A stretch of 64,000 nt of DNA from Lachnospiraceae bacterium AC2029 (GTDB taxonomy: Bacteria > Bacillota > Clostridia > Lachnospirales > Lachnospiraceae), in NCBI GenBank assembly GCA_000703065.1, contig JNLK01000001.1, positions 1,882,001-1,946,000 of the forward strand. Direction: 5' to 3'. Below the pieces are notes generated by a model. It was not told the origin of the DNA, made no database searches, and saw only the letters and a program-made list of their open reading frames with translations. Of the stretch, positions 1 through 64,000 are shown piece by piece; the first letter of the stretch is position 1, and each line of letters opens with the position of its first letter. The position numbers were made by a program, and so were the translations under genes.

Positions 1-2
1 AC

Positions 3-878
3 GCGGTAGCCGAAGCAAAGGCGCGTGGTAAGGGCCAGTTCTTCGAGGTAGAGGAGACCGCAGCGGAGGCAATGCTGCGGAAGAAGGCTATCGAGCAGAC
101 CATGATGCAGAACATCCGTGAGGGACATTTCGAGGTACATTACCAGCTGATCTACGATATCCGTCGGAAGGGCTTCTATTCCATGGAAGCGCTTGCCCGG
201 TTGAATGTGCCGGACTATGGTTACGTTTCCCCGGAGGAATTCATAAAGTATGCGGAGAAGAACGGCAGTATCACCCGGCTGGGACTTCTGGTCCTGGAGG
301 AGTGCTGCAGGTTCATCAAGGAGTCGGACCTGCACGAGCTGGGCATCGACTTCATCGAGGTAAACCTCTCCATGGTGCAGTGCATGCAGCCGGAGATTCA
401 CAAGGATGTTCTGCGGATCATGCAGAAGTATCAGATACCGACCCATATGATCAACTTCGAGGTGACCGAGTCGGTAGCGGCTTCCTCCGAGGAACTGCTG
501 ATCCGGAATATGGAACGGTTTACCGAGCAGCGGATCCATTTGTCGTTGGATGACTATGGCTCCGGCTATTCAAATATCAACTATCTGGTGGATCTGCCCT
601 TCAGTATCGTTAAGATCGATAAGTATGTGATATGGGCAGCCATGAAGAACGATACCTCCAGGATCATTCTGGAGAATACCATCCGGACCTTCAAGAACAT
701 CGGTCTTCGCGTTGTCGCAGAGGGCGTTGAGGATCAGGCAATGTCGGACATGATCGAGGAAATGGGCGCGGACTATATCCAGGGTTACTTCTACTCCAAA
801 CCTGTGCCGAAGGAGAAGATCATCGAGAGGCTGAAGGAGGAGAAGGCGAAGAAGGGGGACGATTTACAGGAGTCGTGA
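3..878 (+). CDS. EAL-domain cyclic-di-GMP phosphodiesterase, C-terminal part (5' end outside window)
   Basis: The frame is open from base 3, so the gene starts upstream of the window; the first ATG at 72 is probably internal. The visible part is one EAL domain, which hydrolyses c-di-GMP to pGpG. The motifs are in order: M-E-A-L (the EAL glutamate, about residue 60 of the visible part), VNLS with the metal-binding Asn, FEVTES, DDYGSGYSN (the DDFGTG loop), KIDK, VAEGVE and IQGYFYSKP. The catalytic set therefore looks intact and activity is plausible. The missing N-terminus most often carries a GGDEF or sensory domain in this family; that is inference. The next gene starts one base after the stop codon, so the two are probably co-transcribed. 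Confidence 0.9.
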   Translation, partial: AVAEAKARGKGQFFEVEETAAEAMLRKKAIEQTMMQNIREGHFEVHYQLIYDIRRKGFYSMEALARLNVPDYGYVSPEEFIKYAEKNGSITRLGLLVLEECCRFIKESDLHELGIDFIEVNLSMVQCMQPEIHKDVLRIMQKYQIPTHMINFEVTESVAASSEELLIRNMERFTEQRIHLSLDDYGSGYSNINYLVDLPFSIVKIDKYVIWAAMKNDTSRIILENTIRTFKNIGLRVVAEGVEDQAMSDMIEEMGADYIQGYFYSKPVPKEKIIERLKEEKAKKGDDLQES

Positions 879-879
879 T

Positions 880-1098
880 ATGTGGAAGAAGAAAGCAGCT
901 CCGACAGCTTCATATGACCGGGAGAAATATCAGCCTGCGCTGAAGACCAGTATCTGCACGGGGGAACGTGTGGCGGGCCTGATCGATCTGGAGACCAGGA
1001 AGTTCCGGGACATCCGTCTGATCCGAAGTGACAGGGAGCTTAAGGATTTCTGCCGGGAATACGACGTGGCCGAGGAGGAGCTGAAGCATATCGTGTGA
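880..1098 (+). CDS. Small conserved protein with SICTGERVAG motif, function unknown
   Basis: A 72-residue soluble protein that follows the EAL gene by one base. After a basic N-terminus it has the segment TSICTGERVAGLIDLETRKFRD and a charged C-terminal helix. It resembles short proteins I recall from Lachnospiraceae with a similar CTGE-VAG core, sometimes given misleading enzyme names. No catalytic motif is visible. Start ATG at 880; the ribosome binding site would lie in the end of the EAL gene (GGGGGACG region), and tight spacing suggests translational coupling. Confidence 0.6.
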   Translation: MWKKKAAPTASYDREKYQPALKTSICTGERVAGLIDLETRKFRDIRLIRSDRELKDFCREYDVAEEELKHIV

Positions 1099-1180
1099 CG
1101 GCGCGTTCCGGGGATGGATGCTGGGAGATCATCGGTCATGTAAGATATGAAGGCTCTCCGATGACAGACATAACAGGTAA

Positions 1181-1846
1181 GTGGATATGGGAAGACGTAT
1201 ATTTTGGATGATCATCGGGAATATCCTGCTCGGCATCGGCAGCGGCTGCTTCCGTCTTGCGGAGCTGGGTCTTGATGCATACAGCTGCTTTGTACTCGGA
1301 TGTTCGGATCTGACGGGGATCTCCTTCGGAACGACCATGCTGGGGCTGAATCTGATGTTGCTTGTGGTTATGGTCATTTTGGACAGAAAGCACATCCATG
1401 TTGGAACCGTTGCAAATCTTGTGATGGTCGGATATGTGTCCGACGGAACCGTCTGGCTGCTGCAAGAGGTGCTCGGTATTCATCCCGGCGGTTTCGGGCA
1501 GTCGTTGTTCCTGCTTGCAGGACTTCTGCTGGTGGGCCTGGGGATCGCGCTGTACACAACACCGAACCTTGGAGTTTCACCCTATGACGACATGGCGTTC
1601 ATCATAGAAGAACGTTCGAAGCATCGGATCAAATTCCACTATGCGAGGATCATCGGAGATGTGGTCAGTGTCCTGGCCGGCGTGGCATTTGCATTGATCA
1701 CGGGAGAATCCGTCTTCCGTGTGGCGGGGATCGGAACCATCTGCAGTGCGGTGCTGACCGGACTGATCATCAGCTTCTTTAAGAGGCATGTAGCGGTACC
1801 GCTGGTTTGGGGGAGGAAGAAGGATGAACCAAAGTCAGAAAACTGA
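1181..1846 (+). CDS. YczE/YitT-like multipass membrane protein
   Basis: About 220 residues with six or so hydrophobic segments. The N-terminal pattern (GNILLGIGSGCFRLAELGLDAYS) and the mid-protein repeat of the same idea (GLGIALYTTPNLGVSPYD) match the YczE/YyaS/YitT group of membrane proteins, whose transport role is unproven. The start could be GTG at 1181 or ATG at 1187; neither has a strong ribosome binding site. The end overlaps cdd by 23 bases, so the two genes are likely coupled. Confidence 0.75.
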   Translation: MDMGRRIFWMIIGNILLGIGSGCFRLAELGLDAYSCFVLGCSDLTGISFGTTMLGLNLMLLVVMVILDRKHIHVGTVANLVMVGYVSDGTVWLLQEVLGIHPGGFGQSLFLLAGLLLVGLGIALYTTPNLGVSPYDDMAFIIEERSKHRIKFHYARIIGDVVSVLAGVAFALITGESVFRVAGIGTICSAVLTGLIISFFKRHVAVPLVWGRKKDEPKSEN

Positions 1847-2246
1847 TCTGTTGAAGCGTGCCGTCCTGGCCCGCGGAAATGCATATGCGCCTTACTCACA
1901 CTATACCGTCGGAGCGGCGGTGCTGGCAGAGTCGGGTAAGATATATACCGGATGCAATGTGGAAAATGCATCCTACGGACTGACCTGCTGTGCGGAACGT
2001 AACGCGATCTTTGCGGCGGTCTGCAGCGGGGAACGGAAGCTTCTTGCGGTGGCCGTCACCGGTCCCGAGGGAGGCGAACCGGCGACGCCCTGCGGGGCAT
2101 GCCGTCAGGTGATGGCGGAATTCGCCGCAGCTCCGGACATGCCGGTCATCGTATCCGAAACCGGAGGCGATCCGGAGGATTCAATCGATGTTACAATTCA
2201 AACCTACCGGCTGGATGAACTCCTGCCGCACACATTCCGGATCTAG
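1824..2246 (+). CDS. cdd: Cytidine deaminase
   Basis: Homotetrameric-type cytidine deaminase of 140 residues, the usual length. It converts cytidine and deoxycytidine to uridine and deoxyuridine in pyrimidine salvage. The zinc/catalytic motifs are clear: CAERNA (Cys-Ala-Glu, ligand and proton-shuttle Glu) and PCGACRQ (the second and third Cys ligands). The N-terminal AYAPYSHYTVGAAV and GCNVENASYG substrate motifs are also present. Start ATG at 1824 has GGAGGAAGAAGG just upstream. The tail past about residue 115 (DSIDVTIQTYRLDELLPHTF) is as expected. The following bases hold a domain remnant rather than a complete gene. Confidence 0.95.
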   Translation: MNQSQKTDLLKRAVLARGNAYAPYSHYTVGAAVLAESGKIYTGCNVENASYGLTCCAERNAIFAAVCSGERKLLAVAVTGPEGGEPATPCGACRQVMAEFAAAPDMPVIVSETGGDPEDSIDVTIQTYRLDELLPHTFRI

Positions 2247-2275
2247 CACGGGACGGTCCCTGCCCCGGAAGCTGC

Positions 2276-2464
2276 AGTCCAAGGCAAGTATTCAGGGAAC
2301 AGAGCATGGCTGTGCGGGATCTGGACATATCGCGTCAGACCTTCCTGATCATGGTGCGGCGCAACGGCCGGACCATCATCCCAAAGGGCGATACGGTTCT
2401 TCGGGTGGGAGATTTGATCGTACTTTACACCAAGGGCAAGGGTGTACCGATAGAAGAAGAGTAG
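2276..2464 (+). pseudogene. Stranded RCK_C (TrkA-C) domain remnant of a channel/antiporter gene
   Basis: Reading frame 2 from about 2276 to the TAG at 2462-2464 encodes a recognisable RCK_C ligand-binding domain tail: SMAVRDLDISRQTFLIMV, then RRNGRTIIPKGDTVLRVGD, then LIVLYTKGKG. Such domains end potassium/proton antiporters, ClC channels and Trk regulators. No transporter part precedes it; the frame runs upstream into the cdd coding region. ATG at 2306 could start a 52-residue product but lacks the first strand of the domain and a good ribosome binding site. I read it as the surviving 3' end of a deleted transporter gene between cdd and maf. Confidence 0.6.
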
Positions 2465-2474
2465 AGGCGTTAGT

Positions 2475-3140
2475 ATGAAACAGAGACGAAGGATCATACT
2501 TGCATCCGGTTCGCCTCGCAGGCGTGAGCTTCTTACGCAGGCGGGGCTTGACTTTTGCATAAAGACCGCCGATGTGGACGAGACTCCCACGGTGAAGGAG
2601 CCGGCCGCGGTGGTGGAGGAGCTGTCACGAAGGAAGGCAGAAGCTGTGGCAGAGGAGCGGCGGACCGGTGCAGGACAGACGGACGAGAGGATAGTGGCTG
2701 GTACAGCCTGCGGTTTTGAGCCGGATGCTTCCGGGGCGCTGATCGTTGCGGCAGATACCATCGTTGCCCTGGACGGCGAGATCCTGGGGAAGCCCCGGGA
2801 TGTGGAGGACGCGGTCCGCATGCTGAAGGAGCTTTCCGGAAGGACACATGAGGTCTTCACGGGAGTGACCGTACTGCGGGAGACCGGCGGGGATCGGGTT
2901 CGGGATGCAGTTACATTTTCGGCAGGTACCCGTGTGACCTTTTATCCCCTTACGGAGGAAGAGATTCGTGACTATGTGGCCTCCGGGGAGCCGATGGATA
3001 AGGCAGGAGCCTATGGGATCCAGGGGCTGGGTGCCCGGCTGGTGGAGCGGATCGAAGGAGATTATAACAATGTGGTGGGATTTCCGCTGGCACATTTTCT
3101 GCGGATCCTCATGGATATGGGAGAGTTGACGATCGAATGA
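2475..3140 (+). CDS. maf: Maf-family nucleotide pyrophosphatase
   Basis: Maf/YhdE-type house-cleaning nucleoside triphosphate pyrophosphatase acting on dTTP/UTP and modified nucleotides. Diagnostic motifs are LASGSPRRRELL at the N-terminus, DVDET, ADTIVALDGEILGKP, GRTHEVFTGV, and the C-terminal DKAGAYGIQGLGA...IEGDYNNVVGFPL. At 221 residues it is about 30 longer than usual because of an insertion around residues 55-85 (RTGAGQTDERIVAGTACGFEPDASG region) between the helix after DVDET and the ADT motif. The stop overlaps the next start by ATGA at 3137-3140. Confidence 0.93.
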   Translation: MKQRRRIILASGSPRRRELLTQAGLDFCIKTADVDETPTVKEPAAVVEELSRRKAEAVAEERRTGAGQTDERIVAGTACGFEPDASGALIVAADTIVALDGEILGKPRDVEDAVRMLKELSGRTHEVFTGVTVLRETGGDRVRDAVTFSAGTRVTFYPLTEEEIRDYVASGEPMDKAGAYGIQGLGARLVERIEGDYNNVVGFPLAHFLRILMDMGELTIE

Positions 3141-3712
3141 CGAAGGAAACCGGAAGAACAATCGAATATCACCTGATCCGCAGCAAGCGGCGGACTCTGG
3201 GACTGGAGGTGCGGGCGGACGGGATCCTGGTGCGTGCTCCGATGCGGGTGCCCAAGACGGAGATCGATGATTTCATTCTGAAAAATGTGGAATGGATCGA
3301 GAAGCAGCAGAAGAAGCTGGCGGCGAGAAAGATCGCGGAGGATGCAGAAGAGAAGTTGACCATGGAGGAAATCCGTGAACTGGCGGAACGGGCGAAGGAA
3401 GTGATCCCGGCCAGGGTGAGACACTTCGCCGAGCTTCTGGGAGTCACCTACGGAAGGATCACGATCCGCAATCAGCGGTCCAAATGGGGCAGCTGCTCCG
3501 CTCAGGGGAATCTCAATTTCAACTGTCTCCTGATGCTGGCGCCGCCGGAGGTACTGGACGGGGTCATCGTTCATGAGCTTTGTCACAGGAAGCATATGGA
3601 TCACTCCAAGGAGTTTTATGAAGAGGTGCTGCGGGTGTATCCGGATTATAAGAAATGGGACCGGTGGCTGAAGGAACGGGGGCATGTGCTGATGAGCCGG
3701 ATGCGCCGATGA
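3137..3712 (+). CDS. YgjP-like zinc metallopeptidase-fold protein (DUF45/COG1451)
   Basis: A 191-residue cytoplasmic protein of the YgjP/WLM zincin group. The zinc motif is VHELCHRKHMDHSKEFYEEV: HExxH with the third ligand His after MDH, at about residues 143-160. The preceding NQRSKWGSCSAQGNLNFN block is the second hallmark of the family. E. coli YgjP has been linked to UTP pyrophosphatase activity; whether this one is a peptidase or nucleotidase is open. It is translationally coupled to maf by a 4-base overlap, which fits a nucleotide clean-up role. Confidence 0.88.
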   Translation: MTKETGRTIEYHLIRSKRRTLGLEVRADGILVRAPMRVPKTEIDDFILKNVEWIEKQQKKLAARKIAEDAEEKLTMEEIRELAERAKEVIPARVRHFAELLGVTYGRITIRNQRSKWGSCSAQGNLNFNCLLMLAPPEVLDGVIVHELCHRKHMDHSKEFYEEVLRVYPDYKKWDRWLKERGHVLMSRMRR

Positions 3713-3735
3713 ATCTAAAGAGATATAATATCAGG

Positions 3736-3767
3736 AATCGCCCGGATCTTACGGTCCGGGCGATTTT
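3736..3767. terminator. Bidirectional intrinsic terminator between convergent genes
   Basis: The arms AATCGCCCGGATC and GGTCCGGGCGATT form a strong GC-rich stem with a 4-base loop, followed by TTTTT on the plus strand. It lies between the metallopeptidase gene and the convergent HAD gene. Confidence 0.85.
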
Positions 3768-3868
3768 TGTGCGCGATACGGCCGGCATGCGGGCAGCGTG
3801 CCTGTACGAATGTCCATTTGGCACCATTACTGATCAGGAGATTTTGCCAACTCCCGCAGCAGCTGTAT

Positions 3869-4528
3869 CTATAATTCCTTCAGCTCGGTGTAGTCCCGGA
3901 TGGTTCGGATCACTCCCGGCGAAGTTTCATCGAAGCTCCCCGGCATATCCGTGGATACATGGATGATATTCCGGATGCCGGCAGCATAGGCGGCTTCGAT
4001 CCCAACGGCGGAATCCTCGAAGGCCACGCAGTACCGGGCCGGAAGCTTCAGGGCCTGTACAGCCTTCTCGTACAGTGCGGGGTGCGGCTTCGCAGGCGTA
4101 TCCGCCGAGGGACTCAGGATGTGATCCTGATCGAACCAGCGGAAGAGTTCATATTCATCATAATAGAGATTCATGTTCTCCGGTGTCGCAGAGGATGCGA
4201 TCGCCATGGGGATCCGGGCGTTACTGAGGTAGTCCAGAAATACCTCCAGTCCGGGAGCAAGCGGGAGGCGGTTCTTCAGCAGCATGCTGCGGTAGATCCG
4301 CTCTTTTTCTTCTGAAAACTGTTGGATCATGGCATCGGACAGCCCTTCTCCCAGAAAATGCTCCAGGATCTCCCGGGGCCCCTTGCCGTCGATATGCTTC
4401 AGAACGTCCCCGCGGGACATTTCCCGCATGGTGATATCCTCGACGCAGTCGCGCCAGGCATCCAGGTGATACTGTCGGTCGAAGATCATGGTTCCGTTGA
4501 AATCAAAGATAACGCCGATGATGTCCAT
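3869..4528 (-). CDS. HAD-superfamily phosphatase, beta-phosphoglucomutase-like, with DFNGT motif
   Basis: A 219-residue HAD subfamily I hydrolase with a helical cap at about residues 15-85. Motif I reads VIFDFNGTM: the nucleophile Asp is present but the usual second Asp (acid/base) is Asn. Motif II is ASSATP (Ser), motif III is the Lys of PAKPHPALYEKA, and motif IV is FEDSAVGIEAAYAAG. A DFNGT variant occurs in other Firmicutes HADs, so it need not be inactive, but the chemistry or substrate may differ. Start ATG (complement 4526-4528) is preceded by a strong AAAGGAGGCC site. First gene of a minus-strand group, just downstream of azlD. Confidence 0.85.
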   Translation of the reverse strand: MDIIGVIFDFNGTMIFDRQYHLDAWRDCVEDITMREMSRGDVLKHIDGKGPREILEHFLGEGLSDAMIQQFSEEKERIYRSMLLKNRLPLAPGLEVFLDYLSNARIPMAIASSATPENMNLYYDEYELFRWFDQDHILSPSADTPAKPHPALYEKAVQALKLPARYCVAFEDSAVGIEAAYAAGIRNIIHVSTDMPGSFDETSPGVIRTIRDYTELKEL

Positions 4529-4549
4529 GGGGCCTCCTTTCGGACAGGG

Positions 4550-4867
4550 TCAGAACCAGCTGATCACCAGCTCCGTCAGATAGACAGCCAGGCAGGCTGC
4601 AAGAGCGACGGTGGTGAGAGAGCATTTCTTAAGAGCAAGAAGCACGGCCACCACAAGTCCCACACAGGCGGAGATGACGGAGGCCGTTGCGGTGAAGATG
4701 GCCGGAATGGTCATGGCAGTCAGAACCGCATAGGGGATGTAATACAGGAAGGACCGGATGAACCTGTTCTCGATCTTATGCCGTACCGCAACAAAGGGAA
4801 GGACACGGATAAGATAGGTGGAACCGGCCATGATGAGGAGATACAGGAAAAATGTGGAAAGCTTCAT
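4550..4867 (-). CDS. azlD: Branched-chain amino acid transport protein AzlD
   Basis: A 105-residue, four-helix membrane protein, the usual AzlD length. It contains STYLIRVLPFVAVRHKIENRF and YIPYAVLTAMTIPAIFTAT, typical of the family. AzlC and AzlD together export branched-chain amino acids and their analogues. The start overlaps the azlC stop (ATGA at 4864-4867), which supports a two-subunit transporter. Confidence 0.92.
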   Translation of the reverse strand: MKLSTFFLYLLIMAGSTYLIRVLPFVAVRHKIENRFIRSFLYYIPYAVLTAMTIPAIFTATASVISACVGLVVAVLLALKKCSLTTVALAACLAVYLTELVISWF

Positions 4868-5586
4868 GACTGCACCTCCTTTTCCGCTCCGTTTTCCGGA
4901 TCATCATCCGGGATGGGATGTACCGCAGCGGCAATGGCGGCGGCGACAATGGCTGCCACACTGACTGCGATTCCCGAGGATACCTTCTTCAGATAGGGGA
5001 GATAGGTAAATGCAATGCTGATGGCGGCGGCGATCCCTGCTGCAAGAAGGATGTATCTGTTCTCCTTTGCCGGAGGAACCACGATGGCTACGAACATGCC
5101 ATAGATGGCGAGCCCCAGCGCACTCATGACTGCGGCGGGAAGCACTTCGCCGAGGGAAGCTCCCAGGGCGGTTCCCAGGGTCCAGCCGAGCCAGGGCAGG
5201 GTTGCAAGTCCTGCAAAGAAGGAACGGGTCACAACCTTACGGGAAGCGGCCACCGCAAAGATCTCGTCAGTGATAAAGAAGCCGAGGATCCATTTCCATA
5301 CACCCCGGAATTTGGAGTGCAGGATCTGCGACAGATAAATGGACATGAAGGAATACCGGACGTTTATGGTCAGCTGGGAGATCAGCATGTCCAGATAAAG
5401 TCCGGGAGCGGCCATAAGCTGAATGCCTGCAAACTGGCCGGCGGAGGTGACGGTGGTGAGTGAGATCAGCGTCGCCTGCCAGACCGAGAGGCCGTACTTT
5501 GTGGCTATGATTCCGAAAGTAAAGGATACGGACAGGTATCCCAGTGCGATGGGTATACCTGCCCGAAGTCCGTTTTTATATTCCAT
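4864..5586 (-). CDS. azlC: Branched-chain amino acid transport protein AzlC
   Basis: AzlC-family permease. The hallmark regions are AGIPIALGYLSVSFTFGIIATKYGLS near the N-terminus, VTSAGQFAGIQLMAAP, and the FFITDEIFAVA segment. The reading frame extends upstream to 5691, but that extension overlaps the next gene. The start chosen here is ATG at complement 5584-5586 (MEYKNGLRAG), which has AAGGA eight bases before it. An ATG at 5610 lacks a ribosome binding site. The C-terminal 35 residues are Ala-rich and hydrophobic. Partner of AzlD by overlap. Confidence 0.92.
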   Translation of the reverse strand: MEYKNGLRAGIPIALGYLSVSFTFGIIATKYGLSVWQATLISLTTVTSAGQFAGIQLMAAPGLYLDMLISQLTINVRYSFMSIYLSQILHSKFRGVWKWILGFFITDEIFAVAASRKVVTRSFFAGLATLPWLGWTLGTALGASLGEVLPAAVMSALGLAIYGMFVAIVVPPAKENRYILLAAGIAAAISIAFTYLPYLKKVSSGIAVSVAAIVAAAIAAAVHPIPDDDPENGAEKEVQS

Positions 5587-5654
5587 GGTGTGATTCCTTA
5601 TTCTGTTCATGTCGGCGGATTTTGGAGTACCCGGTCCGCGGTGAACAGCAGGTC

Positions 5655-6767
5655 TTAGTCTGCGAGTTTCATGTCTCCGTCCTTGACCCATCCGAGCTTC
5701 CGAAGACCCTCGTTGATGAGCAGTGACAGGACTGCGGGAAGGATGAAGCAGATCAGGATCAGTCCGATCCAGTTAAATGCGGTGACATCCGTAAGTGCGG
5801 ACTCACCAAGCTCGAGTGCCTTCTCTGACGGATTTATCCAACCGGTATATACACCGATCTGACCGACCAGTCCGCAGGTTCCCATACCGGAGGATACCGG
5901 CGTTCCGTTCATTCGGAGATCAAATACGCAGGTGGCAAGAGGTCCCGTGATGGCGGAGGCAAGGGTCGGTGCGATCCAGATCCGCGGGTTCTTGATGATA
6001 TTCGGCATCTGGAGCATGGAGGTTCCGAGGCCCTGGGAGATTAGTCCGCCCCAGCGGTTCTCCCGGAAGGAAATGACCGCGAAGCCGATCATCTGTGCCG
6101 AACAGCCTGCAACGGCTGCGCCGCCGGCAAGTCCTACCAGTCCGAAGGATGCGCAGATCGCGGCGGATGAAATAGGAAGTGTCAGGGCGATACCCACGAG
6201 CACGGAAACGATGATGCCCATCAGGAAGGGCTGCAGGTCCGTAGCACCCTTAATGATCTCGCCGATCCACATGGCGCCTTTGCCGATGGGCGGTGCGATC
6301 AGCCAGGAAAGGAAGATTCCGGTACCGATCGTTACCAGAGGAGTCACAAGGATATCTACCTTGGTTTCCTTGGAAACTGCCTTGCCCAGTTCTGCGGCAA
6401 TGATCGCGATCACAAGGACTGCAAGCGGTCCGCCTGCGCCACCGAGTGCATTTGCGGAGAAGCCGACAGTGATCATGGAGAAGAGAACGAGGGGCGGACA
6501 TTTCAATGCGTAGCCGATGGCCGTTGCCATGGCAGGGCCGCTCATGGCGGATGCAAGACCGCCCACAGTGTAATCCTTTCCGGCAATGGTTGCCACCGTG
6601 GATGTCAGAAAGTCGATACCAAACTGAGTACCGATCGTATCTATGATGGTACCGATGAGAAGAGAACAGAAAAGTCCCTGTGCCATGGCGCCGAGTGCAT
6701 CGATGCCGTAACGCTTCAGAGAGATCTCGATGTCCTTTCTCTTTAGAAATTCTTTAACCTTTCCCAT
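5655..6767 (-). CDS. PTS EIIC-like permease (PTS_EIIC_2 family)
   Basis: About 370 residues with ten or so membrane segments rich in Gly and Ala (for example GGLASAMSGPAMATAIGYALKCPP, SANALGGAGGPLAVLVIA, and MNGTPVSSGMGTCGLVGQIGVYTGW). This matches the PTS_EIIC_2 group of putative membrane-embedded transporters that occur without neighbouring EIIA/EIIB; none is seen here either, so phosphotransferase dependence is doubtful. The start is ATG at complement 6765-6767 (MGKVKEF) with AAAGGAGAC upstream; a further upstream TTG is less likely. Divergent from the next gene. Confidence 0.82.
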   Translation of the reverse strand: MGKVKEFLKRKDIEISLKRYGIDALGAMAQGLFCSLLIGTIIDTIGTQFGIDFLTSTVATIAGKDYTVGGLASAMSGPAMATAIGYALKCPPLVLFSMITVGFSANALGGAGGPLAVLVIAIIAAELGKAVSKETKVDILVTPLVTIGTGIFLSWLIAPPIGKGAMWIGEIIKGATDLQPFLMGIIVSVLVGIALTLPISSAAICASFGLVGLAGGAAVAGCSAQMIGFAVISFRENRWGGLISQGLGTSMLQMPNIIKNPRIWIAPTLASAITGPLATCVFDLRMNGTPVSSGMGTCGLVGQIGVYTGWINPSEKALELGESALTDVTAFNWIGLILICFILPAVLSLLINEGLRKLGWVKDGDMKLAD

Positions 6768-6870
6768 AATGTCTCCTTTCAAAAAACAAGCAATATAGTA
6801 TCATAAACCAATACTTTTCACAAGAACTGATTTTTAGTATACTAGTAGTCGATGAAACAGGAGGTGGCTT

Positions 6871-7260
6871 ATGCTGATCAATGTGACAAATCGACCGCAT
6901 ACGACCTGGGGATCCGACCAGCTGGAGGCGGCCGGAGCGTACGGTGAAATAGTGGATTTCCCCATGCCGGGACTTGCGCCGGATGCACCGGATGAGGAGT
7001 CGGACCGGATCGCCGAACTGGTGGTACGACGGGTGCTTCGAAGACTGCGGGAGAACCGTGAAGATGCGCCGGATGTACGGGATGCGGTGGTCTGCCAGGG
7101 GGAATTCGTCCTGGTATTCCGCATAGTAACGATCCTCAAGGCGGAGGGGATCACGGTATTGGCGCCTGCCTTTGAACGGGTGACGAAGCCCACACTTCGT
7201 CCGGACGGCACAACGGTGCCGGGCTACAGTTTTGAATTTGTACGGTTCCGCAGCTACTGA
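6871..7260 (+). CDS. Small conserved protein, NxTNRP...W / FVRFRSY family, function unknown
   Basis: 129 residues, soluble. The N-terminus (MLINVTNRPHTTWGSDQLEA) leads into an alternating strand/helix pattern (GEIVDFPMPGLAPDAP), then DAVVCQGEFVLVFRIVTILKAEGITVLAPAFER and a closing FEFVRFRSY. I recall a family of short proteins with an NLSNHPS-W-x-Q start, an MGE-F central strand and an FVRFREY end, some listed as CRISPR-associated; the resemblance is by memory only and no CRISPR or cas gene is in this window. A Rossmann-like single domain is likely. AGGAGGTGGCTT precedes the ATG. Confidence 0.65.
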   Translation: MLINVTNRPHTTWGSDQLEAAGAYGEIVDFPMPGLAPDAPDEESDRIAELVVRRVLRRLRENREDAPDVRDAVVCQGEFVLVFRIVTILKAEGITVLAPAFERVTKPTLRPDGTTVPGYSFEFVRFRSY

Positions 7261-7296
7261 CGGCCGTCTGAGATGAGAAGAAGGAGGACAGAAGGT

Positions 7297-7521
7297 ATGA
7301 ATCCCATGGCTATGATGCAGTTTAAGACCAAGTTTGAGAGATTTTGTCATCAGCATCCGAAGGTGGTGGCTTTCTTCAAGGGAAACCACAGGGAACTCAG
7401 GGAAGGTACAGTCATTGAGTTCCGCATTACCACGCCCGAGGGGAAAAGCGTTGCGACCAATATGCGTATCACCGCGGATGATGAGGATACCATTGACATG
7501 ATCAGGAAAATGCTGTCGTAA
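7297..7521 (+). CDS. Small conserved hypothetical protein
   Basis: 74 residues from ATG 7297 (MNPMAMMQFKTKFERF); AAGGAGGACAGAAGGT precedes it, which decides against the ATG at 7273. The pattern is an N-terminal helix followed by strands (GTVIEFRITTPEGKSVATNMRI) and a C-terminal helix. Similar short proteins with a TTPEG-T-N segment occur in Lachnospiraceae. No function can be read from it. It lies 36 bases after the preceding small gene and probably shares its transcript. Confidence 0.65.
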   Translation: MNPMAMMQFKTKFERFCHQHPKVVAFFKGNHRELREGTVIEFRITTPEGKSVATNMRITADDEDTIDMIRKMLS

Positions 7522-7648
7522 GGCATTACGGACAGAGGGCTGACAGAAAGGAGCTCGCTGAAAGGATTTCATTCCTTTCCTGCTCGGATGTAAAACCGGC
7601 AGAATTAACAAACTTTCGGAGTGCGCTTTGGCGTGCTCCGATTTTATG

Positions 7649-7700
7649 TTGACAAGTATGGAGGAGTTATCCACTTTTCACCATAGTCGGGTGTGGATAA
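7649..7700. promoter_or_regulatory. Inverted pair of DnaA-box-like sites next to a TTGACA box
   Basis: In the 406-base gap 7522-7927, TTATCCACT (7667-7675) faces TGTGGATAA (7692-7700); the second is a perfect DnaA box, TTATCCACA, on the minus strand. TTGACA at 7649-7654 lies just upstream, but no clear -10 follows at 17 bases. The sites could bind DnaA or be chance. Confidence 0.45.
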
Positions 7701-7720
7701 CCTGTGAAGAGTTCGGGGAT

Positions 7721-7756
7721 AAAAGGCTGCAGAATGCAACATTCTGTAGCCTTTTT
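7721..7756 (+). terminator. Intrinsic terminator upstream of the Tad operon
   Basis: AAAAGGCTGCAGAATG and CATTCTGTAGCCTTTT form a 16-base stem with one mismatch around a 3-base loop, running into TTTTT. It ends transcription from upstream before the pilus genes. The remaining bases to 7927 are AT-rich and may hold the operon promoter, which I cannot pinpoint. Confidence 0.85.
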
Positions 7757-7927
7757 GCATGCTAAATGAGCCATGAATAGGAATTTATGCCGGGGGATAA
7801 AGCAATTTTCACGCGAGAATGACATTAAAAGCAACGAAAGTACGCGCAACAAATTCTATATAAATAGAGGTTTACAGAGCGGCGGAAGCGGTGGTACATT
7901 TTTGACACGGACGAAGGGGGTGACGAG

Positions 7928-8851
7928 ATGAGGACCTACAGGATCGGCATCTGCTGCAGAGATCCGGAGTATGCATCCGGTCTTATGCTTGCACTGAACC
8001 GGATCTCCGGTGGTGAGATCGAAGCCATGGTATTCAGCAGGCCGGAGGTGCTGGTCAGCTGTCTTCCGGTTCATGAGCCGGAGCTTCTGCTCATGGATGA
8101 CTGGAGATTGGATGAGGATGAGGCGGGGATGGACCGTGAGGCCGAGGAGCTTTACGGGATCCCGGTCAGGAGACTCACGGAACAGCCCTCTGAGAGAGGT
8201 ATCTATAAATATCGGTCTGTAAAGGAGATCTGTCAGGAACTGCTGGCGGGCCTGAGAATGACGGGAATGGCGGGATCTTCGGATTCGGGGTGTATCGCCG
8301 TTTTCTCGCCCTTGGGTCGATGTGGCAAAACGGCACTGGCACGTGCACTGGCGGTCTCGTCCGGGGACCGGGGCGGACTGTATATCGGAATGGAGGAGTA
8401 TGCAGACTGTACGGTTCACTCGGAGCTTCTTTACCAGATCAGGCAAAGGACTCCGGAGATCTATGAAGCAGTCGTCCGTGAACAGACCATTGAGGATGGG
8501 GCGGCAGTCCTGCGTGTATCGGGCATGTTCTCCGAACTGAGGGATGTTCAGGAGGAGGATCTGAAATGGCTGCATGAACAACTGCTTCAACCGGGGCGGT
8601 ACCAAAGACTGATCTACGATATCGGAGGTGCCGCACTGTCCGATCTTTCGATCCTACGGGTATTTGAAAGGATCTATATGCCTGTGCTTCCGGATGACAT
8701 TTCCGTCCGGAAGGTCGGCCGGTTCCGGGAGCTTCTCCGGGAGTGGAGGCTGGGCGGACTGCTGGCCCGGATAACGCCCGTTGAGGTGCCGCAGGATGCA
8801 GTCCGGACAGGAGATACCTGCCGGATCCTGCAGTGTCTGGAGGGCGGATAA
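7928..8851 (+). CDS. TadZ/CpaE-like pilus-assembly ATPase (receiver-like plus MinD/ParA-like domain)
   Basis: 307 residues. The first about 115 resemble a receiver-like fold (LLLMDDWR, then VRRLTEQP), and the rest is a MinD/ParA-like NTPase starting FSPLGRCGKTALARALA at about residue 125. The Walker A region is deviant: GRCGKTA keeps the P-loop Lys and Thr but lacks the first signature Lys of MinD proteins. RLIYDIGGAALSDLSILRVFERIYMPVLPDD fits the Walker B and switch region. TadZ/CpaE proteins position the Tad secretion ATPase at the cell pole. First gene of the pilus operon; the ribosome binding site is GGGGGTGACGAG. Confidence 0.85.
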   Translation: MRTYRIGICCRDPEYASGLMLALNRISGGEIEAMVFSRPEVLVSCLPVHEPELLLMDDWRLDEDEAGMDREAEELYGIPVRRLTEQPSERGIYKYRSVKEICQELLAGLRMTGMAGSSDSGCIAVFSPLGRCGKTALARALAVSSGDRGGLYIGMEEYADCTVHSELLYQIRQRTPEIYEAVVREQTIEDGAAVLRVSGMFSELRDVQEEDLKWLHEQLLQPGRYQRLIYDIGGAALSDLSILRVFERIYMPVLPDDISVRKVGRFRELLREWRLGGLLARITPVEVPQDAVRTGDTCRILQCLEGG

Positions 8852-8865
8852 GGGAGGTAGCATCC

Positions 8866-10248
8866 ATGGATGCGGAAAGAAGGGAACAACTGAAGGAAGC
8901 GGTTCTTCATGAGCTCCGGATGACGGAGCAGCTGGAGGACGAGGCCGTGGGCCGGGTGATCGACCGGGTGGTACTGGAGGAATCAAGGAAGAACTATATT
9001 CCGCTGGCTGAGAAGCTGCGGCTGAGGAAGGATCTCTTTCACTCCATCCGGGGACTGGATGTTCTTTCGGATCTGCTGGAGGATCCGGAGATCACGGAGA
9101 TCATGATCAACGGCACGGGACCGATCTATATAGAGAAACAGGGAAGGATCCTCCGGACGGAGCTGTCCTTCCGCGACGAAGACCGTCTGCTGAATGTGAT
9201 CACACAGATGATCACGGGGGCCAATCGGACCATAAATGAGACAAATCCCATCGCGGACGCCGTCCTTCCGGACGGTTCCCGTGTAAATGTCGTGCTGGGC
9301 ACGGTCTCCAAGGGAGGCCATGCCGTAACGATCCGGAAATTTCCGGACCACGCCTTCCGGATGGAGGATCTGGTCCGTGCGGGGAGCCTGAGCGAAGAGG
9401 CGGCGGAGCTGCTTCGGCTGCTGGTAAGGGCGCGGTACAACATTTTCATTTCCGGTGGAACCGGTTCCGGGAAAACGACCTTTCTGAATGCGCTGACGGA
9501 GTTCATCCCTTCGGATGAGCGGGTGATCACCATTGAGGACGTGGCGGAGCTGTCTCTGCAGGGGCCGCAGAATCTGGTCCGTCTCGAGGCAAGGAACGCC
9601 AATATGGAAGGGAAGAATCAGATCGATATCCGTGAACTGGTCCGCACCAGTCTCCGGATGCGCCCGGACCGTGTCATTGTCGGCGAGGTGCGTGATGCGG
9701 CAGCGGCGGATATGCTGACAGCCATGCTTACCGGGCATGAGGGCAGTCTTTCCACCGGGCATGCGAATTCGGTGGGGGATATGCTTCTCCGGCTGGAGAC
9801 CATGGTACTTTCGGCGGAGGAGATCCCGCTTTCGGCGATCCGAAGAAAGCTGGCTTCGGCGCTGGACATCGTGGTTCACCTGGGGAGACTCCGGGATAAG
9901 AGCCGGCGTGTGCTGGAGATCACGGAAATCGTTGGATATGAGGGGGATGAAATATTGCTGAATCCTTTGTTTCAGTTTGAGGATGCCGGCGGGACCGGCA
10001 GAAGAGTGCAGGGGAGACTGGCGCGGGTGAACCGGCTTCTCCGGGTGGATAAGCTGCAGCTGGCAGGCTGTATGGAGGCATATCATGAGATCACCGGACA
10101 AAAATGCGGCATGGTTGAGGAAAGAACTGCATACGGCGAGAAGAAGACCTGCGGGGAATTCACGGAAGAGGAAAGGACTGCCGGTCACGGGAGGAGCTCT
10201 GGTGGCGGGTGTGATCGGAACGATCCTGGCGGCATGGCTATTTTATAA
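8866..10248 (+). CDS. cpaF: CpaF/TadA-type secretion ATPase
   Basis: Hexameric motor ATPase that powers Tad/Flp pilus assembly. Start ATG 8866 (MDAERREQLKE) with GGGAGGTAGCATCC, inside the upstream frame. Motifs: DPEITEIMINGTGPIYIE, the linker NPIADAVLPDGSRVNVV, Walker A SGGTGSGKTTFLNAL (about residue 205), Walker B/Asp box VITIEDVAELSL, and the RMRPDRVIVGEVRDAAAADML...GHEGSLSTGHANS His box. About 460 residues; the last 55 or so (after LAGCMEAYHEI) are unlike a normal CpaF end and overlap the start of tadB out of frame, so the frame probably lost its original stop. Confidence 0.93.
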   Translation: MDAERREQLKEAVLHELRMTEQLEDEAVGRVIDRVVLEESRKNYIPLAEKLRLRKDLFHSIRGLDVLSDLLEDPEITEIMINGTGPIYIEKQGRILRTELSFRDEDRLLNVITQMITGANRTINETNPIADAVLPDGSRVNVVLGTVSKGGHAVTIRKFPDHAFRMEDLVRAGSLSEEAAELLRLLVRARYNIFISGGTGSGKTTFLNALTEFIPSDERVITIEDVAELSLQGPQNLVRLEARNANMEGKNQIDIRELVRTSLRMRPDRVIVGEVRDAAAADMLTAMLTGHEGSLSTGHANSVGDMLLRLETMVLSAEEIPLSAIRRKLASALDIVVHLGRLRDKSRRVLEITEIVGYEGDEILLNPLFQFEDAGGTGRRVQGRLARVNRLLRVDKLQLAGCMEAYHEITGQKCGMVEERTAYGEKKTCGEFTEEERTAGHGRSSGGGCDRNDPGGMAIL

Positions 10249-10891
10249 CCGTTTGGCGGGGCTGATCCCGGGCGCGGCAGCCGGCTGGTATGTGGGCCGG
10301 GTCTTCGGACGGATGGTGGAGAAGCGGAGGAGAAGGAAAAGGAGGGAAGCCTTCCGAAGACTTCTGCTTTCCCTGGAAACAGCCCTTGAGGCCGGATATT
10401 CCCTGGAAAATGCGCTGTCGGTTGCGGATGGGGATCTGAGGCTGATCTATACGGACAAGGATGAGATCTGCAGGCAGATGACCGGGCTGAGACAGAGTGT
10501 TACCCTCGGGATGCCGGTATGGCAGGCCTTCCGGCAGTATGCCGGGGAGGTGGAGATCGAGGAGGCGGATGAATTTGCCCAGGTTCTCCGGATCCAGCAG
10601 AAAACGGGCGGGGATATGATCCGTACCGTGCGGAAGGCAGCGGGCCGGTTACAGGAATCCCTGGAGCTGCAGACGGAACTGGAGAGCGCCATTTCCGAGA
10701 AGGAACTGGAGCAGAGGATCATGACGGTCATGCCGTCGGTCATGCTGATCTACATGCGGCTGATGAACGGGGCTTATATAGCTCCCCTGTATGCGGGGCT
10801 TGGGGGAGCCATACTGATGACATTTGCCCTTGCCGCAAATGTGGGCGCGGATATGCTTGCGGCCCGCATGCTGCGGAAGGCTTTGGGATAG
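10085..10891 (+). CDS. tadB: TadB-like pilus-assembly inner-membrane protein (T2SS F domain)
   Basis: 268 residues: an N-terminal basic stretch, one hydrophobic hairpin (ALVAGVIGTILAAWLFYNRLAGLIPGAAAGWYVG, about residues 38-72), the T2SSF cytoplasmic helices (RRLLLSLETALEAGYSLENAL...QKTGGDMIRTVRKAAG), and two C-terminal helices. It forms the platform with the TadC-like protein. GGAGGCATATC directly before the ATG at 10085 supports this start even though it sits 164 bases inside the cpaF frame. ATGs further inside would remove part of the basic N-terminus only. Confidence 0.85.
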   Translation: MRSPDKNAAWLRKELHTARRRPAGNSRKRKGLPVTGGALVAGVIGTILAAWLFYNRLAGLIPGAAAGWYVGRVFGRMVEKRRRRKRREAFRRLLLSLETALEAGYSLENALSVADGDLRLIYTDKDEICRQMTGLRQSVTLGMPVWQAFRQYAGEVEIEEADEFAQVLRIQQKTGGDMIRTVRKAAGRLQESLELQTELESAISEKELEQRIMTVMPSVMLIYMRLMNGAYIAPLYAGLGGAILMTFALAANVGADMLAARMLRKALG

Positions 10892-10907
10892 ATGAAGGAG
10901 AGTTTGG

Positions 10908-12257
10908 ATGAAGGTGGTTGCCATCCTGTTGGTGCTGCTGCCGGTGGTTGCTGTTTTTGCACTCCGGTTCAGAAGGCACTACAGCAGATATAAAGATGGA
11001 ACATGGGTTGTACCACGGATCGCCGGGCGTTTGCAGAAGCTGGAGGTACTGTATGGAAGAGCGCTGGAAGATGCGACAAGGCAGTACATAGAGCGAAGGC
11101 TCCGGGTATTGTTGGTGGGACTGGGCCTGCTTTGGATCCTCGGACTGGGAGTCCTCTTGCTTCCGGAAGAGGAGAAGGAGACAGGACAGATCCCGAGACC
11201 GGCGGCAGAAGAGGATGCTGCCGGGGTCAGGGTACAGCTGAGTGACGGGGAGAGTGCCACGGAGGTGGAGCTTACCGTCGAATCCAGGGATCTTACCGAG
11301 GAAGAGTTCGCGAAGGCTGCGGATGATGCCGAGAGAGAACTGGAGAAGGAGATCTACGGAGAGAACCGGGCGTCGGACTATGTGACGGGAGATCTTGTCT
11401 TTCCCGAGAAGGACAGGACCGGGAAGCTTCAGATCTCATGGGATACGGATACGTTGACAGTGATCGGAAGGACCGGGACCGTACGGCGTGAAGAACTGGA
11501 ATCTCCCTGTGTTGTGGAGATCACGGCCACACTGACGGACGGGATCCGGACGAGACAGGCTGAATATACGGCAACCGTCATTCCGGCAAAGGACACGGAG
11601 ACCGTGTTCCAACGGGCGCTGCGAAGCCTGACGGAGCTGGAGGAATCCAGCCGGGGCGAAGCAGTGTTCCGATTGCCTGAGGAGGTGGACGGAGTCAGGG
11701 TTACGGAACAGAAAAAATCCGGAAAAAAGACGATTTGCACCATCTATCTGGGGGTCGTTCTCGTAGCCGGAGCTCTGTTCCTCCTCAGAGAAAATAAGCA
11801 GAAGGAGATGTTGAAGGATCGTGAGGAACGGCTGCAGCATGTGTTCTATCGGTTTGTGAAGCGGCTGACACTGTTGCTTGGAGCCGGCGAATCCCTGCAG
11901 GGATCACTGGTCACGGCAGCGGCGGTGGAGGAACGGTATCTGACTCCGGAGGTGCAGTATGCGGTCAACCGGATCCGAACAGGATCGGCTGAACCGGCAG
12001 TTTATGCGGATCTGGGGCGGAGTCTCGGGCTTCAGACCTATGTGAGACTATTTTCCACCATCAGCACGGCAGCACCGAGAGGCAGCAGTCAATTGCTCGG
12101 CCTCCTGGAACAGGAGGTAAAGGACGCTGAGGCGGAGGCAAAGGAGTCCGCCAGAAGAAGGGGAGAACAGGCAGCGCAGAAGCTGCTTCTCCCCATGATC
12201 TTACTCATGATCGTAGTAATCGGAATCGTCCTTTTTCCCGCAGTTGTCGGGATGTGA
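10908..12257 (+). CDS. TadC-like platform protein with a large extracytoplasmic insertion
   Basis: 449 residues, much longer than a normal TadC of about 300. Hydrophobic segments lie at about 2-19, 67-86, 277-294 and 424-447. Between the second and third is a region of about 185 residues rich in Glu, Asp and Thr with Ig-like strands (ELESPCVVEITATLTDG, then RQAEYTATVIPAK). The C-terminal part (VFYRFVKRLTLLLGAGESLQGSLVTAA...AAPRGSSQLLGLLEQEVKDAE) is the T2SSF-type core. By topology the insertion would face the cell exterior. GAAGGAGAGTTTGG precedes the ATG. The stop overlaps the next frame. Confidence 0.78.
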   Translation: MKVVAILLVLLPVVAVFALRFRRHYSRYKDGTWVVPRIAGRLQKLEVLYGRALEDATRQYIERRLRVLLVGLGLLWILGLGVLLLPEEEKETGQIPRPAAEEDAAGVRVQLSDGESATEVELTVESRDLTEEEFAKAADDAERELEKEIYGENRASDYVTGDLVFPEKDRTGKLQISWDTDTLTVIGRTGTVRREELESPCVVEITATLTDGIRTRQAEYTATVIPAKDTETVFQRALRSLTELEESSRGEAVFRLPEEVDGVRVTEQKKSGKKTICTIYLGVVLVAGALFLLRENKQKEMLKDREERLQHVFYRFVKRLTLLLGAGESLQGSLVTAAAVEERYLTPEVQYAVNRIRTGSAEPAVYADLGRSLGLQTYVRLFSTISTAAPRGSSQLLGLLEQEVKDAEAEAKESARRRGEQAAQKLLLPMILLMIVVIGIVLFPAVVGM

Positions 12258-12277
12258 CGAGAGAAGGGAGAGGCCGT

Positions 12278-12535
12278 ATGGAAAATGAAACAACAGTTGT
12301 GGAAGAAATTGAAAATACTGCTGAGGACAGCCTTGGGCACCATGGTGAAGAAGAAATCATGTCGGCACCGGATGACAGGCAGGGGCTCGGTGATAACAGC
12401 GGGGTGGCGGTTGTGGAGGTCATTCTGATCCTGGTGGTGCTGATCGCGCTGGTGATCATCTTCCGTGATCAGATCACCTCACTGGTGTCATCCATCTGGA
12501 AGAGTATCAACGGAGATGCGAAGACGCTCCTGTAG
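12278..12535 (+). CDS. Flp-type (type IVb) major pilin precursor
   Basis: About 85 residues from ATG 12278 (MENETTVVEE), preceded by GAAGGGAGAGGCCGT. A long acidic leader ends in Gly, then V-A-V-V-E starts the hydrophobic helix (VAVVEVILILVVLIALVIIF), with Glu at +5 as in class III signal prepilins; processing would fall after NSG. A short polar tail follows (RDQITSLVSSIWKSINGDAK). No prepilin peptidase gene is in the window, so a CpaA/TadV enzyme must be encoded elsewhere. Confidence 0.88.
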   Translation: MENETTVVEEIENTAEDSLGHHGEEEIMSAPDDRQGLGDNSGVAVVEVILILVVLIALVIIFRDQITSLVSSIWKSINGDAKTLL

Positions 12536-12568
12536 TTGACGGCACATTTTCAATGAATGGGAGGGCAT

Positions 12569-13960
12569 ATGGGAAATCGTGGATATATCACCGTGTTTCT
12601 GACGTTGATGCTCAGCGTCATATTGATACTGGCGATGACCGTTTATTCATTCGTGAGTCTGTCCTGTGCGAAGGGCAGAACCGCAACGGCTCTCAGAAGC
12701 TCCATGTCCGGTGTAAGGGCGGAGTACAGCCGATACCTGTTTGATCACTACCATGTGCTCTTCCTGAATCAGAATCCTCACGGAGAAGGCACCGGCGGGC
12801 TGGAAGCGGAAGTGGAGGAACGTCTGTCGGAGAATCTGGGTGAGGAATATACCGTAAGGGAGGTGACGCTGACCGGTGTGACGCGCGTGCTGGACAACCA
12901 TGGCGCAGAGTTCCGGAAACAGGTGACTGCCGTATCTCAGTACCTTCTTGCGGACAAGAGCGTGGATACCCTGCGGGAGAAGGTGAACGGAGACGATGAG
13001 CCGATCTCAAAGGAGGAGGTTGACGGACTGGATATGGAACGGGATGAGAAGTCGGAGAAGCAGGAGGGAGACCAGGATCCGAGAAGGTATACGAAGGCCT
13101 GTAATAAGGTGGGTGTCGCATACTTCATCCTTCCGGAGGACGTGACCTTCAGTACGGAGACCGTGGATCCGACAAAGCTTCCTTCCCAGGGGAAGTCGGG
13201 GATGGGACTCATGACCATGGATACCTCATTTTCCAGTATGTCGTCACTGCGGAGAGACACGACACAGTCCGGAGGCTGGCTGGACAGTGCATCGCAGGAA
13301 GCGGCAGGTCTGATCTATGCGGCGAACTGTTTCAACTGTCTGACGGATGAGGTACAGGAGGGAACGACCCTGAAGCTGGAGATGGAATATCTGATCGCCG
13401 GTTATCCCACGGATGAGGAAAACTATAAGAAATGTGTCGATCAGATCCTGATCATCCGTACGGGCTGTAATTTTGCCCATATCCTGAGAGATACATCCAA
13501 GATGGCACGTCTTTCGGCCCTGGCATGGTCGATCTGTTGGGCATTTCCGCCGGCGCAGCCGGTGGTGAAGTATCTGCTTGCAGGTGCCTGGGCGTATCTG
13601 GAGAGTGTGGCGGATCTGTATCGTCTGGTGCGTGGAAGAAAGGTTCCGTATATGAAGAACAGTGAAACCTGGATCACGGATATCGGATCAATGGGCCGGC
13701 TGGCAGAGGATGCGGCTGCTGATGACAAGGAGGATGAAAAGGGACTGGATTATGAGGATTATCTACTGATCCTTCTTGCGACCAGGATGGATACGGGTTA
13801 CTACAGGATGCTGGACATCATGCAGTTGAATGTCAATCAGAATGTGAGATCCGATGCGGAGTATTTCGATTTCTCGGATGCGATCACCGCTTTCGGTATG
13901 TCCGTGCAGGTGGATTATGAGGGTCATGACATCCTGCTTCAGGAAGAACTCGGATTCTGA
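12569..13960 (+). CDS. DUF5702-type pilus-locus membrane protein
   Basis: 463 residues from ATG 12569 (MGNRGYITVFLTLML), with GGGAGGGCAT before it; an in-frame ATG at 12557 is less likely. The N-terminal single helix after a GYITVF motif resembles TadG/pseudopilin-like anchors. The rest is a mostly soluble extracytoplasmic domain with acidic stretches (EEVDGLDMERDEKSEKQEGDQD) and a hydrophobic segment at about 315-340 (ALAWSICWAFPPAQPVVKYLL). This architecture is called DUF5702 and typically sits in Clostridial Tad loci. Its role, perhaps a minor pilin-like component, is unknown. Confidence 0.75.
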   Translation: MGNRGYITVFLTLMLSVILILAMTVYSFVSLSCAKGRTATALRSSMSGVRAEYSRYLFDHYHVLFLNQNPHGEGTGGLEAEVEERLSENLGEEYTVREVTLTGVTRVLDNHGAEFRKQVTAVSQYLLADKSVDTLREKVNGDDEPISKEEVDGLDMERDEKSEKQEGDQDPRRYTKACNKVGVAYFILPEDVTFSTETVDPTKLPSQGKSGMGLMTMDTSFSSMSSLRRDTTQSGGWLDSASQEAAGLIYAANCFNCLTDEVQEGTTLKLEMEYLIAGYPTDEENYKKCVDQILIIRTGCNFAHILRDTSKMARLSALAWSICWAFPPAQPVVKYLLAGAWAYLESVADLYRLVRGRKVPYMKNSETWITDIGSMGRLAEDAAADDKEDEKGLDYEDYLLILLATRMDTGYYRMLDIMQLNVNQNVRSDAEYFDFSDAITAFGMSVQVDYEGHDILLQEELGF

Positions 13961-13967
13961 CAGAATA

Positions 13968-14076
13968 TCGATGAACTTCGGAGGGTGCATTTCAGAATGT
14001 TTACAGTGAATTCCAATCAGATCAAGTCCTCTTCGGGAGTATTATGCCTTGAAATGCACCGCCCGAAGTTCATCGA
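13968..14076. repeat. 27-base inverted repeat spanning the start of a TadE-like gene
   Basis: Left arm 13968-13994 (TCGATGAACTTCGGAGGG then TGCATTTCA) and right arm 14050-14076 are reverse complements with two mismatches, separated by 55 bases. The left arm holds the Shine-Dalgarno-like GGAGGG; the right arm encodes MHRPKFIE of the following protein. Confidence 0.85.
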
Positions 14077-14908
14077 AGGTGATAAAGGTTCTGCGGCGGT
14101 GGAGGCTGCAGTCGTCGTTCCGCTGTTCCTTTTCGTTCTTCTGTTTCTGTTCCATCTGCTGCACGTAGCCACTGTTCGGCAGGTGATCTATGAGGCGGGG
14201 GTCGAAGCTGCGGAGTATGCGGCGGAATACTATTTTCTGCAGGAGACGGGACATGAGGTTCTTGATAGCTACGGGATCGGTTCCGGTACAGAGCAGGATC
14301 CGGTCCTGGAGGAGGGGGATACTTCCGACAGCTCCTCCGGTCTTGTGGACAGTGCGCTGGTCCTTGCCGTGGCATCCCATACGCTGCATGACAGTATCGA
14401 TGAGAAGGAGCTGGTCGAACGCTATGTGCAGGGTGGCGTGTCCGGGATCATGCTTCTCGGTTCGGAGCTGCCGAGGGAGGACGGGGAGCTGGTATTTCAT
14501 ATCAGCTATACCATCTGCATTGATACCCCCTTCCTTCCGACGGTCACCAGAAGAGTGGAGGAAACCATCCGGCAGCGGCCCTATACCGGAGAAGAAGTAA
14601 ATACGGAGGAGGGGGTCGAGAGTGACCCGTATGTGTATGTGACGGATAACCGGGAGGTTTACCACAGAAGCAGAGGATGTACTCATATCCTGCTGGGAAT
14701 ACACGCCACATCAAAGGATGAGGCTCTGCGCCAGGGCTATCATGCATGCGAATACTGCGGAGATAAGGAGAGTGCCTTTGTTATGGTCGGACCGGAGGGA
14801 GAATGCTATCACTGCAATGCAAACTGCAGAGGGCTGAAACGGACCGTGCACAGGATCCGGCTCAGTGAGACCGGCGGCATCCCGCCCTGCTCGAGATGCG
14901 GAAACTGA
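13997..14908 (+). CDS. TadE-like pseudopilin with tandem C-terminal Cys modules
   Basis: About 303 residues. The N-terminal GDKGSAAVEAAVVVPLFLFVLLFLF is a TadE/pseudopilin-type helix with a Glu shortly after its start. The last 90 residues hold two similar modules: YHRSRGCTHI...CEYCG and CYHCNANCRG...CSRCG, each a YH(x)C plus CxxCG pair, probably metal-binding or disulfide-linked outside the cell. The start is uncertain: GTG 13985 (no spacing to GGAGGG), ATG 13997 (11 bases from it, chosen) or ATG 14054 (a shorter N-terminus like other TadE proteins but a weak ribosome binding site). The start region lies inside an inverted repeat. Confidence 0.78.
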   Translation: MFTVNSNQIKSSSGVLCLEMHRPKFIEGDKGSAAVEAAVVVPLFLFVLLFLFHLLHVATVRQVIYEAGVEAAEYAAEYYFLQETGHEVLDSYGIGSGTEQDPVLEEGDTSDSSSGLVDSALVLAVASHTLHDSIDEKELVERYVQGGVSGIMLLGSELPREDGELVFHISYTICIDTPFLPTVTRRVEETIRQRPYTGEEVNTEEGVESDPYVYVTDNREVYHRSRGCTHILLGIHATSKDEALRQGYHACEYCGDKESAFVMVGPEGECYHCNANCRGLKRTVHRIRLSETGGIPPCSRCGN

Positions 14909-14940
14909 AGGGGGGAGAGATGAAGTGCGAAGAGATGATG

Positions 14941-15052
14941 GGCGGAGAACCGGCGGACAGAGAACCGACGGACAGAGAAATGGTGTGCTGAGGACCGGCG
15001 CACTGGGAATCGGTGGACAGAGAAATGGCGTGCTGAGAATCGGCGGAGAAAT
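14941..15052 (+). repeat. Degenerate direct repeats before the second TadE gene
   Basis: GGACAGAGAAATGG(T/C)GTGCTGAG occurs twice (about 14970 and 15014), with partial copies of CGGCGGACAGAGAA upstream. The stretch is GA-rich, lies between two TadE-like genes, and is open in one frame without resembling a protein. Confidence 0.6.
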
Positions 15053-15515
15053 GACACGCGCCGGGTCAGAGCGTGTCGCGGTACGGTGTGGAGACAGGGG
15101 GATGATGACGCTGGAAGCGACGGTGATCGTCCCGATCATCCTTATGATCATCATGGCTGCGATCCTCCTGTTTCTTACGATCGGCAGGAGGGAGGCTCTG
15201 AGAGGAGAGATGTATGTCGACCTCTACACCCTGGAGATCGCAGATGAGAAGGACGGCAGTCCTGCGGATACACTCTCCGGAAAGGCGGATCGTCTTACGA
15301 GTGGATCCGCTGCAGTTACGGCTTCCTCCAGGGTTGTCGGAGACGAACTGATCATGACCGGTACCGTCCGATATCTGGACGGAAAGGTTCCGGCGGCGGT
15401 TGCGCGGTTTCGGCAGGAGATGCCGGTGATCACAATGCGCGAGAGGGATCTATGCAGTGAACGATTGAGGAGATGGCAGTTCTATGGAAATCTTACGGAA
15501 AACACAGGGGATTAA
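15051..15515 (+). CDS. Second TadE-like pseudopilin
   Basis: About 154 residues from ATG 15051. The frame is open much further upstream (to 14865) through a repetitive Arg/Gly-rich stretch that does not look like a real protein, so the internal start (MTRAGSERV) close to GGCGGAGAA is preferred. DRGMMTLEATVIVPIILMII is the TadE/pseudopilin motif with a Glu five residues before a long hydrophobic helix. The extracytoplasmic remainder is short and unremarkable. It overlaps the FHA gene start by 32 bases. Confidence 0.72.
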   Translation: MTRAGSERVAVRCGDRGMMTLEATVIVPIILMIIMAAILLFLTIGRREALRGEMYVDLYTLEIADEKDGSPADTLSGKADRLTSGSAAVTASSRVVGDELIMTGTVRYLDGKVPAAVARFRQEMPVITMRERDLCSERLRRWQFYGNLTENTGD

Positions 15516-16962
15516 TTCTTTCCTACAGGTCAGTGTCCGGCAGCTGTCGGCTTCCTTCAGTTATGAGGAGAAGATGCTTAGGAACAACCGCCTGAAAAGT
15601 CTCCCGCCGCTTACCTTTCAGCAGGTGGATGACGAGTTATACCTCCTGTATAAGGCTGATGGCAAGATGAGTCTGCCCCGCAGCTGGAGCGCGGGCGGCC
15701 CGGGAAGGACAGAGGTGCAGCGGCTTCTGTCCGACCTTGCATCCTGCGTCCGGGAACTGCAGGATTTTCTGCTTTCGCCCGAACGTCTGGTGCTTTCTCT
15801 CCCCTACATTTTATATGATGCCGGCGCCGGACGTGCGGTCTTTCTGTACGTTCCGGAGCCCGGCCCTACATTTTCGGAAAGTATGAAACGGCTCTTCGAG
15901 GAGATCATGCCGATCTATTCGGCAGAACGGGAAGCGGAACAGATCTGGTTTTATGACCTCTACAGCAGATTTCTGGATGATTCCTTTACGCCGGAAATGC
16001 TGCTATCCCTGGCTGCGCAGTGGAGCAGACCGGGAGAAGTCGGAGGGAATGTCGGCTGCAGGACGGATGCGGGAGGCTCTGGCAGGAGCGTTACGGATGC
16101 GGGCGGTGTCAGCAGAGGCGTTACGGATGCGGGAGGCTCTGGCAGGAGCGTTACGGATGCGGGCAGTGTCAGCAGAGGCAGGACGGATGCGGGAGGTATC
16201 GGCAGAGGCAGGACGGATGCGGGAGGTACCGGCAGAGGCAGGACGGATGCGGGAGGTACCGGCAGAGGCAGAACAGACATGGGTGGTAGCATCGGAGGCG
16301 GAATCCCTCTTTCTCTGCAGGAGGATCCGGAACCGTATATTCTTCCGGATTCGGCTGTGACGAATCGGGGCGGCTTGTTCTCCGGCTGGCGCCTGCCTGT
16401 CGGGATCCTTGTGGCGGCTCTGGCTGCAGTTTTGTATCTTTGGCTGGGTGCGGCGTCTTTCCGGATATCTGCACTGCTGGTGGGCGGTTATGCTGTGGTA
16501 CTGATCCTGACGATCCTTTCGGGAGAACGGGAGAAGCCCGTCGTATGCGGAGCGGAAAAGCCGTACACCCAAACGGAGCTGCCACCGGGTGGAGCAGAAC
16601 AGCCGTACACCCGGACGGAGCTGCCACCGGGTGGAGCAGAACAGCCATCTACGGATGTGCTTCATCCGCGGATCGAACGACTGATTCCGATGAAGGGAGA
16701 GCCACGTGCACCTCTGTACGTTTCGGAGGGCTACTGCCGGATCGGGCGGTCCGAAGAGGAGAATGAGTACTGTATCCCGGCGCCGGCCATAAGCAGAAAT
16801 CATGCGCGGCTGGAGTGTGTGGGTGATGTGGTGACACTGAGGGATCTTGGCTCTACCAATGGGACTTATCTGAACCATATGCGGCTGCCGGGAGAAGCCG
16901 TGGCGGAGCTTCACTGCGGAGATGTGGTGAGCTTTGCGGGAGAGGAGTTCTATGTGGTGTAG
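15484..16962 (+). CDS. DUF6382 plus FHA-domain membrane protein of the pilus locus
   Basis: 492 residues. About 1-175 resembles the DUF6382 domain of Clostridial FHA proteins (YILYDAGAGRAVFLYVPEP). About 192-267 is a Gly/Asp/Arg-rich run of 10-residue repeats (RTDAGGTGRG and variants). Two hydrophobic helices lie at about 300-345, then a 13-residue repeat (TELPPGGAEQPYT) and a C-terminal FHA domain at 410-492 with YRIGRSEEE, ISRNHARLE and LGSTNGTYLN. The FHA domain binds phosphothreonine, implying Ser/Thr-kinase input, but no kinase is in the window. Long repeats in an open frame probably vary between strains. Confidence 0.85.
   Translation: MEILRKTQGINSFLQVSVRQLSASFSYEEKMLRNNRLKSLPPLTFQQVDDELYLLYKADGKMSLPRSWSAGGPGRTEVQRLLSDLASCVRELQDFLLSPERLVLSLPYILYDAGAGRAVFLYVPEPGPTFSESMKRLFEEIMPIYSAEREAEQIWFYDLYSRFLDDSFTPEMLLSLAAQWSRPGEVGGNVGCRTDAGGSGRSVTDAGGVSRGVTDAGGSGRSVTDAGSVSRGRTDAGGIGRGRTDAGGTGRGRTDAGGTGRGRTDMGGSIGGGIPLSLQEDPEPYILPDSAVTNRGGLFSGWRLPVGILVAALAAVLYLWLGAASFRISALLVGGYAVVLILTILSGEREKPVVCGAEKPYTQTELPPGGAEQPYTRTELPPGGAEQPSTDVLHPRIERLIPMKGEPRAPLYVSEGYCRIGRSEEENEYCIPAPAISRNHARLECVGDVVTLRDLGSTNGTYLNHMRLPGEAVAELHCGDVVSFAGEEFYVV
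16061..16286 (+). repeat. 30-base tandem repeat encoding TDAGGxGRGR
   Basis: About seven and a half in-frame units of GGACGGATGCGGGAGG(T/C)-type sequence, coding for a 10-residue Asp/Gly/Arg repeat in the FHA protein. The 3' copies are nearly identical (GGTACCGGCAGAGGCA); the 5' copies are more diverged. Confidence 0.9.
16563..16650 (+). repeat. 39-base tandem repeat in the FHA gene
   Basis: Two near-identical copies of a unit containing GAGCTGCCACCGGGTGGAGC encode the 13-residue repeat TELPPGGAEQPYT before the FHA domain. Confidence 0.85.
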
Positions 16963-16992
16963 CGGAAGAAAAGACAGAAAGAGAGAAAAAGT

Positions 16993-19900
16993 ATGAGAAG
17001 AAAAAGAAGAATCATTGCATGGATGCTGATGGCATTTCTGCTGCTGACGATCCTGCCGGCCGGAAGTATGAGCCGGGCCGCGGAGGCGGAGAGCGGAGCA
17101 TCCGAAGAAGGTCAGAGTGCTACGGAGAAAGAGACGGACACGGCAGACGTGATACAGAATGATACTGTTCCGTCGGGTGAAGAGGACGCGGCAGACGCGA
17201 TACAGAAGGATGCTGTTTCGCCGGGTGAAGAGGATGTGGCAGACGCGATACAGAATGATGCTGCTCTGTCGGGTGAAACGGAGGTTTCGGAGACAGTCGG
17301 TGGAGCAGGGGCACTTGCAGGAGTTCCGGTGCTTGGAAACAACAACCCCTATACCGGGCACACAGAGGGCACGCCCTATGTGCGACGTCTGGACCGGGAC
17401 GGAAATACAGTTCTTTTTGCCTACTACGATGCAAACGGTAAATTTGTAAACAGTGACTATCTTTATAGGATCAGTGTCAGGGACAGTACCTATTCCTCGA
17501 ATACCATCTGTATCCGGTTTGACTGGGCACCCGGGGAAAATGATTACGAATTTGACGTAAAGGCACCGAAGGAGATAGGAAATGAGACGGCGAAGCAGCT
17601 GATCTATCATACGATCCATTTGCTTCCGTATGCGGTAGCACACAGAGTACTATGTTATTGGTTCGGTCAGATCTCGCCGACCGTGATCCCGGGAGAGGAT
17701 CTCTCTGCCGGAAATACTTCGGGTGATATCAGCGGCTACGGGTCGACAAATATATCCGTTTCCGGTTTTTCCGGGACGGTTGACGCCTTCATTCAGAAGT
17801 ACACTGCTGCCGCCGAAGCCATCCCCACCGATGTGGAGTTTCACGCATACTATCTGGATTCGGATTGTGTAAAGCCGGCAGACTATCAGGCGTATCAGGA
17901 TTTCATCACCTGGACGGAGAAGAAGATCGAGATTGAGGAGAAGGAATACTATATTGCTGTTCGGAAACTGGACGGAGACGGAAAACCGCTTACGGGTGTA
18001 ATGTTTGATGTGGCGATCAACGGGGATAAGAAGAACACGATCCTCATCGGAACCGACAGTGAAGGGATCGCGGAGCTGGATCTGGGCTTCTTCGAGACGA
18101 AGCCCTATGTATCGGTAAGAGAGCGCCCGGACTGGGAATACGCCAAGTACTATGAGGTGGATACCAAATGGTATGGCGTCGGGGAAGGCAGTGGCAATAT
18201 AGGGGTGTATGATTCCCAGGAGACTGCAAGAAAGAACGCATTCAGCAAAATGCATACCTGGACCAATAAGGCGGCTCCGGTTGCCATGAGCCTGAAGAAG
18301 GTGTCGAAGGACAGCAAGGTATCGGAGGGAAATCCGAATTACAGTCTGAAGGGTGCGGAATACAAGGTATTTCAGACAAAAGAGGCTGCCGAAAAGGCGG
18401 TATCCTCCCGGAAGTTCGATCAGGCGATCGGAACCCTGACCACGAAGAAGGACGGAACGACGGATATTCTCCGGGTTGAGAGGTATATGGAGAAGGACGC
18501 AGGGAACCGCGTAAGTGAGTCGGGTACCACATTCTATGTAGTGGAATCAAAGGCTCCGAAGAACTACAGGCTTTCGAAGAAGGTTGAGAGCATTCAGGTA
18601 TTTCCAAGGAATAACGAGAAGAATCCGGCGGTCCTTGTACTGGAAGATGCTCCTGTACAGGGGCTGGTGAAAACAAAACTGCAGAAGTCCTCCGCCGGAA
18701 ATACCGGCAGGAAGCTGGAGAATGCAACCTTCATCCTGAGATACTATCCGGAAGATATTTCAAAGGATCTTACCTATCAGGATCTGCAGTCAAAGACGCC
18801 GGATAAAACCAGAACAAGGATCCTGGCCACCGAGAAGAAGGACGGGGAGGAGATCCTGGCCCTGATCGCAGAGGATCTGCCCCTTGGATATTTTACACTG
18901 GAGGAAATACAGGCACCTCAGGAGTATGTGCTTTCAGAAGATCTGGATCAGGTGCGTGTAAACGGAAATGAGGCTCCGATCCGCCTGGCATTTGTCATGG
19001 AGGTGTCGGGAAGCGCCGCAAAAGGGTATACATATGCAGGTGCCTCCTTCATCACGGATGATGGCAGGAGAGTATCGGCGCTGAAGGCCGGTTCGTCGGC
19101 CGGTAATGAGATCCTTTTCATCAATGAAAGGATCCGAGGAGATCTGGAGCTTCGGAAGACGGAGGACAATACGGATGAACCGGTGGAGGGAGCCGTATTC
19201 CTGATCGAAAATCTGGAGACCGGAGAGACTCACAGGATCGTAACGGACAAGGACGGATATGCGGGTACCGCTTCGTCCTATCAGAAGCATGACGAAAATA
19301 CCGGATACTATGATGACGGGAGAGCTTATGATGCCACAAAGGCCGGTATATGGTTCCGGGAGGATCCGGAGGATCCGGACGCGGAGGATGTGAAGCCGAA
19401 CAACGGAAGAGGTGCTTTGATCAGCGGGGAATACCGGATCACCGAGCTGGACGGAAATGGTCTTCAGAAGGAAGAACCGTTGGAGATTCACGTACATGAG
19501 GACGGAATGCTGTATCAGGTATTTGACCCCGAAAGGAAGGACGGAAAGAAGGAACTGACGGACATGCGCCTTCCGGAACTGAAAACACAGGCCATGACCA
19601 CCGACCCCGAGAAGGAGGATGAGGAGGACCGGGAGATCCTTCTTAACGGTCCTGACCAGACGGTTTATGATATATGCAGTTATACCAATCTGAGGATAGA
19701 TACGGACTATACCCTTGTGGGCACCATCATGCGGAAGGAAAAGGACGGAACCGTAACACCCTTCCGTAAGCCGGACGGAAGTACTGCTGTTGCCAAAACG
19801 GAGTTCCATACTAAGAAGACCTATGAAAGATCCCGGTATGAGGCCTGCGGCTCGGAGGTGGTCCGGTTTGACGGCCTGGATTTCACCGGCTGTGAAGGGA

Positions 19901-21015
19901 CGGACTTTGTAGTATATGAGCGGCTGTATCTGGGGAAGGAGACAGAAGGTGACGGGATCCTGACCGGCTATCCGGACAGCAACAACGATGTCACATTTCC
20001 TCTGATCCATGAGGATCCGGAGGACCGGAACCAGACAGTGACCGTGCCGTGGAGAAGGACTCCTGAGATTGTCCATACCACATTGCTGGATGGTGTGACG
20101 AGAGAACATATCGCATATGCGGACCAGACGGTCACATTCATCGACTATGTGAAGTATGCAGGGCTGATCCCCCGAAGCAGCGAAGATAAGGAGAAACCGT
20201 ATGTGATCGAGGGCGTTCTGATGGACCGGTCCACAGGAAAGCCGCTTCTGGATGAGAATAAGGAGGAGATCCGCGGAACCACGGATTTTTATCCCGGAGA
20301 AACGGGAGAGGGGATCGTGGAGGTGAAGTTTACCTTTCACGGAGACCTTCTGATGACGGAGGGAAAGACGATCGTCTGCTTTGAGTATCTGTATGATTCA
20401 CCGGAGGGAGAACAGCTGGATTCCCATGAGGATATCACGGATGAGGATCAGACCGTACGGTTCCCGAAGGTGGGTACGAAGGCAGCGGATCCCGTGATCA
20501 GGGAAGCCGGAAGCAATCTCCGGATGGTCAGCGTCACGGATCATATCAATTACGAAAATCTGGTGGTTTCCGGAGCGGACGGAGGTACACAGACCTATAC
20601 GGTCAGAGGATGGCTGATGAATCCGGACGGAACCGTTGCGAAGATCGACGGAAAGGAAGTGAAGGCGGAAACCGTATTTACACCGGAACAGAATAAGGGT
20701 TCCGTGGATGTGGACTTCCCGGAATTTGAGGTAAAGCTCGAAGAGGGACGTTCGGAGGCGGAATTTGAATACGTTATCTTTGAGGAGGTCTACCTGAACC
20801 GGAAGGATCCTGAGAGCGGGAAGACGGAGCAGGTCCTGGTGGGAGAGCATAAGGATATCCGTAGTAAGGAACAGACCGTAACGGGGCGGATGGAACCCAC
20901 CACCGGTGATGGCACGCCGGTACTTCCGATCGCGATACTGCTGACCGTTTCCGGATTGGGAGTGGTTGTTCTGCTGCTGGTGAAATGCCGGAAGGACGGA
21001 AGTGATGAAGAATGA
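16993..21015 (+). CDS. Large surface protein with SpaA/CnaB-like and three VaFE repeats
   Basis: 1340 residues. Signal peptide at about 1-31 (basic, hydrophobic, then SRAAEA). Residues 48-96 hold three copies of a 16-residue acidic repeat (ADAIQKDAVSPGEEDV-type). Prealbumin-like SpaA/CnaB domains follow, with E-box glutamates at YVSVRERP (about 373), YVVESKAPKNY (514), YFTLEEIQAPQEY (632) and YRITELDG (813). Three VaFE domains end in VVYERLYLG (972), VCFEYLY (1126) and VIFEEVY (1260), with Lys partners suggesting isopeptide bonds. The C-terminus is EPTTGDGT, one hydrophobic helix and a basic tail, like a sortase signal whose LPxTG Leu is Glu. Directly after the Tad genes, so a co-regulated adhesin is plausible. 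Confidence 0.88.
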   Translation: MRRKRRIIAWMLMAFLLLTILPAGSMSRAAEAESGASEEGQSATEKETDTADVIQNDTVPSGEEDAADAIQKDAVSPGEEDVADAIQNDAALSGETEVSETVGGAGALAGVPVLGNNNPYTGHTEGTPYVRRLDRDGNTVLFAYYDANGKFVNSDYLYRISVRDSTYSSNTICIRFDWAPGENDYEFDVKAPKEIGNETAKQLIYHTIHLLPYAVAHRVLCYWFGQISPTVIPGEDLSAGNTSGDISGYGSTNISVSGFSGTVDAFIQKYTAAAEAIPTDVEFHAYYLDSDCVKPADYQAYQDFITWTEKKIEIEEKEYYIAVRKLDGDGKPLTGVMFDVAINGDKKNTILIGTDSEGIAELDLGFFETKPYVSVRERPDWEYAKYYEVDTKWYGVGEGSGNIGVYDSQETARKNAFSKMHTWTNKAAPVAMSLKKVSKDSKVSEGNPNYSLKGAEYKVFQTKEAAEKAVSSRKFDQAIGTLTTKKDGTTDILRVERYMEKDAGNRVSESGTTFYVVESKAPKNYRLSKKVESIQVFPRNNEKNPAVLVLEDAPVQGLVKTKLQKSSAGNTGRKLENATFILRYYPEDISKDLTYQDLQSKTPDKTRTRILATEKKDGEEILALIAEDLPLGYFTLEEIQAPQEYVLSEDLDQVRVNGNEAPIRLAFVMEVSGSAAKGYTYAGASFITDDGRRVSALKAGSSAGNEILFINERIRGDLELRKTEDNTDEPVEGAVFLIENLETGETHRIVTDKDGYAGTASSYQKHDENTGYYDDGRAYDATKAGIWFREDPEDPDAEDVKPNNGRGALISGEYRITELDGNGLQKEEPLEIHVHEDGMLYQVFDPERKDGKKELTDMRLPELKTQAMTTDPEKEDEEDREILLNGPDQTVYDICSYTNLRIDTDYTLVGTIMRKEKDGTVTPFRKPDGSTAVAKTEFHTKKTYERSRYEACGSEVVRFDGLDFTGCEGTDFVVYERLYLGKETEGDGILTGYPDSNNDVTFPLIHEDPEDRNQTVTVPWRRTPEIVHTTLLDGVTREHIAYADQTVTFIDYVKYAGLIPRSSEDKEKPYVIEGVLMDRSTGKPLLDENKEEIRGTTDFYPGETGEGIVEVKFTFHGDLLMTEGKTIVCFEYLYDSPEGEQLDSHEDITDEDQTVRFPKVGTKAADPVIREAGSNLRMVSVTDHINYENLVVSGADGGTQTYTVRGWLMNPDGTVAKIDGKEVKAETVFTPEQNKGSVDVDFPEFEVKLEEGRSEAEFEYVIFEEVYLNRKDPESGKTEQVLVGEHKDIRSKEQTVTGRMEPTTGDGTPVLPIAILLTVSGLGVVVLLLVKCRKDGSDEE
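17137..17280 (+). repeat. 48-base tandem repeat near the N-terminus of the VaFE protein
   Basis: Three in-frame copies of a unit containing GCAGACGCGATACAGAA encode ADAIQKDAVSPGEED-type acidic repeats directly after the signal peptide. Confidence 0.85.
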
Positions 21016-21162
21016 AAGAGAAAGAATGGTTGAGGAAGAACTGAGGGAGAATGGCATGAATTGATCCGGGAAACTGAGGAAAAACGTGCAGAATCACGTA
21101 AAACCATGTAAAACAGGTTGACGCACCGGGCATAATCATCTATAATCTCTAAGGAACAAAGG

Positions 21163-21198
21163 CGTTCTGATCTCCGCAGGGGGATCAGAACGTTTTTT
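21163..21198 (+). terminator. Intrinsic terminator after the VaFE gene
   Basis: CGTTCTGATC and GATCAGAACG form a perfect 10-base stem with a 10-base loop, followed by TTTTTT. It lies in the 240-base gap before the symporter gene; nothing else clear is seen there. Confidence 0.88.
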
Positions 21199-21255
21199 GC
21201 GCGAGAGGAGGGATTTTTCTTCCTGCTCAATGTTGGTAAAGGGAGGAAGATAAGT

Positions 21256-22830
21256 ATGTACGGCTTTTTGGACACGATCACGGAGATCAATGATTCCGTG
21301 AATACCTTTGTATGGACGAAGGTCGGTGTATGGCTTCTGATCATCGTCGGACTGTTGATGACGATCCTGACGAAGTGCTTCCAGGTGAGCCATCTCGGCC
21401 ACTGGATGAAGAAGACCGTGGGAAGTCTTTTTGAGAAGAAGGTGCGTTCTCATACAAATGAGAAGGCATCCATTTCACAGTTTCAGGCACTGTGTACCGC
21501 TCTGGCTGCTACGGTCGGAGTAGGAAATATCGCCGGTGTTGCAGGTGCCATTGTGACCGGCGGACCCGGTGCGGTATTCTGGATGTGGGTGGCAGCGTTC
21601 CTGGGAATGATGACCAACTATTCCGAGAATATCCTGGGTATCTACTATCGCCGTAAGAATAAAGCAGGAGAGTGGTCCGGCGGAGCGATGTATTATCTGC
21701 AGGACGGCCTGGGCGGATACAAGGGAATGAAGACTGTGGGCAAGGTTCTTGCGATCCTTTTTGCCATCTTTGCAGTGCTTGCTTCCTTCGGGATCGGAAA
21801 CATGGGCCAGGTCAACAAGATCGTCCTGAACTTTACCTCCGCATTTGATATTCCTGCGCTTTCCGGGAATGTCCTCTACCACGGGGATGACGGAAGTGAG
21901 GTTACACTCTACATGGTGATCATCGGTGTGATCCTCTTTGTTATCGTAGGTGTGGTCGTCATCGGCGGTCTGAAGCGTATAGCAAATGTAGCCGAGAAGG
22001 TCATTCCCTTCATGGTGATCATGTATATCCTCGGAGCACTGACCGTGATCCTTGTAAATTACGCATCCATCGGCAAGGCCTTCAGCTCCATTTTCTCCAT
22101 GGCCTTCAGCGGTCAGGCACTTTGGGGCGGTGCTACGGGTGTTGCCCTGAAGGAGATCATTACCGTGGGCTGTAAGCGAGGTGTCTTCTCGAATGAGGCA
22201 GGTCTTGGTTCCTCCGTTATGGTGCATTCCAACTCCAATGTAGTTGAGCCGGTAAAGCAGGGCCTCTGGGGCATCTTCGAGGTGTTCGCGGATACCATCT
22301 TGATCTGTACCATGACGGCGCTTACCATCCTGACCTCCGGTGTCATCGATCTGGATACAGGTGTGACAACTGCAGGCAGCGATGCAACGCTGGTGGCAGA
22401 GTCCTTTAATTCCGTGTTCAAGTTCGGTGATTTCGAGCTGGGAAAATACTTCATCGCATTGGCCATCCTGCTCTTTGCCTTCACCACCATTTTGGGATGG
22501 TCCCATTATGGAAGCAAGGCAGTTGAGTATCTGGCAGGAAGCAAGGCGGAGATCGCAACGAAGATCTATAAGATCGTCTTTGTTTTTGCAGTTATCCTGG
22601 GAGCGGTTCTGACATCTTCCATCGCATGGGACATCTCTGACACCTTCAACGGAATGATGATGCTTCCGAACCTGATCGGCGTCATGAGCCTGTCGCCGCT
22701 GGTCATGAAGCTGACAAAGAATTACGTGGACCGGAGGATCAAGGGCAAGGATATTCCGCCCATGCTGTCGCATTTCCCCGAGATCGAAGCGGAGCATGCG
22801 AAGAAGATTCGGGAGACGGGTGAGGACTAA
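21256..22830 (+). CDS. Alanine/glycine:cation symporter (AGCS family)
   Basis: 524 residues with about eleven membrane segments. AGCS signatures are clear: the N-terminal half has ALAATVGVGNIAGVAGAIVTGGPGAVFWMW, then WSGGAMYYLQDGLG, and later KRGVFSNEAGLGSSVMVHS. Such proteins import alanine or glycine with sodium ions. Start ATG 21256 follows GGGAGGAAGATAAGT. Standing alone between two terminators, it is probably a single-gene transcript. Confidence 0.94.
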   Translation: MYGFLDTITEINDSVNTFVWTKVGVWLLIIVGLLMTILTKCFQVSHLGHWMKKTVGSLFEKKVRSHTNEKASISQFQALCTALAATVGVGNIAGVAGAIVTGGPGAVFWMWVAAFLGMMTNYSENILGIYYRRKNKAGEWSGGAMYYLQDGLGGYKGMKTVGKVLAILFAIFAVLASFGIGNMGQVNKIVLNFTSAFDIPALSGNVLYHGDDGSEVTLYMVIIGVILFVIVGVVVIGGLKRIANVAEKVIPFMVIMYILGALTVILVNYASIGKAFSSIFSMAFSGQALWGGATGVALKEIITVGCKRGVFSNEAGLGSSVMVHSNSNVVEPVKQGLWGIFEVFADTILICTMTALTILTSGVIDLDTGVTTAGSDATLVAESFNSVFKFGDFELGKYFIALAILLFAFTTILGWSHYGSKAVEYLAGSKAEIATKIYKIVFVFAVILGAVLTSSIAWDISDTFNGMMMLPNLIGVMSLSPLVMKLTKNYVDRRIKGKDIPPMLSHFPEIEAEHAKKIRETGED

Positions 22831-22892
22831 AACTCCGACATGCCGGGTCATGCCGGAAGAAACCGGCGAATTCGAATATAATATCAGAAGGA

Positions 22893-22924
22893 AACGGGAG
22901 CTGACTTTTGTCGGCTCCCGTTTT
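22893..22924. terminator. Intrinsic terminator between convergent genes
   Basis: AACGGGAGCTGAC pairs with GTCGGCTCCCGTT through a short loop and runs into TTTT. It serves the symporter gene and perhaps the opposite rsmG transcript. Confidence 0.85.
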
Positions 22925-23013
22925 ATAGATTAATCAAATAGATGATATCGTCTCCCAAATACCTTTAGCCCACGGCATCGTTACAGATGAAAATCACACA
23001 CCGCCGAAGGGAT

Positions 23014-23766
23014 CTACAGAGGATTCTTTTTGGCGGTTCCTGCTTTTCTCGGGTAGGTCTTTGGAGTGGGCTTTACCTTCCGGATGGGAACGAAGGCTCT
23101 CCGGATATCAGAATTGGGAAGCGTTATGTAAACTACATCCCCGGCCGTTCCTCCCAACAGGCGGATGGCGTTCTCCGCCTGGGACAGCTCTTCCCCGATC
23201 TCGCCGGACTTATAGGCCAGAAATGTACCGCCGACCTTTACAAAGGGAAGATCGTATTCCGTCAGCATGGAGAGGTTTGCTACGGCGCGGGATACTGCCA
23301 GGTCATATTTCTCACGAAGCGACCGGTCCTGCCCGCCTTCCTCGGCCCGCATATGGACTGCGGTGATGTCAGAGAGTCCCAGGGCTTCGATCGCTTCCTG
23401 AAGGAAACCGACTCTTTTCTGCAGGGAATCCAGCAGAGTGACGGAGAGGGCGGGACAGAGGATCTTCAGCGGGATTCCGGGAAAACCGGCGCCGGTCCCC
23501 ACATCGATCAGACGAACGCTGCCCGGTGCTGTATCCTGACCGTCCGGAAGAAACAGTTTACATAATTCGGAGTCGGAAAAAAGCGGAGCCACACTGTCCA
23601 GAAGATGCTTTTCGATGAATTCCTCCCGCTCCGTGATGGCGGTCAGGTTCATGACCTTGTTCTTTTCCACAACCATCTCGAGGTAGGTTTCCAACTGCTC
23701 CAGCTGCCGGTCCGAAACCGGGATTCCGGTCTGCTGCATGCAGGTTCTGATTCGTTCCATTTTCAT
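23014..23766 (-). CDS. rsmG: 16S rRNA (guanine527-N7)-methyltransferase RsmG
   Basis: SAM-dependent methyltransferase that modifies G527 of 16S rRNA (also called GidB). 250 residues, typical. Motifs: NLTAITEREEFIEKHLLDSVA, the SAM loop LIDVGTGAGFPGIPLKI, LLDSLQKRVGFLQE and the VSRAVANL...FLAYKSG region. Either ATG at 23766 or the one two codons later (23760) could be used; AAGGAG sits only two bases from the first and eight from the second, favouring 23760. In many Firmicutes rsmG neighbours mnmG near oriC; here it stands alone. Confidence 0.95.
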   Translation of the reverse strand: MKMERIRTCMQQTGIPVSDRQLEQLETYLEMVVEKNKVMNLTAITEREEFIEKHLLDSVAPLFSDSELCKLFLPDGQDTAPGSVRLIDVGTGAGFPGIPLKILCPALSVTLLDSLQKRVGFLQEAIEALGLSDITAVHMRAEEGGQDRSLREKYDLAVSRAVANLSMLTEYDLPFVKVGGTFLAYKSGEIGEELSQAENAIRLLGGTAGDVVYITLPNSDIRRAFVPIRKVKPTPKTYPRKAGTAKKNPL

Positions 23767-23852
23767 GTCTCCTTCCTGTCGGTAACATCATCATATGCCA
23801 CGGTTTGCGACATTTCAAGGAAAATGTGGATACATCTTTCACAAAAAATAGT

Positions 23853-23880
23853 TTGACTAAAGAAGATCTTGTGTTACAAT
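23853..23880 (+). promoter_or_regulatory. Sigma-A type promoter for the LCP gene
   Basis: TTGACT (23853-23858), a 16-base spacer and TACAAT (23875-23880), 30 bases before the start codon at 23910. Confidence 0.75.
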
Positions 23881-23909
23881 GGGACTTTAGTAGAGAAAGA
23901 GGTAGAAGA

Positions 23910-25475
23910 ATGAGTACAAAGTCAGAACCGAACAAAGATACAACAAACAGTACTGAAGAAACCAAAACAAAAGACAGGAAAAAAGGAAAAGGAAAAGTCA
24001 GTAAACTGAAGGTGGCCGGTGTTATCTGTGCTGCCGTTGAGTTTGTCATTTCCGTCTTCTTTATCTATTTTGCAATCTCCACACAGGTAGTTCCGATGAA
24101 GTATGCCCTGATCGCCGGGATCGTTCTGGGAATCTTCCCGATCCTGGTAGTGCTTATGCAGATGAGCAAGCAGACGGGTATCGTCGGTATCGTTCTGTCC
24201 GTGATCATCATGGCGATCGTAGGCTACGGGATCTATCTGGTACGTCATGCAAATAAGGCATTGGATACCATGACGGGAGCCACGACGGAGATCACGGTGG
24301 TGAATGCCTACGTGAAAAAGGCAGATCCGGCCAATTCCATCAATGAGGCGGTGGACAACCATTATAAATTCGGAATCCTGAAGGTCAGTGAACGTGACAA
24401 GGTAAACGAGGCCATCGGGGAGATTGAAAAGACCCACAGCACCACGCTGGATGTTATGGAGTATAATTCGATCTATGAGATTGTAAGTGCATTGGATAAA
24501 GGCGATATCAAGGCGTTTATCACAAGTGCCGCATTTGTCTCCGCATTGGATGGCTCCGAGGAGTATCAGCATTATTCCGAGGGTCTGAAGATCATCATGG
24601 AGAAGCAGGTGGAGACCGAGGTCAAGACCGAGGAGAAGAAGGTGGAAGTTCCGAAGGATGCAGGAACCTTCTGTATGTATATCAGCGGTATCGATACCTT
24701 CGGATCCGTATCCGTAAAGAGCCGAAGCGATGTAAACATCATTGCCGTTGTAAACAGGAACACGAGACAGATCCTGCTGGTTACCACACCGCGTGATTTC
24801 TACGTGCCGCTGTCCATCTCGGACGGAAGTCCGGATAAGCTGACCCATGCGGGTATCTATGGTATCGAGGTTTCCATGGAGACTCTGGAAATGGTTTATG
24901 ACATTTCCATAGATTATTATCTCCGCATGAATTTCACCGGATTTATCGATATCATCGATGCGCTGGGCGGAATCGATGTGGATTCAACGTATTCCTTCAC
25001 CACAAGGATGCAGTACGATACCTTCTATTATGAGTCCGGTATCAATCATCTGTCCGGACGTGCAGCGCTTGCCTTTGCAAGAGAGCGTCATTCCTTCGGC
25101 GACGGTGATTTCCAGCGTGGACGGAATCAGATGGCCGTGATCAAGGGTGTGATCTCCGCTATGGAGTCCTCGCAGCTGCTGTATAATTTCAGCGACGTCA
25201 TGGCAGAGCTTTCTGAAAGCTTCGAGACAAATATGTCAAAGGCTGAGGTCGGAGAGATCGTTCAGGAACAGCTGGAGAGCTCGAAGAGTTGGAACGTACT
25301 GACCTACGAGGTGCTTGGAACACCGGATATGCAGGTATGCTACACAGGTGGTGGAAATGCATCTGTTGTCGTTCCCAACTGGGACAGTGTTGAATATATC
25401 AAGGGCGTGATGAATCGTGTTCTGAACGGTGAAGTACTGACTCAGGAAGAGATCACGGAGAATTCGCCGAAGTAA
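23910..25475 (+). CDS. LytR-CpsA-Psr (LCP) family glycopolymer ligase-like protein
   Basis: 521 residues from ATG 23910 (MSTKSEPNKD), preceded by GAAAGAGGTAGAAGA. A Lys-rich cytoplasmic N-terminus is followed by three hydrophobic helices at about 30-105, an extracytoplasmic linker, and the LCP domain at about 255-430: SRSDVNIIAVVNRNTRQILLVTTPRDFYV, LGGIDVD, and the Arg-rich GRAALAFARERHSF...DFQRGRNQ. LCP enzymes attach teichoic acids, capsule or other glycopolymers to peptidoglycan. The three-helix start rather than one is the longer Clostridial form. Thematically linked to the surface island at 30.8-39.4 kb. Confidence 0.92.
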   Translation: MSTKSEPNKDTTNSTEETKTKDRKKGKGKVSKLKVAGVICAAVEFVISVFFIYFAISTQVVPMKYALIAGIVLGIFPILVVLMQMSKQTGIVGIVLSVIIMAIVGYGIYLVRHANKALDTMTGATTEITVVNAYVKKADPANSINEAVDNHYKFGILKVSERDKVNEAIGEIEKTHSTTLDVMEYNSIYEIVSALDKGDIKAFITSAAFVSALDGSEEYQHYSEGLKIIMEKQVETEVKTEEKKVEVPKDAGTFCMYISGIDTFGSVSVKSRSDVNIIAVVNRNTRQILLVTTPRDFYVPLSISDGSPDKLTHAGIYGIEVSMETLEMVYDISIDYYLRMNFTGFIDIIDALGGIDVDSTYSFTTRMQYDTFYYESGINHLSGRAALAFARERHSFGDGDFQRGRNQMAVIKGVISAMESSQLLYNFSDVMAELSESFETNMSKAEVGEIVQEQLESSKSWNVLTYEVLGTPDMQVCYTGGGNASVVVPNWDSVEYIKGVMNRVLNGEVLTQEEITENSPK

Positions 25476-25500
25476 AACAAAAGAAAAGGGATTTGTACGT

Positions 25501-26421
25501 ATGAATAAAGAACCGGTTCTGGTTGTGATGGCTGCCGGCATGGGCAGTCGTTTCGGAGGATTGAAGCAGGTGGCAAAGGTGGATGAAGCAGGTCATGCAC
25601 TGATGGATTACGCCATTTATGATGCATATCGCGGAGGTTTCCGGGAAGTGCTCTTTATCATCAGGAAGGATTTTGAAACCGAATTCCGGATGAAGATCGG
25701 AGACAGAGTTGCCCGGAAGATGAAGGTCAGCTATGTACGCCAGGAACTGGAGGATCTTCCTATGGGAGATACGATCCCGGAGGGAAGAGTGAAGCCCTGG
25801 GGAACGACCCATGCCCTGTTCTGCTGCAGGGAGGCACTGGCCGGAAGATCGTTTCTGACCGTGAATGCAGATGACTATTACGGAGTGGAGTCCTTCCGCC
25901 TGGCTTATGAATTCCTGACGGAGCCGAGCGGTGATCCGAACCGTCATGCCATTATCGGATATCAGGCCCTTCGGACACTGACGGAGAACGGTACGGTGTC
26001 CCGCGGTATCTGCCAGACGGATGATGCCGGAAATCTGCTTCGGATCGATGAAAGAAAAGAGATCAAGCTGGAAGACGGCGTCGGCTATTTTACGGTAGAC
26101 GGCGGCGAGAACTGGGAAGCGATTCCCGAGGATGCGAAAGCCTCCATGAATATGTGGGCCTTCCGTCCCGGCTTTATGGAAGATATTTCGGGTGCATTTC
26201 CTCTGCGCTTTGCAAGGGGAGTGGAGAAGAACCCGCTGAAATTTGAAGAAACCATTTCCGATGCGGTACAGGATATGATGGATCGGGGGAAAGGCTCTGC
26301 CGTAGTTCTGCCCACCACATCTGCCTGGTTCGGAATGACCTATCAGGAGGATATTCCTTCCGTGGTCGATGCACTTCGTGTGCTCACGGATTCCGGAGTA
26401 TATCCGGAGGGTAACTGGTAA
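25501..26421 (+). CDS. Sugar-phosphate nucleotidyltransferase-like protein
   Basis: 306 residues. The Rossmann-like NTP_transferase start is VLVVMAAGMGSRFGGLKQV (G-x-G-S/T-R-F with a pyrophosphorylase Lys), followed by the second substrate region WGTTHALFCCREALAGRSFLTVNADDYYG, where the paired Asp would bind metal. This fits a nucleotidyltransferase that activates a sugar phosphate; the sugar cannot be told. Start ATG 25501, 25 bases after the LCP gene, so the pair is probably co-transcribed and may act on the same surface glycan. Confidence 0.85.
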   Translation: MNKEPVLVVMAAGMGSRFGGLKQVAKVDEAGHALMDYAIYDAYRGGFREVLFIIRKDFETEFRMKIGDRVARKMKVSYVRQELEDLPMGDTIPEGRVKPWGTTHALFCCREALAGRSFLTVNADDYYGVESFRLAYEFLTEPSGDPNRHAIIGYQALRTLTENGTVSRGICQTDDAGNLLRIDERKEIKLEDGVGYFTVDGGENWEAIPEDAKASMNMWAFRPGFMEDISGAFPLRFARGVEKNPLKFEETISDAVQDMMDRGKGSAVVLPTTSAWFGMTYQEDIPSVVDALRVLTDSGVYPEGNW

Positions 26422-26430
26422 GAAATGTAT

Positions 26431-26470
26431 TGCCACGGAGCGGGAGACTGTTCCGTGGCATGTTGTTTTT
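26431..26470 (+). terminator. Intrinsic terminator after the nucleotidyltransferase gene
   Basis: TGCCACGGA and TCCGTGGCA form a perfect 9-base stem followed by TGTTGTTTTT. Confidence 0.85.
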
Positions 26471-26567
26471 GGGGCAATATGACCGGCAGATGGGTATGCT
26501 TGGTGTTGACCGATGCAGCATTGAGCAGGACGTGGTTTCTCACTCCTGCCCGATATGGGGGAATGAT

Positions 26568-27200
26568 ATGGCAAAGACGGCGGATAAGAAGAATAAGGGC
26601 AGGAAGGTTCCGTTTTATGAGAAACGGGGGACGGATGTTTTTTGTAAGATCGCCGGAGTCCTGGCGGGACTTATGATCCTGGCGTCGCCCTTCTTTCATT
26701 GGAAATGTGTCTGGGTAAAGGTGGATATCCGGGTGCACGAGGGCTTTTCCCTCTTTGATATGGTGAAATATGTATTCAGGATTGAAAATATGCAGACGGC
26801 GAATATGAAGCTGCTGATGGTATTCCTGTTGTTCCTGATCTGTCTTACCGGAGTTTCGGTCCTGTATTTTGCCCTTCGGGACCAGATCAATCCCGCACGT
26901 TTTCAGAACAGTGATTTTGTGGCAAATCGCCTGGTAAGAAGATTCCGGCTGATCGGTCATCTGGTTCCGCTGGCACCCGCCATTATTTCTCTGATCATTT
27001 TTAAGAAACAGGATGTGTTTCTTGTATATACCAACCGGCTGGAGGATACCTATTACAGCTGGCAGACTATGGCTGAGGCCAGCGGACATGACTGGAAGCT
27101 TCCGGGGGCCGGATGGCTCTGCTTCTTCGGAGGGATGGCGCTGTATCTTGTCGCTGAGGGCCTCCGATATCTTGTGAATACACTGACTGAGGATGACTGA
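26568..27200 (+). CDS. Four-helix membrane protein, function unknown
   Basis: 210 residues from ATG 26568 (MAKTADKKNK) with GGGGGAATGAT upstream; the frame is open to 26430 but that part covers a terminator. A Lys-rich start is followed by hydrophobic helices at about 28-45, 80-102, 132-150 and 185-202, with an extracytoplasmic loop between the first two. I recognise no family. It converges on aroA with only 7 bases between stops and no terminator between them. Confidence 0.65.
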   Translation: MAKTADKKNKGRKVPFYEKRGTDVFCKIAGVLAGLMILASPFFHWKCVWVKVDIRVHEGFSLFDMVKYVFRIENMQTANMKLLMVFLLFLICLTGVSVLYFALRDQINPARFQNSDFVANRLVRRFRLIGHLVPLAPAIISLIIFKKQDVFLVYTNRLEDTYYSWQTMAEASGHDWKLPGAGWLCFFGGMALYLVAEGLRYLVNTLTEDD

Positions 27201-27207
27201 CCTTTGG

Positions 27208-28599
27208 TCATCCCAGAATCTTTGAAAGATCTTCGTAAAATCCCGGATAGGATTTTGCAACGGCCATGGGCTGCAGGATCTTCACCGGTCCTTCGGTCCT
27301 AAGAGATGCGATGGCCGCGGCCATGGCGATCCGATGGTCGTTATGGGAGGATACCGTTCCTCCCGGAAGTGTGGAGGAGCCTTCGATCCGGAGCTCGGAT
27401 TCCGTGGAGGTGCAGACTGCGCCCAGACGCGTCAGCATTTCCGTGACGGTGGCAACCCGGTCGCTTTCCTTGATACGGAGGCGTTCGATATTCCGGATGA
27501 CGGTGGTTCCCTCCGCATAAGCGGCTACAACGGACAGGATCGGAACCAGATCGGGAATATCTGCCGCATCAATGGTGATCCCCTGCAGTGTTCCGCCGCT
27601 GACGGTAAGGGCTACGGTGCTGTCGTCCGTTTCGGAGGGCTCCGCATCGATCCTTGCTCCGAAATGCTGAAGCAGGGAAACGATGGTCTTATCACCCTGG
27701 GGAGACGTCAGGTCGCAGCCGGTGACGGTAACGGGGTTTGGAAGGAGCGCACCCGCAGCCAGAAAGAATGCGGCGTTGGACCAGTCACCTTCCACCTCTG
27801 CAAGGCAGGGAGAATCGGAGGAGGATGTTACGGCATCCTCCTCTGTTTTATTTGCACGATCGTCCGACGGGTGTCCCTGACAAAGGAAGGCCTGACTGCC
27901 GGGAATCTCAAATACTGTGGAGATCCCCTCCTCGGTCTCTTCGTCTTCCGTGATCCGGATCCCGAACTGTCGCAGGACCCGCAGCGTAATGTCCACATAG
28001 GGACGGGATTCGAGCCGGCCGGTGATCACCAGACGGGAGTCCTCCGGAAGATTCGGTAATGCCAGAAGTAATCCGGTGATGTACTGTGAGGATACGCCTC
28101 CGTCGATCCTGTATTCTCCTGCGGAAAGCTGACCGCTGATCCGGAGAGGATTGGTGCCCTGCGGAGAGAGGGTGACGCCGTGGCGGCACATTTCCTCATA
28201 CAGGGGCGAGAGAGGACGGGAGGGAAGTCTTCCCTCCATAGTAAGCTCTGCCGTGATGCCGAGAGCCCCCAGAACGGGAAGCAGGAATCTTAAAGTGGAT
28301 CCGCTTTCGCCCACGGACAGCCGGGCCGGAGTCCCGGAACGGAGTCCGTGGACCAGAAAGCCCTCCGGTGTCCGTTCGATCTTTGCTCCCATGGCTTCCA
28401 GACATCCGGCTGTGGCATCGATATCCTTTGATGTGACCGGACAGCGGACCAGTGTGACCGCATCCGAAAGAGCGGCTGCGATGAGAAGCCGGTGTGCATG
28501 GGATTTGGAGGGGATCGCGGCGACTGTGCCGCCCGGGATCTGCTCCGGATGCGTCAGGATCACCGAATCCTCCTGAAGTTGTATATGCGGGTGGATCAT
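27208..28599 (-). CDS. aroA: 3-phosphoshikimate 1-carboxyvinyltransferase (EPSP synthase)
   Basis: About 463 residues. It joins shikimate-3-phosphate and PEP in the shikimate pathway. Motifs: IPSKSHAHRLLIAAALSD (Lys and Ser of the active site), GESGSTLRFLLPVLGALG, RPLSPL, GGVSSQYITGLLLALP, EGDWSNAAFFLAAGALL, the late DLVPILSVVAA, RLRIKESDR and SSHNDHRIAMA. An insertion of about 20 residues (QGHPSDDRANKTEEDAVT) precedes the EGDW segment. The start, complement 28597-28599 (MIHPHIQL), overlaps the tyrA stop by ATGA, so translation is coupled to tyrA. Confidence 0.94.
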   Translation of the reverse strand: MIHPHIQLQEDSVILTHPEQIPGGTVAAIPSKSHAHRLLIAAALSDAVTLVRCPVTSKDIDATAGCLEAMGAKIERTPEGFLVHGLRSGTPARLSVGESGSTLRFLLPVLGALGITAELTMEGRLPSRPLSPLYEEMCRHGVTLSPQGTNPLRISGQLSAGEYRIDGGVSSQYITGLLLALPNLPEDSRLVITGRLESRPYVDITLRVLRQFGIRITEDEETEEGISTVFEIPGSQAFLCQGHPSDDRANKTEEDAVTSSSDSPCLAEVEGDWSNAAFFLAAGALLPNPVTVTGCDLTSPQGDKTIVSLLQHFGARIDAEPSETDDSTVALTVSGGTLQGITIDAADIPDLVPILSVVAAYAEGTTVIRNIERLRIKESDRVATVTEMLTRLGAVCTSTESELRIEGSSTLPGGTVSSHNDHRIAMAAAIASLRTEGPVKILQPMAVAKSYPGFYEDLSKILG

Positions 28600-29462
28600 T
28601 TTCCGTCCACTGCCTCCTTTGCCATCTTTCCTTCGTGAAGCAGCTCCCACAGGCGCTTCCGGTCTTCGTCCTGCAGGGCATCCCGGTATTCGCCCAGGGA
28701 TTTGATGATGGAATCCAGCTCATGGATCAGGTTGTCCCGGTTGTCCATGAAGATCTCGGTCCACATGGTTTCATTCAGCCAGGCAACTCTGGTCAGATCC
28801 TTGTAGCTTCCTGCGGAGAATCCCCGGTGATGAAGGGCGGTTGGGCTCTTCATGTAGGCGTTGGATACGATATGGGCCAGTTCCGAGGTGAAGGCGATCA
28901 TCTCGTCGTGCTTCTCTGCGGAGCAGATGGTGATCCGTCCGAAGCCGCAGGGCGCGAAAATGGCCTTTGCAGTAGCCAGGGTATCGAATTCCGTCACGTC
29001 ATCCGGTACAAGGATCATGGATGCGCCCTTGAAGAGTGTTCCGACACTGTGCCTGTAGCCGGAGGTCCTTTTGCCGGCCATCGGATGACCGCCGATGAAG
29101 GTGAAGCCCTTCTCCGCTGCCAGAGGGAAGAGGGCCTGACATACATTCCGTTTCAGCCCGCCGGTGTCGATCACATATGCTCCGGGACGGATCCTGTCCG
29201 CAACGGAACGTACATAGTCGATTATGGCCTCGGGATAGAGCGCCACCAGCAGAAGATCGCATTCGGGGATACGTTCCTCCGTCAGTTCCCCGTTTAAGGT
29301 TCCGTCCTCCACGGCTGCGGCAACCGCTGAGGGATCCCGGTCGGTTCCGAGGATCGTGCAGTCGGTATTCTCTCTGTAGGCCTTTGCATAGGAGCCGCCG
29401 ATCAGACCCAGACCGACGATTCCGATGGTGTGTACATTTGCAAATGTAAAGTCATACTCCAT
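28596..29462 (-). CDS. tyrA: Prephenate dehydrogenase
   Basis: 288 residues. NAD(P)-binding TyrA converting prephenate to 4-hydroxyphenylpyruvate for tyrosine synthesis. The Rossmann loop IGIVGLGLIGGSYAKA is at the N-terminus, and the catalytic GGHPMAGKRTSGY (His and Arg region) and FTSELAHIVSNAYM follow. No C-terminal ACT domain, so feedback control may differ from the longer form. First gene of the tyrA-aroA operon. The region upstream (29463-29701) is AT-rich and presumably holds the divergent promoters. Confidence 0.93.
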   Translation of the reverse strand: MEYDFTFANVHTIGIVGLGLIGGSYAKAYRENTDCTILGTDRDPSAVAAAVEDGTLNGELTEERIPECDLLLVALYPEAIIDYVRSVADRIRPGAYVIDTGGLKRNVCQALFPLAAEKGFTFIGGHPMAGKRTSGYRHSVGTLFKGASMILVPDDVTEFDTLATAKAIFAPCGFGRITICSAEKHDEMIAFTSELAHIVSNAYMKSPTALHHRGFSAGSYKDLTRVAWLNETMWTEIFMDNRDNLIHELDSIIKSLGEYRDALQDEDRKRLWELLHEGKMAKEAVDGK

Positions 29463-29701
29463 AGAACTCAGTTCCTTTCGTTTGTGTAAAATGTATGGAA
29501 AATTGAAGATTCATTTACCAATCCGGTACACTTTGCCGCATTAAAGCGAAAAAGCATACCGACACTATACCACGAATCAGCCGAAGATACAAGAGATACG
29601 CTCCATTTTACAACGTTTTTTTTCCTTATATGTAGGAGGGGCAGAGGCGGAACGAAAAATGCTTTCTTGCAGAATCACGGGAATCGTGCTAAGGTTGTCG
29701 C

Positions 29702-30616
29702 ATGGATACGCTAGAGAAAGAAAATGAAAGAAAGAAACACAGGCTTGGTATCCTCTGTGTGATCGTTGCAGCCTTCGGCTTTTCGCTGATGACCTTCTTT
29801 GTCCGGCAGGCGGGGGATGTTCCCACACTCCAGAAGGCCTTCTTCCGGAATGCCTTTGCGGCGGTGATCGCGTTCGTCTCGCTGATCGTTTCGACAAAGA
29901 AGGAGAAGGGAGTCAGGCCGAGAGATTATTCTTCCTTTATTAAGCCGGGCTGCGGAAGGGATATCCTGTTCCGTTGTCTCTTCGGGACCTCGGGCATGAT
30001 CGCCAACTTCTACGCCATCGATCATCTGGGGATCGCAGATGCCAACATGCTGAACAAGATGTCCCCCTTCTTCGCGATCCTGCTGTCCATTCCGATCCTG
30101 AAGGAGAAACCGTCGAAGCTGGACTGGGCCAGTGTGCTGATCGCATTCTTCGGCGCGCTGCTGATCATCCGGCCGGGAACGAACCTTGCGCTTGGTCCGG
30201 CGCTTTTGGGACTGTACGGCGGCTTTGGAGCGGGGACCGCATATGTATTCGTGCGTTCACTGGGACGAAAGGGGGAACGTACCCCGGTCATTGTGCTCTG
30301 CTTCTCCCTGTTCTCCTGTATGGTCACGCTTCCGCAGCTGATCTTTGCCTTCCATCCCATGACCGGTGAGCAGTGGCTGTGTCTCTGCCTGGCCGGGATA
30401 TTTGCGGCGCTTGGGCAGTTCGGGATCACAACGGCGTATAAGCTTGCGCCGGCAAAGGAGATTTCCGTGTTTGACTATACGCAGGTTGTGTTTGCAGCGC
30501 TGCTGGGGATCATTTTTCTTGAGGAAACGCCGGTTCCGCTCAGTATCCTCGGCTATGTGATCATCATCGGTACGGCCGTATTTCGCTGGAACCGACTGCG
30601 AACCAGAGAAAAGTGA
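29702..30616 (+). CDS. DMT-superfamily (EamA-type) transporter
   Basis: 304 residues with ten hydrophobic helices in two repeated halves: the first has TFFVRQAGDVPTLQKAFFRNAFAA and NFYAIDHLGIADANMLNKMSPFFAILLSI, and the second TAYKLAPAKEISVFDYTQVVFAALLGIIFLEE, all as in EamA permeases. These export amino acids or other metabolites; the substrate is not readable. The tail is short and basic. The gap 30617-30865 is AT-rich with no gene. Confidence 0.9.
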   Translation: MDTLEKENERKKHRLGILCVIVAAFGFSLMTFFVRQAGDVPTLQKAFFRNAFAAVIAFVSLIVSTKKEKGVRPRDYSSFIKPGCGRDILFRCLFGTSGMIANFYAIDHLGIADANMLNKMSPFFAILLSIPILKEKPSKLDWASVLIAFFGALLIIRPGTNLALGPALLGLYGGFGAGTAYVFVRSLGRKGERTPVIVLCFSLFSCMVTLPQLIFAFHPMTGEQWLCLCLAGIFAALGQFGITTAYKLAPAKEISVFDYTQVVFAALLGIIFLEETPVPLSILGYVIIIGTAVFRWNRLRTREK

Positions 30617-30865
30617 TCTGCTGCTGGATAGCAAAAAAAGGATATGAGAAGATCTACACCCCATATTTTGTGGTGTGTCCGGAGCCGGTCACAATTAAGT
30701 TTATATAAAAATGCGACATAAAACGTTTCATTTTAAAAACGCTTTGTGCAACATGACAAAAGTGCCAAATCTGCTTGAATTATTGTAGCATAAATGATAA
30801 ACTATGGTGAGTCGCAAAATAAGTCTCTTAATTTTTGGGGGGCATGATTGAAGGAGGAAAAAAGA

Positions 30866-32035
30866 ATGAAGCGTATTAAGTATGCATTACTCGCTGCAGC
30901 ACTTACAGCAGCTTCTGTTGTAGTTCCGGCTGCAGGCAAGGCTGAGGCAGCAGGCGCAACCTGGAAGAAGGACGCTAAGGGCTGGTGGGTATCCTATGGT
31001 GGATCATCCTATGCTAAGAGCGAGTGGGTAGGCGGTTATTGGCTGAGAGCTACCGGTTATTGGGATGGAACATCCAAGAGGGCAACCTGGAAGAAGGATA
31101 CCAAAGGTTGGTGGTTTGGCTATAACAAGGGATGGTATGCAAAGGCCCAGTGGCAGCTGATCGACGGTAAGTGGTATTACTTCGATAAGGAAGGCTACAT
31201 GGCAGCTGATTGCTTCGTAGACGGATACTATTTAGGCAAGAACGGTGCATGGGACGGCAACAGCGCATTCAAGTGGGTCAGAGGAAAGAGCAATGTTGAC
31301 TGGTGGTATGGTACACCGGGCGGGGCTCAGTACCTTAAGGACGGCTGGTATACAATTGACGGTTACAGATATCACTTCGACAGCGAAGGCTGGCTGTGTA
31401 CATGGGGAGTTGAGAAGATCGGCGATAAGATCTACTCCTTCGATAAGAACGGTCATGAGGCTCAGTTCACAGCTGCTTGGGCAGGTAAGGAAGTTGAGGG
31501 CTCTGCAGAGTTCGTATTAAGAGATGACAACCGCGAGAAGGCAGCTAAGGACCTGAACGCATTCCTCGTACTTGCAACTGCTCCGGGCACAAGAAAGTAC
31601 ATGACCTTCAACGGCGTTACAAAGCGTGTTGAGCATGAGTCCGACGGCTCTACTGATTTCATCACAATTGACGGTGAGAAGCTGGTTGACTTTGTTCTGA
31701 GAACAAAGGTTACCAACGTTACAGTAAGCGGTAAGGGTACTGTTTCCACACTGCTTGAGAAGCTGACTCTGGCTGACGTTACAAACTCTCTGTATGCTCA
31801 GAAGGTAACGATCGGTGGCGTTGCATTCACAGAGTTCAGAATCAAGGACAACGTTGTATCCTTCAAGGCTGACGGTGAGTACACAAGATGCCTGCTTCAG
31901 GATAAGAGCGGTGTTACACTTGGTGAACTTGGATTCTTCTATACAGATGTAACCAACAAGAAGTTCTTCAAGACCCTGAAGTCTGTAGGTGTACTCGGAG
32001 ACAGCATTGTTTACACATCTGTATTCCCCAAATAA
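30866..32035 (+). CDS. Secreted cell-wall-binding-repeat protein
   Basis: About 389 residues from ATG 30866, with AAGGAGGAAAAAAG upstream. The signal peptide ends near KAEA/AG. Residues 30-180 are aromatic repeats (WKKDAKGWWVSY, WKKDTKGWWFGYNKGWY, DGKWYYFDKEGYM, DGYRYHFDSEGWL) of the glucan/choline-binding type; the rest (about 180-389) is a novel-looking domain of strands. Codon use is biased to GCT, GGT and GTA as in highly expressed genes, and the leader is long, so this may be an abundant surface protein. Near choline genes, choline-binding is possible. Confidence 0.8.
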   Translation: MKRIKYALLAAALTAASVVVPAAGKAEAAGATWKKDAKGWWVSYGGSSYAKSEWVGGYWLRATGYWDGTSKRATWKKDTKGWWFGYNKGWYAKAQWQLIDGKWYYFDKEGYMAADCFVDGYYLGKNGAWDGNSAFKWVRGKSNVDWWYGTPGGAQYLKDGWYTIDGYRYHFDSEGWLCTWGVEKIGDKIYSFDKNGHEAQFTAAWAGKEVEGSAEFVLRDDNREKAAKDLNAFLVLATAPGTRKYMTFNGVTKRVEHESDGSTDFITIDGEKLVDFVLRTKVTNVTVSGKGTVSTLLEKLTLADVTNSLYAQKVTIGGVAFTEFRIKDNVVSFKADGEYTRCLLQDKSGVTLGELGFFYTDVTNKKFFKTLKSVGVLGDSIVYTSVFPK

Positions 32036-32063
32036 TTTAAATCATAAGAGTTAGTTCACAGAG

Positions 32064-32099
32064 ATTAAGCTGTTAGGCGGGCACGCTTAACAGCTTAAT
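32064..32099 (+). terminator. Hairpin after the wall-binding protein
   Basis: ATTAAGCTGTTA and TAACAGCTTAAT form a perfect 12-base stem with a 12-base loop. The following bases (TCTGTC) are only weakly U-rich, so termination may be partial. Confidence 0.6.
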
Positions 32100-32132
32100 T
32101 CTGTCTAAGAAATCCAATTGAAGGTAGAGGTC

Positions 32133-33635
32133 ATGCAGCACCTGAAAAGAAAAATCACACATTGTATTCTGGGCTTGCTATTTCTTTTCGCCGGTATCCT
32201 CGCCTGGCCTTCGGAAACGGCCTGGGCAGGAGACATCAATGGTGCCGAATCAGGTATCATAGCAGCGGCCAGCGGAACATTTGAGTACAATGGAAAGACC
32301 TATCGGGCATACTCAGGGTACATCGGTGAGCTTTATGCCTATCTTTCCAGGGACGGGGTGGATCTGACACCCGGACAGGCGAATACAGCGATCAACTATA
32401 TTTACTCAAACGTGGCAACCGGCGTATCCAATGGATACTTATACGAGGTTGGAGGAAAGGGCGATCCGGATGCGACTACGGAGGAGCCGACTGAAACACC
32501 GACCACGGCCACAGAAGTCACGGAAGTAACAGAGCAGCCGACAGAAGCCACGTCGGCTACAGAGGAACCGGTAACCACGGCTCCCGAACCGGTAACAACG
32601 GAAACTCCTGCCGTGGAGATGGATTCCGAGGTCCAGGACATTTTCGATAAGGTTGAGGACAGTCAGGATAATAAGAAGCAGCTGAATCAGCGTGTAAAGC
32701 CTGAGGAGGCTGATGCGAGTGCGGTGATCAAGGAGGACTCCATTGTGATCGACACCGGTGACGGTGATCCGATCGAACTGGACGTTGATCATCGGATCGT
32801 TCCTGAAAGCTGGACTACGGTTCTTGTCATTGTTTCGATCGTGACCTTTGCCGTTGCGGTTCTTGCATGTCTGGTCCTGATCCTCAGGAAATGCATGCGC
32901 TTCAAGAAGGATGATCACAGAAAGCCGAGGCATGGGCATCGGAAGAGACGGAGGATCCGTAAGATCTGCCGTCGGATCCTGACCGTGACTACGGCGATCA
33001 GCGTTGCAGGAATCTTCCTGCTGCTGGCAGTCTTCATTGTAGTATTTAATAACAGCCATATTCTTCAGAGTGTGCAGGAAAGCGGATATTACCGCTATGC
33101 ATATATCGAATATCTGGCGGATAACGGTAAGACCGAGGAGGATACGACCGAGGTCTCCGAAACGAGAAATCTCTCCTATGATGACTTTGTCATTCGGGAG
33201 AAACAGGCCACGGAGCAACTGCTCCTGGGCAATCGGGACGTAAAGTACCAGCAGAGCAATGTGGCTCCGTATGTACAGCGTCTCAAGGAGGATATCCGGT
33301 TCTCGATCATCCTCAGTGGGGTTCTGTTCCTGCTGACATTTATTCTTGGATGTATCTTTACGATCTTTATGGATCTTCGGAGAGACCGTGGTATTCGAAT
33401 GATAGCAACCTCCGAGCTGATCGGAACGGTATTTGCCGGCGTGTTTACGGGATTGCTCCTGTTGATGAATCCGGCAAAGCATCTTTTTATCGAACCTGAT
33501 TATCTGTATCTGTTCTTTAAGAATCAGGTAGACTGGACGATCCGGGTTCTTTCGGTGACTGCCATTTTCGGACTGGTCATCGGTATGTCGCTGGTGGGAG
33601 TATATTTCAACCGGCGCAAAGAGAAATCGAATTAG
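32133..33635 (+). CDS. Secreted/membrane protein with Thr/Glu-rich stretch and four membrane helices
   Basis: 500 residues from ATG 32133; an in-frame TTG at 32118 is less likely. Signal peptide to about residue 33 (ETAWAGD). A short globular part is followed by a Thr/Glu/Pro-rich stretch (EEPTETPTTATEVTEVTEQP), then a membrane helix at about 230-250, a highly basic cytoplasmic loop (KDDHRKPRHGHRKRRRIRK), and further helices near 290-310, 395-415, 435-455 and 475-495. No family recognised. Its position directly before cpsB suggests a part in surface polysaccharide export or anchoring. Confidence 0.7.
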   Translation: MQHLKRKITHCILGLLFLFAGILAWPSETAWAGDINGAESGIIAAASGTFEYNGKTYRAYSGYIGELYAYLSRDGVDLTPGQANTAINYIYSNVATGVSNGYLYEVGGKGDPDATTEEPTETPTTATEVTEVTEQPTEATSATEEPVTTAPEPVTTETPAVEMDSEVQDIFDKVEDSQDNKKQLNQRVKPEEADASAVIKEDSIVIDTGDGDPIELDVDHRIVPESWTTVLVIVSIVTFAVAVLACLVLILRKCMRFKKDDHRKPRHGHRKRRRIRKICRRILTVTTAISVAGIFLLLAVFIVVFNNSHILQSVQESGYYRYAYIEYLADNGKTEEDTTEVSETRNLSYDDFVIREKQATEQLLLGNRDVKYQQSNVAPYVQRLKEDIRFSIILSGVLFLLTFILGCIFTIFMDLRRDRGIRMIATSELIGTVFAGVFTGLLLLMNPAKHLFIEPDYLYLFFKNQVDWTIRVLSVTAIFGLVIGMSLVGVYFNRRKEKSN

Positions 33636-33644
33636 AGGACGATC

Positions 33645-34373
33645 ATGGAACTTTTCGACATGCATTGCCATATCCTGCCGGGAGTTGATGATGGCTCGAA
33701 GAATATGGAAATGTCCCTCGACATGCTTCAGATCGCTTATGAGGAGGGGACAAGGAATATCCTTCTGACGCCCCACTATATGATCGGCAGAAATCGGTAT
33801 AATAGTTCGGACGCGCTGGATGAACGCTTTGCAGAACTGAAGGAGGCCGCAGCAGAGCGGTTTCCGGACCTTTCCCTCTACCTCGGTACGGAGATCTTGT
33901 ACGAGGAGGGAATCGTAAATCTGCTGAAGGCGGGTGAGATCCGGACAATGAACGGTACACGTTATGTGTTGGTGGAGTTTAATGTCAGAACTCCGTTCCG
34001 ACAGATACGGGAGGCCGTCCGACTGCTGTCCGAAGCACGTTACTGGCCCATTATCGCGCATGTGGAACGTTATCACAGCGTTACAAAGCGAATGGATCAT
34101 ATTGAAGAACTGATTGATATGAAGGCCCTGCTGCAGATGAATATCTCCAGCGTTGAAGGCGGATTCCTGAACGAGAATAAACGTTGGTGCAGGAAGCTGC
34201 TGAAGGAGGGCTATATCACATTTCTTGGTACGGATGCCCATAATGTGGACAGTCGTGCACCCTATACACAGGACTATATCCCCTGGCTTGTCAAGCATTG
34301 CGGCGAAGAAGAGACGGAATTTATGCTGCATGGTGCCGCAGAAGATATGATCAGGGGTAAGTATATTAATTAA
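33645..34373 (+). CDS. CpsB/YwqE-type tyrosine-protein phosphatase (PHP domain)
   Basis: 242 residues. Metal-dependent PHP-family phosphotyrosine phosphatase that reverses CpsD kinase phosphorylation in capsule control. Motifs: DMHCHILPGVDDGSK (metal His and Asp), LLTPHY, GTEILYEEG, IIAHVERY and the late FLGTDAHN. Start ATG 33645 with GAGGACGATC. It precedes the CpsC and CpsD genes, the usual phosphoregulatory trio. Confidence 0.93.
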   Translation: MELFDMHCHILPGVDDGSKNMEMSLDMLQIAYEEGTRNILLTPHYMIGRNRYNSSDALDERFAELKEAAAERFPDLSLYLGTEILYEEGIVNLLKAGEIRTMNGTRYVLVEFNVRTPFRQIREAVRLLSEARYWPIIAHVERYHSVTKRMDHIEELIDMKALLQMNISSVEGGFLNENKRWCRKLLKEGYITFLGTDAHNVDSRAPYTQDYIPWLVKHCGEEETEFMLHGAAEDMIRGKYIN

Positions 34374-34385
34374 AGGAGTTCTCCC

Positions 34386-35129
34386 ATGGAAGAGAGATAC
34401 GAAGAATCAGAAATTGACCTTGTGGAGGTCTTTCGCGCCTTGGTTGCGAAGATCTGGCTTATCATTCTGCTGGCCGCACTCGGCTTCGGCATGATGGTCG
34501 GTTATACCATGCTTTTTGTAAAACCGACCTATAGCAGTTCTTCGACCATCTACATTTTGTCAAAGACCACCAGCATCACGAGTCTGGCAGATTTCCAGAT
34601 CGGTACCCAGTTGACACAGGACTACAAGGTAATTATTACCAGCCGTCCCGTACTTGAAGAGGTAATTCAGAATCTGGGTCTGAACTACACCTATGATGTA
34701 CTGAAGACCAAGATCTCGATCAACAATCCGGATAATACACGTTTCCTGGAGATCACCGTTACGGATACGGATGCTTATCTGGCTAAGAAGATCGTTGATG
34801 AACTGACGACTGTTTCGGTTAAGAATACAGCCGAAGTCATGGAGACGGAGCCGCCGAACATCATGGATTACGGTCAGGTTCCGGATGCGCCGATCGCTCC
34901 CAGTATGAAGAAGAACGGTATCATCGGAGGACTTCTTGGACTGGTGCTTGCATGTGCGATCATCATCATCCAGTTTATGATGAACGATTCCATCAAGACC
35001 GGAGAGGACGTAGAGAGATATCTCGGACTCAATGTGCTTGGTATGATCCCTCTGGAGGAGGGTGTCTCCAAGCGTAAGACACACGGACACGACAGAACCA
35101 GGAAAAAGAAAAAGAGAAAAGCAGCGTAA
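34386..35129 (+). CDS. CpsC/YveK-like chain-length determinant (Wzz-type) protein
   Basis: 247 residues. Two membrane helices at about 19-40 (IWLIILLAALGFGMMVGYTM) and 178-198 flank an extracytoplasmic domain, with a Pro-rich segment (GQVPDAPIAPSMKK) before the second, as in Wzz/CpsC proteins that set polysaccharide length and activate CpsD. The cytoplasmic tail is Lys/Arg-rich (KRKTHGHDRTRKKKKRK). GGAGTTCTCCC precedes the ATG. Confidence 0.9.
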   Translation: MEERYEESEIDLVEVFRALVAKIWLIILLAALGFGMMVGYTMLFVKPTYSSSSTIYILSKTTSITSLADFQIGTQLTQDYKVIITSRPVLEEVIQNLGLNYTYDVLKTKISINNPDNTRFLEITVTDTDAYLAKKIVDELTTVSVKNTAEVMETEPPNIMDYGQVPDAPIAPSMKKNGIIGGLLGLVLACAIIIIQFMMNDSIKTGEDVERYLGLNVLGMIPLEEGVSKRKTHGHDRTRKKKKRKAA

Positions 35130-35143
35130 AGGGGTAAACGGCC

Positions 35144-35893
35144 TTGGCACAACAGATTAAATTTGAAAACAAAAAACAGTTGGATTTTAAGACCAACGAG
35201 GCTTACAAGCGGGTTCGTACCAATATCACCTTCTCCGGTGAGGACATCCGTGTTGTAGCTGTTACAAGTTCCGTTCCGAATGAAGGAAAGTCGGAGGTTT
35301 CTTTCCATATGGCAGAGTCCTTCGCAGAGGACGGAAAGAAGGTGCTGTTTATCGATGCGGATATCCGAAAGTCGGTAACCATCGCCCGATATGGAGTCGA
35401 TCGTGAGACAAAGGGGCTCAGCCACTATCTGTCCGGTCAGACAAAGGATGTTGCCGATGTGATCTATGAGACGGACATCCAGAATCTCAGTATGATCTTC
35501 ACGGGTGCAAAGGCACCGAATCCGGCAGAGCTGCTCGGACGCCCGAAGTTTGCGAGAATGATCGAGTCGCTCCGTCAGCAGTTTGATATGATCGTAATCG
35601 ACTGTCCGCCTTTGGGCAGCGTTATCGATGCGGTTCTTGTGGCAAAGAACTGCGACGGAACGATTCTTGTGGTCGAGTCCGACAATGTCAGCTTCAAGGT
35701 GGTCCAGAATGTTAAGAAGCAGCTGGATCAGAGTGAATGCAAGATCCTCGGCGTTATCCTGAATAAGGTTCAGGCCGGCGGTAAGGGCTATTATGGTTAC
35801 TATAAGGGCTATTATGGCTACTATGATGACTACGGCTACGGGAATGACGAACCGGAAGAGACGGAAAAGCACGGCAAGAAGGAAAAGAAGTAG
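35144..35893 (+). CDS. CpsD/YwqD-type bacterial tyrosine kinase
   Basis: 249 residues. The start is TTG at 35144 with AAAGGGG nine bases upstream, and no ATG fits the N-terminus (AQQIKFENKK). Motifs: Walker A SVPNEGKSEVSFHMA, Walker A' VLFIDADIRKS, and Walker B MIVIDCPPLGSVIDA, the BY-kinase set. The C-terminus is a Tyr-rich cluster (KGYYGYYKGYYGYYDDYGYG) for autophosphorylation. It partners CpsC and is dephosphorylated by the CpsB protein two genes earlier. Confidence 0.93.
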   Translation: MAQQIKFENKKQLDFKTNEAYKRVRTNITFSGEDIRVVAVTSSVPNEGKSEVSFHMAESFAEDGKKVLFIDADIRKSVTIARYGVDRETKGLSHYLSGQTKDVADVIYETDIQNLSMIFTGAKAPNPAELLGRPKFARMIESLRQQFDMIVIDCPPLGSVIDAVLVAKNCDGTILVVESDNVSFKVVQNVKKQLDQSECKILGVILNKVQAGGKGYYGYYKGYYGYYDDYGYGNDEPEETEKHGKKEKK

Positions 35894-35910
35894 AGACGAT
35901 TTGCGACGAG

Positions 35911-35962
35911 AATGGAAGGAACAGTTGGTTTGAAACGGCTGTATCCTTCCATTTACTTTTTT
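35911..35962 (+). terminator. Intrinsic terminator after the tyrosine kinase gene
   Basis: AATGGAAGGAACAG pairs with CTGTATCCTTCCATT (one bulge), followed by TACTTTTTT. It separates the Cps genes from the choline genes. Confidence 0.8.
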
Positions 35963-35963
35963 G

Positions 35964-35991
35964 TTGACAAGATCTCCTAAAGGTGTATAAT
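35964..35991 (+). promoter_or_regulatory. Near-consensus promoter for the LicCA-like gene
   Basis: TTGACA (35964-35969), a 16-base spacer, TATAAT (35986-35991). A TTTTTGCCGGA / TCCGGCAAAAA hairpin at about 36002-36029 follows in the leader before the ribosome binding site and ATG at 36070. Confidence 0.85.
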
Positions 35992-36069
35992 AAAGTCGAA
36001 GTTTTTGCCGGAGATACATCCGGCAAAAAAAATGTCGTAGCGTTCACGAGAATAGCAAAAGGGGTAATC

Positions 36070-37833
36070 ATGAACATATACGAAGAAAACGTCATGAACG
36101 AAATTATACGATCCACTTCGGTGAACCAGAGAGTTCTGGCTGAGAAAACCGGTCTTTCCCTGGGAATTGTGAACCGTTCCATTCAGGGACTGAAGAAGGA
36201 AGGATATCTGACGGAGCAGGGCAGCCTGACCGACAGAACAGAGCAGGAGCTTCGGGCCAACCGGCCAAAGAGGGCGATCATCCTCGCGGCAGGTTACGGA
36301 ATGCGAATGGCCCCAATCAACACGACCGCGCCCAAGGCGCTTCTGGAGGTGAACGGAGAGCGGTTGATAGAACGGCTGATCCTTCAGCTGAAGGAGGTCG
36401 GTATCCGTGACATCACGGTAGTTGTCGGCTTCATGAAGGACGAATTTGAGTATCTGATCGATGACTACGGAGTCAAGCTGGTGGTGAATGCGGAGTATGC
36501 CGTGAAGAATAACCTCCACAGCATGGCGCTGGTAGCGAGCTGGCCCGGGAATACCTATATCGTTCCGTGCGATCTCTGGTGTGAGGAGAACCCATTTAGA
36601 AGAAATGAGTTTCTTTCCTGGTATATGATGGCGGATTCGCCGGATCCGGAAAGCGGCGTCCGTGTCAACCGGAAGCAGGAGATCCTCTGGGCCCGGTCGG
36701 AAGGACACAGGGTTATCGGGATCAGTTATCTTCTGGAGCGTGACTGGAAGAACGTCAGGAATCGTCTGAAGTTACTGGATTCGGATAAAAGACATTCGGA
36801 ATCCTTCTGGGAAGAGGCACTTTTTCCCGAGAACGGTGACAGGATGCAGATCTATGCCAGGTGGTTTGATCCGAAGAAGATCGTGGAGATCAATACCTAC
36901 GAGCAGCTGAGGGCCCTGGATTCCGGGGCAAAGCAGTTGAGATCGGATGCGATCATGACCATTTCCCGTGTTCTGAAGGTGAAGCCTGAGGAAATAACGG
37001 ATATCAATGTGCTGAAGAAGGGTATGACGAACCGATCCTTCCTCTTCTCCGCAGGCGGAGAACGGTACATCATGCGGATCCCCGGAGAGGGTACGGATCA
37101 GCTGATCGACCGGGAAGAGGAAGCGGAGGTGTTCCGGACCATCAGCGGCCAGGATATCTGTGATGATCCGGTTTACATAAATCCGAAAAATGGTTATAAG
37201 ATCACAAGATTCCTGGAAGGCGTCAGGAACTGCGATCCCGAGGATCCGGAGGATGTCCGGAAATGTATGAGAAAGCTTCGGAAGTGTCATGAGAAAAAGC
37301 TTCAGGTGGGACACACATTTGATCTCTTCGGCCAGATCGAGTTCTACGAGTCTCTCTGGAACGGACAGCCCTCCGTCTTCCGCGACTACAGGAAGACAAA
37401 GGAAGAGGTCCTGTCTCTGAAGGATTATATCGACAGCCAGCCGCATGACTGGGCGCTCACCCATATTGATGCGGTTCCGGATAATTTCCTGTTCTACAGG
37501 AGGGACGGAAAGGAAGAACTGCAGCTGATCGACTGGGAATATGCGGGGATGCAGGATCCCCATGTGGATATCGCAATGTTTGCCGTATACAGCCTGTATT
37601 CAAGAGAGCAGGTGGACCGGCTGATCGATGCTTACTTCGAGGGAAGCTGTCCGGAGGCAACAAGAAGAAAGATCTACTGCTACATCGCAGTCTGCGGACT
37701 GCTTTGGAGCAACTGGTGTGAATACAAGCGAACCTTTGGCGTGGAGTTCGGTGAATACAGCCTGCGTCAGTACCGGTTTGCAAAGGAATATTACAGAATA
37801 TTCAGGGGGAAAGAAAATGGGCAGGAACAGTAA
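36070..37833 (+). CDS. HTH - phosphocholine cytidylyltransferase (LicC) - choline kinase (LicA) fusion
   Basis: 587 residues from ATG 36070 (MNIYEENVMN), AAAGGGGTAATC upstream. About 1-55 is a winged-helix DNA-binding domain (LAEKTGLSLGIVNRSIQGLKKEGYL). About 70-300 is a LicC-type nucleotidyltransferase (AIILAAGYGMRMAPINTTAPKALLEVNGERLIER) that makes CDP-choline. About 320-575 is a LicA/APH-type choline kinase (GMTNRSFLFSAGGERYIMRIPG, THIDAVPDNFLF, LIDWEYAG). It would activate imported choline for surface decoration. The HTH may autoregulate. Followed by a 17-base overlap with the BCCT transporter gene. Confidence 0.9.
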   Translation: MNIYEENVMNEIIRSTSVNQRVLAEKTGLSLGIVNRSIQGLKKEGYLTEQGSLTDRTEQELRANRPKRAIILAAGYGMRMAPINTTAPKALLEVNGERLIERLILQLKEVGIRDITVVVGFMKDEFEYLIDDYGVKLVVNAEYAVKNNLHSMALVASWPGNTYIVPCDLWCEENPFRRNEFLSWYMMADSPDPESGVRVNRKQEILWARSEGHRVIGISYLLERDWKNVRNRLKLLDSDKRHSESFWEEALFPENGDRMQIYARWFDPKKIVEINTYEQLRALDSGAKQLRSDAIMTISRVLKVKPEEITDINVLKKGMTNRSFLFSAGGERYIMRIPGEGTDQLIDREEEAEVFRTISGQDICDDPVYINPKNGYKITRFLEGVRNCDPEDPEDVRKCMRKLRKCHEKKLQVGHTFDLFGQIEFYESLWNGQPSVFRDYRKTKEEVLSLKDYIDSQPHDWALTHIDAVPDNFLFYRRDGKEELQLIDWEYAGMQDPHVDIAMFAVYSLYSREQVDRLIDAYFEGSCPEATRRKIYCYIAVCGLLWSNWCEYKRTFGVEFGEYSLRQYRFAKEYYRIFRGKENGQEQ

Positions 37834-39385
37834 GTCTTTTGTAGGGATCAATAAGGACACGAAGAGCGGGATCCGGAGGATCGATCCGTGGACAACGGTC
37901 GTTCCCCTGATCGCAATAGCGCTTCTCTGTGTTTACTTTCTGACTGATCCGGAGGGCTCCAATAACACACTTAACAGCGTCCGCGGATTCCTCGGTGATT
38001 CCTTCGGATCCTATTATCTGATCATCGGTCTCGGCGTATTTATCATATCCCTGTGGATCTCCTTCTCCCGGATCGGAAAGATCCGTCTGGGCGGACAGGA
38101 TGCCAAGCCGAAGTTCAGGTTCTGGACCTGGGGTGCCATGGTCTTCACCTGCGGACTCGCTGCAGATATCTTGTTCTATTCCTTCTGTGAATGGATCTAT
38201 TATTCCCAGGAATCACATGTTCAGGAGCTGGGCTCCATGCAGGAGTGGTCACAGACCTTTACCCTGTTCCACTGGGGACCGATCCCCTGGGCATTTTACG
38301 CAGTACTTGCAGCAGCCTTCGGTTTCATGCTGCATGTCCGCGGTAAGAAGAAGCAGAAATACTCCGAGGCCTGCCGTCCGATCCTTGGAAAATGGACCGA
38401 CAAGGCTCCGGGCAAGATCATCGATGTGCTGGCTGTCGTAGCGCTGATCGCAGGAACCGCTACCACATTTTCCATCGCAACTCCGCTTCTTACCGAGGCG
38501 CTGACCGACCTGGTGGGTCTGGAAAGCTCAAAGTACATCACCATCGGGATCCTTGTTGTTACCTGCTGCCTGTATACCTTCTCGGTCATGAAGGGACTGA
38601 AGGGTATCTCCATGTCGGCGCAGATCTGCATGTATCTGTTCATCTTCCTGCTGGCATATGTGTTCCTTTTCGGCGGACAGACACGTTACATTGTTGAGAC
38701 AGGGCTTCAGTCTCTCGGAAATATGTTCCAGAACTTTATCGGACTGTCCACCTATACGGATGCCCTGCGGGAGAATAACTTCCCGCAGAACTGGACTATT
38801 TTCTACTGGGCATACTGGATGGTATGGTGTGTGGCGTCGCCGTTCTTCATGGGGCAGATCAGTAAGGGAAGGACCGTTAAGCAGATCATCATGGGAACCT
38901 ATATCTTCGGTCTGCTCAGCACATTGATCTCCTTCATCGTTCTCGGAAACTTCGGTATGGGACAGCAGCTGACCGGAGGGTTCGATGCCATCGGCAAATA
39001 TACTGAAACCGGCGGAGATCTTTATGCAACGGTTATCGGAATCATTCATACGCTTCCGGTTCCGCAGATCGTTCTGGTGGTACTGATCATCTCCATGATC
39101 GCATTTTACTCTACCAGCTTCGACAGTATCACACTGGTTGCATCCCAGTACAGCTACAAAGAGTTTGAGGGCGATGAGGAGCCCAGCAAGAAGGCAAGGC
39201 TCTTCTGGGCGCTGCTTCTGATCCTGCTTCCAATCGCACTGATATTCAGCGAAGGAACCATGGCAAACATGCAGTCCGTCAGCATCATAGCAGCCTTCCC
39301 CATCGCGCTGGTCATCGTTCTGATCATCGCAAGCTTCATCAAGGATGCAAAGCTGTATGCAAATGAGATCAAGCTTCCTGAATAA
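37817..39385 (+). CDS. BCCT-family choline/betaine/carnitine transporter
   Basis: 522 residues from ATG 37817 (MGRNSKSFVG) with GGGGGAAAGAAA; the frame is open further upstream in the previous gene. Twelve hydrophobic helices are visible, with the BCCT hallmark WTWGAMVFTCGLAADILFYS and WGPIPWAFYA, and later YWAYWMVWCVASPFFMGQISKGRT. BCCT proteins take up trimethylammonium compounds. The overlap with the LicCA fusion points to choline as substrate, the role LicB plays in Streptococcus and Haemophilus. Confidence 0.93.
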   Translation: MGRNSKSFVGINKDTKSGIRRIDPWTTVVPLIAIALLCVYFLTDPEGSNNTLNSVRGFLGDSFGSYYLIIGLGVFIISLWISFSRIGKIRLGGQDAKPKFRFWTWGAMVFTCGLAADILFYSFCEWIYYSQESHVQELGSMQEWSQTFTLFHWGPIPWAFYAVLAAAFGFMLHVRGKKKQKYSEACRPILGKWTDKAPGKIIDVLAVVALIAGTATTFSIATPLLTEALTDLVGLESSKYITIGILVVTCCLYTFSVMKGLKGISMSAQICMYLFIFLLAYVFLFGGQTRYIVETGLQSLGNMFQNFIGLSTYTDALRENNFPQNWTIFYWAYWMVWCVASPFFMGQISKGRTVKQIIMGTYIFGLLSTLISFIVLGNFGMGQQLTGGFDAIGKYTETGGDLYATVIGIIHTLPVPQIVLVVLIISMIAFYSTSFDSITLVASQYSYKEFEGDEEPSKKARLFWALLLILLPIALIFSEGTMANMQSVSIIAAFPIALVIVLIIASFIKDAKLYANEIKLPE

Positions 39386-39491
39386 CATCCTTCCCTCCCG
39401 GGAGGAGAGACCTTTCTGCTGAAACTGAGCAGCTCCTGTGATGTACCGGGTACACAGACAGTGACGAAGCAAATGTGCGGACGGATTCCCG

Positions 39492-39520
39492 TTGACAGTA
39501 AACACTCGGACAGTTACAAT
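39492..39520 (+). promoter_or_regulatory. Near-consensus promoter
   Basis: TTGACA (39492-39497), a 17-base spacer and TACAAT (39515-39520), 30 bases before the ATG at 39550. The rest of the gap 39386-39491 holds a CCTCCCGGGAGG palindrome and nothing else clear. Confidence 0.8.
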
Positions 39521-39549
39521 GTTACTATCTGAGAACGGGAAGAAGAAAT

Positions 39550-39954
39550 ATGAAACATATCGCAGCAATCGTGATGATCCTGGCGCTCTGCGTGGAACTG
39601 TATCTGGCAACCGCCGGGAGTCAGCACAAAAAGAAGAAACTACTGAAGGGATGGAACCGGACGCGCGGTGTGATCCGCGGGATCGAAAAGGTACAGGACA
39701 ATGTAGGTGCCAGCCGGAAATCCTATATGGAACTCACCATCGAGGCGGAAAGCGGCCAGACAGTCTACGCCAGACTCGGAATGATGTGTATCTACGAGGT
39801 CGGGGAAGAGGTCGAGCTGATGGAGAAGGACGGATATCACCGGTTCCTGGGAAATGACCGTGTGAACGCCCGGGCGAAGAAGGAGCTCTTCTGGGGAACG
39901 GTTCCCATGCTGGTTCTTATAGCAGGGATTGCAGCACTGAGTTTTTATTTCTGA
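39550..39954 (+). CDS. DUF3592-like small membrane protein
   Basis: 134 residues with helices at about 3-20 and 115-133. Between them is a basic turn and strands (RTRGVIRGIEKVQ, MELTIEAESGQTVYARLG, YEVGEEVELM), an arrangement like DUF3592 proteins: a beta-barrel-like domain on two helices. Function unknown. Start ATG 39550 behind a consensus promoter. Confidence 0.7.
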   Translation: MKHIAAIVMILALCVELYLATAGSQHKKKKLLKGWNRTRGVIRGIEKVQDNVGASRKSYMELTIEAESGQTVYARLGMMCIYEVGEEVELMEKDGYHRFLGNDRVNARAKKELFWGTVPMLVLIAGIAALSFYF

Positions 39955-39992
39955 TCATAAATGACACATGTGGTGTATGTAAGGAGGAGAGT

Positions 39993-40352
39993 ATGAGCAG
40001 GAAGGTTAGTAAGCAAAAAGCACCGGCAAAGACCGTAACTCCGGAGGTGCCGGCGGCAGCTGATTCATCGGCGGCGGAAGACACGAAAGTCGGTGTAAGC
40101 ACAGCCAAGAAGGCAAAGAAGGCCAAGAAGGTTAAGGCACCGAAGCCTCCGAAGCAGAAGAAGGAGAAGCGCTCCGCAAAGAGGCAGCGGGAGGCTTATG
40201 AAAAGGCGATCAAGAAGGGAAGTGCAGAGAAGACCCTTTCGCTGATCGCGGTGGGACTTGCCGTACTCAGCTCCGTTCTGCAGGTGATCATTGACAATGT
40301 CAACGATAAGAAAAAGGCAGGGGATAAAACCTCTGACGGAACAACGGAATAA
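39993..40352 (+). CDS. Lys/Ala-rich single-helix membrane protein
   Basis: 119 residues: a low-complexity basic N-terminus (KKAKKAKKVKAPKPPKQKKEKRSAK), then one hydrophobic helix at about 82-100 (TLSLIAVGLAVLSSVLQVII) and a short polar tail. Looks like a membrane-tethered basic tail, perhaps nucleic-acid or membrane-associating. Preceded by AAGGAGGAGAGT. No family recognised. Confidence 0.65.
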   Translation: MSRKVSKQKAPAKTVTPEVPAAADSSAAEDTKVGVSTAKKAKKAKKVKAPKPPKQKKEKRSAKRQREAYEKAIKKGSAEKTLSLIAVGLAVLSSVLQVIIDNVNDKKKAGDKTSDGTTE

Positions 40353-40386
40353 TAGGAGTGTAAGGCATATAAGGCGAGTGTATGAT

Positions 40387-40440
40387 ACAGGGGGATCCCG
40401 GTGTGTGGGTAAAATGGCACACGGGAACCCCCTGTTTCTG
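40387..40440 (+). terminator. Strong intrinsic terminator
   Basis: ACAGGGGGATCCCGGTGTG pairs with CACACGGGAACCCCCTGT (one bulge), a stem of about 18 bases, followed by TTTCTGTT. It separates the small membrane proteins from ptb. Confidence 0.85.
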
Positions 40441-40596
40441 TTGCAAATGCACTTTCATTTTCATTGGCTGACAGCTGCACGGAGGCCGTTGTTTTTTCTT
40501 GCATATAAAAGAAGAAAATGCTAAGCTACACTTAACTATGGGCTCTTTATGCGTCTTCAGCCGCGGGGCCACATCAGAAAAGAAAGGACAAGAAAA

Positions 40597-41523
40597 ATGA
40601 GCAAGAGTTTTGAGGATCTTCTGGCAATGGTGAAGCAGTGCCCGAAGAAGAAGGTTTCGGTAGCAGTAGCACAGGACAATGAGGTTCTCCTGGCCGTAAA
40701 GGCCGCAAAGGAGCAGGGCATCGCGGACAGCGTTCTGGTAGGTGATGCGGACAAGATCGCAGCCATCGCAGCAGAGCTTTCCATGAATCTGGAGGACTAC
40801 GAGATCATAGATGTTAAGGATCCCATCGAGGCAGCAAGAACAGCCGTTCAGCAGGTACATGACGGAAAGGCTGATATGTACATGAAGGGCCTGATCGATA
40901 CCAAGGATTTCCTTCGCAGTGTGCTGGATAAGGAAGTAGGACTCCGGACCGGACGTCCCCTGTCCCATGTATGCGTATTCGAGATGGAGGGAGTAGACCA
41001 TCTGCTCTTCCTGACTGATGTGGCATTTGTTCCCTATCCTTCTCTTGAGGACAAGGCAAATATCATCCGGAATACCGTAGAGATCTGCAACGCCTGCGGT
41101 ATCACAAATCCGAAGGTAGCTCCCCTGGCAGCGGTTGAGGTTGTAAATCCGAAGATGCCGGCGACCGTTGAAGCTGCAGAGCTTACAAAGATGAACGAGG
41201 CAGGCGAGATCACGGGATGTATCGTGGACGGACCTCTGTCCCTGGATCTGGCAACCTTCCCGGAGGCAGCACAGCATAAGGGAGCAACCGGACGTAAGAT
41301 CGTCGGTGATGCAGATGTACTTCTCTTCCCTGATATCCATGCAGGAAACATCCTGTACAAGGGACTGGTACATTTCTCAAAGAGTAAGAACGGAAACCTG
41401 ATCACAGGTACGGCTGCACCGGTTATCCTGACCTCCAGATCCGATTCCTTTGAGGTGAAGGTTAATTCGCTGGCGCTCGGTGCGTTGGTAGCAGATTCCC
41501 TGAAGAAGAACGCAACGAAGTAA
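40597..41523 (+). CDS. ptb: Phosphate butyryltransferase
   Basis: About 308 residues from ATG 40597 (MSKSFEDLLAMVK); the upstream extension to 40549 lacks a ribosome binding site. PTA/PTB-fold enzyme that converts butyryl-CoA to butyryl phosphate. Typical segments: GDADKIAAIAAE, ADMYMKGLIDTKDFLRSVL, IVDGPLSLDLA, DVLLFPDIHAGNILYKGL and ITGTAAPVILTSRSDS. Pairing with buk marks it as Ptb rather than Pta. The downstream gap has three hairpins. Confidence 0.93.
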   Translation: MSKSFEDLLAMVKQCPKKKVSVAVAQDNEVLLAVKAAKEQGIADSVLVGDADKIAAIAAELSMNLEDYEIIDVKDPIEAARTAVQQVHDGKADMYMKGLIDTKDFLRSVLDKEVGLRTGRPLSHVCVFEMEGVDHLLFLTDVAFVPYPSLEDKANIIRNTVEICNACGITNPKVAPLAAVEVVNPKMPATVEAAELTKMNEAGEITGCIVDGPLSLDLATFPEAAQHKGATGRKIVGDADVLLFPDIHAGNILYKGLVHFSKSKNGNLITGTAAPVILTSRSDSFEVKVNSLALGALVADSLKKNATK

Positions 41524-41524
41524 G

Positions 41525-41672
41525 TGTCATAACTCGGCGATGCCTCGCTTGCGAGGCGCATCGCCGGAGTTCATGACACAGAACGTGATGAGGGTGAAGC
41601 GATTCGCAAGGCGAATCGTGAAAACCCGAGGCACGTTCAGGATTGCGAGAGCTGCGAAGCAGCGCAGCAATC
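41525..41672 (+). repeat. Three consecutive palindromic hairpins between ptb and buk
   Basis: 41525-41578: TGTCATAACTCGGCGATGCC...GGCGCATCGCCGGAGTTCATGACA, a stem of about 24 bases with small bulges. 41581-41638: outer GAACGTG/CACGTTC, inner GCGATTCGC/GCGAATCGT. 41641-41672: GATTGC/GCAATC with inner GCTGC-GAA-GCAGC. None ends in a U tract. Confidence 0.85.
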
Positions 41673-41706
41673 CGTACTTCGTAGATATAGAAAAAGGAGA
41701 AAAAAT

Positions 41707-42771
41707 ATGGCAATCAAATCCCTTATCATCAACCCGGGTTCCACCTCCACCAAGCTTGGTATCTTTGAGGACGAGACCCTGCTTTTCGAAGAAACACTGC
41801 GCCATACCACAGAGGAGATCGCGCAGTTTGACAAGATCGTAGACCAGAAGGATTTCCGGAAGAAAATGATCCTGGATTTCCTGGCTGCCAAGGACGTGGA
41901 TGTAAAGAGCTTCAACGTGATCGTAGGACGTGGCGGACTTCTGAAGCCGATCCCCAGCGGAACCTATGCCGTAACAGACGAGCTGGTACATGACCTGGAG
42001 ATCGCGCTGGGCGGCGAGCATGCCTCCAACCTGGGCGGTATCCTGGCGAGAGAGATCGCAGATGAGATCGGTGTTCCGTCCTATATCGTTGACCCGGTAG
42101 TTGTTGACGAGCTGATGGATATCGCTCGGATCTCCGGTGTTCCGGAGCTTCCCCGTGTCAGCATTTTCCACGCGCTGAACCAGAAGGCTGTTGCCAAGCG
42201 TTATGCGAAGGAGATCGGCAAGCCGTATGAGCTGTTGAACCTGATCGTGGTTCATATGGGTGGCGGTGTATCTGTCGGTGCGCATACCGACGGCAAGGTA
42301 GTTGATGTGTTCAATGCACTGTCCGGCGACGGCGCATTTTCACCGGAGCGTGCAGGTGCCGTTCCTCCGGGAGCACTGGTTGATCTGTGCTTCTCCGGCA
42401 AGTATGAGAAGAAGGAGATCATGAAGATGCTCATCGGTAACGGTGGCTTCAACGCATATCTGCACACCAACGATGCACGTGAGGTTGCAAAGATGGCTGA
42501 GGAGGATGCATATGCAAAGACAGTCTTCGATGCATTTATCCTGCAGGTAGCTAAGGATATCGGTTCCATGGGCGCTGTTCTGTCCGGCAAGGTAGATCAG
42601 ATCATCCTGACCGGCGGTATCGCTTATGGTAAGTATGTAACAGAGGAAATCGCAAATCGCGTGAAGTTTATTGCGCCGGTTACCATCTATCCGGGTGAGG
42701 ACGAGCTCCTTGCTCTGGCTCAGGGTGCACTTCGTGTAATGAACGGCGAAGAGAAAGCGATGGTTTACTAA
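41707..42771 (+). CDS. buk: Butyrate kinase
   Basis: 354 residues. Forms butyrate and ATP from butyryl phosphate, the last step of this butyrate route. Acetate-kinase fold motifs: [88 protein letters not shown] and [24 protein letters not shown] precedes the ATG at 41707. Confidence 0.95.
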
Positions 42772-42787
42772 AAAGAGAGGTGATTCC

Positions 42788-44791
42788 ATGGATGATCAGA
42801 ACATGAATCCTTATGGACAGCCGCAGGGGGACGATCCCTTTGCACAGAACCCCTATAGCCAGCCGCAGGGAGGAGATCCCTACGGTCAGCATCAGACGGA
42901 TCCTTATGCACAGCAGCAGGCAGATCCTTATGCACAGCAGCAGGCGAACCCCTATGCACAGCAGCAGGGAGGAAACCCCTATGGCCAGCAGCAGGCGAAT
43001 CCCTATGCACAGCAGCAGGGAGGAAACCCCTATAGTCAGCAGCAGGCGAACCCCTATGCACAGCAGCAGGGAGGAAACCCCTATGGCCAGCAGCAGGCGA
43101 ATCCCTATGCACAGCAGCAGGGAGGAAACCCCTATGGCCAGCAGCAGGCGAATCCCTATGCACAGCAGCAGGGAGGAAACCCCTATGGCCAGCAGCAGGC
43201 GAATCCTTATGCACAGCAGCAGGGAGGAAACCCTTATGGGCAGCAGGGCGTAAATCCTTATGGAGCGGGTGGTGCGGCTCCGGTTCCTCCGAAGGCTCCG
43301 AAGAAGAAAATGTCAGGCAAAATGAAGGCTCTGATCTTCGGTGGCATCGGTGCGGTGGTTCTGGCCGTCGGACTGTATTTCCTCTTTACCAAGGTGATAT
43401 TCCCGCCGAAGAAAACCGTGAGAACAGCCTTTGACAATTCCTTCACTGTAGAAAGAGTTACAGAGGGCTCGGTTCTTATGAATGAACTGGGGCTCGGAGA
43501 GCTCAGCAATGCATTTGCCAAGGATGGCGGATCCGTTGCCATGAAGGCTGCGGTGAAGAAAATGGATGGCACTTCATCGGTCGAAGGCCTGAATGTAGAT
43601 GTAAATGCGGTTGTTGATAAACAGAAGAAGCAGATGTCGGGAGAAGCGGTTCTTACCAATAAGAAGGGTAAGAACATCACAGCAGAAGTCTTCGGAGATG
43701 AAGAGCAGACGTATTTTACCGTAAAGGACCTTTTTGACGGTTATGCGGCGGTCAACAACAAGAACATCCTGACAAGCCTGAAGAATTCACCGCTGCTTAA
43801 GGATACTGATCTGTCCGCACTGGAAGCAATGCCGGACATCAGTATTGATCTTTTCTCGGAGGAATCCTTCGCTGACAATTTCAAACTGAGTGACGATTTC
43901 TGGGAAGAGGTATCTGTAAGCAGTGCAGGTAAAGAAACGCTGACCATCGACGGAGAGTCCGTCTCCGCGAAGAGATACGATGTGACCATTCCGAAGGAGA
44001 AGATCCAGGAGAAGGTGGAGGAGCTTGTTGAACAGTATATTGCGAAATTTGCGGGCAGCCAGTATGCAGATTTTCTGTCAAAGTACGGAGTATCCGGTTC
44101 CGACCTGAATTCCATGCTTCCGCAGATCAAGTCCCTGGTTAAGGGAATGATCAAGGATGACGTGGTTGTCAATGTATATCTGTATGACGATAAGGTAGTC
44201 TCCATCAAATTGTCCGGAGAGATACAGATCGTAGCCTATACGATGAACTATAATATCGATCTGATCACCTATCTCAGCGACAGCAAGTCCGTGATCAGCC
44301 TGGATGCGTCTGTTTCCCTTATGGGACAGAAGATCGGTGCAAATGCCAGCATCATTTCCAAGAAGGAAGGAAGCACCATCACCACTGATGCGGATGCATC
44401 GATCAGTGCGGCGGGCAGGGAGGCTCTCAGCCTGAATTATAAGCAGACATATGATACCGCAAGCAAGGTTATTTCCGGAACGGGAACCGTCTCAGTTCCC
44501 AACAGGGACAGTGTCCTGATCAACGTTCATGGGGCTGTGACTGAGCTGGAGAAGGGGAAGGCGCTTACGGTGAAACTGGATGATATCAATCTCAGCTATG
44601 GCACCAGGGATGTTGGATTCGGCCTTGAGATGACGCTGAAGTCTATAGACGGTGCTTCGGTAAAGACCCGCGATAACAGCAGGAAGGTCGTGAACCTCAT
44701 GACCTGTACTAAGGAAGAGGCGGAGAGCCTTGTTTCAAAGGAAAAACTGGATCAGTTCTCCAAGGAACTGAGTGAATTCTTCGGTCACTGA
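42788..44791 (+). CDS. Gln/Asn/Pro/Tyr-repeat membrane protein with a large exposed domain
   Basis: 667 residues. About 1-160 is a cytoplasmic low-complexity region with six nearly identical 17-residue repeats (ANPYAQQQGGNPYGQQQ). A basic patch (PKKKMSGKMK) and one helix at about 180-200 (LIFGGIGAVVLAVGLYFLF) follow, then an extracytoplasmic domain of about 460 residues with alternating strands resembling lipoprotein-like beta-rich folds (NVDVNAVVDKQKKQMSGEAVLTNK, ITTDADASISAAGREALSLNYK). No enzyme motif. GAGAGGTGATTCC precedes ATG 42788. The N-terminal repeats look prone to condense or to vary in number. Confidence 0.75.
   Translation: MDDQNMNPYGQPQGDDPFAQNPYSQPQGGDPYGQHQTDPYAQQQADPYAQQQANPYAQQQGGNPYGQQQANPYAQQQGGNPYSQQQANPYAQQQGGNPYGQQQANPYAQQQGGNPYGQQQANPYAQQQGGNPYGQQQANPYAQQQGGNPYGQQGVNPYGAGGAAPVPPKAPKKKMSGKMKALIFGGIGAVVLAVGLYFLFTKVIFPPKKTVRTAFDNSFTVERVTEGSVLMNELGLGELSNAFAKDGGSVAMKAAVKKMDGTSSVEGLNVDVNAVVDKQKKQMSGEAVLTNKKGKNITAEVFGDEEQTYFTVKDLFDGYAAVNNKNILTSLKNSPLLKDTDLSALEAMPDISIDLFSEESFADNFKLSDDFWEEVSVSSAGKETLTIDGESVSAKRYDVTIPKEKIQEKVEELVEQYIAKFAGSQYADFLSKYGVSGSDLNSMLPQIKSLVKGMIKDDVVVNVYLYDDKVVSIKLSGEIQIVAYTMNYNIDLITYLSDSKSVISLDASVSLMGQKIGANASIISKKEGSTITTDADASISAAGREALSLNYKQTYDTASKVISGTGTVSVPNRDSVLINVHGAVTELEKGKALTVKLDDINLSYGTRDVGFGLEMTLKSIDGASVKTRDNSRKVVNLMTCTKEEAESLVSKEKLDQFSKELSEFFGH
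42944..43249 (+). repeat. 51-base tandem repeat, six copies
   Basis: Six copies of a 51-base unit containing CCCTATGCACAGCAGCAGGG encode ANPYAQQQGGNPYGQQQ. Copies differ at only a few bases (one has TATAGTC for TATGGCC), which implies recent expansion. Confidence 0.93.
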
Positions 44792-44804
44792 TCCGGAGAA
44801 GAAA

Positions 44805-45617
44805 GTGGATACAGATATGGGAACAGTTACATTTCACAATATAATACTGGGAGACGGTGTTCCGAAGATCTGTGTTCCGATCATCGGACGTACGGATAAG
44901 GAGATCCTGCAGCAGTCTGCGGCTGTCTCGGCAGAGGCGGCGCGGCTTGCGGAGCAGGGGATCCGGCCTGCGCCGGTGGTGGATATGATAGAGTTTCGGG
45001 CGGATTATTATGACAATATCTGCAACCAGACCTTGCTGACGGAGCTTCTGCAGAAACTGCGGGAACAGCATCCGGACAGGCAGATCCTGTTCACCTTCCG
45101 TAGCGAAGAGGAAGGCGGAGAGCTTCGCCATGACCGCGCCGGAGGAATGCTGGATGACATCTGCAGCTGGGCCATGGTCAGCGGATATATCGATCTTTTG
45201 GACGTGGAATTTCTGTCCGGGAATTACCGGGTGGTACGAACGGCTACGAAGGCACATGATCTGGGGATCGGAGTGGTCCTGTCCTTCCATAACTTTGAGG
45301 AAACTCCGCACAACGGCACCATGGAGAATATTCTCTGGGATATGGAGCAGCTGGGTGGAGATATCCTGAAGATCGCCGTAACGCCGAAGACGCATTTTGA
45401 TGTGGACCGTGTGATGGAAATGATCCAGCTGGTAAATGACCGGAAGGCGTCTCAGCCGATCTCGAAGCCCATCGTCATGATCTCCATGACGAAGCAGGGG
45501 GTGAAGACCCGTGTCGAGGGAGCGAAGCTGGGAAGTGCCTTCACCTTCGCGTGTGTGGGAGGAGGATCGGCCCCCGGCCAACTTCCGCTGGAGGAACTCG
45601 CAAAAGCATTAAATTAA
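44805..45617 (+). CDS. aroD: 3-dehydroquinate dehydratase, type I
   Basis: About 270 residues. Dehydrates 3-dehydroquinate to 3-dehydroshikimate via a Schiff base. Motifs: PKICVPIIGRT, VDMIEFRADYYDN, ILFTFRSEEEGG, and the catalytic DILKIAVTPKT whose Lys forms the imine, with VVLSFHNFEETP (His) before it. Start: GTG 44805 has GGAG six bases away; ATG 44817 (MGTVTFHN) is the alternative and fits family alignments equally. The 44772 frame start lies in the previous gene. Another shikimate gene pair (aroA-tyrA) lies 16 kb upstream. Confidence 0.93.
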   Translation: MDTDMGTVTFHNIILGDGVPKICVPIIGRTDKEILQQSAAVSAEAARLAEQGIRPAPVVDMIEFRADYYDNICNQTLLTELLQKLREQHPDRQILFTFRSEEEGGELRHDRAGGMLDDICSWAMVSGYIDLLDVEFLSGNYRVVRTATKAHDLGIGVVLSFHNFEETPHNGTMENILWDMEQLGGDILKIAVTPKTHFDVDRVMEMIQLVNDRKASQPISKPIVMISMTKQGVKTRVEGAKLGSAFTFACVGGGSAPGQLPLEELAKALN

Positions 45618-45630
45618 GATATGATAAGAT

Positions 45631-45692
45631 ATGACAGAGGGACAGGTACAGTGTTACATGAAAATGTGACACTGTACCTGTCCCTCTGTCAT
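45631..45692. terminator. 29-base stem with GAAA tetraloop between convergent genes
   Basis: ATGACAGAGGGACAGGTACA... (45631-45659) and its reverse complement (45664-45692) pair over 29 bases with one G-U wobble around a GAAA tetraloop. Lying between aroD and the opposite oxidoreductase gene, it can act as a bidirectional transcription block. It also resembles the REP-like GGGACAG-type palindromes I recall from Clostridia. Confidence 0.8.
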
Positions 45693-45724
45693 GTCATCGG
45701 CCTGTTATGGCCGACGTTCGCAGG

Positions 45725-46741
45725 TTACTGCTGCGGCTTCTTCTCCTCAATTGTGGGTTCCTCCGGCAGCGGGTAGGTGATCTTCCAGGTCTTTCGCAGG
45801 GTATCCATGAACCTCAGCATGTCGCGGGATTCGATATGGGAGATCTCCGGGCATTCTACCTTTCCCATGATGATCGCATTTCTGGCTGCGATGAATTCGT
45901 ATTCATAGCCGCTGATCTGCTTCTCCGGCGGCATGGTCTCCTCCAGGATCTCGTTATTCTCTCCGTAGACACGGACACGGGTGGGCAGGTTCACGCCCTC
46001 CACCTCGATACGGCCGCGGGTTCCGTAGATCACGGCGCGGTTGTCCAGCTCGGACAGCATGGAAACAAAGGCAGACGCCATCTGGCCCTGGGGGAAATTC
46101 ATATTGATGGTTTCAAGCGCATCCACATTTGTGGAGATACGGTTAACGGAGGAGGCGCAGGCTGCGGGCAGACTTCCCATGATCATAAAGATCATGGAGA
46201 GGGGATAGATCCCCAGGTCCAGCAGGGCTCCGCCGGCGGTCTCCGGGTGAAGCAAACGCTCCTTGTCCACCAGCTTATAGCCGAGGGATGCATGGATGAA
46301 ACGAACATCGCCGATGGCCTTCTGCGCGATCAGTTCGCGGATATGAAGAGTCAGCGGCATGAAACGGGTCCAGAGTGCTTCTCCGCAGAAGACATTCTTC
46401 TCCCGGGCAAGACCCATTACGGTCTCGGCTGTCTTTGCATTAAAGGAAATGGGCTTCTCCACCAGCACCGGCTTTCCGGCTTCGATGGCGCGGATCGCAA
46501 GATTCGCATGGGTGGGATGGAAGGTGGCCACATACACCAGCTCGATATCCGGGTCATTCAGAAGCTCATCGTAGCTGCCGTAGGCGCGCTCCACGTCGTA
46601 CTTAGCGGCAAATTCCTCGGCACGGGCCTTGTCTCTTGCGGCAATGGCACCCACGCGGAAGCCGTCCAGCTTCGCGATAGTCTCTGCGATCTTACCGGCA
46701 ATATGACCGGCTCCCAGGATTCCTATATTAAAATCAATCAT
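45725..46741 (-). CDS. Gfo/Idh/MocA-family NAD(P)-dependent oxidoreductase
   Basis: 338 residues. The Rossmann start is IGILGAGHIAGKIAETIAKL, followed by YVATFHPTHANLAIRAIEAGKPVLVEKPISFNAKTAE (the EKP signature with catalytic Lys), FCGEALWTRFMP and the GGALLDLGIYPLSM beta-sheet domain. It acts on a sugar, inositol or related polyol; the substrate is not readable. AAAAGGAGAATGTCAT precedes the ATG. It stands alone in the minus orientation. Confidence 0.92.
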   Translation of the reverse strand: MIDFNIGILGAGHIAGKIAETIAKLDGFRVGAIAARDKARAEEFAAKYDVERAYGSYDELLNDPDIELVYVATFHPTHANLAIRAIEAGKPVLVEKPISFNAKTAETVMGLAREKNVFCGEALWTRFMPLTLHIRELIAQKAIGDVRFIHASLGYKLVDKERLLHPETAGGALLDLGIYPLSMIFMIMGSLPAACASSVNRISTNVDALETINMNFPQGQMASAFVSMLSELDNRAVIYGTRGRIEVEGVNLPTRVRVYGENNEILEETMPPEKQISGYEYEFIAARNAIIMGKVECPEISHIESRDMLRFMDTLRKTWKITYPLPEEPTIEEKKPQQ

Positions 46742-46842
46742 ATGACATTCTCCTTTTCGGTTAGACTCACTCCTTTGATTATACGGGAGAGAGACGGGTT
46801 TGTAAATAAGATTTCACTTGCAACTAACGTCGGAAAATCGTA

Positions 46843-46856
46843 ACATAGTACTATGT
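46843..46856. promoter_or_regulatory. Perfect 14-base palindrome upstream of the ABC exporter
   Basis: ACATAGTACTATGT lies 27 bases before the ATG at 46883 and about where an operator or -10/+1 would be. It is a good candidate binding site for a PadR/MarR/TetR-type repressor, none of which is encoded here. Confidence 0.5.
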
Positions 46857-46882
46857 GCAGATACTAAGGAAGAGGTTTTGAT

Positions 46883-48643
46883 ATGCTTAAGAGACTGGGC
46901 AGTGAGATAAAGGATTTTAAGAAGGATGCGATATTGACCCCGATCTTTATGATCATCGAGGTTATTTTTGATGTTCTCATCCCGATGTTTATGGGAAAAC
47001 TGATCGATCTCTCCGAAGGAGAGGATGTAGATATGGGACGGATCCTGTTGTACGGCGGACTGATGCTGGTCATGGCGGCCGGTGCACTCTGGGCAGGACT
47101 GATGGGCGGTAAGTACGGGGCTCGTGCCTCTGCCGGCTTTGCCCGTAATCTCCGCCGTTCCATGTATCGGAACATTCAGACCTATTCCTTTGCGAATATC
47201 GATAAGTTCTCCACGTCAAGTCTGGTAACACGACTTACCACGGACGTGACAAATGTACAGAACGCCTTTCAGATGATCCTTCGTATGGCGACCCGTGCGC
47301 CGTCCAATCTGGTCATCAGTATGACCGTGGCCTTCACCATCAGTCCCAAGGTGGCTCTCGTTTACCTTGGTGCCGTGGTCTTCCTGATCCTTATGGCCTG
47401 CCTCATCATCCCGAAGGTAACGAAGATCTTCAGCGAGGCATTTCCGAAATACGATAAAATGAATGAGAGCGTGCAGGAGAATATCACCGGGATCCGCGTG
47501 GTGAAGGGCTTTGTGCGTGAAGAGCATGAGAAGGAGAAATTCGGTATTGCCAGTGGAATGATCTATAAGATCTTCTCCAAGGCCGAGAAGATGATGGCCA
47601 CCATTGCGCCGCTGATGCAAAGCACTGTGTACTTCTGCATTCTGATGGTCAGCTGGGTGGGTGCGAAGATCATCGTGAACAGCAATCAGACGGAGCTGAC
47701 CACGGGCAATCTGACACAGCTTCTGACCTACTGCATCCAGATCCTGATGAGTCTGATGATGCTTTCCGTGGTCGTGGTCATGATCACCATGTCCGTGCCC
47801 AGTGCAAAGCGTATCTATGAAGTCCTGAAGGAAGAGAGCGCCCTGAAGAATCCGGAGCAGCCCATTATGACCGTTCCGGACGGAAGCATCCGTTTTGAGG
47901 ATGTGGATTTCCGATATAATGATACGGCCGAAGCACCCGTCCTGCAGGATGTTACGCTGGAGATCCGGACAGGCGAGACCATCGGTATCATCGGCGGAAC
48001 CGGAAGCTCCAAGACCAGCCTTGTAAACCTGATCAGCCGTCTCTATGACGTCAGTCAGGGGACAGTTTATGTGGGCGGAAATGACGTTCGTTCCTATGAC
48101 CTGAAGGTACTGCGGGACCAGGTGGCCGTAGTGCTTCAGAAAAATGTACTCTTCTCCGGAACGATCCTGGAGAACCTGCGCTGGGGCAATCCGAATGCAA
48201 CGCTGGAAGAGTGTAAGGAGGCCTGCCGGCTGGCCTGTGCAGATGAATTTATCGAGAATTTCCCGCAGAAATATGACCTTGTGCTGGAGCAGGGAGCGAC
48301 CAACCTGTCAGGCGGGCAGAAGCAGAGGATCTGTATCGCCCGCGCACTGCTGAAGAAGCCGAAGGTCCTCATCCTTGATGACAGCACCAGTGCCGTGGAT
48401 ACCACCACGGATTCGAAGATCCGGAAGGGGTTCCGGGAGTTCATTCCGGAGACCACGAAGCTGATCATCGCCCAGAGGATCTCCAGCGTCATGGACGCGG
48501 ACCGGATCCTGGTTCTGGAGAACGGACGTGTCAGCGGTTTCGGAACTCATGAGGAGCTGCTGGCATCCAATGCCATCTACCGCGACGTCTATGAATCCCA
48601 GCAGGGTGGAAGCAAGGACTTTGATGAGGGAGGCGCGCTATGA
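46883..48643 (+). CDS. ABC exporter half-transporter A (degenerate ATP site)
   Basis: 586 residues: six membrane helices at about 15-310 and an NBD at about 330-575. Walker A is IIGGTGSSKTSL, where the Gly before Lys is Ser. The signature is intact (LSGGQKQR, about 475). Walker B is VLILDDSTSAVD: the catalytic Glu is Asp. The partner gene has canonical residues, so the two form a heterodimer with one degenerate site, like TM287/288 or BmrCD multidrug exporters. AAGGAAGAGG precedes ATG 46883. Confidence 0.93.
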   Translation: MLKRLGSEIKDFKKDAILTPIFMIIEVIFDVLIPMFMGKLIDLSEGEDVDMGRILLYGGLMLVMAAGALWAGLMGGKYGARASAGFARNLRRSMYRNIQTYSFANIDKFSTSSLVTRLTTDVTNVQNAFQMILRMATRAPSNLVISMTVAFTISPKVALVYLGAVVFLILMACLIIPKVTKIFSEAFPKYDKMNESVQENITGIRVVKGFVREEHEKEKFGIASGMIYKIFSKAEKMMATIAPLMQSTVYFCILMVSWVGAKIIVNSNQTELTTGNLTQLLTYCIQILMSLMMLSVVVVMITMSVPSAKRIYEVLKEESALKNPEQPIMTVPDGSIRFEDVDFRYNDTAEAPVLQDVTLEIRTGETIGIIGGTGSSKTSLVNLISRLYDVSQGTVYVGGNDVRSYDLKVLRDQVAVVLQKNVLFSGTILENLRWGNPNATLEECKEACRLACADEFIENFPQKYDLVLEQGATNLSGGQKQRICIARALLKKPKVLILDDSTSAVDTTTDSKIRKGFREFIPETTKLIIAQRISSVMDADRILVLENGRVSGFGTHEELLASNAIYRDVYESQQGGSKDFDEGGAL

Positions 48644-48730
48644 CGAAGTCATACATGAATCGCGCCGACCGACGCGCCGCTGAGCGACAGCGAGGGGGCA
48701 TTACATTGTTAGGAAGGGAGGAGTTAGCTG

Positions 48731-50662
48731 ATGGCTGGACCGCATAAAAGAGTACCCCGCGGAATGAAGCCCACCGTCGATAATCCGGGCAGGGTCATGA
48801 AACGGCTTCTGGGCTATATCTTCCGATATTATAAAGTTCATATGATCGTCGTGTTCGTTTCCATCATCGTCAGCGTGCTGGCAAATCTGCAGGGAACCAT
48901 GTTTCTGCAGAAGCTGATCGACGACTACATCGTTCCCATGGTGGAGACGGGCAGTAATGATTATGATCCCCTTTTCTGGGCCATCATGCAGACTGCAGGC
49001 TACTATGCGATAGGAATCGCATGTACCTATGCCAACAACCGTATCATGGTAAATGTGACCCAGGGTACGCTCCGGCGTCTCAGGGACGATATGTTCAACC
49101 ACATGGAGTCGCTTTCCATCGGATATTTCGATTCGAATTCCCGTGGTGATATCATGTCCATGTATACAAATGATATCGATACCCTGCGTCAGATGATCAG
49201 CCAGAGTATCCCGCAGCTGTTCGAAGCAACCATTACGATCCTGGGCGTGATCGTGTGTATGGTCATTCTGAATATCCCGCTGACCATCGTTACATTTATC
49301 ATGCTGGGAGTCATGCTCTTTACCACCAAGGGACTCACGAAGAAGAGCGGAAGCTTCTTCATCGCGCAGCAGAAGGATGTGGGTGCGCTGAACGGCTTCA
49401 TCGAGGAACGGATGACCGGCCAGAAGGTGGTAAAGGTCTTCAACCACGAGGAGGAATGCATCGAGGAGTTCGATCAGCTGAACGATCAGCTTTTCGACAG
49501 CGCTTATAATGCAAATAAATATGCAAATATGCTGATGCCCGCCATGGCGCAGATCGGAAACCTGAGCTATGTGCTCTGCGCGGTGATCGGAGCGATCCTG
49601 ATCATGACCGGCTTCGGCGTTGAAGGCGCCGCATTTGCGGGGATCGCACCGCTGACGGTCGGAAGTCTTTTCTCCTTCCTGCAGCTGAACAAGCGGTTCG
49701 TCATGCCCATCAATCAGATGAGCATGCAGCTGAACTCCATCGTTATGGCTATGGCCGGAGCGGACCGTGTATTCAGGCTTTTGGATCAGACGCCGGAGAC
49801 GGACGACGGCTATGTCATGCTGGTCAATGCAAAGGAGCAGGCGGATGGAACCCTGACCGAGACGGATGAACGGACAGGCCTCTGGGCTTGGAAGCACCAG
49901 CATCAGGAGAGCGGTGAAGTGGAATACAAGCGGCTGGAGGGCGCCATCGTCATGGATGACGTGGACTTCGGCTATGTACCGGACAAGATGGTCCTTCACA
50001 ATGTATCCCTTGACGCAAAGCCCGGACAGAAGATCGCCTTTGTCGGTTCCACCGGTGCGGGCAAGACCACCATCACAAATCTGATCAACCGGTTCTATGA
50101 TATTCAGGATGGAAAGATCCGGTTTGACGGGATCAATGTAAATAAGATCCGGAAGGGTGACCTGCGTCGCTCTCTCGGACTGGTACTGCAGGATACGCAT
50201 CTTTTCACCGCCACCGTAATGGAGAATATCCGGTACGGACGGCTGGATGCCACGGATGATGAGTGCATCGAGGCTGCAAAGCTGGCAAATGCGGACATTT
50301 TCATCCGACAGCTTCCGGACGGTTATGACACCGTTCTGACTGCAGACGGTGGAAACCTCTCCCAGGGACAGCGGCAGCTGCTGGCCATTGCAAGAGCGGC
50401 GGTGGCGGATCCGCCGGCACTGATCCTGGATGAGGCAACTTCCTCCATCGATACCCGGACCGAGAAGATCGTACAGGAGGGTATGGACCGGCTTATGGCA
50501 GGCCGTACCACCTTCGTTATCGCACACCGCCTGTCCACGGTAAGGAACAGTGACTGTATCCTGGTTCTGGAGAAGGGCTGTGTGGTAGAACGCGGCAACC
50601 ATGAGGAACTGCTGGCCCAGAAGGGTCGCTACTATCACCTGTATACCGGAATGACGGCGTAG
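48731..50662 (+). CDS. ABC exporter half-transporter B (canonical ATP site)
   Basis: 643 residues. Longer than partner A because of an N-terminal basic stretch and an insertion of about 45 residues between TMD and NBD (KEQADGTLTETDERTGLWAWKHQHQ region). Motifs: Walker A FVGSTGAGKTTITNL (about 436), signature LSQGQRQL (542) and Walker B ALILDEATSSID with the catalytic Glu. GGAAGGAGGAGTTAGCTG precedes the ATG. The 87-base gap from gene A holds a GC-rich palindromic stretch but the pair is one operon. The substrate is unknown. Confidence 0.94.
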   Translation: MAGPHKRVPRGMKPTVDNPGRVMKRLLGYIFRYYKVHMIVVFVSIIVSVLANLQGTMFLQKLIDDYIVPMVETGSNDYDPLFWAIMQTAGYYAIGIACTYANNRIMVNVTQGTLRRLRDDMFNHMESLSIGYFDSNSRGDIMSMYTNDIDTLRQMISQSIPQLFEATITILGVIVCMVILNIPLTIVTFIMLGVMLFTTKGLTKKSGSFFIAQQKDVGALNGFIEERMTGQKVVKVFNHEEECIEEFDQLNDQLFDSAYNANKYANMLMPAMAQIGNLSYVLCAVIGAILIMTGFGVEGAAFAGIAPLTVGSLFSFLQLNKRFVMPINQMSMQLNSIVMAMAGADRVFRLLDQTPETDDGYVMLVNAKEQADGTLTETDERTGLWAWKHQHQESGEVEYKRLEGAIVMDDVDFGYVPDKMVLHNVSLDAKPGQKIAFVGSTGAGKTTITNLINRFYDIQDGKIRFDGINVNKIRKGDLRRSLGLVLQDTHLFTATVMENIRYGRLDATDDECIEAAKLANADIFIRQLPDGYDTVLTADGGNLSQGQRQLLAIARAAVADPPALILDEATSSIDTRTEKIVQEGMDRLMAGRTTFVIAHRLSTVRNSDCILVLEKGCVVERGNHEELLAQKGRYYHLYTGMTA

Positions 50663-50790
50663 CGCAGTAGAGACGGAAGCGTTATAGCGAGGCACTTTCC
50701 CGGAGGCATGCTGTCCCGGGCGTACCGGCAGAGGCTCCTGCGGGTCCGGGGATGAATTCACCATATCAATGAGCAGAAGGAAGACAGAAA

Positions 50791-51447
50791 ATGAAGAGAA
50801 ACACCGTGATATTTGATCTTGACGGAACCCTCCTCTACACCCTGGAGGATCTGAAGAATGCAGTTAACTATGCACTTCGGTCAAAGGGCTTTGCAGAGCA
50901 TGGCATTGAGGAAATGAAAAGCTTCTTCGGAAATGGTATCAGGGTTGCGCTGCAGGCGGCGGAACCGGAGGCGGCAGAGGAGGATATCGATGAGCTGATC
51001 CGTCTGTTCAAAGCTTATTATGCTGAGCACTGCATGGACCGTACGCTCCCCTATGACGGGATCCCGGAGCTGGTGGCTGAGCTGAAGGAGAAGGGATACC
51101 GTATGGCCATCGTGTCGAATAAGGTAGACGAAGCGGTAAAGGCTCTGGCGGCGCATTTCTTTGGAGATACCATCACCGTGGCCATAGGAAACAGCGAGCA
51201 TGTGCGAAGAAAGCCGGCTCCGGATACGGTCTTTACGGCACTGGAGGAGCTTGGCGTACCTGTGGAGGATGCCGTTTATGTGGGTGACTCTGAGGTGGAT
51301 CTTGCCACGGCGCGGGCGGCGGGGATTCCCTGTATTACCGTACTTTGGGGCTTCCGCGATAAGGATCTTCTGATCCGGGAGGGCGCCGCCTGCATGGTGG
51401 AGCGTCCGGAGGAGATCCCGGGGATCCTGGAAGGGCAGGAGCTATGA
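50791..51447 (+). CDS. HAD-family phosphatase (phosphoglycolate phosphatase-like)
   Basis: 218 residues with canonical motifs: VIFDLDGTLLYTLEDL (both Asp present), IVSNKV (Thr/Ser motif II), the Lys of RRKPAPDTVFTAL and VGDSEVDLATARAAG (motif IV). Cap domain at about 18-80. Gph/PgmB-like small phosphatase acting on a phosphorylated metabolite; substrate open. It ends in an ATGA overlap with the next gene. Confidence 0.92.
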   Translation: MKRNTVIFDLDGTLLYTLEDLKNAVNYALRSKGFAEHGIEEMKSFFGNGIRVALQAAEPEAAEEDIDELIRLFKAYYAEHCMDRTLPYDGIPELVAELKEKGYRMAIVSNKVDEAVKALAAHFFGDTITVAIGNSEHVRRKPAPDTVFTALEELGVPVEDAVYVGDSEVDLATARAAGIPCITVLWGFRDKDLLIREGAACMVERPEEIPGILEGQEL

Positions 51448-51638
51448 ACCCGACAGCTGCCACGATCCTGGTGGCGCTGATCCTGGCTGTGATCGTGGGA
51501 CTGATCATCTGGTCCATGATCCGGAGAAAGAAACAGGGGAAGAATCTGTCCTGCGCATTCGGTTCCGACTGCAGCAGCTGCGGAGCTTCCTGTCCTTACG
51601 GAAGGAAGAAGACAGATACAACTGAGACGAAGACTTGA
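51444..51638 (+). CDS. FeoB-associated Cys-rich membrane protein
   Basis: 64 residues: one N-terminal membrane helix (ATILVALILAVIVGLIIWSMI), a basic turn and a Cys cluster (CAFGSDCSSCGASCPYG) as in the FeoB-associated small peptides, usually next to the ferrous iron transporter. No feoA/feoB is here. ATGA overlap with the HAD gene. Probably cytoplasmic Cys tail; function unproven. Confidence 0.85.
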   Translation: MNPTAATILVALILAVIVGLIIWSMIRRKKQGKNLSCAFGSDCSSCGASCPYGRKKTDTTETKT

Positions 51639-51752
51639 ATTTCACTCCGGTCAGACATCGTCAGGGCGTCCTCAGGACCTCATCAGGGCTACGTTCTGAT
51701 CGGTAAAAAATTCATAGTTCAAAGGGTATTTAGATATATTTCGAAATGCTTC

Positions 51753-51781
51753 TTGACAGGAAAACCTCCTTGTGATATTTT
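51753..51781 (+). promoter_or_regulatory. Near-consensus promoter for the PLDc_N-ABC operon
   Basis: TTGACA (51753-51758), a 17-base spacer, TATTTT (51776-51781). The following bases hold an inverted repeat TATTTAGA-AAAAAA-TCTAATTA (51783-51804), a likely operator. Confidence 0.75.
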
Positions 51782-51782
51782 C

Positions 51783-51804
51783 TATTTAGAAAAAAATCTA
51801 ATTA
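51783..51804. promoter_or_regulatory. Candidate operator, imperfect inverted repeat
   Basis: TATTTAGA and TCTAATTA flank six A bases just downstream of the -10 element; 7 of 8 positions are paired. Position and symmetry fit a repressor site. Confidence 0.5.
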
Positions 51805-51830
51805 GAGAATCATCGAAGGAGGTTTTCATT

Positions 51831-52031
51831 ATGGATTTATTTGAGTATTTACCATTTCTTATTCCGTTGGCAGTTGTTGAGGTGGTTTTGATGATCGTGG
51901 CAGTTGTGCATATCCTGAAGCATCCGAATTACAGATGCGGCAGCCGGGCTCTCTGGCTGGTATTATCGATCGTGTTCGGTTTTATCGGACCGATCCTCTA
52001 TTTCGTGATAGGAAAGGGCGAGGCTGAATGA
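51831..52031 (+). CDS. PLDc_N-domain small membrane protein
   Basis: 66 residues from ATG 51831 (MDLFEYLPFL) with a strong GAAGGAGGTTTTCATT. Two hydrophobic helices flank a short loop (HPNYRCGSRALW), the PLDc_N arrangement. Such proteins occur as first genes of ABC operons with antibiotic-resistance-like architecture. Its stop overlaps the ATPase start (ATGA). Confidence 0.85.
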   Translation: MDLFEYLPFLIPLAVVEVVLMIVAVVHILKHPNYRCGSRALWLVLSIVFGFIGPILYFVIGKGEAE

Positions 52032-52933
52032 TGGAGATCCTTTCGATTGAGGGTTTAAAAAAGAGTTTCGGTTCCAAGGAGGTTCTCCGGGGGATCAGCT
52101 TTACGGTGGGAGAGCAGAGCATTTTCGGCTTTATCGGCCGGAACGGTGCCGGCAAGACCACCACCATGAAGATCATCCTGGGACTGCTGACCGCCGACAG
52201 CGGAAGTGTTACGGTCTGCGGGGAACCGGTGACCTACGGGGAGACAGCCACAAATCGTTTTATCGGGTATCTTCCGGATGTTCCGGAATTCTATCCCTAT
52301 ATGCGTGCAAAGGAGTATCTCACCCTTTGCGGGGAGATCAAGGGAATGTCCGGGAAGGAGCTTAGCGGAAGGATCGACGAGCTCCTCGGACTGGTGGGGC
52401 TGTCGAAGGAAAAGTCGAAGATCGGGGGGTATTCCCGGGGCATGAAGCAGAGACTGGGGGTTGCCCAGGCCCTGATCGGCAGGCCGAAGCTTCTCATCTG
52501 TGACGAACCTACCTCCGCATTGGATCCGGTGGGACGGCATGAACTCCTGGAAATCCTGCTGACTGCAAGGGAACAGACCTCGGTGCTCTTCTCCACCCAC
52601 ATCCTGTCGGATGTGGAACGGATCTCGGACCATGTGGCACTTCTGGAGGGCGGAGAGGTGAAGCTGACCGGGTCTATCGAGGAGTTAAAGGCCCTCCGCA
52701 CCGAGCCGGGAGCGGGACTCACTCTGAAAAGCAGTGAGGACGCGGCGAAGGTCCGGAAGGCATTTCCGGGGGCGGAGCAGAAGGAAAACCGGCTGGAGTT
52801 CAGTGAGCTTCAGGCGGCGGAGGAGAGCAGGCTGCTGTCCTATCTGGCCACGGAAAGGATTGCGGTGACAAGGTTCGAACGAAGAGAACCGGATCTGGAG
52901 AATCTTTTTATGGAGGCGATCAAAGAGGCATGA
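52028..52933 (+). CDS. ABC transporter ATP-binding protein
   Basis: 301 residues. A single NBD: Walker A IGRNGAGKTTTM (about 38), Q-loop near GYLPDVPEFYPYM, signature YSRGMKQRLGVAQALI, Walker B LLICDEPTSALDP, His in LFSTHILSDVER. The C-terminal about 75 residues extend beyond the core as in BcrA-type ATPases. Overlaps the permease start by ATGA. Confidence 0.94.
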   Translation: MMEILSIEGLKKSFGSKEVLRGISFTVGEQSIFGFIGRNGAGKTTTMKIILGLLTADSGSVTVCGEPVTYGETATNRFIGYLPDVPEFYPYMRAKEYLTLCGEIKGMSGKELSGRIDELLGLVGLSKEKSKIGGYSRGMKQRLGVAQALIGRPKLLICDEPTSALDPVGRHELLEILLTAREQTSVLFSTHILSDVERISDHVALLEGGEVKLTGSIEELKALRTEPGAGLTLKSSEDAAKVRKAFPGAEQKENRLEFSELQAAEESRLLSYLATERIAVTRFERREPDLENLFMEAIKEA

Positions 52934-53700
52934 GAGGATTTGGTGCATTTTTCAAAAAAGAAATGACGGAGCTGTTCCGTACCTACCGTTGGATCATCCT
53001 TTGCGCGACATCGCTCTTCCTGGGGATCCTGGGACCTCTTATGGCGAAGCTGACGCCCTGGGTCTATGAGCAGATGGGTGATACCCTGAAGGAGCAGGGG
53101 ATCGTGATCAGCGAAGTGACGGTTACGGCTAAGGATTCCTGGGCACAGTTCATCAAGAATATGCCTATACTGCTGATCGTTGTTATCGCAGTTCTCTGCG
53201 GCAGCTATGTAAACGAGTATTCGAAGGGCACGCTGATCCCGCTGGTAACCAAGGGCCTGACACGGATCGCCGTGGTTCTGTCCAAGTTCCTGAATCATTT
53301 TCTGATATGGGCGGCCGGCTTCTGGCTGACCTTCTGGGTGACCTGGGGCTACACAGCGTATTTCTGGGATAATTCCGGCATGAAGCATTTCCTGCTGATG
53401 GGAGTGTTCTTCTGGCTGTTTGGGGTCTTTCTTCTGTCGGTACTGGCCTTCTTCTCATCCTTCCTGAATTCATCGATCCAGGTGCTTCTGGGAGTGGGCG
53501 CGGTATATTTCATCCAGATGCTGTTGGGAATGATCGGGACCGTGGAGCGTTTCCTTCCGAATTATCTTCTGGGGGGCGGAAGCATGCTCACGGGAGAGAC
53601 GCTCCCGGAGGATTATCTTCCCGCGGCAGCGATCGCATCCGGCGGAGCGGTTCTTCTGCTGGTCCTGGCGGTTGTGATAACAAAACACAGACGGATATGA
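52930..53700 (+). CDS. ABC-2-type permease
   Basis: 256 residues with six hydrophobic helices, starting in a cytoplasmic FGAFFKKEMTELFRTYRW. Typical ABC-2 permease with a hairpin-linked YSKGTLIPLVTKGLTR segment. Works with the preceding ATPase as an exporter or antibiotic/peptide-resistance pump; the substrate is unknown. Confidence 0.9.
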   Translation: MRGFGAFFKKEMTELFRTYRWIILCATSLFLGILGPLMAKLTPWVYEQMGDTLKEQGIVISEVTVTAKDSWAQFIKNMPILLIVVIAVLCGSYVNEYSKGTLIPLVTKGLTRIAVVLSKFLNHFLIWAAGFWLTFWVTWGYTAYFWDNSGMKHFLLMGVFFWLFGVFLLSVLAFFSSFLNSSIQVLLGVGAVYFIQMLLGMIGTVERFLPNYLLGGGSMLTGETLPEDYLPAAAIASGGAVLLLVLAVVITKHRRI

Positions 53701-53720
53701 TAGATTTTTCATATGAACGA

Positions 53721-53792
53721 ATAGCATGAAATAAGTGTATGGCATGCAGTAAACAGATGGCATGAAGTAAGTGTATGGCATGCAGTAAATGG
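53721..53792 (+). repeat. Four 18-base direct repeats upstream of the SdpR-like regulator
   Basis: Four head-to-tail units (53721, 53739, 53757, 53775), each ATRGCATGMARTAA plus 4 variable bases. They lie in the gap between the ABC permease and the regulator gene, directly before its ribosome binding site. Confidence 0.9.
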
Positions 53793-53818
53793 AAGACTCG
53801 GAGGAAGGAGATATACAT

Positions 53819-54121
53819 ATGGGCTTTCCTGAAACCTTTAAAGCCCTGTCGGATCCGGTCCGGCGGGAGATACTGACCATGCTGCGGGACGGCAGGATGT
53901 CAGCCGGAGAGATCGCATCGAGGTTCGACATGACGGCTGCAACGGTTTCCTATCACCTGAAGCAGCTGAAGCAGGCGGACCTTGTATATGAAACCAGGGA
54001 AAAGAATTTTATATACTACACTCTGAATACCTCGGTGTTTGAAGAGATCATGATGTGGTTCTCACAATTTGCAGGGAAAAAAAAGGGGGCAGCTCGGGAT
54101 GAAGAGGAAACTGCTGAATAA
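53819..54121 (+). CDS. SdpR-like ArsR-family transcriptional regulator
   Basis: About 100 residues from ATG 53819 (MGFPETFKALSD), GGAAGGAGATATACAT upstream. ArsR winged-helix: FKALSDPVRREILTMLRDG, then the recognition helix MTAATVSYHLKQLKQADLV and a beta-wing TREKNFIYYTLN. No metal-binding Cys pattern, fitting SdpR-like repressors, which pair with SdpI. Overlaps the SdpI gene. Confidence 0.9.
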   Translation: MGFPETFKALSDPVRREILTMLRDGRMSAGEIASRFDMTAATVSYHLKQLKQADLVYETREKNFIYYTLNTSVFEEIMMWFSQFAGKKKGAARDEEETAE

Positions 54122-54776
54122 GGTAGATCTGATCTCCATCGGGCTGTGTGTGGCAGCGGTCCTGCCCGGACTTTTAGTGTATGACCGTCTTCCGGACCGG
54201 ATCGGGATCCATTTCGGCATTAATGGAGAAGCGGATCAGTTTGCGGGTAAATGGGTTGCAATCCTGGGATTTCCGGTGCTGATCTCTCTGATCCAGGCGG
54301 GGCTCTGTATGACCAGCAACCTTTTGAACAGAGAAAATGAGCTCAGCCGGGCGGAGAAGGTGATCCGTTTCATCACCCCGGTCCAGACTTATGTGGTGCA
54401 GATTTCCATTCTGATGTATGGGATGGGCAAGCTTGCAAGCATTACCACGATAGGGGGAATATTGGAGACGGTGATCCTGCTGATCTACGGAAATTATGCT
54501 CCGAAGATGCGCAGGAATACCTTCTTTGGGATCCGTACGCCCCATACCATTGCCAGTCAGGAGGTATGGGATAAAACGCACCGTTTTGCGGGAGCGCTTT
54601 ATATCATAGCCGGAGTTGTCTGCATGCTCCTGACCGTAACGGAGTCGCATCCGGCTCTGTTGTTGGTCCTGCTGGCCGTTACCGTTACAGTGCCCTTCAT
54701 TTATTCAGAGCTCCTGTACCGGAGGATCAGGAGAAGGGAGTCTGCCGGTGACCGGATCTACACCGAAGAAAAGTGA
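54099..54776 (+). CDS. SdpI/YhfL-like immunity-type membrane protein (DUF1648 plus SdpI)
   Basis: 225 residues from ATG 54099 (MKRKLLNKVD), inside the regulator frame. DUF1648 N-terminal part (LPDRIGIHFGINGEADQFAGKW) and an SdpI-like part (RNTFFGIRTPHTIASQEVWDKTHRFAGALY) with six membrane helices. SdpI protects Bacillus cells from the SdpC toxin and signals to SdpR; no SdpABC toxin genes are here, so an orphan or heterologous immunity function is likely. Confidence 0.9.
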   Translation: MKRKLLNKVDLISIGLCVAAVLPGLLVYDRLPDRIGIHFGINGEADQFAGKWVAILGFPVLISLIQAGLCMTSNLLNRENELSRAEKVIRFITPVQTYVVQISILMYGMGKLASITTIGGILETVILLIYGNYAPKMRRNTFFGIRTPHTIASQEVWDKTHRFAGALYIIAGVVCMLLTVTESHPALLLVLLAVTVTVPFIYSELLYRRIRRRESAGDRIYTEEK

Positions 54777-54804
54777 ATCGTAAATGGACAGGGATAAAGC
54801 AATC

Positions 54805-54838
54805 AAAAACCCACACCGCGGAAGAGTGTGGGTTTTTT
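54805..54838. terminator. Bidirectional intrinsic terminator
   Basis: AAAAACCCACAC and GTGTGGGTTTTTT form the stem around CGCGGAAGA; T runs on both strands. Lies between convergent genes. Confidence 0.9.
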
Positions 54839-54863
54839 GAATCTGACGATTCCATTTTCATTA

Positions 54864-56618
54864 TCAGTTTCTCGGCTGGTCGCCGCCGGTCGGAGGTCCT
54901 CCCAGGCCGACTGCCTGTACCACAAAGGGTGAAATGAGAACCGACAGCACGTAGCTGACAAGGATGGAGACCGGAAGGGTCTTCACCCAGTTTCCGAGCC
55001 ACATAACCATCATGGCAGGCTTGTTGGGATCACCGATATGGCTGTAGGAGGTCGCAATACCGATGAAGCTGCAGATCGCACTGATGAGGATCGCATTGAT
55101 AAGCGCAAAGGGAATGGAGTTCAGCAGCGTGAACTTCATGGAAGGCGGAGTTGCACCGGCCTTTGCCGCAAGTGCACGGCCCATTTTTCCCATGGGGATG
55201 ATCAGCGCAAGGATCACACCGACAGTGATGGATTCCAGGATGCTGATGAGATAGTAGACCGGAGCAGGAGGCATACTCTCCAGGGCTCTCGGGTCCACAT
55301 TGTTACGTGTGATGAATGCAAAGATCGCACCCATGATGGCGGAAATGACGATCGCCATGATGATGTTGACAAGCCTTTCTTTCTTCTTCATATCTTTCAC
55401 CTTTCTTACTACCTCTCCACGATCATAGTTGATCAATATGTGACAGTCGCTGACAGGGAATGTGCAGCAGGGATGGATGAAGCCGTCCTTCACATCTGCT
55501 TTTTTCCGGTGCTCAGCGGTTTCGGGAATATAGATCTCGCCGGAGGAAAGACGCGTGCGGCAGAAGCCGCATTCGCCGCTCCGGCAGCGGCTGGGAACCT
55601 TGATGCCGGCCCGTTCCAGTGCAACCAGGATACTTTCCTCCGACTTCGCGGGGATCACCCGGCGTTCTGTCGGAAGATCCACAGTAAGCTGGAAGGTCTG
55701 TCCGGCAGCAGTCTTCGGGTAAGCTTCATCCTTCTCCGGATGGTGGTATTCCCCGGCTACATCAAAGCGCACAAGGCGCTTAGGAATATCCAGCTTTGAG
55801 ACCTCTTTCCTCAGGAAATCATACATGACGGCCGGGCCGCAGGCGAAAATGCTGTAGGCCCCGGCAGGAGCGTATTTACTGATCAGGTCTGCTGACAGGA
55901 AGCCGTGCTCAAAGCCTTCCTGCTCCTCATCGGACAGAACGTAGATCACCTTGAATTTCGGACATTCTGCGGCGATGGCATCCAGCTCCTTCCGGAAAAG
56001 GATTTCGGATTCCTTCTTACAGCCGTACAGGAGGGTGAGAGAGTAGTCCGCCACACCGTCACGTATGGCCTGTGCCATGGAGTAGAAGGGGGTGATACCG
56101 CTTCCGCCGGATAATCCCACGATCTGATCCGGATCCCGCAGAGGCTCATGGTAGAAATTTCCTTCAGGGCCGGATATGCTTACGCGGTCTCCCTTCTTCC
56201 AGTTCTGCAGGATGTAGTTTGATACAAATCCGTCAGGAACCTTCTTGACCAGGATCGAATACTCACCCTCCGCCACATCGGCAGGAGAGGAACAGATGGT
56301 ATAGGGACGTGTCAGCTCGCTTCCGTTGATGGAGAGAAAGACGCTGACATACTGCCCTGCCAGGAAGGGAGCCAGAGGTTGGTTGATGTCCGATTCCTCC
56401 AGACGGTAACACCTTGCGTCCGGAAGTTCGGTCACCTCCTTGATCACCATTGTCTGCTCGTCGGGATGCAGCGTCCTGGCCGTGACATTTGTCTCATGAT
56501 CATATTCAGGCAGACTTCCGGGGGCGGATGAGATCTTCTGCTGACGGAGCTTCAGCTTCTTCCGGTACTCGTCGATGGAGACGTCGGCCAGCGCTTTCTT
56601 TAATGCTTCACTGCTCAT
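54864..56618 (-). CDS. Flavin/2Fe-2S oxidoreductase fused to a C-terminal membrane domain
   Basis: 584 residues. About 40-280 is a ferredoxin-NADP reductase-type domain: RPYTICSSP (FAD), GLSGGSGITPFYSM (NAD(P)) and ACGPAVMYDFL. About 305-395 is a plant-type ferredoxin domain with CRSGECGFCRTRL and a later CC; the 2Fe-2S Cys set is present. From about 410 a Lys-rich turn leads into four membrane helices (IVISAIMGAIFAFI, ILESITVGVILALII, SIPFALINAILISAICSFI, ILVSYVLSVLISPFV), like DUF2798. This anchors the reductase at the membrane. The start overlaps the stop of the flavoprotein gene upstream (ATGA), so they act together. Confidence 0.88.
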   Translation of the reverse strand: MSSEALKKALADVSIDEYRKKLKLRQQKISSAPGSLPEYDHETNVTARTLHPDEQTMVIKEVTELPDARCYRLEESDINQPLAPFLAGQYVSVFLSINGSELTRPYTICSSPADVAEGEYSILVKKVPDGFVSNYILQNWKKGDRVSISGPEGNFYHEPLRDPDQIVGLSGGSGITPFYSMAQAIRDGVADYSLTLLYGCKKESEILFRKELDAIAAECPKFKVIYVLSDEEQEGFEHGFLSADLISKYAPAGAYSIFACGPAVMYDFLRKEVSKLDIPKRLVRFDVAGEYHHPEKDEAYPKTAAGQTFQLTVDLPTERRVIPAKSEESILVALERAGIKVPSRCRSGECGFCRTRLSSGEIYIPETAEHRKKADVKDGFIHPCCTFPVSDCHILINYDRGEVVRKVKDMKKKERLVNIIMAIVISAIMGAIFAFITRNNVDPRALESMPPAPVYYLISILESITVGVILALIIPMGKMGRALAAKAGATPPSMKFTLLNSIPFALINAILISAICSFIGIATSYSHIGDPNKPAMMVMWLGNWVKTLPVSILVSYVLSVLISPFVVQAVGLGGPPTGGDQPRN

Positions 56619-58237
56619 GACTGCCCACCTCCTTCCGGTTTACGGGCGCCCTGCCCGCTGCCTGCTTTCTTCCCGGGGCCCTGTGTCGCGCCTCCGGACA
56701 TTACATATCCCATCACCTGACGCCCCGTGAGATCTCCCTGTGTAAGGGTTGGGAAGAAGCCGCTCAGGCGGTTTGCATGGGCGCCTGTAAAGAAGAGTCC
56801 GGGAACCGTCTGCTCGCCTCCGCCTGCCAGCACCCGGGCGGACATGCCGTCCCACGAGGAGGAGTGGTAGCCATATACGGTACCCTGCGGAGTCCCCATA
56901 TATCTTGCGAAGGTCACCGGTGTTGCGATGGAAACCTCTTCGATATGGGAACGGATATCGATGCCCATGACCTCTTCATAGCGGCGAAGAAGCTGGTCGG
57001 CGATGCGGTGCTTTACCGTATTGTACTCCTCCGGACTTACCTTGTCCCAAAGGTCTGAGACATACCCGGTCGTCAGTGCAAAATGGCACGTTCCCGGCGG
57101 CGTTGCGTCGGGATTCACGATATTGATACAGGTGGAGGTAAGATGAGCCGGAAGACAGCTGCCATGGAGATCCGACTTCTTCGTCAGCTCAAAAAGCTTT
57201 GTTGTATCTGTCGTGGGATAGATAAAGACGGTGTAGTCCCTGATCCCCAGCTCTTCAGGCGTGGCATCCAGACCGAGATAAAGCACAAAGGCACGGAGAC
57301 CATAGCTTCGGGCGTTGGCTTTCTTAAGCTCGGTTTCCGGGATGAGGCTCTTATCGTCCAACATTTTCGTATAAACAACATCCGGAAATGCATTGCTGAC
57401 CACCGCACAGCATTCGACCCTGCGGCCGTCGGCGGTTTCCACACCGCATACGGCACCGTCCTTGGTGAGGATCTTCGTAACCTCTGTGTTGTACCAGAAA
57501 TCACAGCCCTTCCGGCGGGCAGCCTTCTCCAGCTCATTTGCGAGATCATGAGAACGCAGCTTCGGCATGTATGCCCCGCCCCGGAAATAGGCGCAGGTCA
57601 TCATAATGTACCGGGAGGCGTCTATGGTCTCCATATCGGAGCCCTGATAGGGCCAGTAGGCACTGATGATGTCGATGGCTTTCTGCGGCATATGGATCTT
57701 ACGTAGAAATTCGCCGGCTGACATGGACAGGAGCTTCATGAATTCTGCATGCTCTGTCTGAAGGAGCTCCGGATCCGGCTTACCCCGGCTCTTACCCAGA
57801 TACTCAAGGCCGCTTTCGACTGCGGCTTCGGCGTCGAAAAAAAGATCGATGGATTCCCGGCTTCCCGGACAGATGCTCTCCATGTAATCCGTAAATGCCT
57901 TCCGCCCGTGGGGGACGGTTGCATCCAGCAAACGCTGTCCGTCATCCTGGACGATGACACGAAAAGCGTCCGGAATCTCCAGCCATTCCATCTTGATTCC
58001 GAGTTCGTCAAAAAGGCGACTCAGCTCGCCCTGCTCCTCACCCCGACTGAGGGCCGGAATCTCATGCAGGGACGCTTCGAACTCGAAACGCCCGCGAACA
58101 AAGCTGGCAGCGGCGCCACCAACCGTGTTGTGACGTTCGATACACAGACATTTCAGTCCCATCAGGGAAGCGCGGCAGGCGGTGGTAAGTCCGCCGTTTC
58201 CTGCTCCGATGATGACCACATCGTAACGTTCTGACAC
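56615..58237 (-). CDS. CrtI/phytoene-desaturase-like FAD-dependent oxidoreductase
   Basis: 540 residues. N-terminal FAD fold VVIIGAGNGGLTTACRASLMG with CIERHNTVGGAAASF, and the C-terminal motif TVPGLFFTGAHANRLSGFFPTLTQGDLTGRQV typical of amine-oxidase/CrtI/RetSat-type flavoproteins. These desaturate, saturate or isomerise isoprenoid or hydrophobic substrates; no carotenoid gene is near. The coupled reductase could feed it electrons, suggesting a saturase-like reduction, an inference. The tail is Gly/Lys-rich. Start at complement 58235-58237 with AAAAGGAGAAGGAAAAAGTGTCAGA-type context. Confidence 0.87.
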   Translation of the reverse strand: MSERYDVVIIGAGNGGLTTACRASLMGLKCLCIERHNTVGGAAASFVRGRFEFEASLHEIPALSRGEEQGELSRLFDELGIKMEWLEIPDAFRVIVQDDGQRLLDATVPHGRKAFTDYMESICPGSRESIDLFFDAEAAVESGLEYLGKSRGKPDPELLQTEHAEFMKLLSMSAGEFLRKIHMPQKAIDIISAYWPYQGSDMETIDASRYIMMTCAYFRGGAYMPKLRSHDLANELEKAARRKGCDFWYNTEVTKILTKDGAVCGVETADGRRVECCAVVSNAFPDVVYTKMLDDKSLIPETELKKANARSYGLRAFVLYLGLDATPEELGIRDYTVFIYPTTDTTKLFELTKKSDLHGSCLPAHLTSTCINIVNPDATPPGTCHFALTTGYVSDLWDKVSPEEYNTVKHRIADQLLRRYEEVMGIDIRSHIEEVSIATPVTFARYMGTPQGTVYGYHSSSWDGMSARVLAGGGEQTVPGLFFTGAHANRLSGFFPTLTQGDLTGRQVMGYVMSGGATQGPGKKAGSGQGARKPEGGGQS

Positions 58238-58400
58238 TTTTTCCTTCTCCTTTTATTAACCCCAAATATGTACGAAATAACGTACAAAACCCAAGATTCA
58301 TTGTATCAAAAAAAGGTCGATATCTGCAATAGAAACATGGGGAAACATCAGCAGGAAATTCATTTTTTAAATTTCTGAGAATAGATTTCCGAGATTAGGC

Positions 58401-58429
58401 TTGACATATCCTGTCATATCCGATATACT
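58401..58429 (+). promoter_or_regulatory. Near-consensus promoter for the glutathione peroxidase gene
   Basis: TTGACA (58401-58406), a 17-base spacer and TATACT (58424-58429). The spacer holds a CATATCC direct repeat, a possible regulator site. Confidence 0.8.
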
Positions 58430-58510
58430 AATTGTACACAATCGAATAGCACAAAATATAAAATGCAGGATACAGGGAAAACGAAAGGGAACAGAAAGGA
58501 GTTTTTCATT

Positions 58511-59056
58511 ATGGCAACAGTATATGATTTTAAGGTTAAGGACAGAGCAGGGGAAGAGGTAAGTCTCAGTGATTATGCGGGCAAGGTGCTGCTGATCGTG
58601 AATACGGCTACGGGTTGCGGCTTTACGCCCCACTATGACCCGATGGAGGCCATGTACAGGGAGTTCCGCGACAGGGGATTTGAGATCCTGGATTTCCCCA
58701 GCAATCAGTTTGCAAATCAGGCGCCCGGGGATGATAATGAGATCCATGAATTCTGCACCATGAAGTTCGGAACCGAGTTTCCGCGTTTTGCGAAGATCGA
58801 TGTGAACGGAGATACAGCAGATCCGCTCTTTGCGTATCTGGCAACGGAGAAGCCCTTCGAGAGCTTCGGGAAGGGGCTGAAGAGTGCGGCGCTGAAGAAG
58901 TTTGCCGGAATGAACAATAAGAAGTACGGCGAGAAGGCATATATCAAATGGAATTTCACCAAGTTCCTGGTGGACCGGGAAGGCCACGTGGTTGCAAGAT
59001 TTGAGCCCACGAAGGATATGGACGAGGTGAAGCAGGAGGTTGAGAAACTTCTGTAG
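58511..59056 (+). CDS. Glutathione peroxidase-like thiol peroxidase
   Basis: 181 residues from ATG 58511 (MATVYDFKVK), AAAGGAGTTTTTCATT upstream. Motifs: VLLIVNTATGCGFTPHY with the peroxidatic Cys, FPSNQFANQAPGDDNEI and IKWNFTKFLVDREGHVV. Cys-type GPx, probably using thioredoxin as reductant. The second (resolving) Cys site is FCTMKFG. Likely part of the oxidative stress response, as is the divergent flavoprotein operon's neighbourhood. Confidence 0.92.
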   Translation: MATVYDFKVKDRAGEEVSLSDYAGKVLLIVNTATGCGFTPHYDPMEAMYREFRDRGFEILDFPSNQFANQAPGDDNEIHEFCTMKFGTEFPRFAKIDVNGDTADPLFAYLATEKPFESFGKGLKSAALKKFAGMNNKKYGEKAYIKWNFTKFLVDREGHVVARFEPTKDMDEVKQEVEKLL

Positions 59057-59148
59057 ATGACAGTCCGGTATGTACGGTTACTCTTATTTGTGGGATAATG
59101 AGAGAGTACATTATAAAGGGAACATGGATCAGGGGGAGGTGACTGTCT

Positions 59149-60264
59149 ATGGAAAGAGAGGTCAGTCGCGATAAGAAGATCATACGGACAAGTATCATAG
59201 GGATCCTGGCAAATGCTTTTCTTGCTGCCTTTAAGGCGGTGATCGGCCTCATGTCGAACTCCATTGCCATCGTTATGGATGCGGTGAACAATCTTTCGGA
59301 TGCCGCCAGCTCCATCATCACCATCGTCGGCACGAAGCTGGCGTCAAAGGAGCCGGACAGAAAGCATCCCTACGGCTATGGCAGGATCGAATACCTTTCG
59401 GCCATGGCGATCTCGCTTCTGGTGCTGTATGCCGGATTTACCGCATTTGTGGAATCCGTGAAGAAGATCATAACGCCGGATACGCCGGATTATTCGACAG
59501 TGTCCCTTATCATCGTCGGCGTGGCGGTGGTCGTGAAGATCGTTCTGGGACGATATGTGAAGAGCGTGGGTGAGAAGGTAAATTCGGATTCACTGGTGAA
59601 TTCCGGAGAGGATGCCCTTCTGGATTCTGTGATCTCCGCATCAACGCTGGTGGCAGCGGGGATCTATCTGATCTTCGGCGTGTCCCTGGAAGCCTGGCTG
59701 GGTGCTGTGATCGCCCTGGTGATCATCAAGTCCGGTCTGGAAATGCTCGGCGAAACCATGTCCAAGATCCTCGGAGAGCGTGTGGACGCGGAAATGGCGA
59801 AGGAGATCAAGTCAACGATCAGCTCATTTCCGGAGGTGCGGGGTGCCTATGATCTGATCCTGCATAATTACGGACCGGATACCTATCACGGCTCCGTGCA
59901 TATCGAGGTGCCTGACACCATTTCCGTGGATGCACTGGACAGGCTGATCCGTAAGATCCAGGTGGAGGTCTACTCAAAGCATAACGTGATCCTGACGGGA
60001 GTGGGGATCTATTCCTATAACACGAAGGATCCGGAAGCCATAGCGGCAAGAGACCGGGTGGCGCATCTGGTAACGGCGCATCCCCATGTGCTGCAGATGC
60101 ACGGCTTCTATTTTGATCAGGAAGAAAAGACCATGCGGTTTGACATCGTCGTGAGCTTTGATGCGGAGGACCGGAGAACGGTGCACGACGAGATCTGCAG
60201 GGAGGTGGAGGAAGCCTTCCCCGGATATCAGCTGCAGGTGGCTGTGGATATGGATTTCAGCTGA
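59149..60264 (+). CDS. Cation diffusion facilitator (CDF) metal transporter
   Basis: 371 residues. Six helices in the first 210 residues with SNSIAIVMDAVNNLSDAASSII (the metal Asp and Asn/Asp motifs) and the NSGEDALLDSVISASTLV counterpart in helix V. A ferredoxin-like cytoplasmic domain from about 215 (PEVRGAYDLILHNYGPDTYHGSVHIEVP) and a longer C-terminal tail (HLVTAHPHVLQMHGFYFDQ) make it larger than a minimal CDF. Likely exports Zn2+, Mn2+ or Fe2+. Confidence 0.92.
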   Translation: MEREVSRDKKIIRTSIIGILANAFLAAFKAVIGLMSNSIAIVMDAVNNLSDAASSIITIVGTKLASKEPDRKHPYGYGRIEYLSAMAISLLVLYAGFTAFVESVKKIITPDTPDYSTVSLIIVGVAVVVKIVLGRYVKSVGEKVNSDSLVNSGEDALLDSVISASTLVAAGIYLIFGVSLEAWLGAVIALVIIKSGLEMLGETMSKILGERVDAEMAKEIKSTISSFPEVRGAYDLILHNYGPDTYHGSVHIEVPDTISVDALDRLIRKIQVEVYSKHNVILTGVGIYSYNTKDPEAIAARDRVAHLVTAHPHVLQMHGFYFDQEEKTMRFDIVVSFDAEDRRTVHDEICREVEEAFPGYQLQVAVDMDFS

Positions 60265-60300
60265 TTTTCGGATTTTGTGCGAATATATGTTCGATGCTTG

Positions 60301-60330
60301 TTGACATTTGCAAAATAGATATAATATAAT
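60301..60330 (+). promoter_or_regulatory. Promoter of the topoisomerase B gene
   Basis: TTGACA (60301-60306), an 18-base spacer and TATAAT (60325-60330), 65 bases before the start codon at 60395. Confidence 0.75.
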
Positions 60331-60332
60331 GA

Positions 60333-60375
60333 GTTGGCGCTTTCCGGCGGGGCCGGGGAGTGCCAACGAATTTTT
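60333..60375 (+). terminator. Terminator-like hairpin in the topoisomerase leader
   Basis: GTTGGC/GCCAAC outer and CCGGC-GGG-GCCGG inner stems (60333-60367), followed by GAATTTTTATT. It sits between the promoter and the ribosome binding site, so it could attenuate transcription. Confidence 0.6.
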
Positions 60376-60394
60376 ATTACGGGGCGGATTTCCT

Positions 60395-62335
60395 ATGGCA
60401 TATAATGCAGAAAAAATCGAGGTATTAAAAGGCCTGGAGCCGGTAAGAAAACGGCCGGGCATGTATATCGGAAATACAGGGCGGAGCGGTCTGAATCACC
60501 TGGTGCAGGAGATCATCGACAACGCCGTGGATGAGCATATGGCAGGCTTCTGTTCAAAGATCGATGTGGTGATCAATGAGGACGGGTCTGCCACAGTTTC
60601 GGATAACGGGCGCGGTGTGCCGGTGGACATGCATCCTACGGAGAAGCAGCCGGCGGAGCGCGTGGTATACACGGTGCTGCACGCGGGCGGTAAGTTCAAT
60701 TCCTCCACCTACAAGATCAGCGGCGGTCTGCACGGCGTCGGTTCGGCGGTCGTAAATGCGCTGTCGAAGAAGCTGATCGTGGATGTGTACCGTGACGGCT
60801 ACGTGTATCACGATTCCTACGCCTACGGCAAGCCCACCACAAAGCTTGTGGACAATGAACTGCCGAAGGAGCGGATCTCGGAGTCCTCCATGAAGACCGT
60901 ATTCGGGGATAAGGTTCCGGCGAAGCATACGGGAACTACGGTCACCATCTATCCGGATGATGAGATCTTCGAGACGATCAAATTCAAATGCTCCGCCATC
61001 AAGCAGCGGATCAAGGAGACGGCCTATCTGAATCCGGAGCTCACCATTACCTTCTGGAACCGGAGGGACGGAGATGAACCGGAGGTGTTCCATCAGCCCG
61101 GGGGCCTTTCGGCTTTTGTAGAGGATATCGCTACAGGACTGACTCATACCTCTCCGGTGATCGAGATCCGGGGCGAGAGGGATGGCATTTCCGCAGAGAT
61201 CGTTTTCGTCATGACCGAGGACGGGGACGAGAATATCATCGGCTTCACAAATAACATCACGAACCCGGAGGGCGGTACCCATGTGACCTCATGGAAGTCT
61301 GCCTTTGCGAAGGTCGTGAATCAGTATGCAAGAAATGATCTGGGACTTCTGAAGGAGAAGGACAGCAATCTGTCCGGCGCGGATATCCGGAACGGTATGG
61401 TGTCCGTGATCTCCATCCGGCATCCGGATCCCCAGTTCGAGGGTCAGACCAAGACGAAGCTTTCCAACACGGACGTGACCAAGGCTGTGGAGGATATCGT
61501 CAAGGAGCAGCTGACCATCTACTTTGACCGGAATTACGAGGTTCTGAAGGACATCGCAGACCGTGCGGTGACGCTTTCCAGGAAGCGCGCAAACGAGAAG
61601 AACAAGATCAATCTCAGCAAGTTCTCATTTGAAGGAAATGGAAAGCTGGTCAGGCAGGAATCCAACGAAGCGGAGAAGTGCGAGATCTTCATCGTGGAGG
61701 GTGATTCCGCGGGTGGCTCCGCAAAGTCTGCCCGGAACAGGAAGTATCAGGCGGTGCTTCCTCTTCGCGGTAAGATCCTGAACGTGGAGAAGGTACCGGT
61801 CAGCAAGGTATTGGAGAATGCCGAGATCAAAGCCATGATCAACGCCTTCGGCTGCGGGTTCCTGCAGGGCTACGGAAATGATTTCGATATCACGAAGCTG
61901 AACTACGGCAAGATCATCATCATGACGGATGCGGACGTGGACGGTGCGCACATTGCTACGCTGCTGCTCACCTTCTTCTACCGGTTCTATCCGGACCTGA
62001 TCAACGAAGGACACATTTACATCGCCATCCCGCCGCTGTACCGGGTGGGAGACGGAAAGAATACCAAATATCTCTATTCGGATGCGGAGCTGGAGAAGTA
62101 TCGCCGGACCCATACGAAGAAGTTCACCATCCAGCGTTACAAGGGTCTTGGTGAGATGGATGCGGAGCAGCTCTTCGAAACCACCATGGATCAGGAGAAC
62201 CGTCTTCTGAAGCAGGTGACCATCGACAGTGTGGCGGAGGCCACCTCCATCACCCATACCCTGATGGGAAATGAAGTAGGGCCGCGCCGGGAGTACATCG
62301 AGAAGCACAGCCGGGAGGCGAACGTAGATCTGTAG
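60395..62335 (+). CDS. Type IIA topoisomerase subunit B (GyrB/ParE-like, divergent)
   Basis: 646 residues from ATG 60395 (MAYNAEKIEVLKGL). GHKL ATPase: LEPVRKRPGMYIGNT, DNAVDEHMAG, DNGRGVPV, GGLHGVGSAVVNAL. Toprim: IVEGDSAGGSAKSARNRKYQAVLPLRGKILNVEK, TDADVDGAHIATLLL; and QRYKGLGEMDAEQLFETTMD. It keeps the ILNVEK form of GyrB but has an unusual inserted GCGFLQGYGNDFDI stretch and no SLPGKLADC block. No recF-dnaA context. Operon with the A subunit below; whether gyrase or topo IV cannot be told without the A-subunit tail. Confidence 0.9.
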   Translation: MAYNAEKIEVLKGLEPVRKRPGMYIGNTGRSGLNHLVQEIIDNAVDEHMAGFCSKIDVVINEDGSATVSDNGRGVPVDMHPTEKQPAERVVYTVLHAGGKFNSSTYKISGGLHGVGSAVVNALSKKLIVDVYRDGYVYHDSYAYGKPTTKLVDNELPKERISESSMKTVFGDKVPAKHTGTTVTIYPDDEIFETIKFKCSAIKQRIKETAYLNPELTITFWNRRDGDEPEVFHQPGGLSAFVEDIATGLTHTSPVIEIRGERDGISAEIVFVMTEDGDENIIGFTNNITNPEGGTHVTSWKSAFAKVVNQYARNDLGLLKEKDSNLSGADIRNGMVSVISIRHPDPQFEGQTKTKLSNTDVTKAVEDIVKEQLTIYFDRNYEVLKDIADRAVTLSRKRANEKNKINLSKFSFEGNGKLVRQESNEAEKCEIFIVEGDSAGGSAKSARNRKYQAVLPLRGKILNVEKVPVSKVLENAEIKAMINAFGCGFLQGYGNDFDITKLNYGKIIIMTDADVDGAHIATLLLTFFYRFYPDLINEGHIYIAIPPLYRVGDGKNTKYLYSDAELEKYRRTHTKKFTIQRYKGLGEMDAEQLFETTMDQENRLLKQVTIDSVAEATSITHTLMGNEVGPRREYIEKHSREANVDL

Positions 62336-62340
62336 AACGA

Positions 62341-62448
62341 TAAGATTCTTCGACCACTGCGCGGCCTCAGACATGACATGACAAATGCGTATGTCATCGG
62401 AGGGTCACCATCATGTCATCCTGAGGAGCGAAGCGACGAAGGATCTTA
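62341..62448. repeat. REP-like imperfect inverted repeat between topoisomerase genes
   Basis: TAAGATTCTTCGACCACTGC... (62341-62377) is the imperfect inverse of the 3' part (62414-62448, ending GAGGAGCGAAGCGACGAAGG then ATCTTA). The right arm (TGTCATCCTGAGGAGCGAAG...) is a sequence type I recall as highly repeated in many Clostridial genomes. Confidence 0.75.
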
Positions 62449-62473
62449 AAATACAAATAATAGGAGCAATAGA

Positions 62474-64000
62474 ATGGCTGAGAAGATCAGTACTGTGGAT
62501 TATGAATCGGAAATGGGGCAGGCATATGTAGATTATGCCATGTCCGTGATCACAGAACGTGCCCTGCCGGATGTACGGGACGGATTGAAGCCCGTGCAGC
62601 GGAGGATCCTGTACTCTCTGTCGGAGCTTACGTCTTCAAATACACCCCACCGGAAATGTGCCCGTATCGTCGGCGATACCATGGGTAAATACCATCCTCA
62701 TGGTGACAGCTCCATCTATGAGGGCCTGGTAAATCTGGCCCAGAGCTGGAAGCTGCCGATCCCCCTGGTGGATCCTCATGGAAACTTCGGTGATGTATCC
62801 GGATCCGGAGCGGCTGCCATGCGTTACACGGAGGCACGTATTTCCGAGTACACCGAAGAAGCCTGTATGAAGGACCTTCGGTTCTGCAAAGAGGATTTTA
62901 TCCCCAACTTCGACGGAGAAGAAACAGAGCCCACCTATCTGCCCTTCCAGGTTCCGAACCTTCTGGTAAGCGGATCCATGGGAATCGCAGTCGGTATGGC
63001 TACGAATATTCCGACACACAACCTGAACGAGGTGATCGATGCAACGGTTGCCTATCTGAAGGATCCGGAGATCACCACCGAGGATCTGATGAAGTATATC
63101 CAGGGACCGGATTTCGCCACCGGCGGGATCCTGAATGCATCTCATGAGCAGCTGTTATCCGTCTATGAGACAGGACAGGGAAGGCTCAGGATCCGCGGTA
63201 AGGTGGAGATCCGGGATGCAGGTTACGGAAGGAAGTCCATTTGCGTGACGGAGCTTCCGGTCACCATGATCGGAAGTACGGAGAAGTTCCTGACCACAGT
63301 CGGCGAACTGGTGCGGAACCGTGAGCTTCCGCAGGTCGTGGATATTGCAGACCGGGGAGACAAGAACGGAGAGTGCCTTGCCATCGATGTGAAGAAGGGC
63401 ACCACCGACGAGGAGATCCAGAAGATCATCAACATCCTCTACAAGAAGGCAGGTCTGGAGGATACCTACGGCGTCAACATCAACTGCATCAACCGCGGGA
63501 AGCCGGAGGTCATGGGACTTCGTCGGATCCTGCAGCTGTATACCAGATTCAAGTCGGATGTTTATACCAAGAAATATACGAAGCTGCTTGCGGAGCAGGA
63601 GGATGTGAAGGAGATCAAGGAAGGCCTTCTGGAGGCCATCGATGTGATCGATCTGATCATCGAGATCCTCCGTGGTTCCAAGACCGTCCAGATCGCAAAG
63701 AAATGCCTGATGCACGGCGATACGGAGGGGATCAAATTCCGTTACAAGGGCTCGGAAATGGATGCGAAGGAGCTCCATTTTACGGAGAAGCAGGCAGATG
63801 CCATCCTGGCCATGCGCCTGTCCCGCCTGATCGGACTGGAGCTGGACGTTCTGAAGAAGGAACTGGCGGATGCGGAGAAGAAGATCGCGAAGTACACGAA
63901 GCTTCTGTCCTCCCCGGCAGCCATGCGGGATCAGATGATCCGGGATATGGAGGAACTGAAGCGCTTCGGAAAACCGCGCCGGACCGAGATTCAGGATCTG
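62474..64000 (+). CDS. Type IIA topoisomerase subunit A (GyrA/ParC-like), 3' end outside window
   Basis: The first 509 codons of the A subunit; it runs off the window. Start ATG 62474 with AATAGGAGCAATAGA. Motifs: YAMSVITERALPDVRDGLKPVQRRIL, VGDTMGKYHPHGDSSIYE (quinolone-region Ser and Glu), and the catalytic-Tyr segment AAAMRYTEAR with Tyr at about 118. The bases before it read HGNFGDVSGSG where GyrA/ParC usually have GNFGS-DGD, so it is a divergent paralogue. The C-terminal pinwheel and any GyrA box lie outside. Confidence 0.9.
   Translation, partial: MAEKISTVDYESEMGQAYVDYAMSVITERALPDVRDGLKPVQRRILYSLSELTSSNTPHRKCARIVGDTMGKYHPHGDSSIYEGLVNLAQSWKLPIPLVDPHGNFGDVSGSGAAAMRYTEARISEYTEEACMKDLRFCKEDFIPNFDGEETEPTYLPFQVPNLLVSGSMGIAVGMATNIPTHNLNEVIDATVAYLKDPEITTEDLMKYIQGPDFATGGILNASHEQLLSVYETGQGRLRIRGKVEIRDAGYGRKSICVTELPVTMIGSTEKFLTTVGELVRNRELPQVVDIADRGDKNGECLAIDVKKGTTDEEIQKIINILYKKAGLEDTYGVNINCINRGKPEVMGLRRILQLYTRFKSDVYTKKYTKLLAEQEDVKEIKEGLLEAIDVIDLIIEILRGSKTVQIAKKCLMHGDTEGIKFRYKGSEMDAKELHFTEKQADAILAMRLSRLIGLELDVLKKELADAEKKIAKYTKLLSSPAAMRDQMIRDMEELKRFGKPRRTEIQDL

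Follow-up and report, generated by a model that had tools for sequence, protein, structure and literature searches.

The window, a 64,000-nucleotide stretch of the genome of Lachnospiraceae bacterium AC2029, which is related to rumen bacteria, carries two adjoining minus-strand genes whose features are collected in Table 1. One encodes a CrtI-fold FAD protein, and the other a reductase in which FAD, NAD(P) and [2Fe-2S] domains are fused to a four-helix membrane domain. The initial annotation had described an ATGA overlap between the genes and had assigned these domains from the letters alone; the overlap is present, and Pfam, fold models and hydropathy agree with the domain make-up of both proteins. 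A terminator-like hairpin lies 27 bases beyond the reductase gene and may be the transcript end for both genes; a consensus scan gave 6 terminator-like sites in the region, compared with 3.0 (sd 1.6) in shuffles.

Table 1. Features of the CrtI-like and reductase genes, with positions counted from the first base of the window.
Feature	Positions	Strand	Basis or detail
CrtI-fold FAD protein	56615..58237	minus	ORF, 540 aa, GTG start
Reductase fusion: FAD + NAD(P) + [2Fe-2S] + four-helix membrane domain	54864..56618	minus	ORF, 584 aa, ATG start
ATGA stop/start overlap of the CrtI-like and reductase genes	56615..56618	minus	
AAGGAG ribosome-binding-like site, CrtI-like gene, before GTG	58247..58252	minus	sequence reading
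AGGAGG ribosome-binding-like site, reductase gene, just 5' of start	56628..56633	minus	sequence reading
FAD_binding_6 domain, aa 65-156	56151..56426	minus	Pfam 2.7e-15
NAD_binding_1 domain, aa 169-270	55809..56114	minus	Pfam 2.5e-17
Fer2 [2Fe-2S] domain, aa 319-388	55455..55664	minus	Pfam 2.7e-11
Basic linker RKVKDMKKK, aa 405-413, before first membrane helix	55380..55406	minus	
Four-helix membrane domain, aa 407-570	54909..55400	minus	hydropathy + AF2 model
Terminator-like hairpin, 13 pairs (5 G-C)	54805..54837	minus	consensus scan

The arrangement is not a chance one, because related pairs recur in other genomes. Starting from CrtI-like matches, the reductase gene adjoined in 23 of the 24 other genomes, and starting from reductase matches a CrtI-like partner was found at 6/6 reductases that lack the membrane domain and at all 18 testable fused loci. 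Homologues that always lie apart, the outcome that the initial annotation had said would count against a coupled pair, are thus not what is seen. The two genes lie within 11 bp of each other in all 39 related pairs measured, if translation is taken to begin at the start codon closest to the preceding stop, which biases the gaps toward short values. One locus (L017), in which a CrtI gene lies near a free-standing membrane protein and a TetR gene, was not counted as a pair: its reductase match was by the membrane domain alone, and its CrtI protein is a far paralogue.

The CrtI-like protein matches the Pfam families Amino_oxidase, NAD_binding_8 and DAO (FAD-binding amine-oxidase type). Its AF2 model, a single chain of middling confidence (mean pLDDT 72), has the CrtI-type FAD fold, with the gamma-carotene desaturase 4rep as best match (Z 27.3 over 449 residues at 3.4 A), followed by other FAD proteins (up to Z 22.6) and 4dgk (Z 20.8). 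The likeness to the CrtI/CrtD/CRTISO carotenoid flavoenzymes, to which 4rep and 4dgk belong, lies in this fold and in FAD-binding sequence; in contrast to them, the window protein has an FNR-2Fe-2S partner gene and scores well under the curated cut-offs, with 97.3 bits (cut-off 586.9) for its best NCBIfam match, carot_isom (TIGR02730), and 93.2 bits (cut-off 238.1) for crtI_fam (TIGR02734).

The reductase has the domain order of phthalate dioxygenase reductase and PaaE, namely FAD, NAD and a C-terminal 2Fe-2S domain with the same pattern of four cysteines, and phthalate dioxygenase reductase (2pia) is its best fold match. Cysteines C345, C350, C353 and C384 are kept in 26/26 aligned reductases, as are G171, G172, G174, P177 and G261 of the NAD domain, while C260 is kept in 25 of the 26. 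The FAD and 2Fe-2S sites, on which the initial annotation had let its reading depend, are thus both intact by Pfam and alignment. Unlike PaaE-type reductases, the protein carries an added membrane domain, is partnered by a CrtI-like flavoprotein rather than an oxygenase, and falls under the equivalog cut-offs (138.4 bits against 420.8 for PaaE); for NqrF (TIGR01941) the score was 71.6 bits against a cut-off of 295.

Both hydropathy and the AF2 model (single chain, middling confidence, mean pLDDT 77, pTM 0.54) give four membrane helices, placed by the model at residues 407-440, 452-473, 494-525 and 536-570, with a positive-inside charge pattern. The basic linker before the first helix is identical in 20 fused proteins compared, the window's included, and its KDMKKK portion is absent from one further fused protein (L079). 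Pfam gave no convincing family for the domain among 17 members and 6 free-standing proteins, the matches being weak and varied; as the latter indicate, the domain also occurs as a protein of its own. Pairs without it made up 6/7 of those in the family sample and 13/16 of those in the class sample, and the domain is an addition, particular to one clade, to a pair that is otherwise soluble. The clade with the membrane domain (the TM clade) appeared in a first CrtI tree with long outgroups and again in a second one without these, the trees leaving its branching order relative to the isomerase-linked clade described below undecided. The electron-transfer reading of the initial annotation, in which NAD(P)H feeds the reduction of a hydrophobic substrate at the membrane, fits the evidence, but the fusion does not define the system, since most pairs in these samples lack the membrane domain.

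The best clue to a substrate comes from outside the window, from sister clades in which a protein encoded directly 5' of the pair matches 2b9w, titled 'CLA-producing fatty acid isomerase from P. acnes' (Cutibacterium acnes; Propionibacterium), at 2.5e-133. In five genomes (G043, G109, G130, G789 and G428) 42-194 bases separate the gene for this protein, or for a close homologue, from the CrtI-like gene that follows it. In a sixth (G589) the same place holds a remnant, the C-terminal 79 aa, with 95% identity to the copy in G789, and that genome has no full copy at E<=1e-50. Isomerase genes sought independently of the pair were rare, turning up in 1 genome of the class sample (391 genomes) and in 5 of the family sample (200 genomes), and 4 of these 6 adjoined a pair, with two more found via the pair; those in G069 and G081 had no adjoining pair. 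Co-occurrence in the family sample was 3/5 (hypergeometric 2.6e-4), and altogether 6/26 pair loci lacking the membrane domain had an isomerase-family gene, plus the one remnant. In a second CrtI clade (G389) a distant 2b9w homologue (3.2e-31) precedes CrtI, and in a Photobacterium record from outside the class a weak isomerase homologue (26.7%) directly follows a weak CrtI homologue, with no such reductase within the 13 kb read; both isomerase-like neighbours are distant in sequence and may not be isomerases. In G043, G109 and G789 the pair or the isomerase is accompanied by genes for an AMP-binding ligase and an ACP-like protein, and in G109 the run isomerase - CrtI-like - reductase - AMP-ligase - ACP-like is complete and co-directional. 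The isomerase-linked CrtI proteins compared are 30-35% identical to the window's and fall outside the TM clade. No isomerase was detected at E<=1e-20 in the window's own genome or in the 18 TM-type genomes tested, and the window's CrtI-like protein, while sharing a general FAD fold with the isomerase, matches 4rep more closely (Z 27.3) than it does 2b9w (Z 19.2 at 12% identity).

We propose, with a little less than even confidence, that the two proteins form a two-component C=C reductase dependent on NAD(P)H, whose likeliest substrates are conjugated polyunsaturated fatty acids, the CrtI-like protein being the putative substrate-reducing subunit. We infer an electron path in which NAD(P)H would reduce the reductase FAD, from which electrons would pass to its [2Fe-2S] cluster and on to the CrtI-like protein's own FAD; the latter protein would in turn reduce a system of conjugated double bonds in a hydrophobic substrate that it takes from the membrane. 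The reductase would be anchored by its four helices, with its catalytic domains toward the cytoplasm, and such biohydrogenation could serve as detoxification or as an electron sink. The reverse, desaturation of a lipid with electrons returned to NAD(P)+, would suit the several nearest named relatives that are desaturases, but we consider it very improbable: NAD(P)+ is an unfavourable acceptor for alkyl-chain desaturation, the named relatives of the pair are Clostridia-type organisms, which as a rule are strict anaerobes, and in reductases of this kind electrons normally flow onward from NAD(P)H.

Carotenoid biosynthesis is unlikely, and was rejected, because phytoene synthase (PF00494) was found in none of 21 genomes, the window's own and 20 relatives, with a control positive in 7/14. 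Its absence opposes biosynthesis but not the use of a dietary polyene, and the same electron chain might instead deliver to a polyene or isoprenoid of plant or host origin (carotenoid, retinoid, phytyl or polyprenyl chain) as electron acceptor. The nearest fold and family relatives of the CrtI-like protein are carotenoid enzymes, and 8/19 named loci come, by record title, from forestomach samples, a setting rich in plant pigments; the isomerase and ligase neighbours indicate fatty acids, however, and we hold this alternative to be unlikely, though worth keeping in sight. The initial annotation had listed isoprenoids beside polyunsaturated lipids, and the isomerase homologue in sister clades together with the missing phytoene synthase favours the latter. 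In searches directed at other questions, no sign came up of bile acids, its third suggestion. A redox-neutral role, in which the reductase merely keeps the CrtI-like FAD reduced while double bonds are shifted rather than saturated, has a precedent in plant carotenoid isomerase, and carot_isom is the window protein's best NCBIfam match. Sister-clade pairs already have a separate isomerase homologue beside them, however, which leaves reduction as the step still to be supplied, and the close-coupled electron supply in 23/24 genomes suggests stoichiometric use; we regard redox-neutral isomerization as distinctly improbable.

TM-type loci offer fewer clues. Their neighbourhoods are variable, with no common partner in 17 loci read by eye; one (G798) has an AMP-binding ligase gene by the pair. 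Glutathione peroxidase was considered as a partner and discarded, being near the pair in the window, L018 and L012 alone when 47 further loci were searched. This lack of a consistent clue, together with TetR or FCD-GntR regulators adjoining or near several pairs without the membrane domain, would be compatible with some other unsaturated or quinone-like compound (steroid, bile acid, quinone or xenobiotic) at which context does not hint, a reading made rather improbable by the isomerase linkage in two CrtI clades.

Reduction of conjugated fatty acids has been studied in Butyrivibrio fibrisolvens, for whose CLA reductase Fukuda is said to have reported a sequence in 2007. Two papers describe that enzyme, which has been purified, as membrane-associated, with an NADH:rumenate ratio of 1:1, and acting on conjugated fatty acids, CLA here being rumenate or cis-9,trans-11-octadecadienoate (PMC4478896; PMC2654759). 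Compared by description, it resembles the proposed system in its membrane location and NAD(P)H-fed reduction, but differs in being described there as membrane-associated, not integral. A 2015 survey mentions the reported sequence and states that the reductase was in no family database and so was not sought in Butyrivibrio genomes (PMC4478896), and a 2018 genome paper reports no gene for linoleate isomerase in the strain it describes or in the other Butyrivibrio species (PMC6249431). A plasmid search returned 12 records, none from Butyrivibrio, of which the collection may contain none. Among the matches listed for open-access PMC articles (titles and abstract starts), none linked fatty acid reduction to such a gene pair.

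By hydrogenating polyunsaturated fat from the diet, microbes shape milk and meat fat and generate conjugated fatty acids. The genes for this process are poorly known, and the pair may be a missing part of it in gut microbes. We suggest, as a possibility with appreciable doubt attached, that the CrtI-like protein and reductase form an unrecognised two-component PUFA hydrogenase family of anaerobic gut and rumen Clostridia, in which the run from isomerase to ACP-like gene would make up an entire biohydrogenation cassette, with the fusion seen in the window as a membrane-anchored version that works without that isomerase. A testable pair and isomerase-linked gene runs would make the reaction traceable in genomes and metagenomes. 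Archaeal geranylgeranyl reductase with its adjacent ferredoxin offers a parallel, in that an FAD enzyme reduces a lipid C=C with electrons from ferredoxin, as proposed here; it differs in belonging to another flavoprotein family and in having a ferredoxin that is fused to neither a reductase nor a membrane domain.

The ATGA overlap and the domain content that the initial annotation had described for the two genes were confirmed. Ribosome-binding-like sites can be read ahead of both genes, and a terminator-like hairpin of 13 pairs lies 27 bases past the end of the reductase gene. The start of the CrtI-like gene is supported by sequence alignment, as close relatives start at the aligned residue. 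The reductase contains FAD_binding_6, NAD_binding_1 and Fer2 domains (Pfam), followed by four hydrophobic helices (hydropathy and structure model). Its partner, an FAD protein, belongs to the amine oxidase/CrtI superfamily and scores under the listed curated NCBIfam cut-offs; its model (mean pLDDT 72) has gamma-carotene desaturase 4rep as nearest structure (Z 27.3). Both genes are single copy in the AC2029 genome (a single 3.86 Mb contig), which also holds a weak second reductase match (2.2e-6).

Positions of features in the window and in other loci
Sequence	Feature	Position	Strand	Remarks
Window	CrtI-like FAD protein gene	56615-58237	minus	540 aa, GTG start
Window	Reductase fusion gene	54864-56618	minus	584 aa, ATG start
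Window	Glutathione peroxidase gene	58493-59056	+	divergent from pair
Window	ABC ATPase, ABC-2 permease, ArsR-type regulator, SdpI/DUF1648 protein	52028-54776	+	consecutive
Window	Cation diffusion facilitator, then gyrB/parE-type topoisomerase subunit	59149-62335	+	
L021	Two pairs in tandem	3088-9758		membrane domain absent in first, present in second
L080	GltD-like Fe-S flavoprotein	2169-4922		near CrtI-reductase pair
L102	GltD-like Fe-S flavoprotein	5147-7996		linked to isomerase homologue
L103	GltD-like Fe-S flavoprotein	9490-12243		linked to isomerase homologue
L082	GntR regulator	3647-4387		after pair
L098	CrtI-like gene, then FNR-like gene	5995-8363		Ligilactobacillus acidipiscis plasmid; TetR gene beside
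L101	CrtI-like gene, then isomerase-family gene	4379-7236		Photobacterium sp. DA100

The pair forms a conserved two-component flavoenzyme system that also exists as a membrane-anchored variant; as the initial annotation had anticipated, we met no name for the system. A CrtI-like profile matched 17 of 391 class genomes (1e-60) and 9 of 354 order genomes (1e-100), and the reductase adjoins the CrtI-like gene in 23 of 24 distinct genomes besides AC2029, the sole exception (G898) being the weakest class match. Starting instead from the reductase (1e-30), eight of 200 family genomes matched: AC2029, six with soluble (TM-less) reductases, all preceded by the CrtI-like gene, and one with a free-standing membrane domain. 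A scan of named genomes returned 19 loci, titled Lachnospiraceae, Oscillospiraceae, Eubacterium, Clostridiales or uncultured Clostridia, every one matching the membrane domain; the CrtI-like gene lies immediately upstream of the reductase in 18/18 whose contig extends that far. Spacing is at most 11 bp in all 39 measured pairs, with 29 overlapping, when taken from the start codon nearest the upstream stop, a choice biased towards small gaps. The four cluster cysteines, R104, G171, G172, G174, P177 and G261 are invariant in 26/26 aligned reductases, and Y106 and C260 are present in 25; beyond the cluster cysteines, these residues represent flavin and NAD(P) motifs. Two loci (L089, L090) carry CrtI-reductase-CrtI triplets, and the FNR-like protein of L098 (276 aa) has FAD_binding_6 as the only domain found.

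The membrane domain is an addition to the pair. All 13 CrtI proteins in the tree that accompany a membrane-fused (TM-type) reductase form one clade (100/100), whose sister is the TM-less pair of L021; TM-type pairs make up 3 of 16 in the class sample, AC2029 counted. No convincing Pfam family was found for the four-helix domain. A search of 392 order genomes (1e-5) detected it in 12; judged by open-frame length, it is fused in AC2029 and G548 and free-standing in ten (three strong matches, below 1e-56, and seven weak). The segment ahead of helix 1 and the loop joining helices 2 and 3 are basic and the outer loops are not, a charge pattern consistent with catalytic domains in the cytoplasm. Free-standing relatives at six loci (L040, L041, L042, L044, L045, L017) have about 160-190 aa, one perhaps 212, and no Pfam entry. 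Another membrane association is seen in one clade (L015, L114, L116), where the genes on either side of a soluble pair both encode membrane proteins that belong to DUF5692 or come close to it (by Pfam in L114 and L116, with one of four matches under cut-off; by reading in L015).

In sister clades, the CrtI-like gene is directly preceded by the gene for a 2b9w homologue. The 2b9w entry bears the title 'CLA-producing fatty acid isomerase from P. acnes' (CLA, conjugated linoleic acid), and the G130 protein matches it over its full length (2.5e-133). An isomerase search independent of the pair found one of 391 class genomes (1e-50) and five of 200 family genomes (1e-30), and four of these six isomerases adjoin the pair across gaps of 42-194 bases. 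Within the family sample, three of the five isomerase genomes fall among the seven pair genomes (hypergeometric 2.6e-4). Loci found via the pair added an adjoining isomerase in G428, a distant homologue in G389, whose CrtI protein falls in a different clade, and a 79-aa C-terminal remnant in G589, so that 6 of 26 TM-less pair loci, plus one remnant, have an adjacent isomerase-family gene. The isomerases of G069 and G081 lack an adjacent pair. Next to each is the gene for a Fe-S flavoprotein of GltD-like type, 950 aa long in G069; hypA is close by in both genomes, and hypB too in G069. In G589 a protein of this type is encoded one gene away from the pair, and G789 has a fragment of one at a contig edge near its pair. 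Such proteins at L102, L103 and L080 span 918-950 aa, with hypA or hypA/hypB near. In a Photobacterium plasmid record two weak homologues are adjacent, a CrtI one (24.6% to the L015 protein) and, immediately after it, an isomerase one (26.7%); no FAD/2Fe-2S reductase was seen in the 13 kb read.

These associations point to a conjugated fatty acid as the most likely substrate. Electrons would pass from NAD(P)H through the FAD and [2Fe-2S] cluster of the reductase to the FAD of the CrtI-like protein, which would use them to reduce a membrane-borne substrate at a conjugated C=C. In this proposal the domains and the pairing are observed, and the electron path, its direction and the substrate are inferred. 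Against this, the isomerase-linked CrtI proteins compared share only 30-35% identity with the window protein, and the window's own clade appears to have no isomerase link (none at 1e-20 in AC2029 or 18 TM-type genomes searched). Carotenoid synthesis is an unlikely role because phytoene synthase was found in 0 of 21 genomes searched. The earlier suggestion of NAD(P)H-driven reduction of a hydrophobic substrate at the membrane is partly supported, by the conserved pair and intact 2Fe-2S cysteines; the tie to polyunsaturated fatty acid hydrogenation is a testable but unproven link.

Papers on CLA formation and biohydrogenation (PMC13365329, PMC12254105, PMC4786556, PMC6037716) provide background. 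The P. acnes isomerase is reported to make t10,c12-CLA (PMC2885616), and CLA reductase to act on conjugated linolenic acid and t11,c13-CLA (PMC2654759). One paper argues that biohydrogenation serves detoxification and that the reductase makes up 0.5% of cell protein (PMC2836310), and another found no linoleate isomerase gene in Butyrivibrio (PMC6249431). A paper cited in PMC7534170 names alpha-tocopherolquinol as endogenous electron donor, unlike the chain proposed here, which would draw directly on NAD(P)H.

G109 has the isomerase gene, the pair, an AMP-binding ligase gene and an ACP-like gene all co-directional, ligase and ACP-like genes are divergent from the isomerase in G043 and G789, and an AMP-binding ligase lies downstream of the TM-type pair of G798; the ACP-like label is a sequence reading, the one protein tested having no Pfam match at 1e-5. 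For the GntR regulator of L082 the top match is FCD (5.4e-22), and FadR_C likewise scores above its cut-off (3.9e-13). Glutathione peroxidase homologues occur near the pair in L018 and L012 and are absent from the other loci searched, and L018 also carries homologues of the window ABC/ArsR/SdpI genes downstream of its pair.
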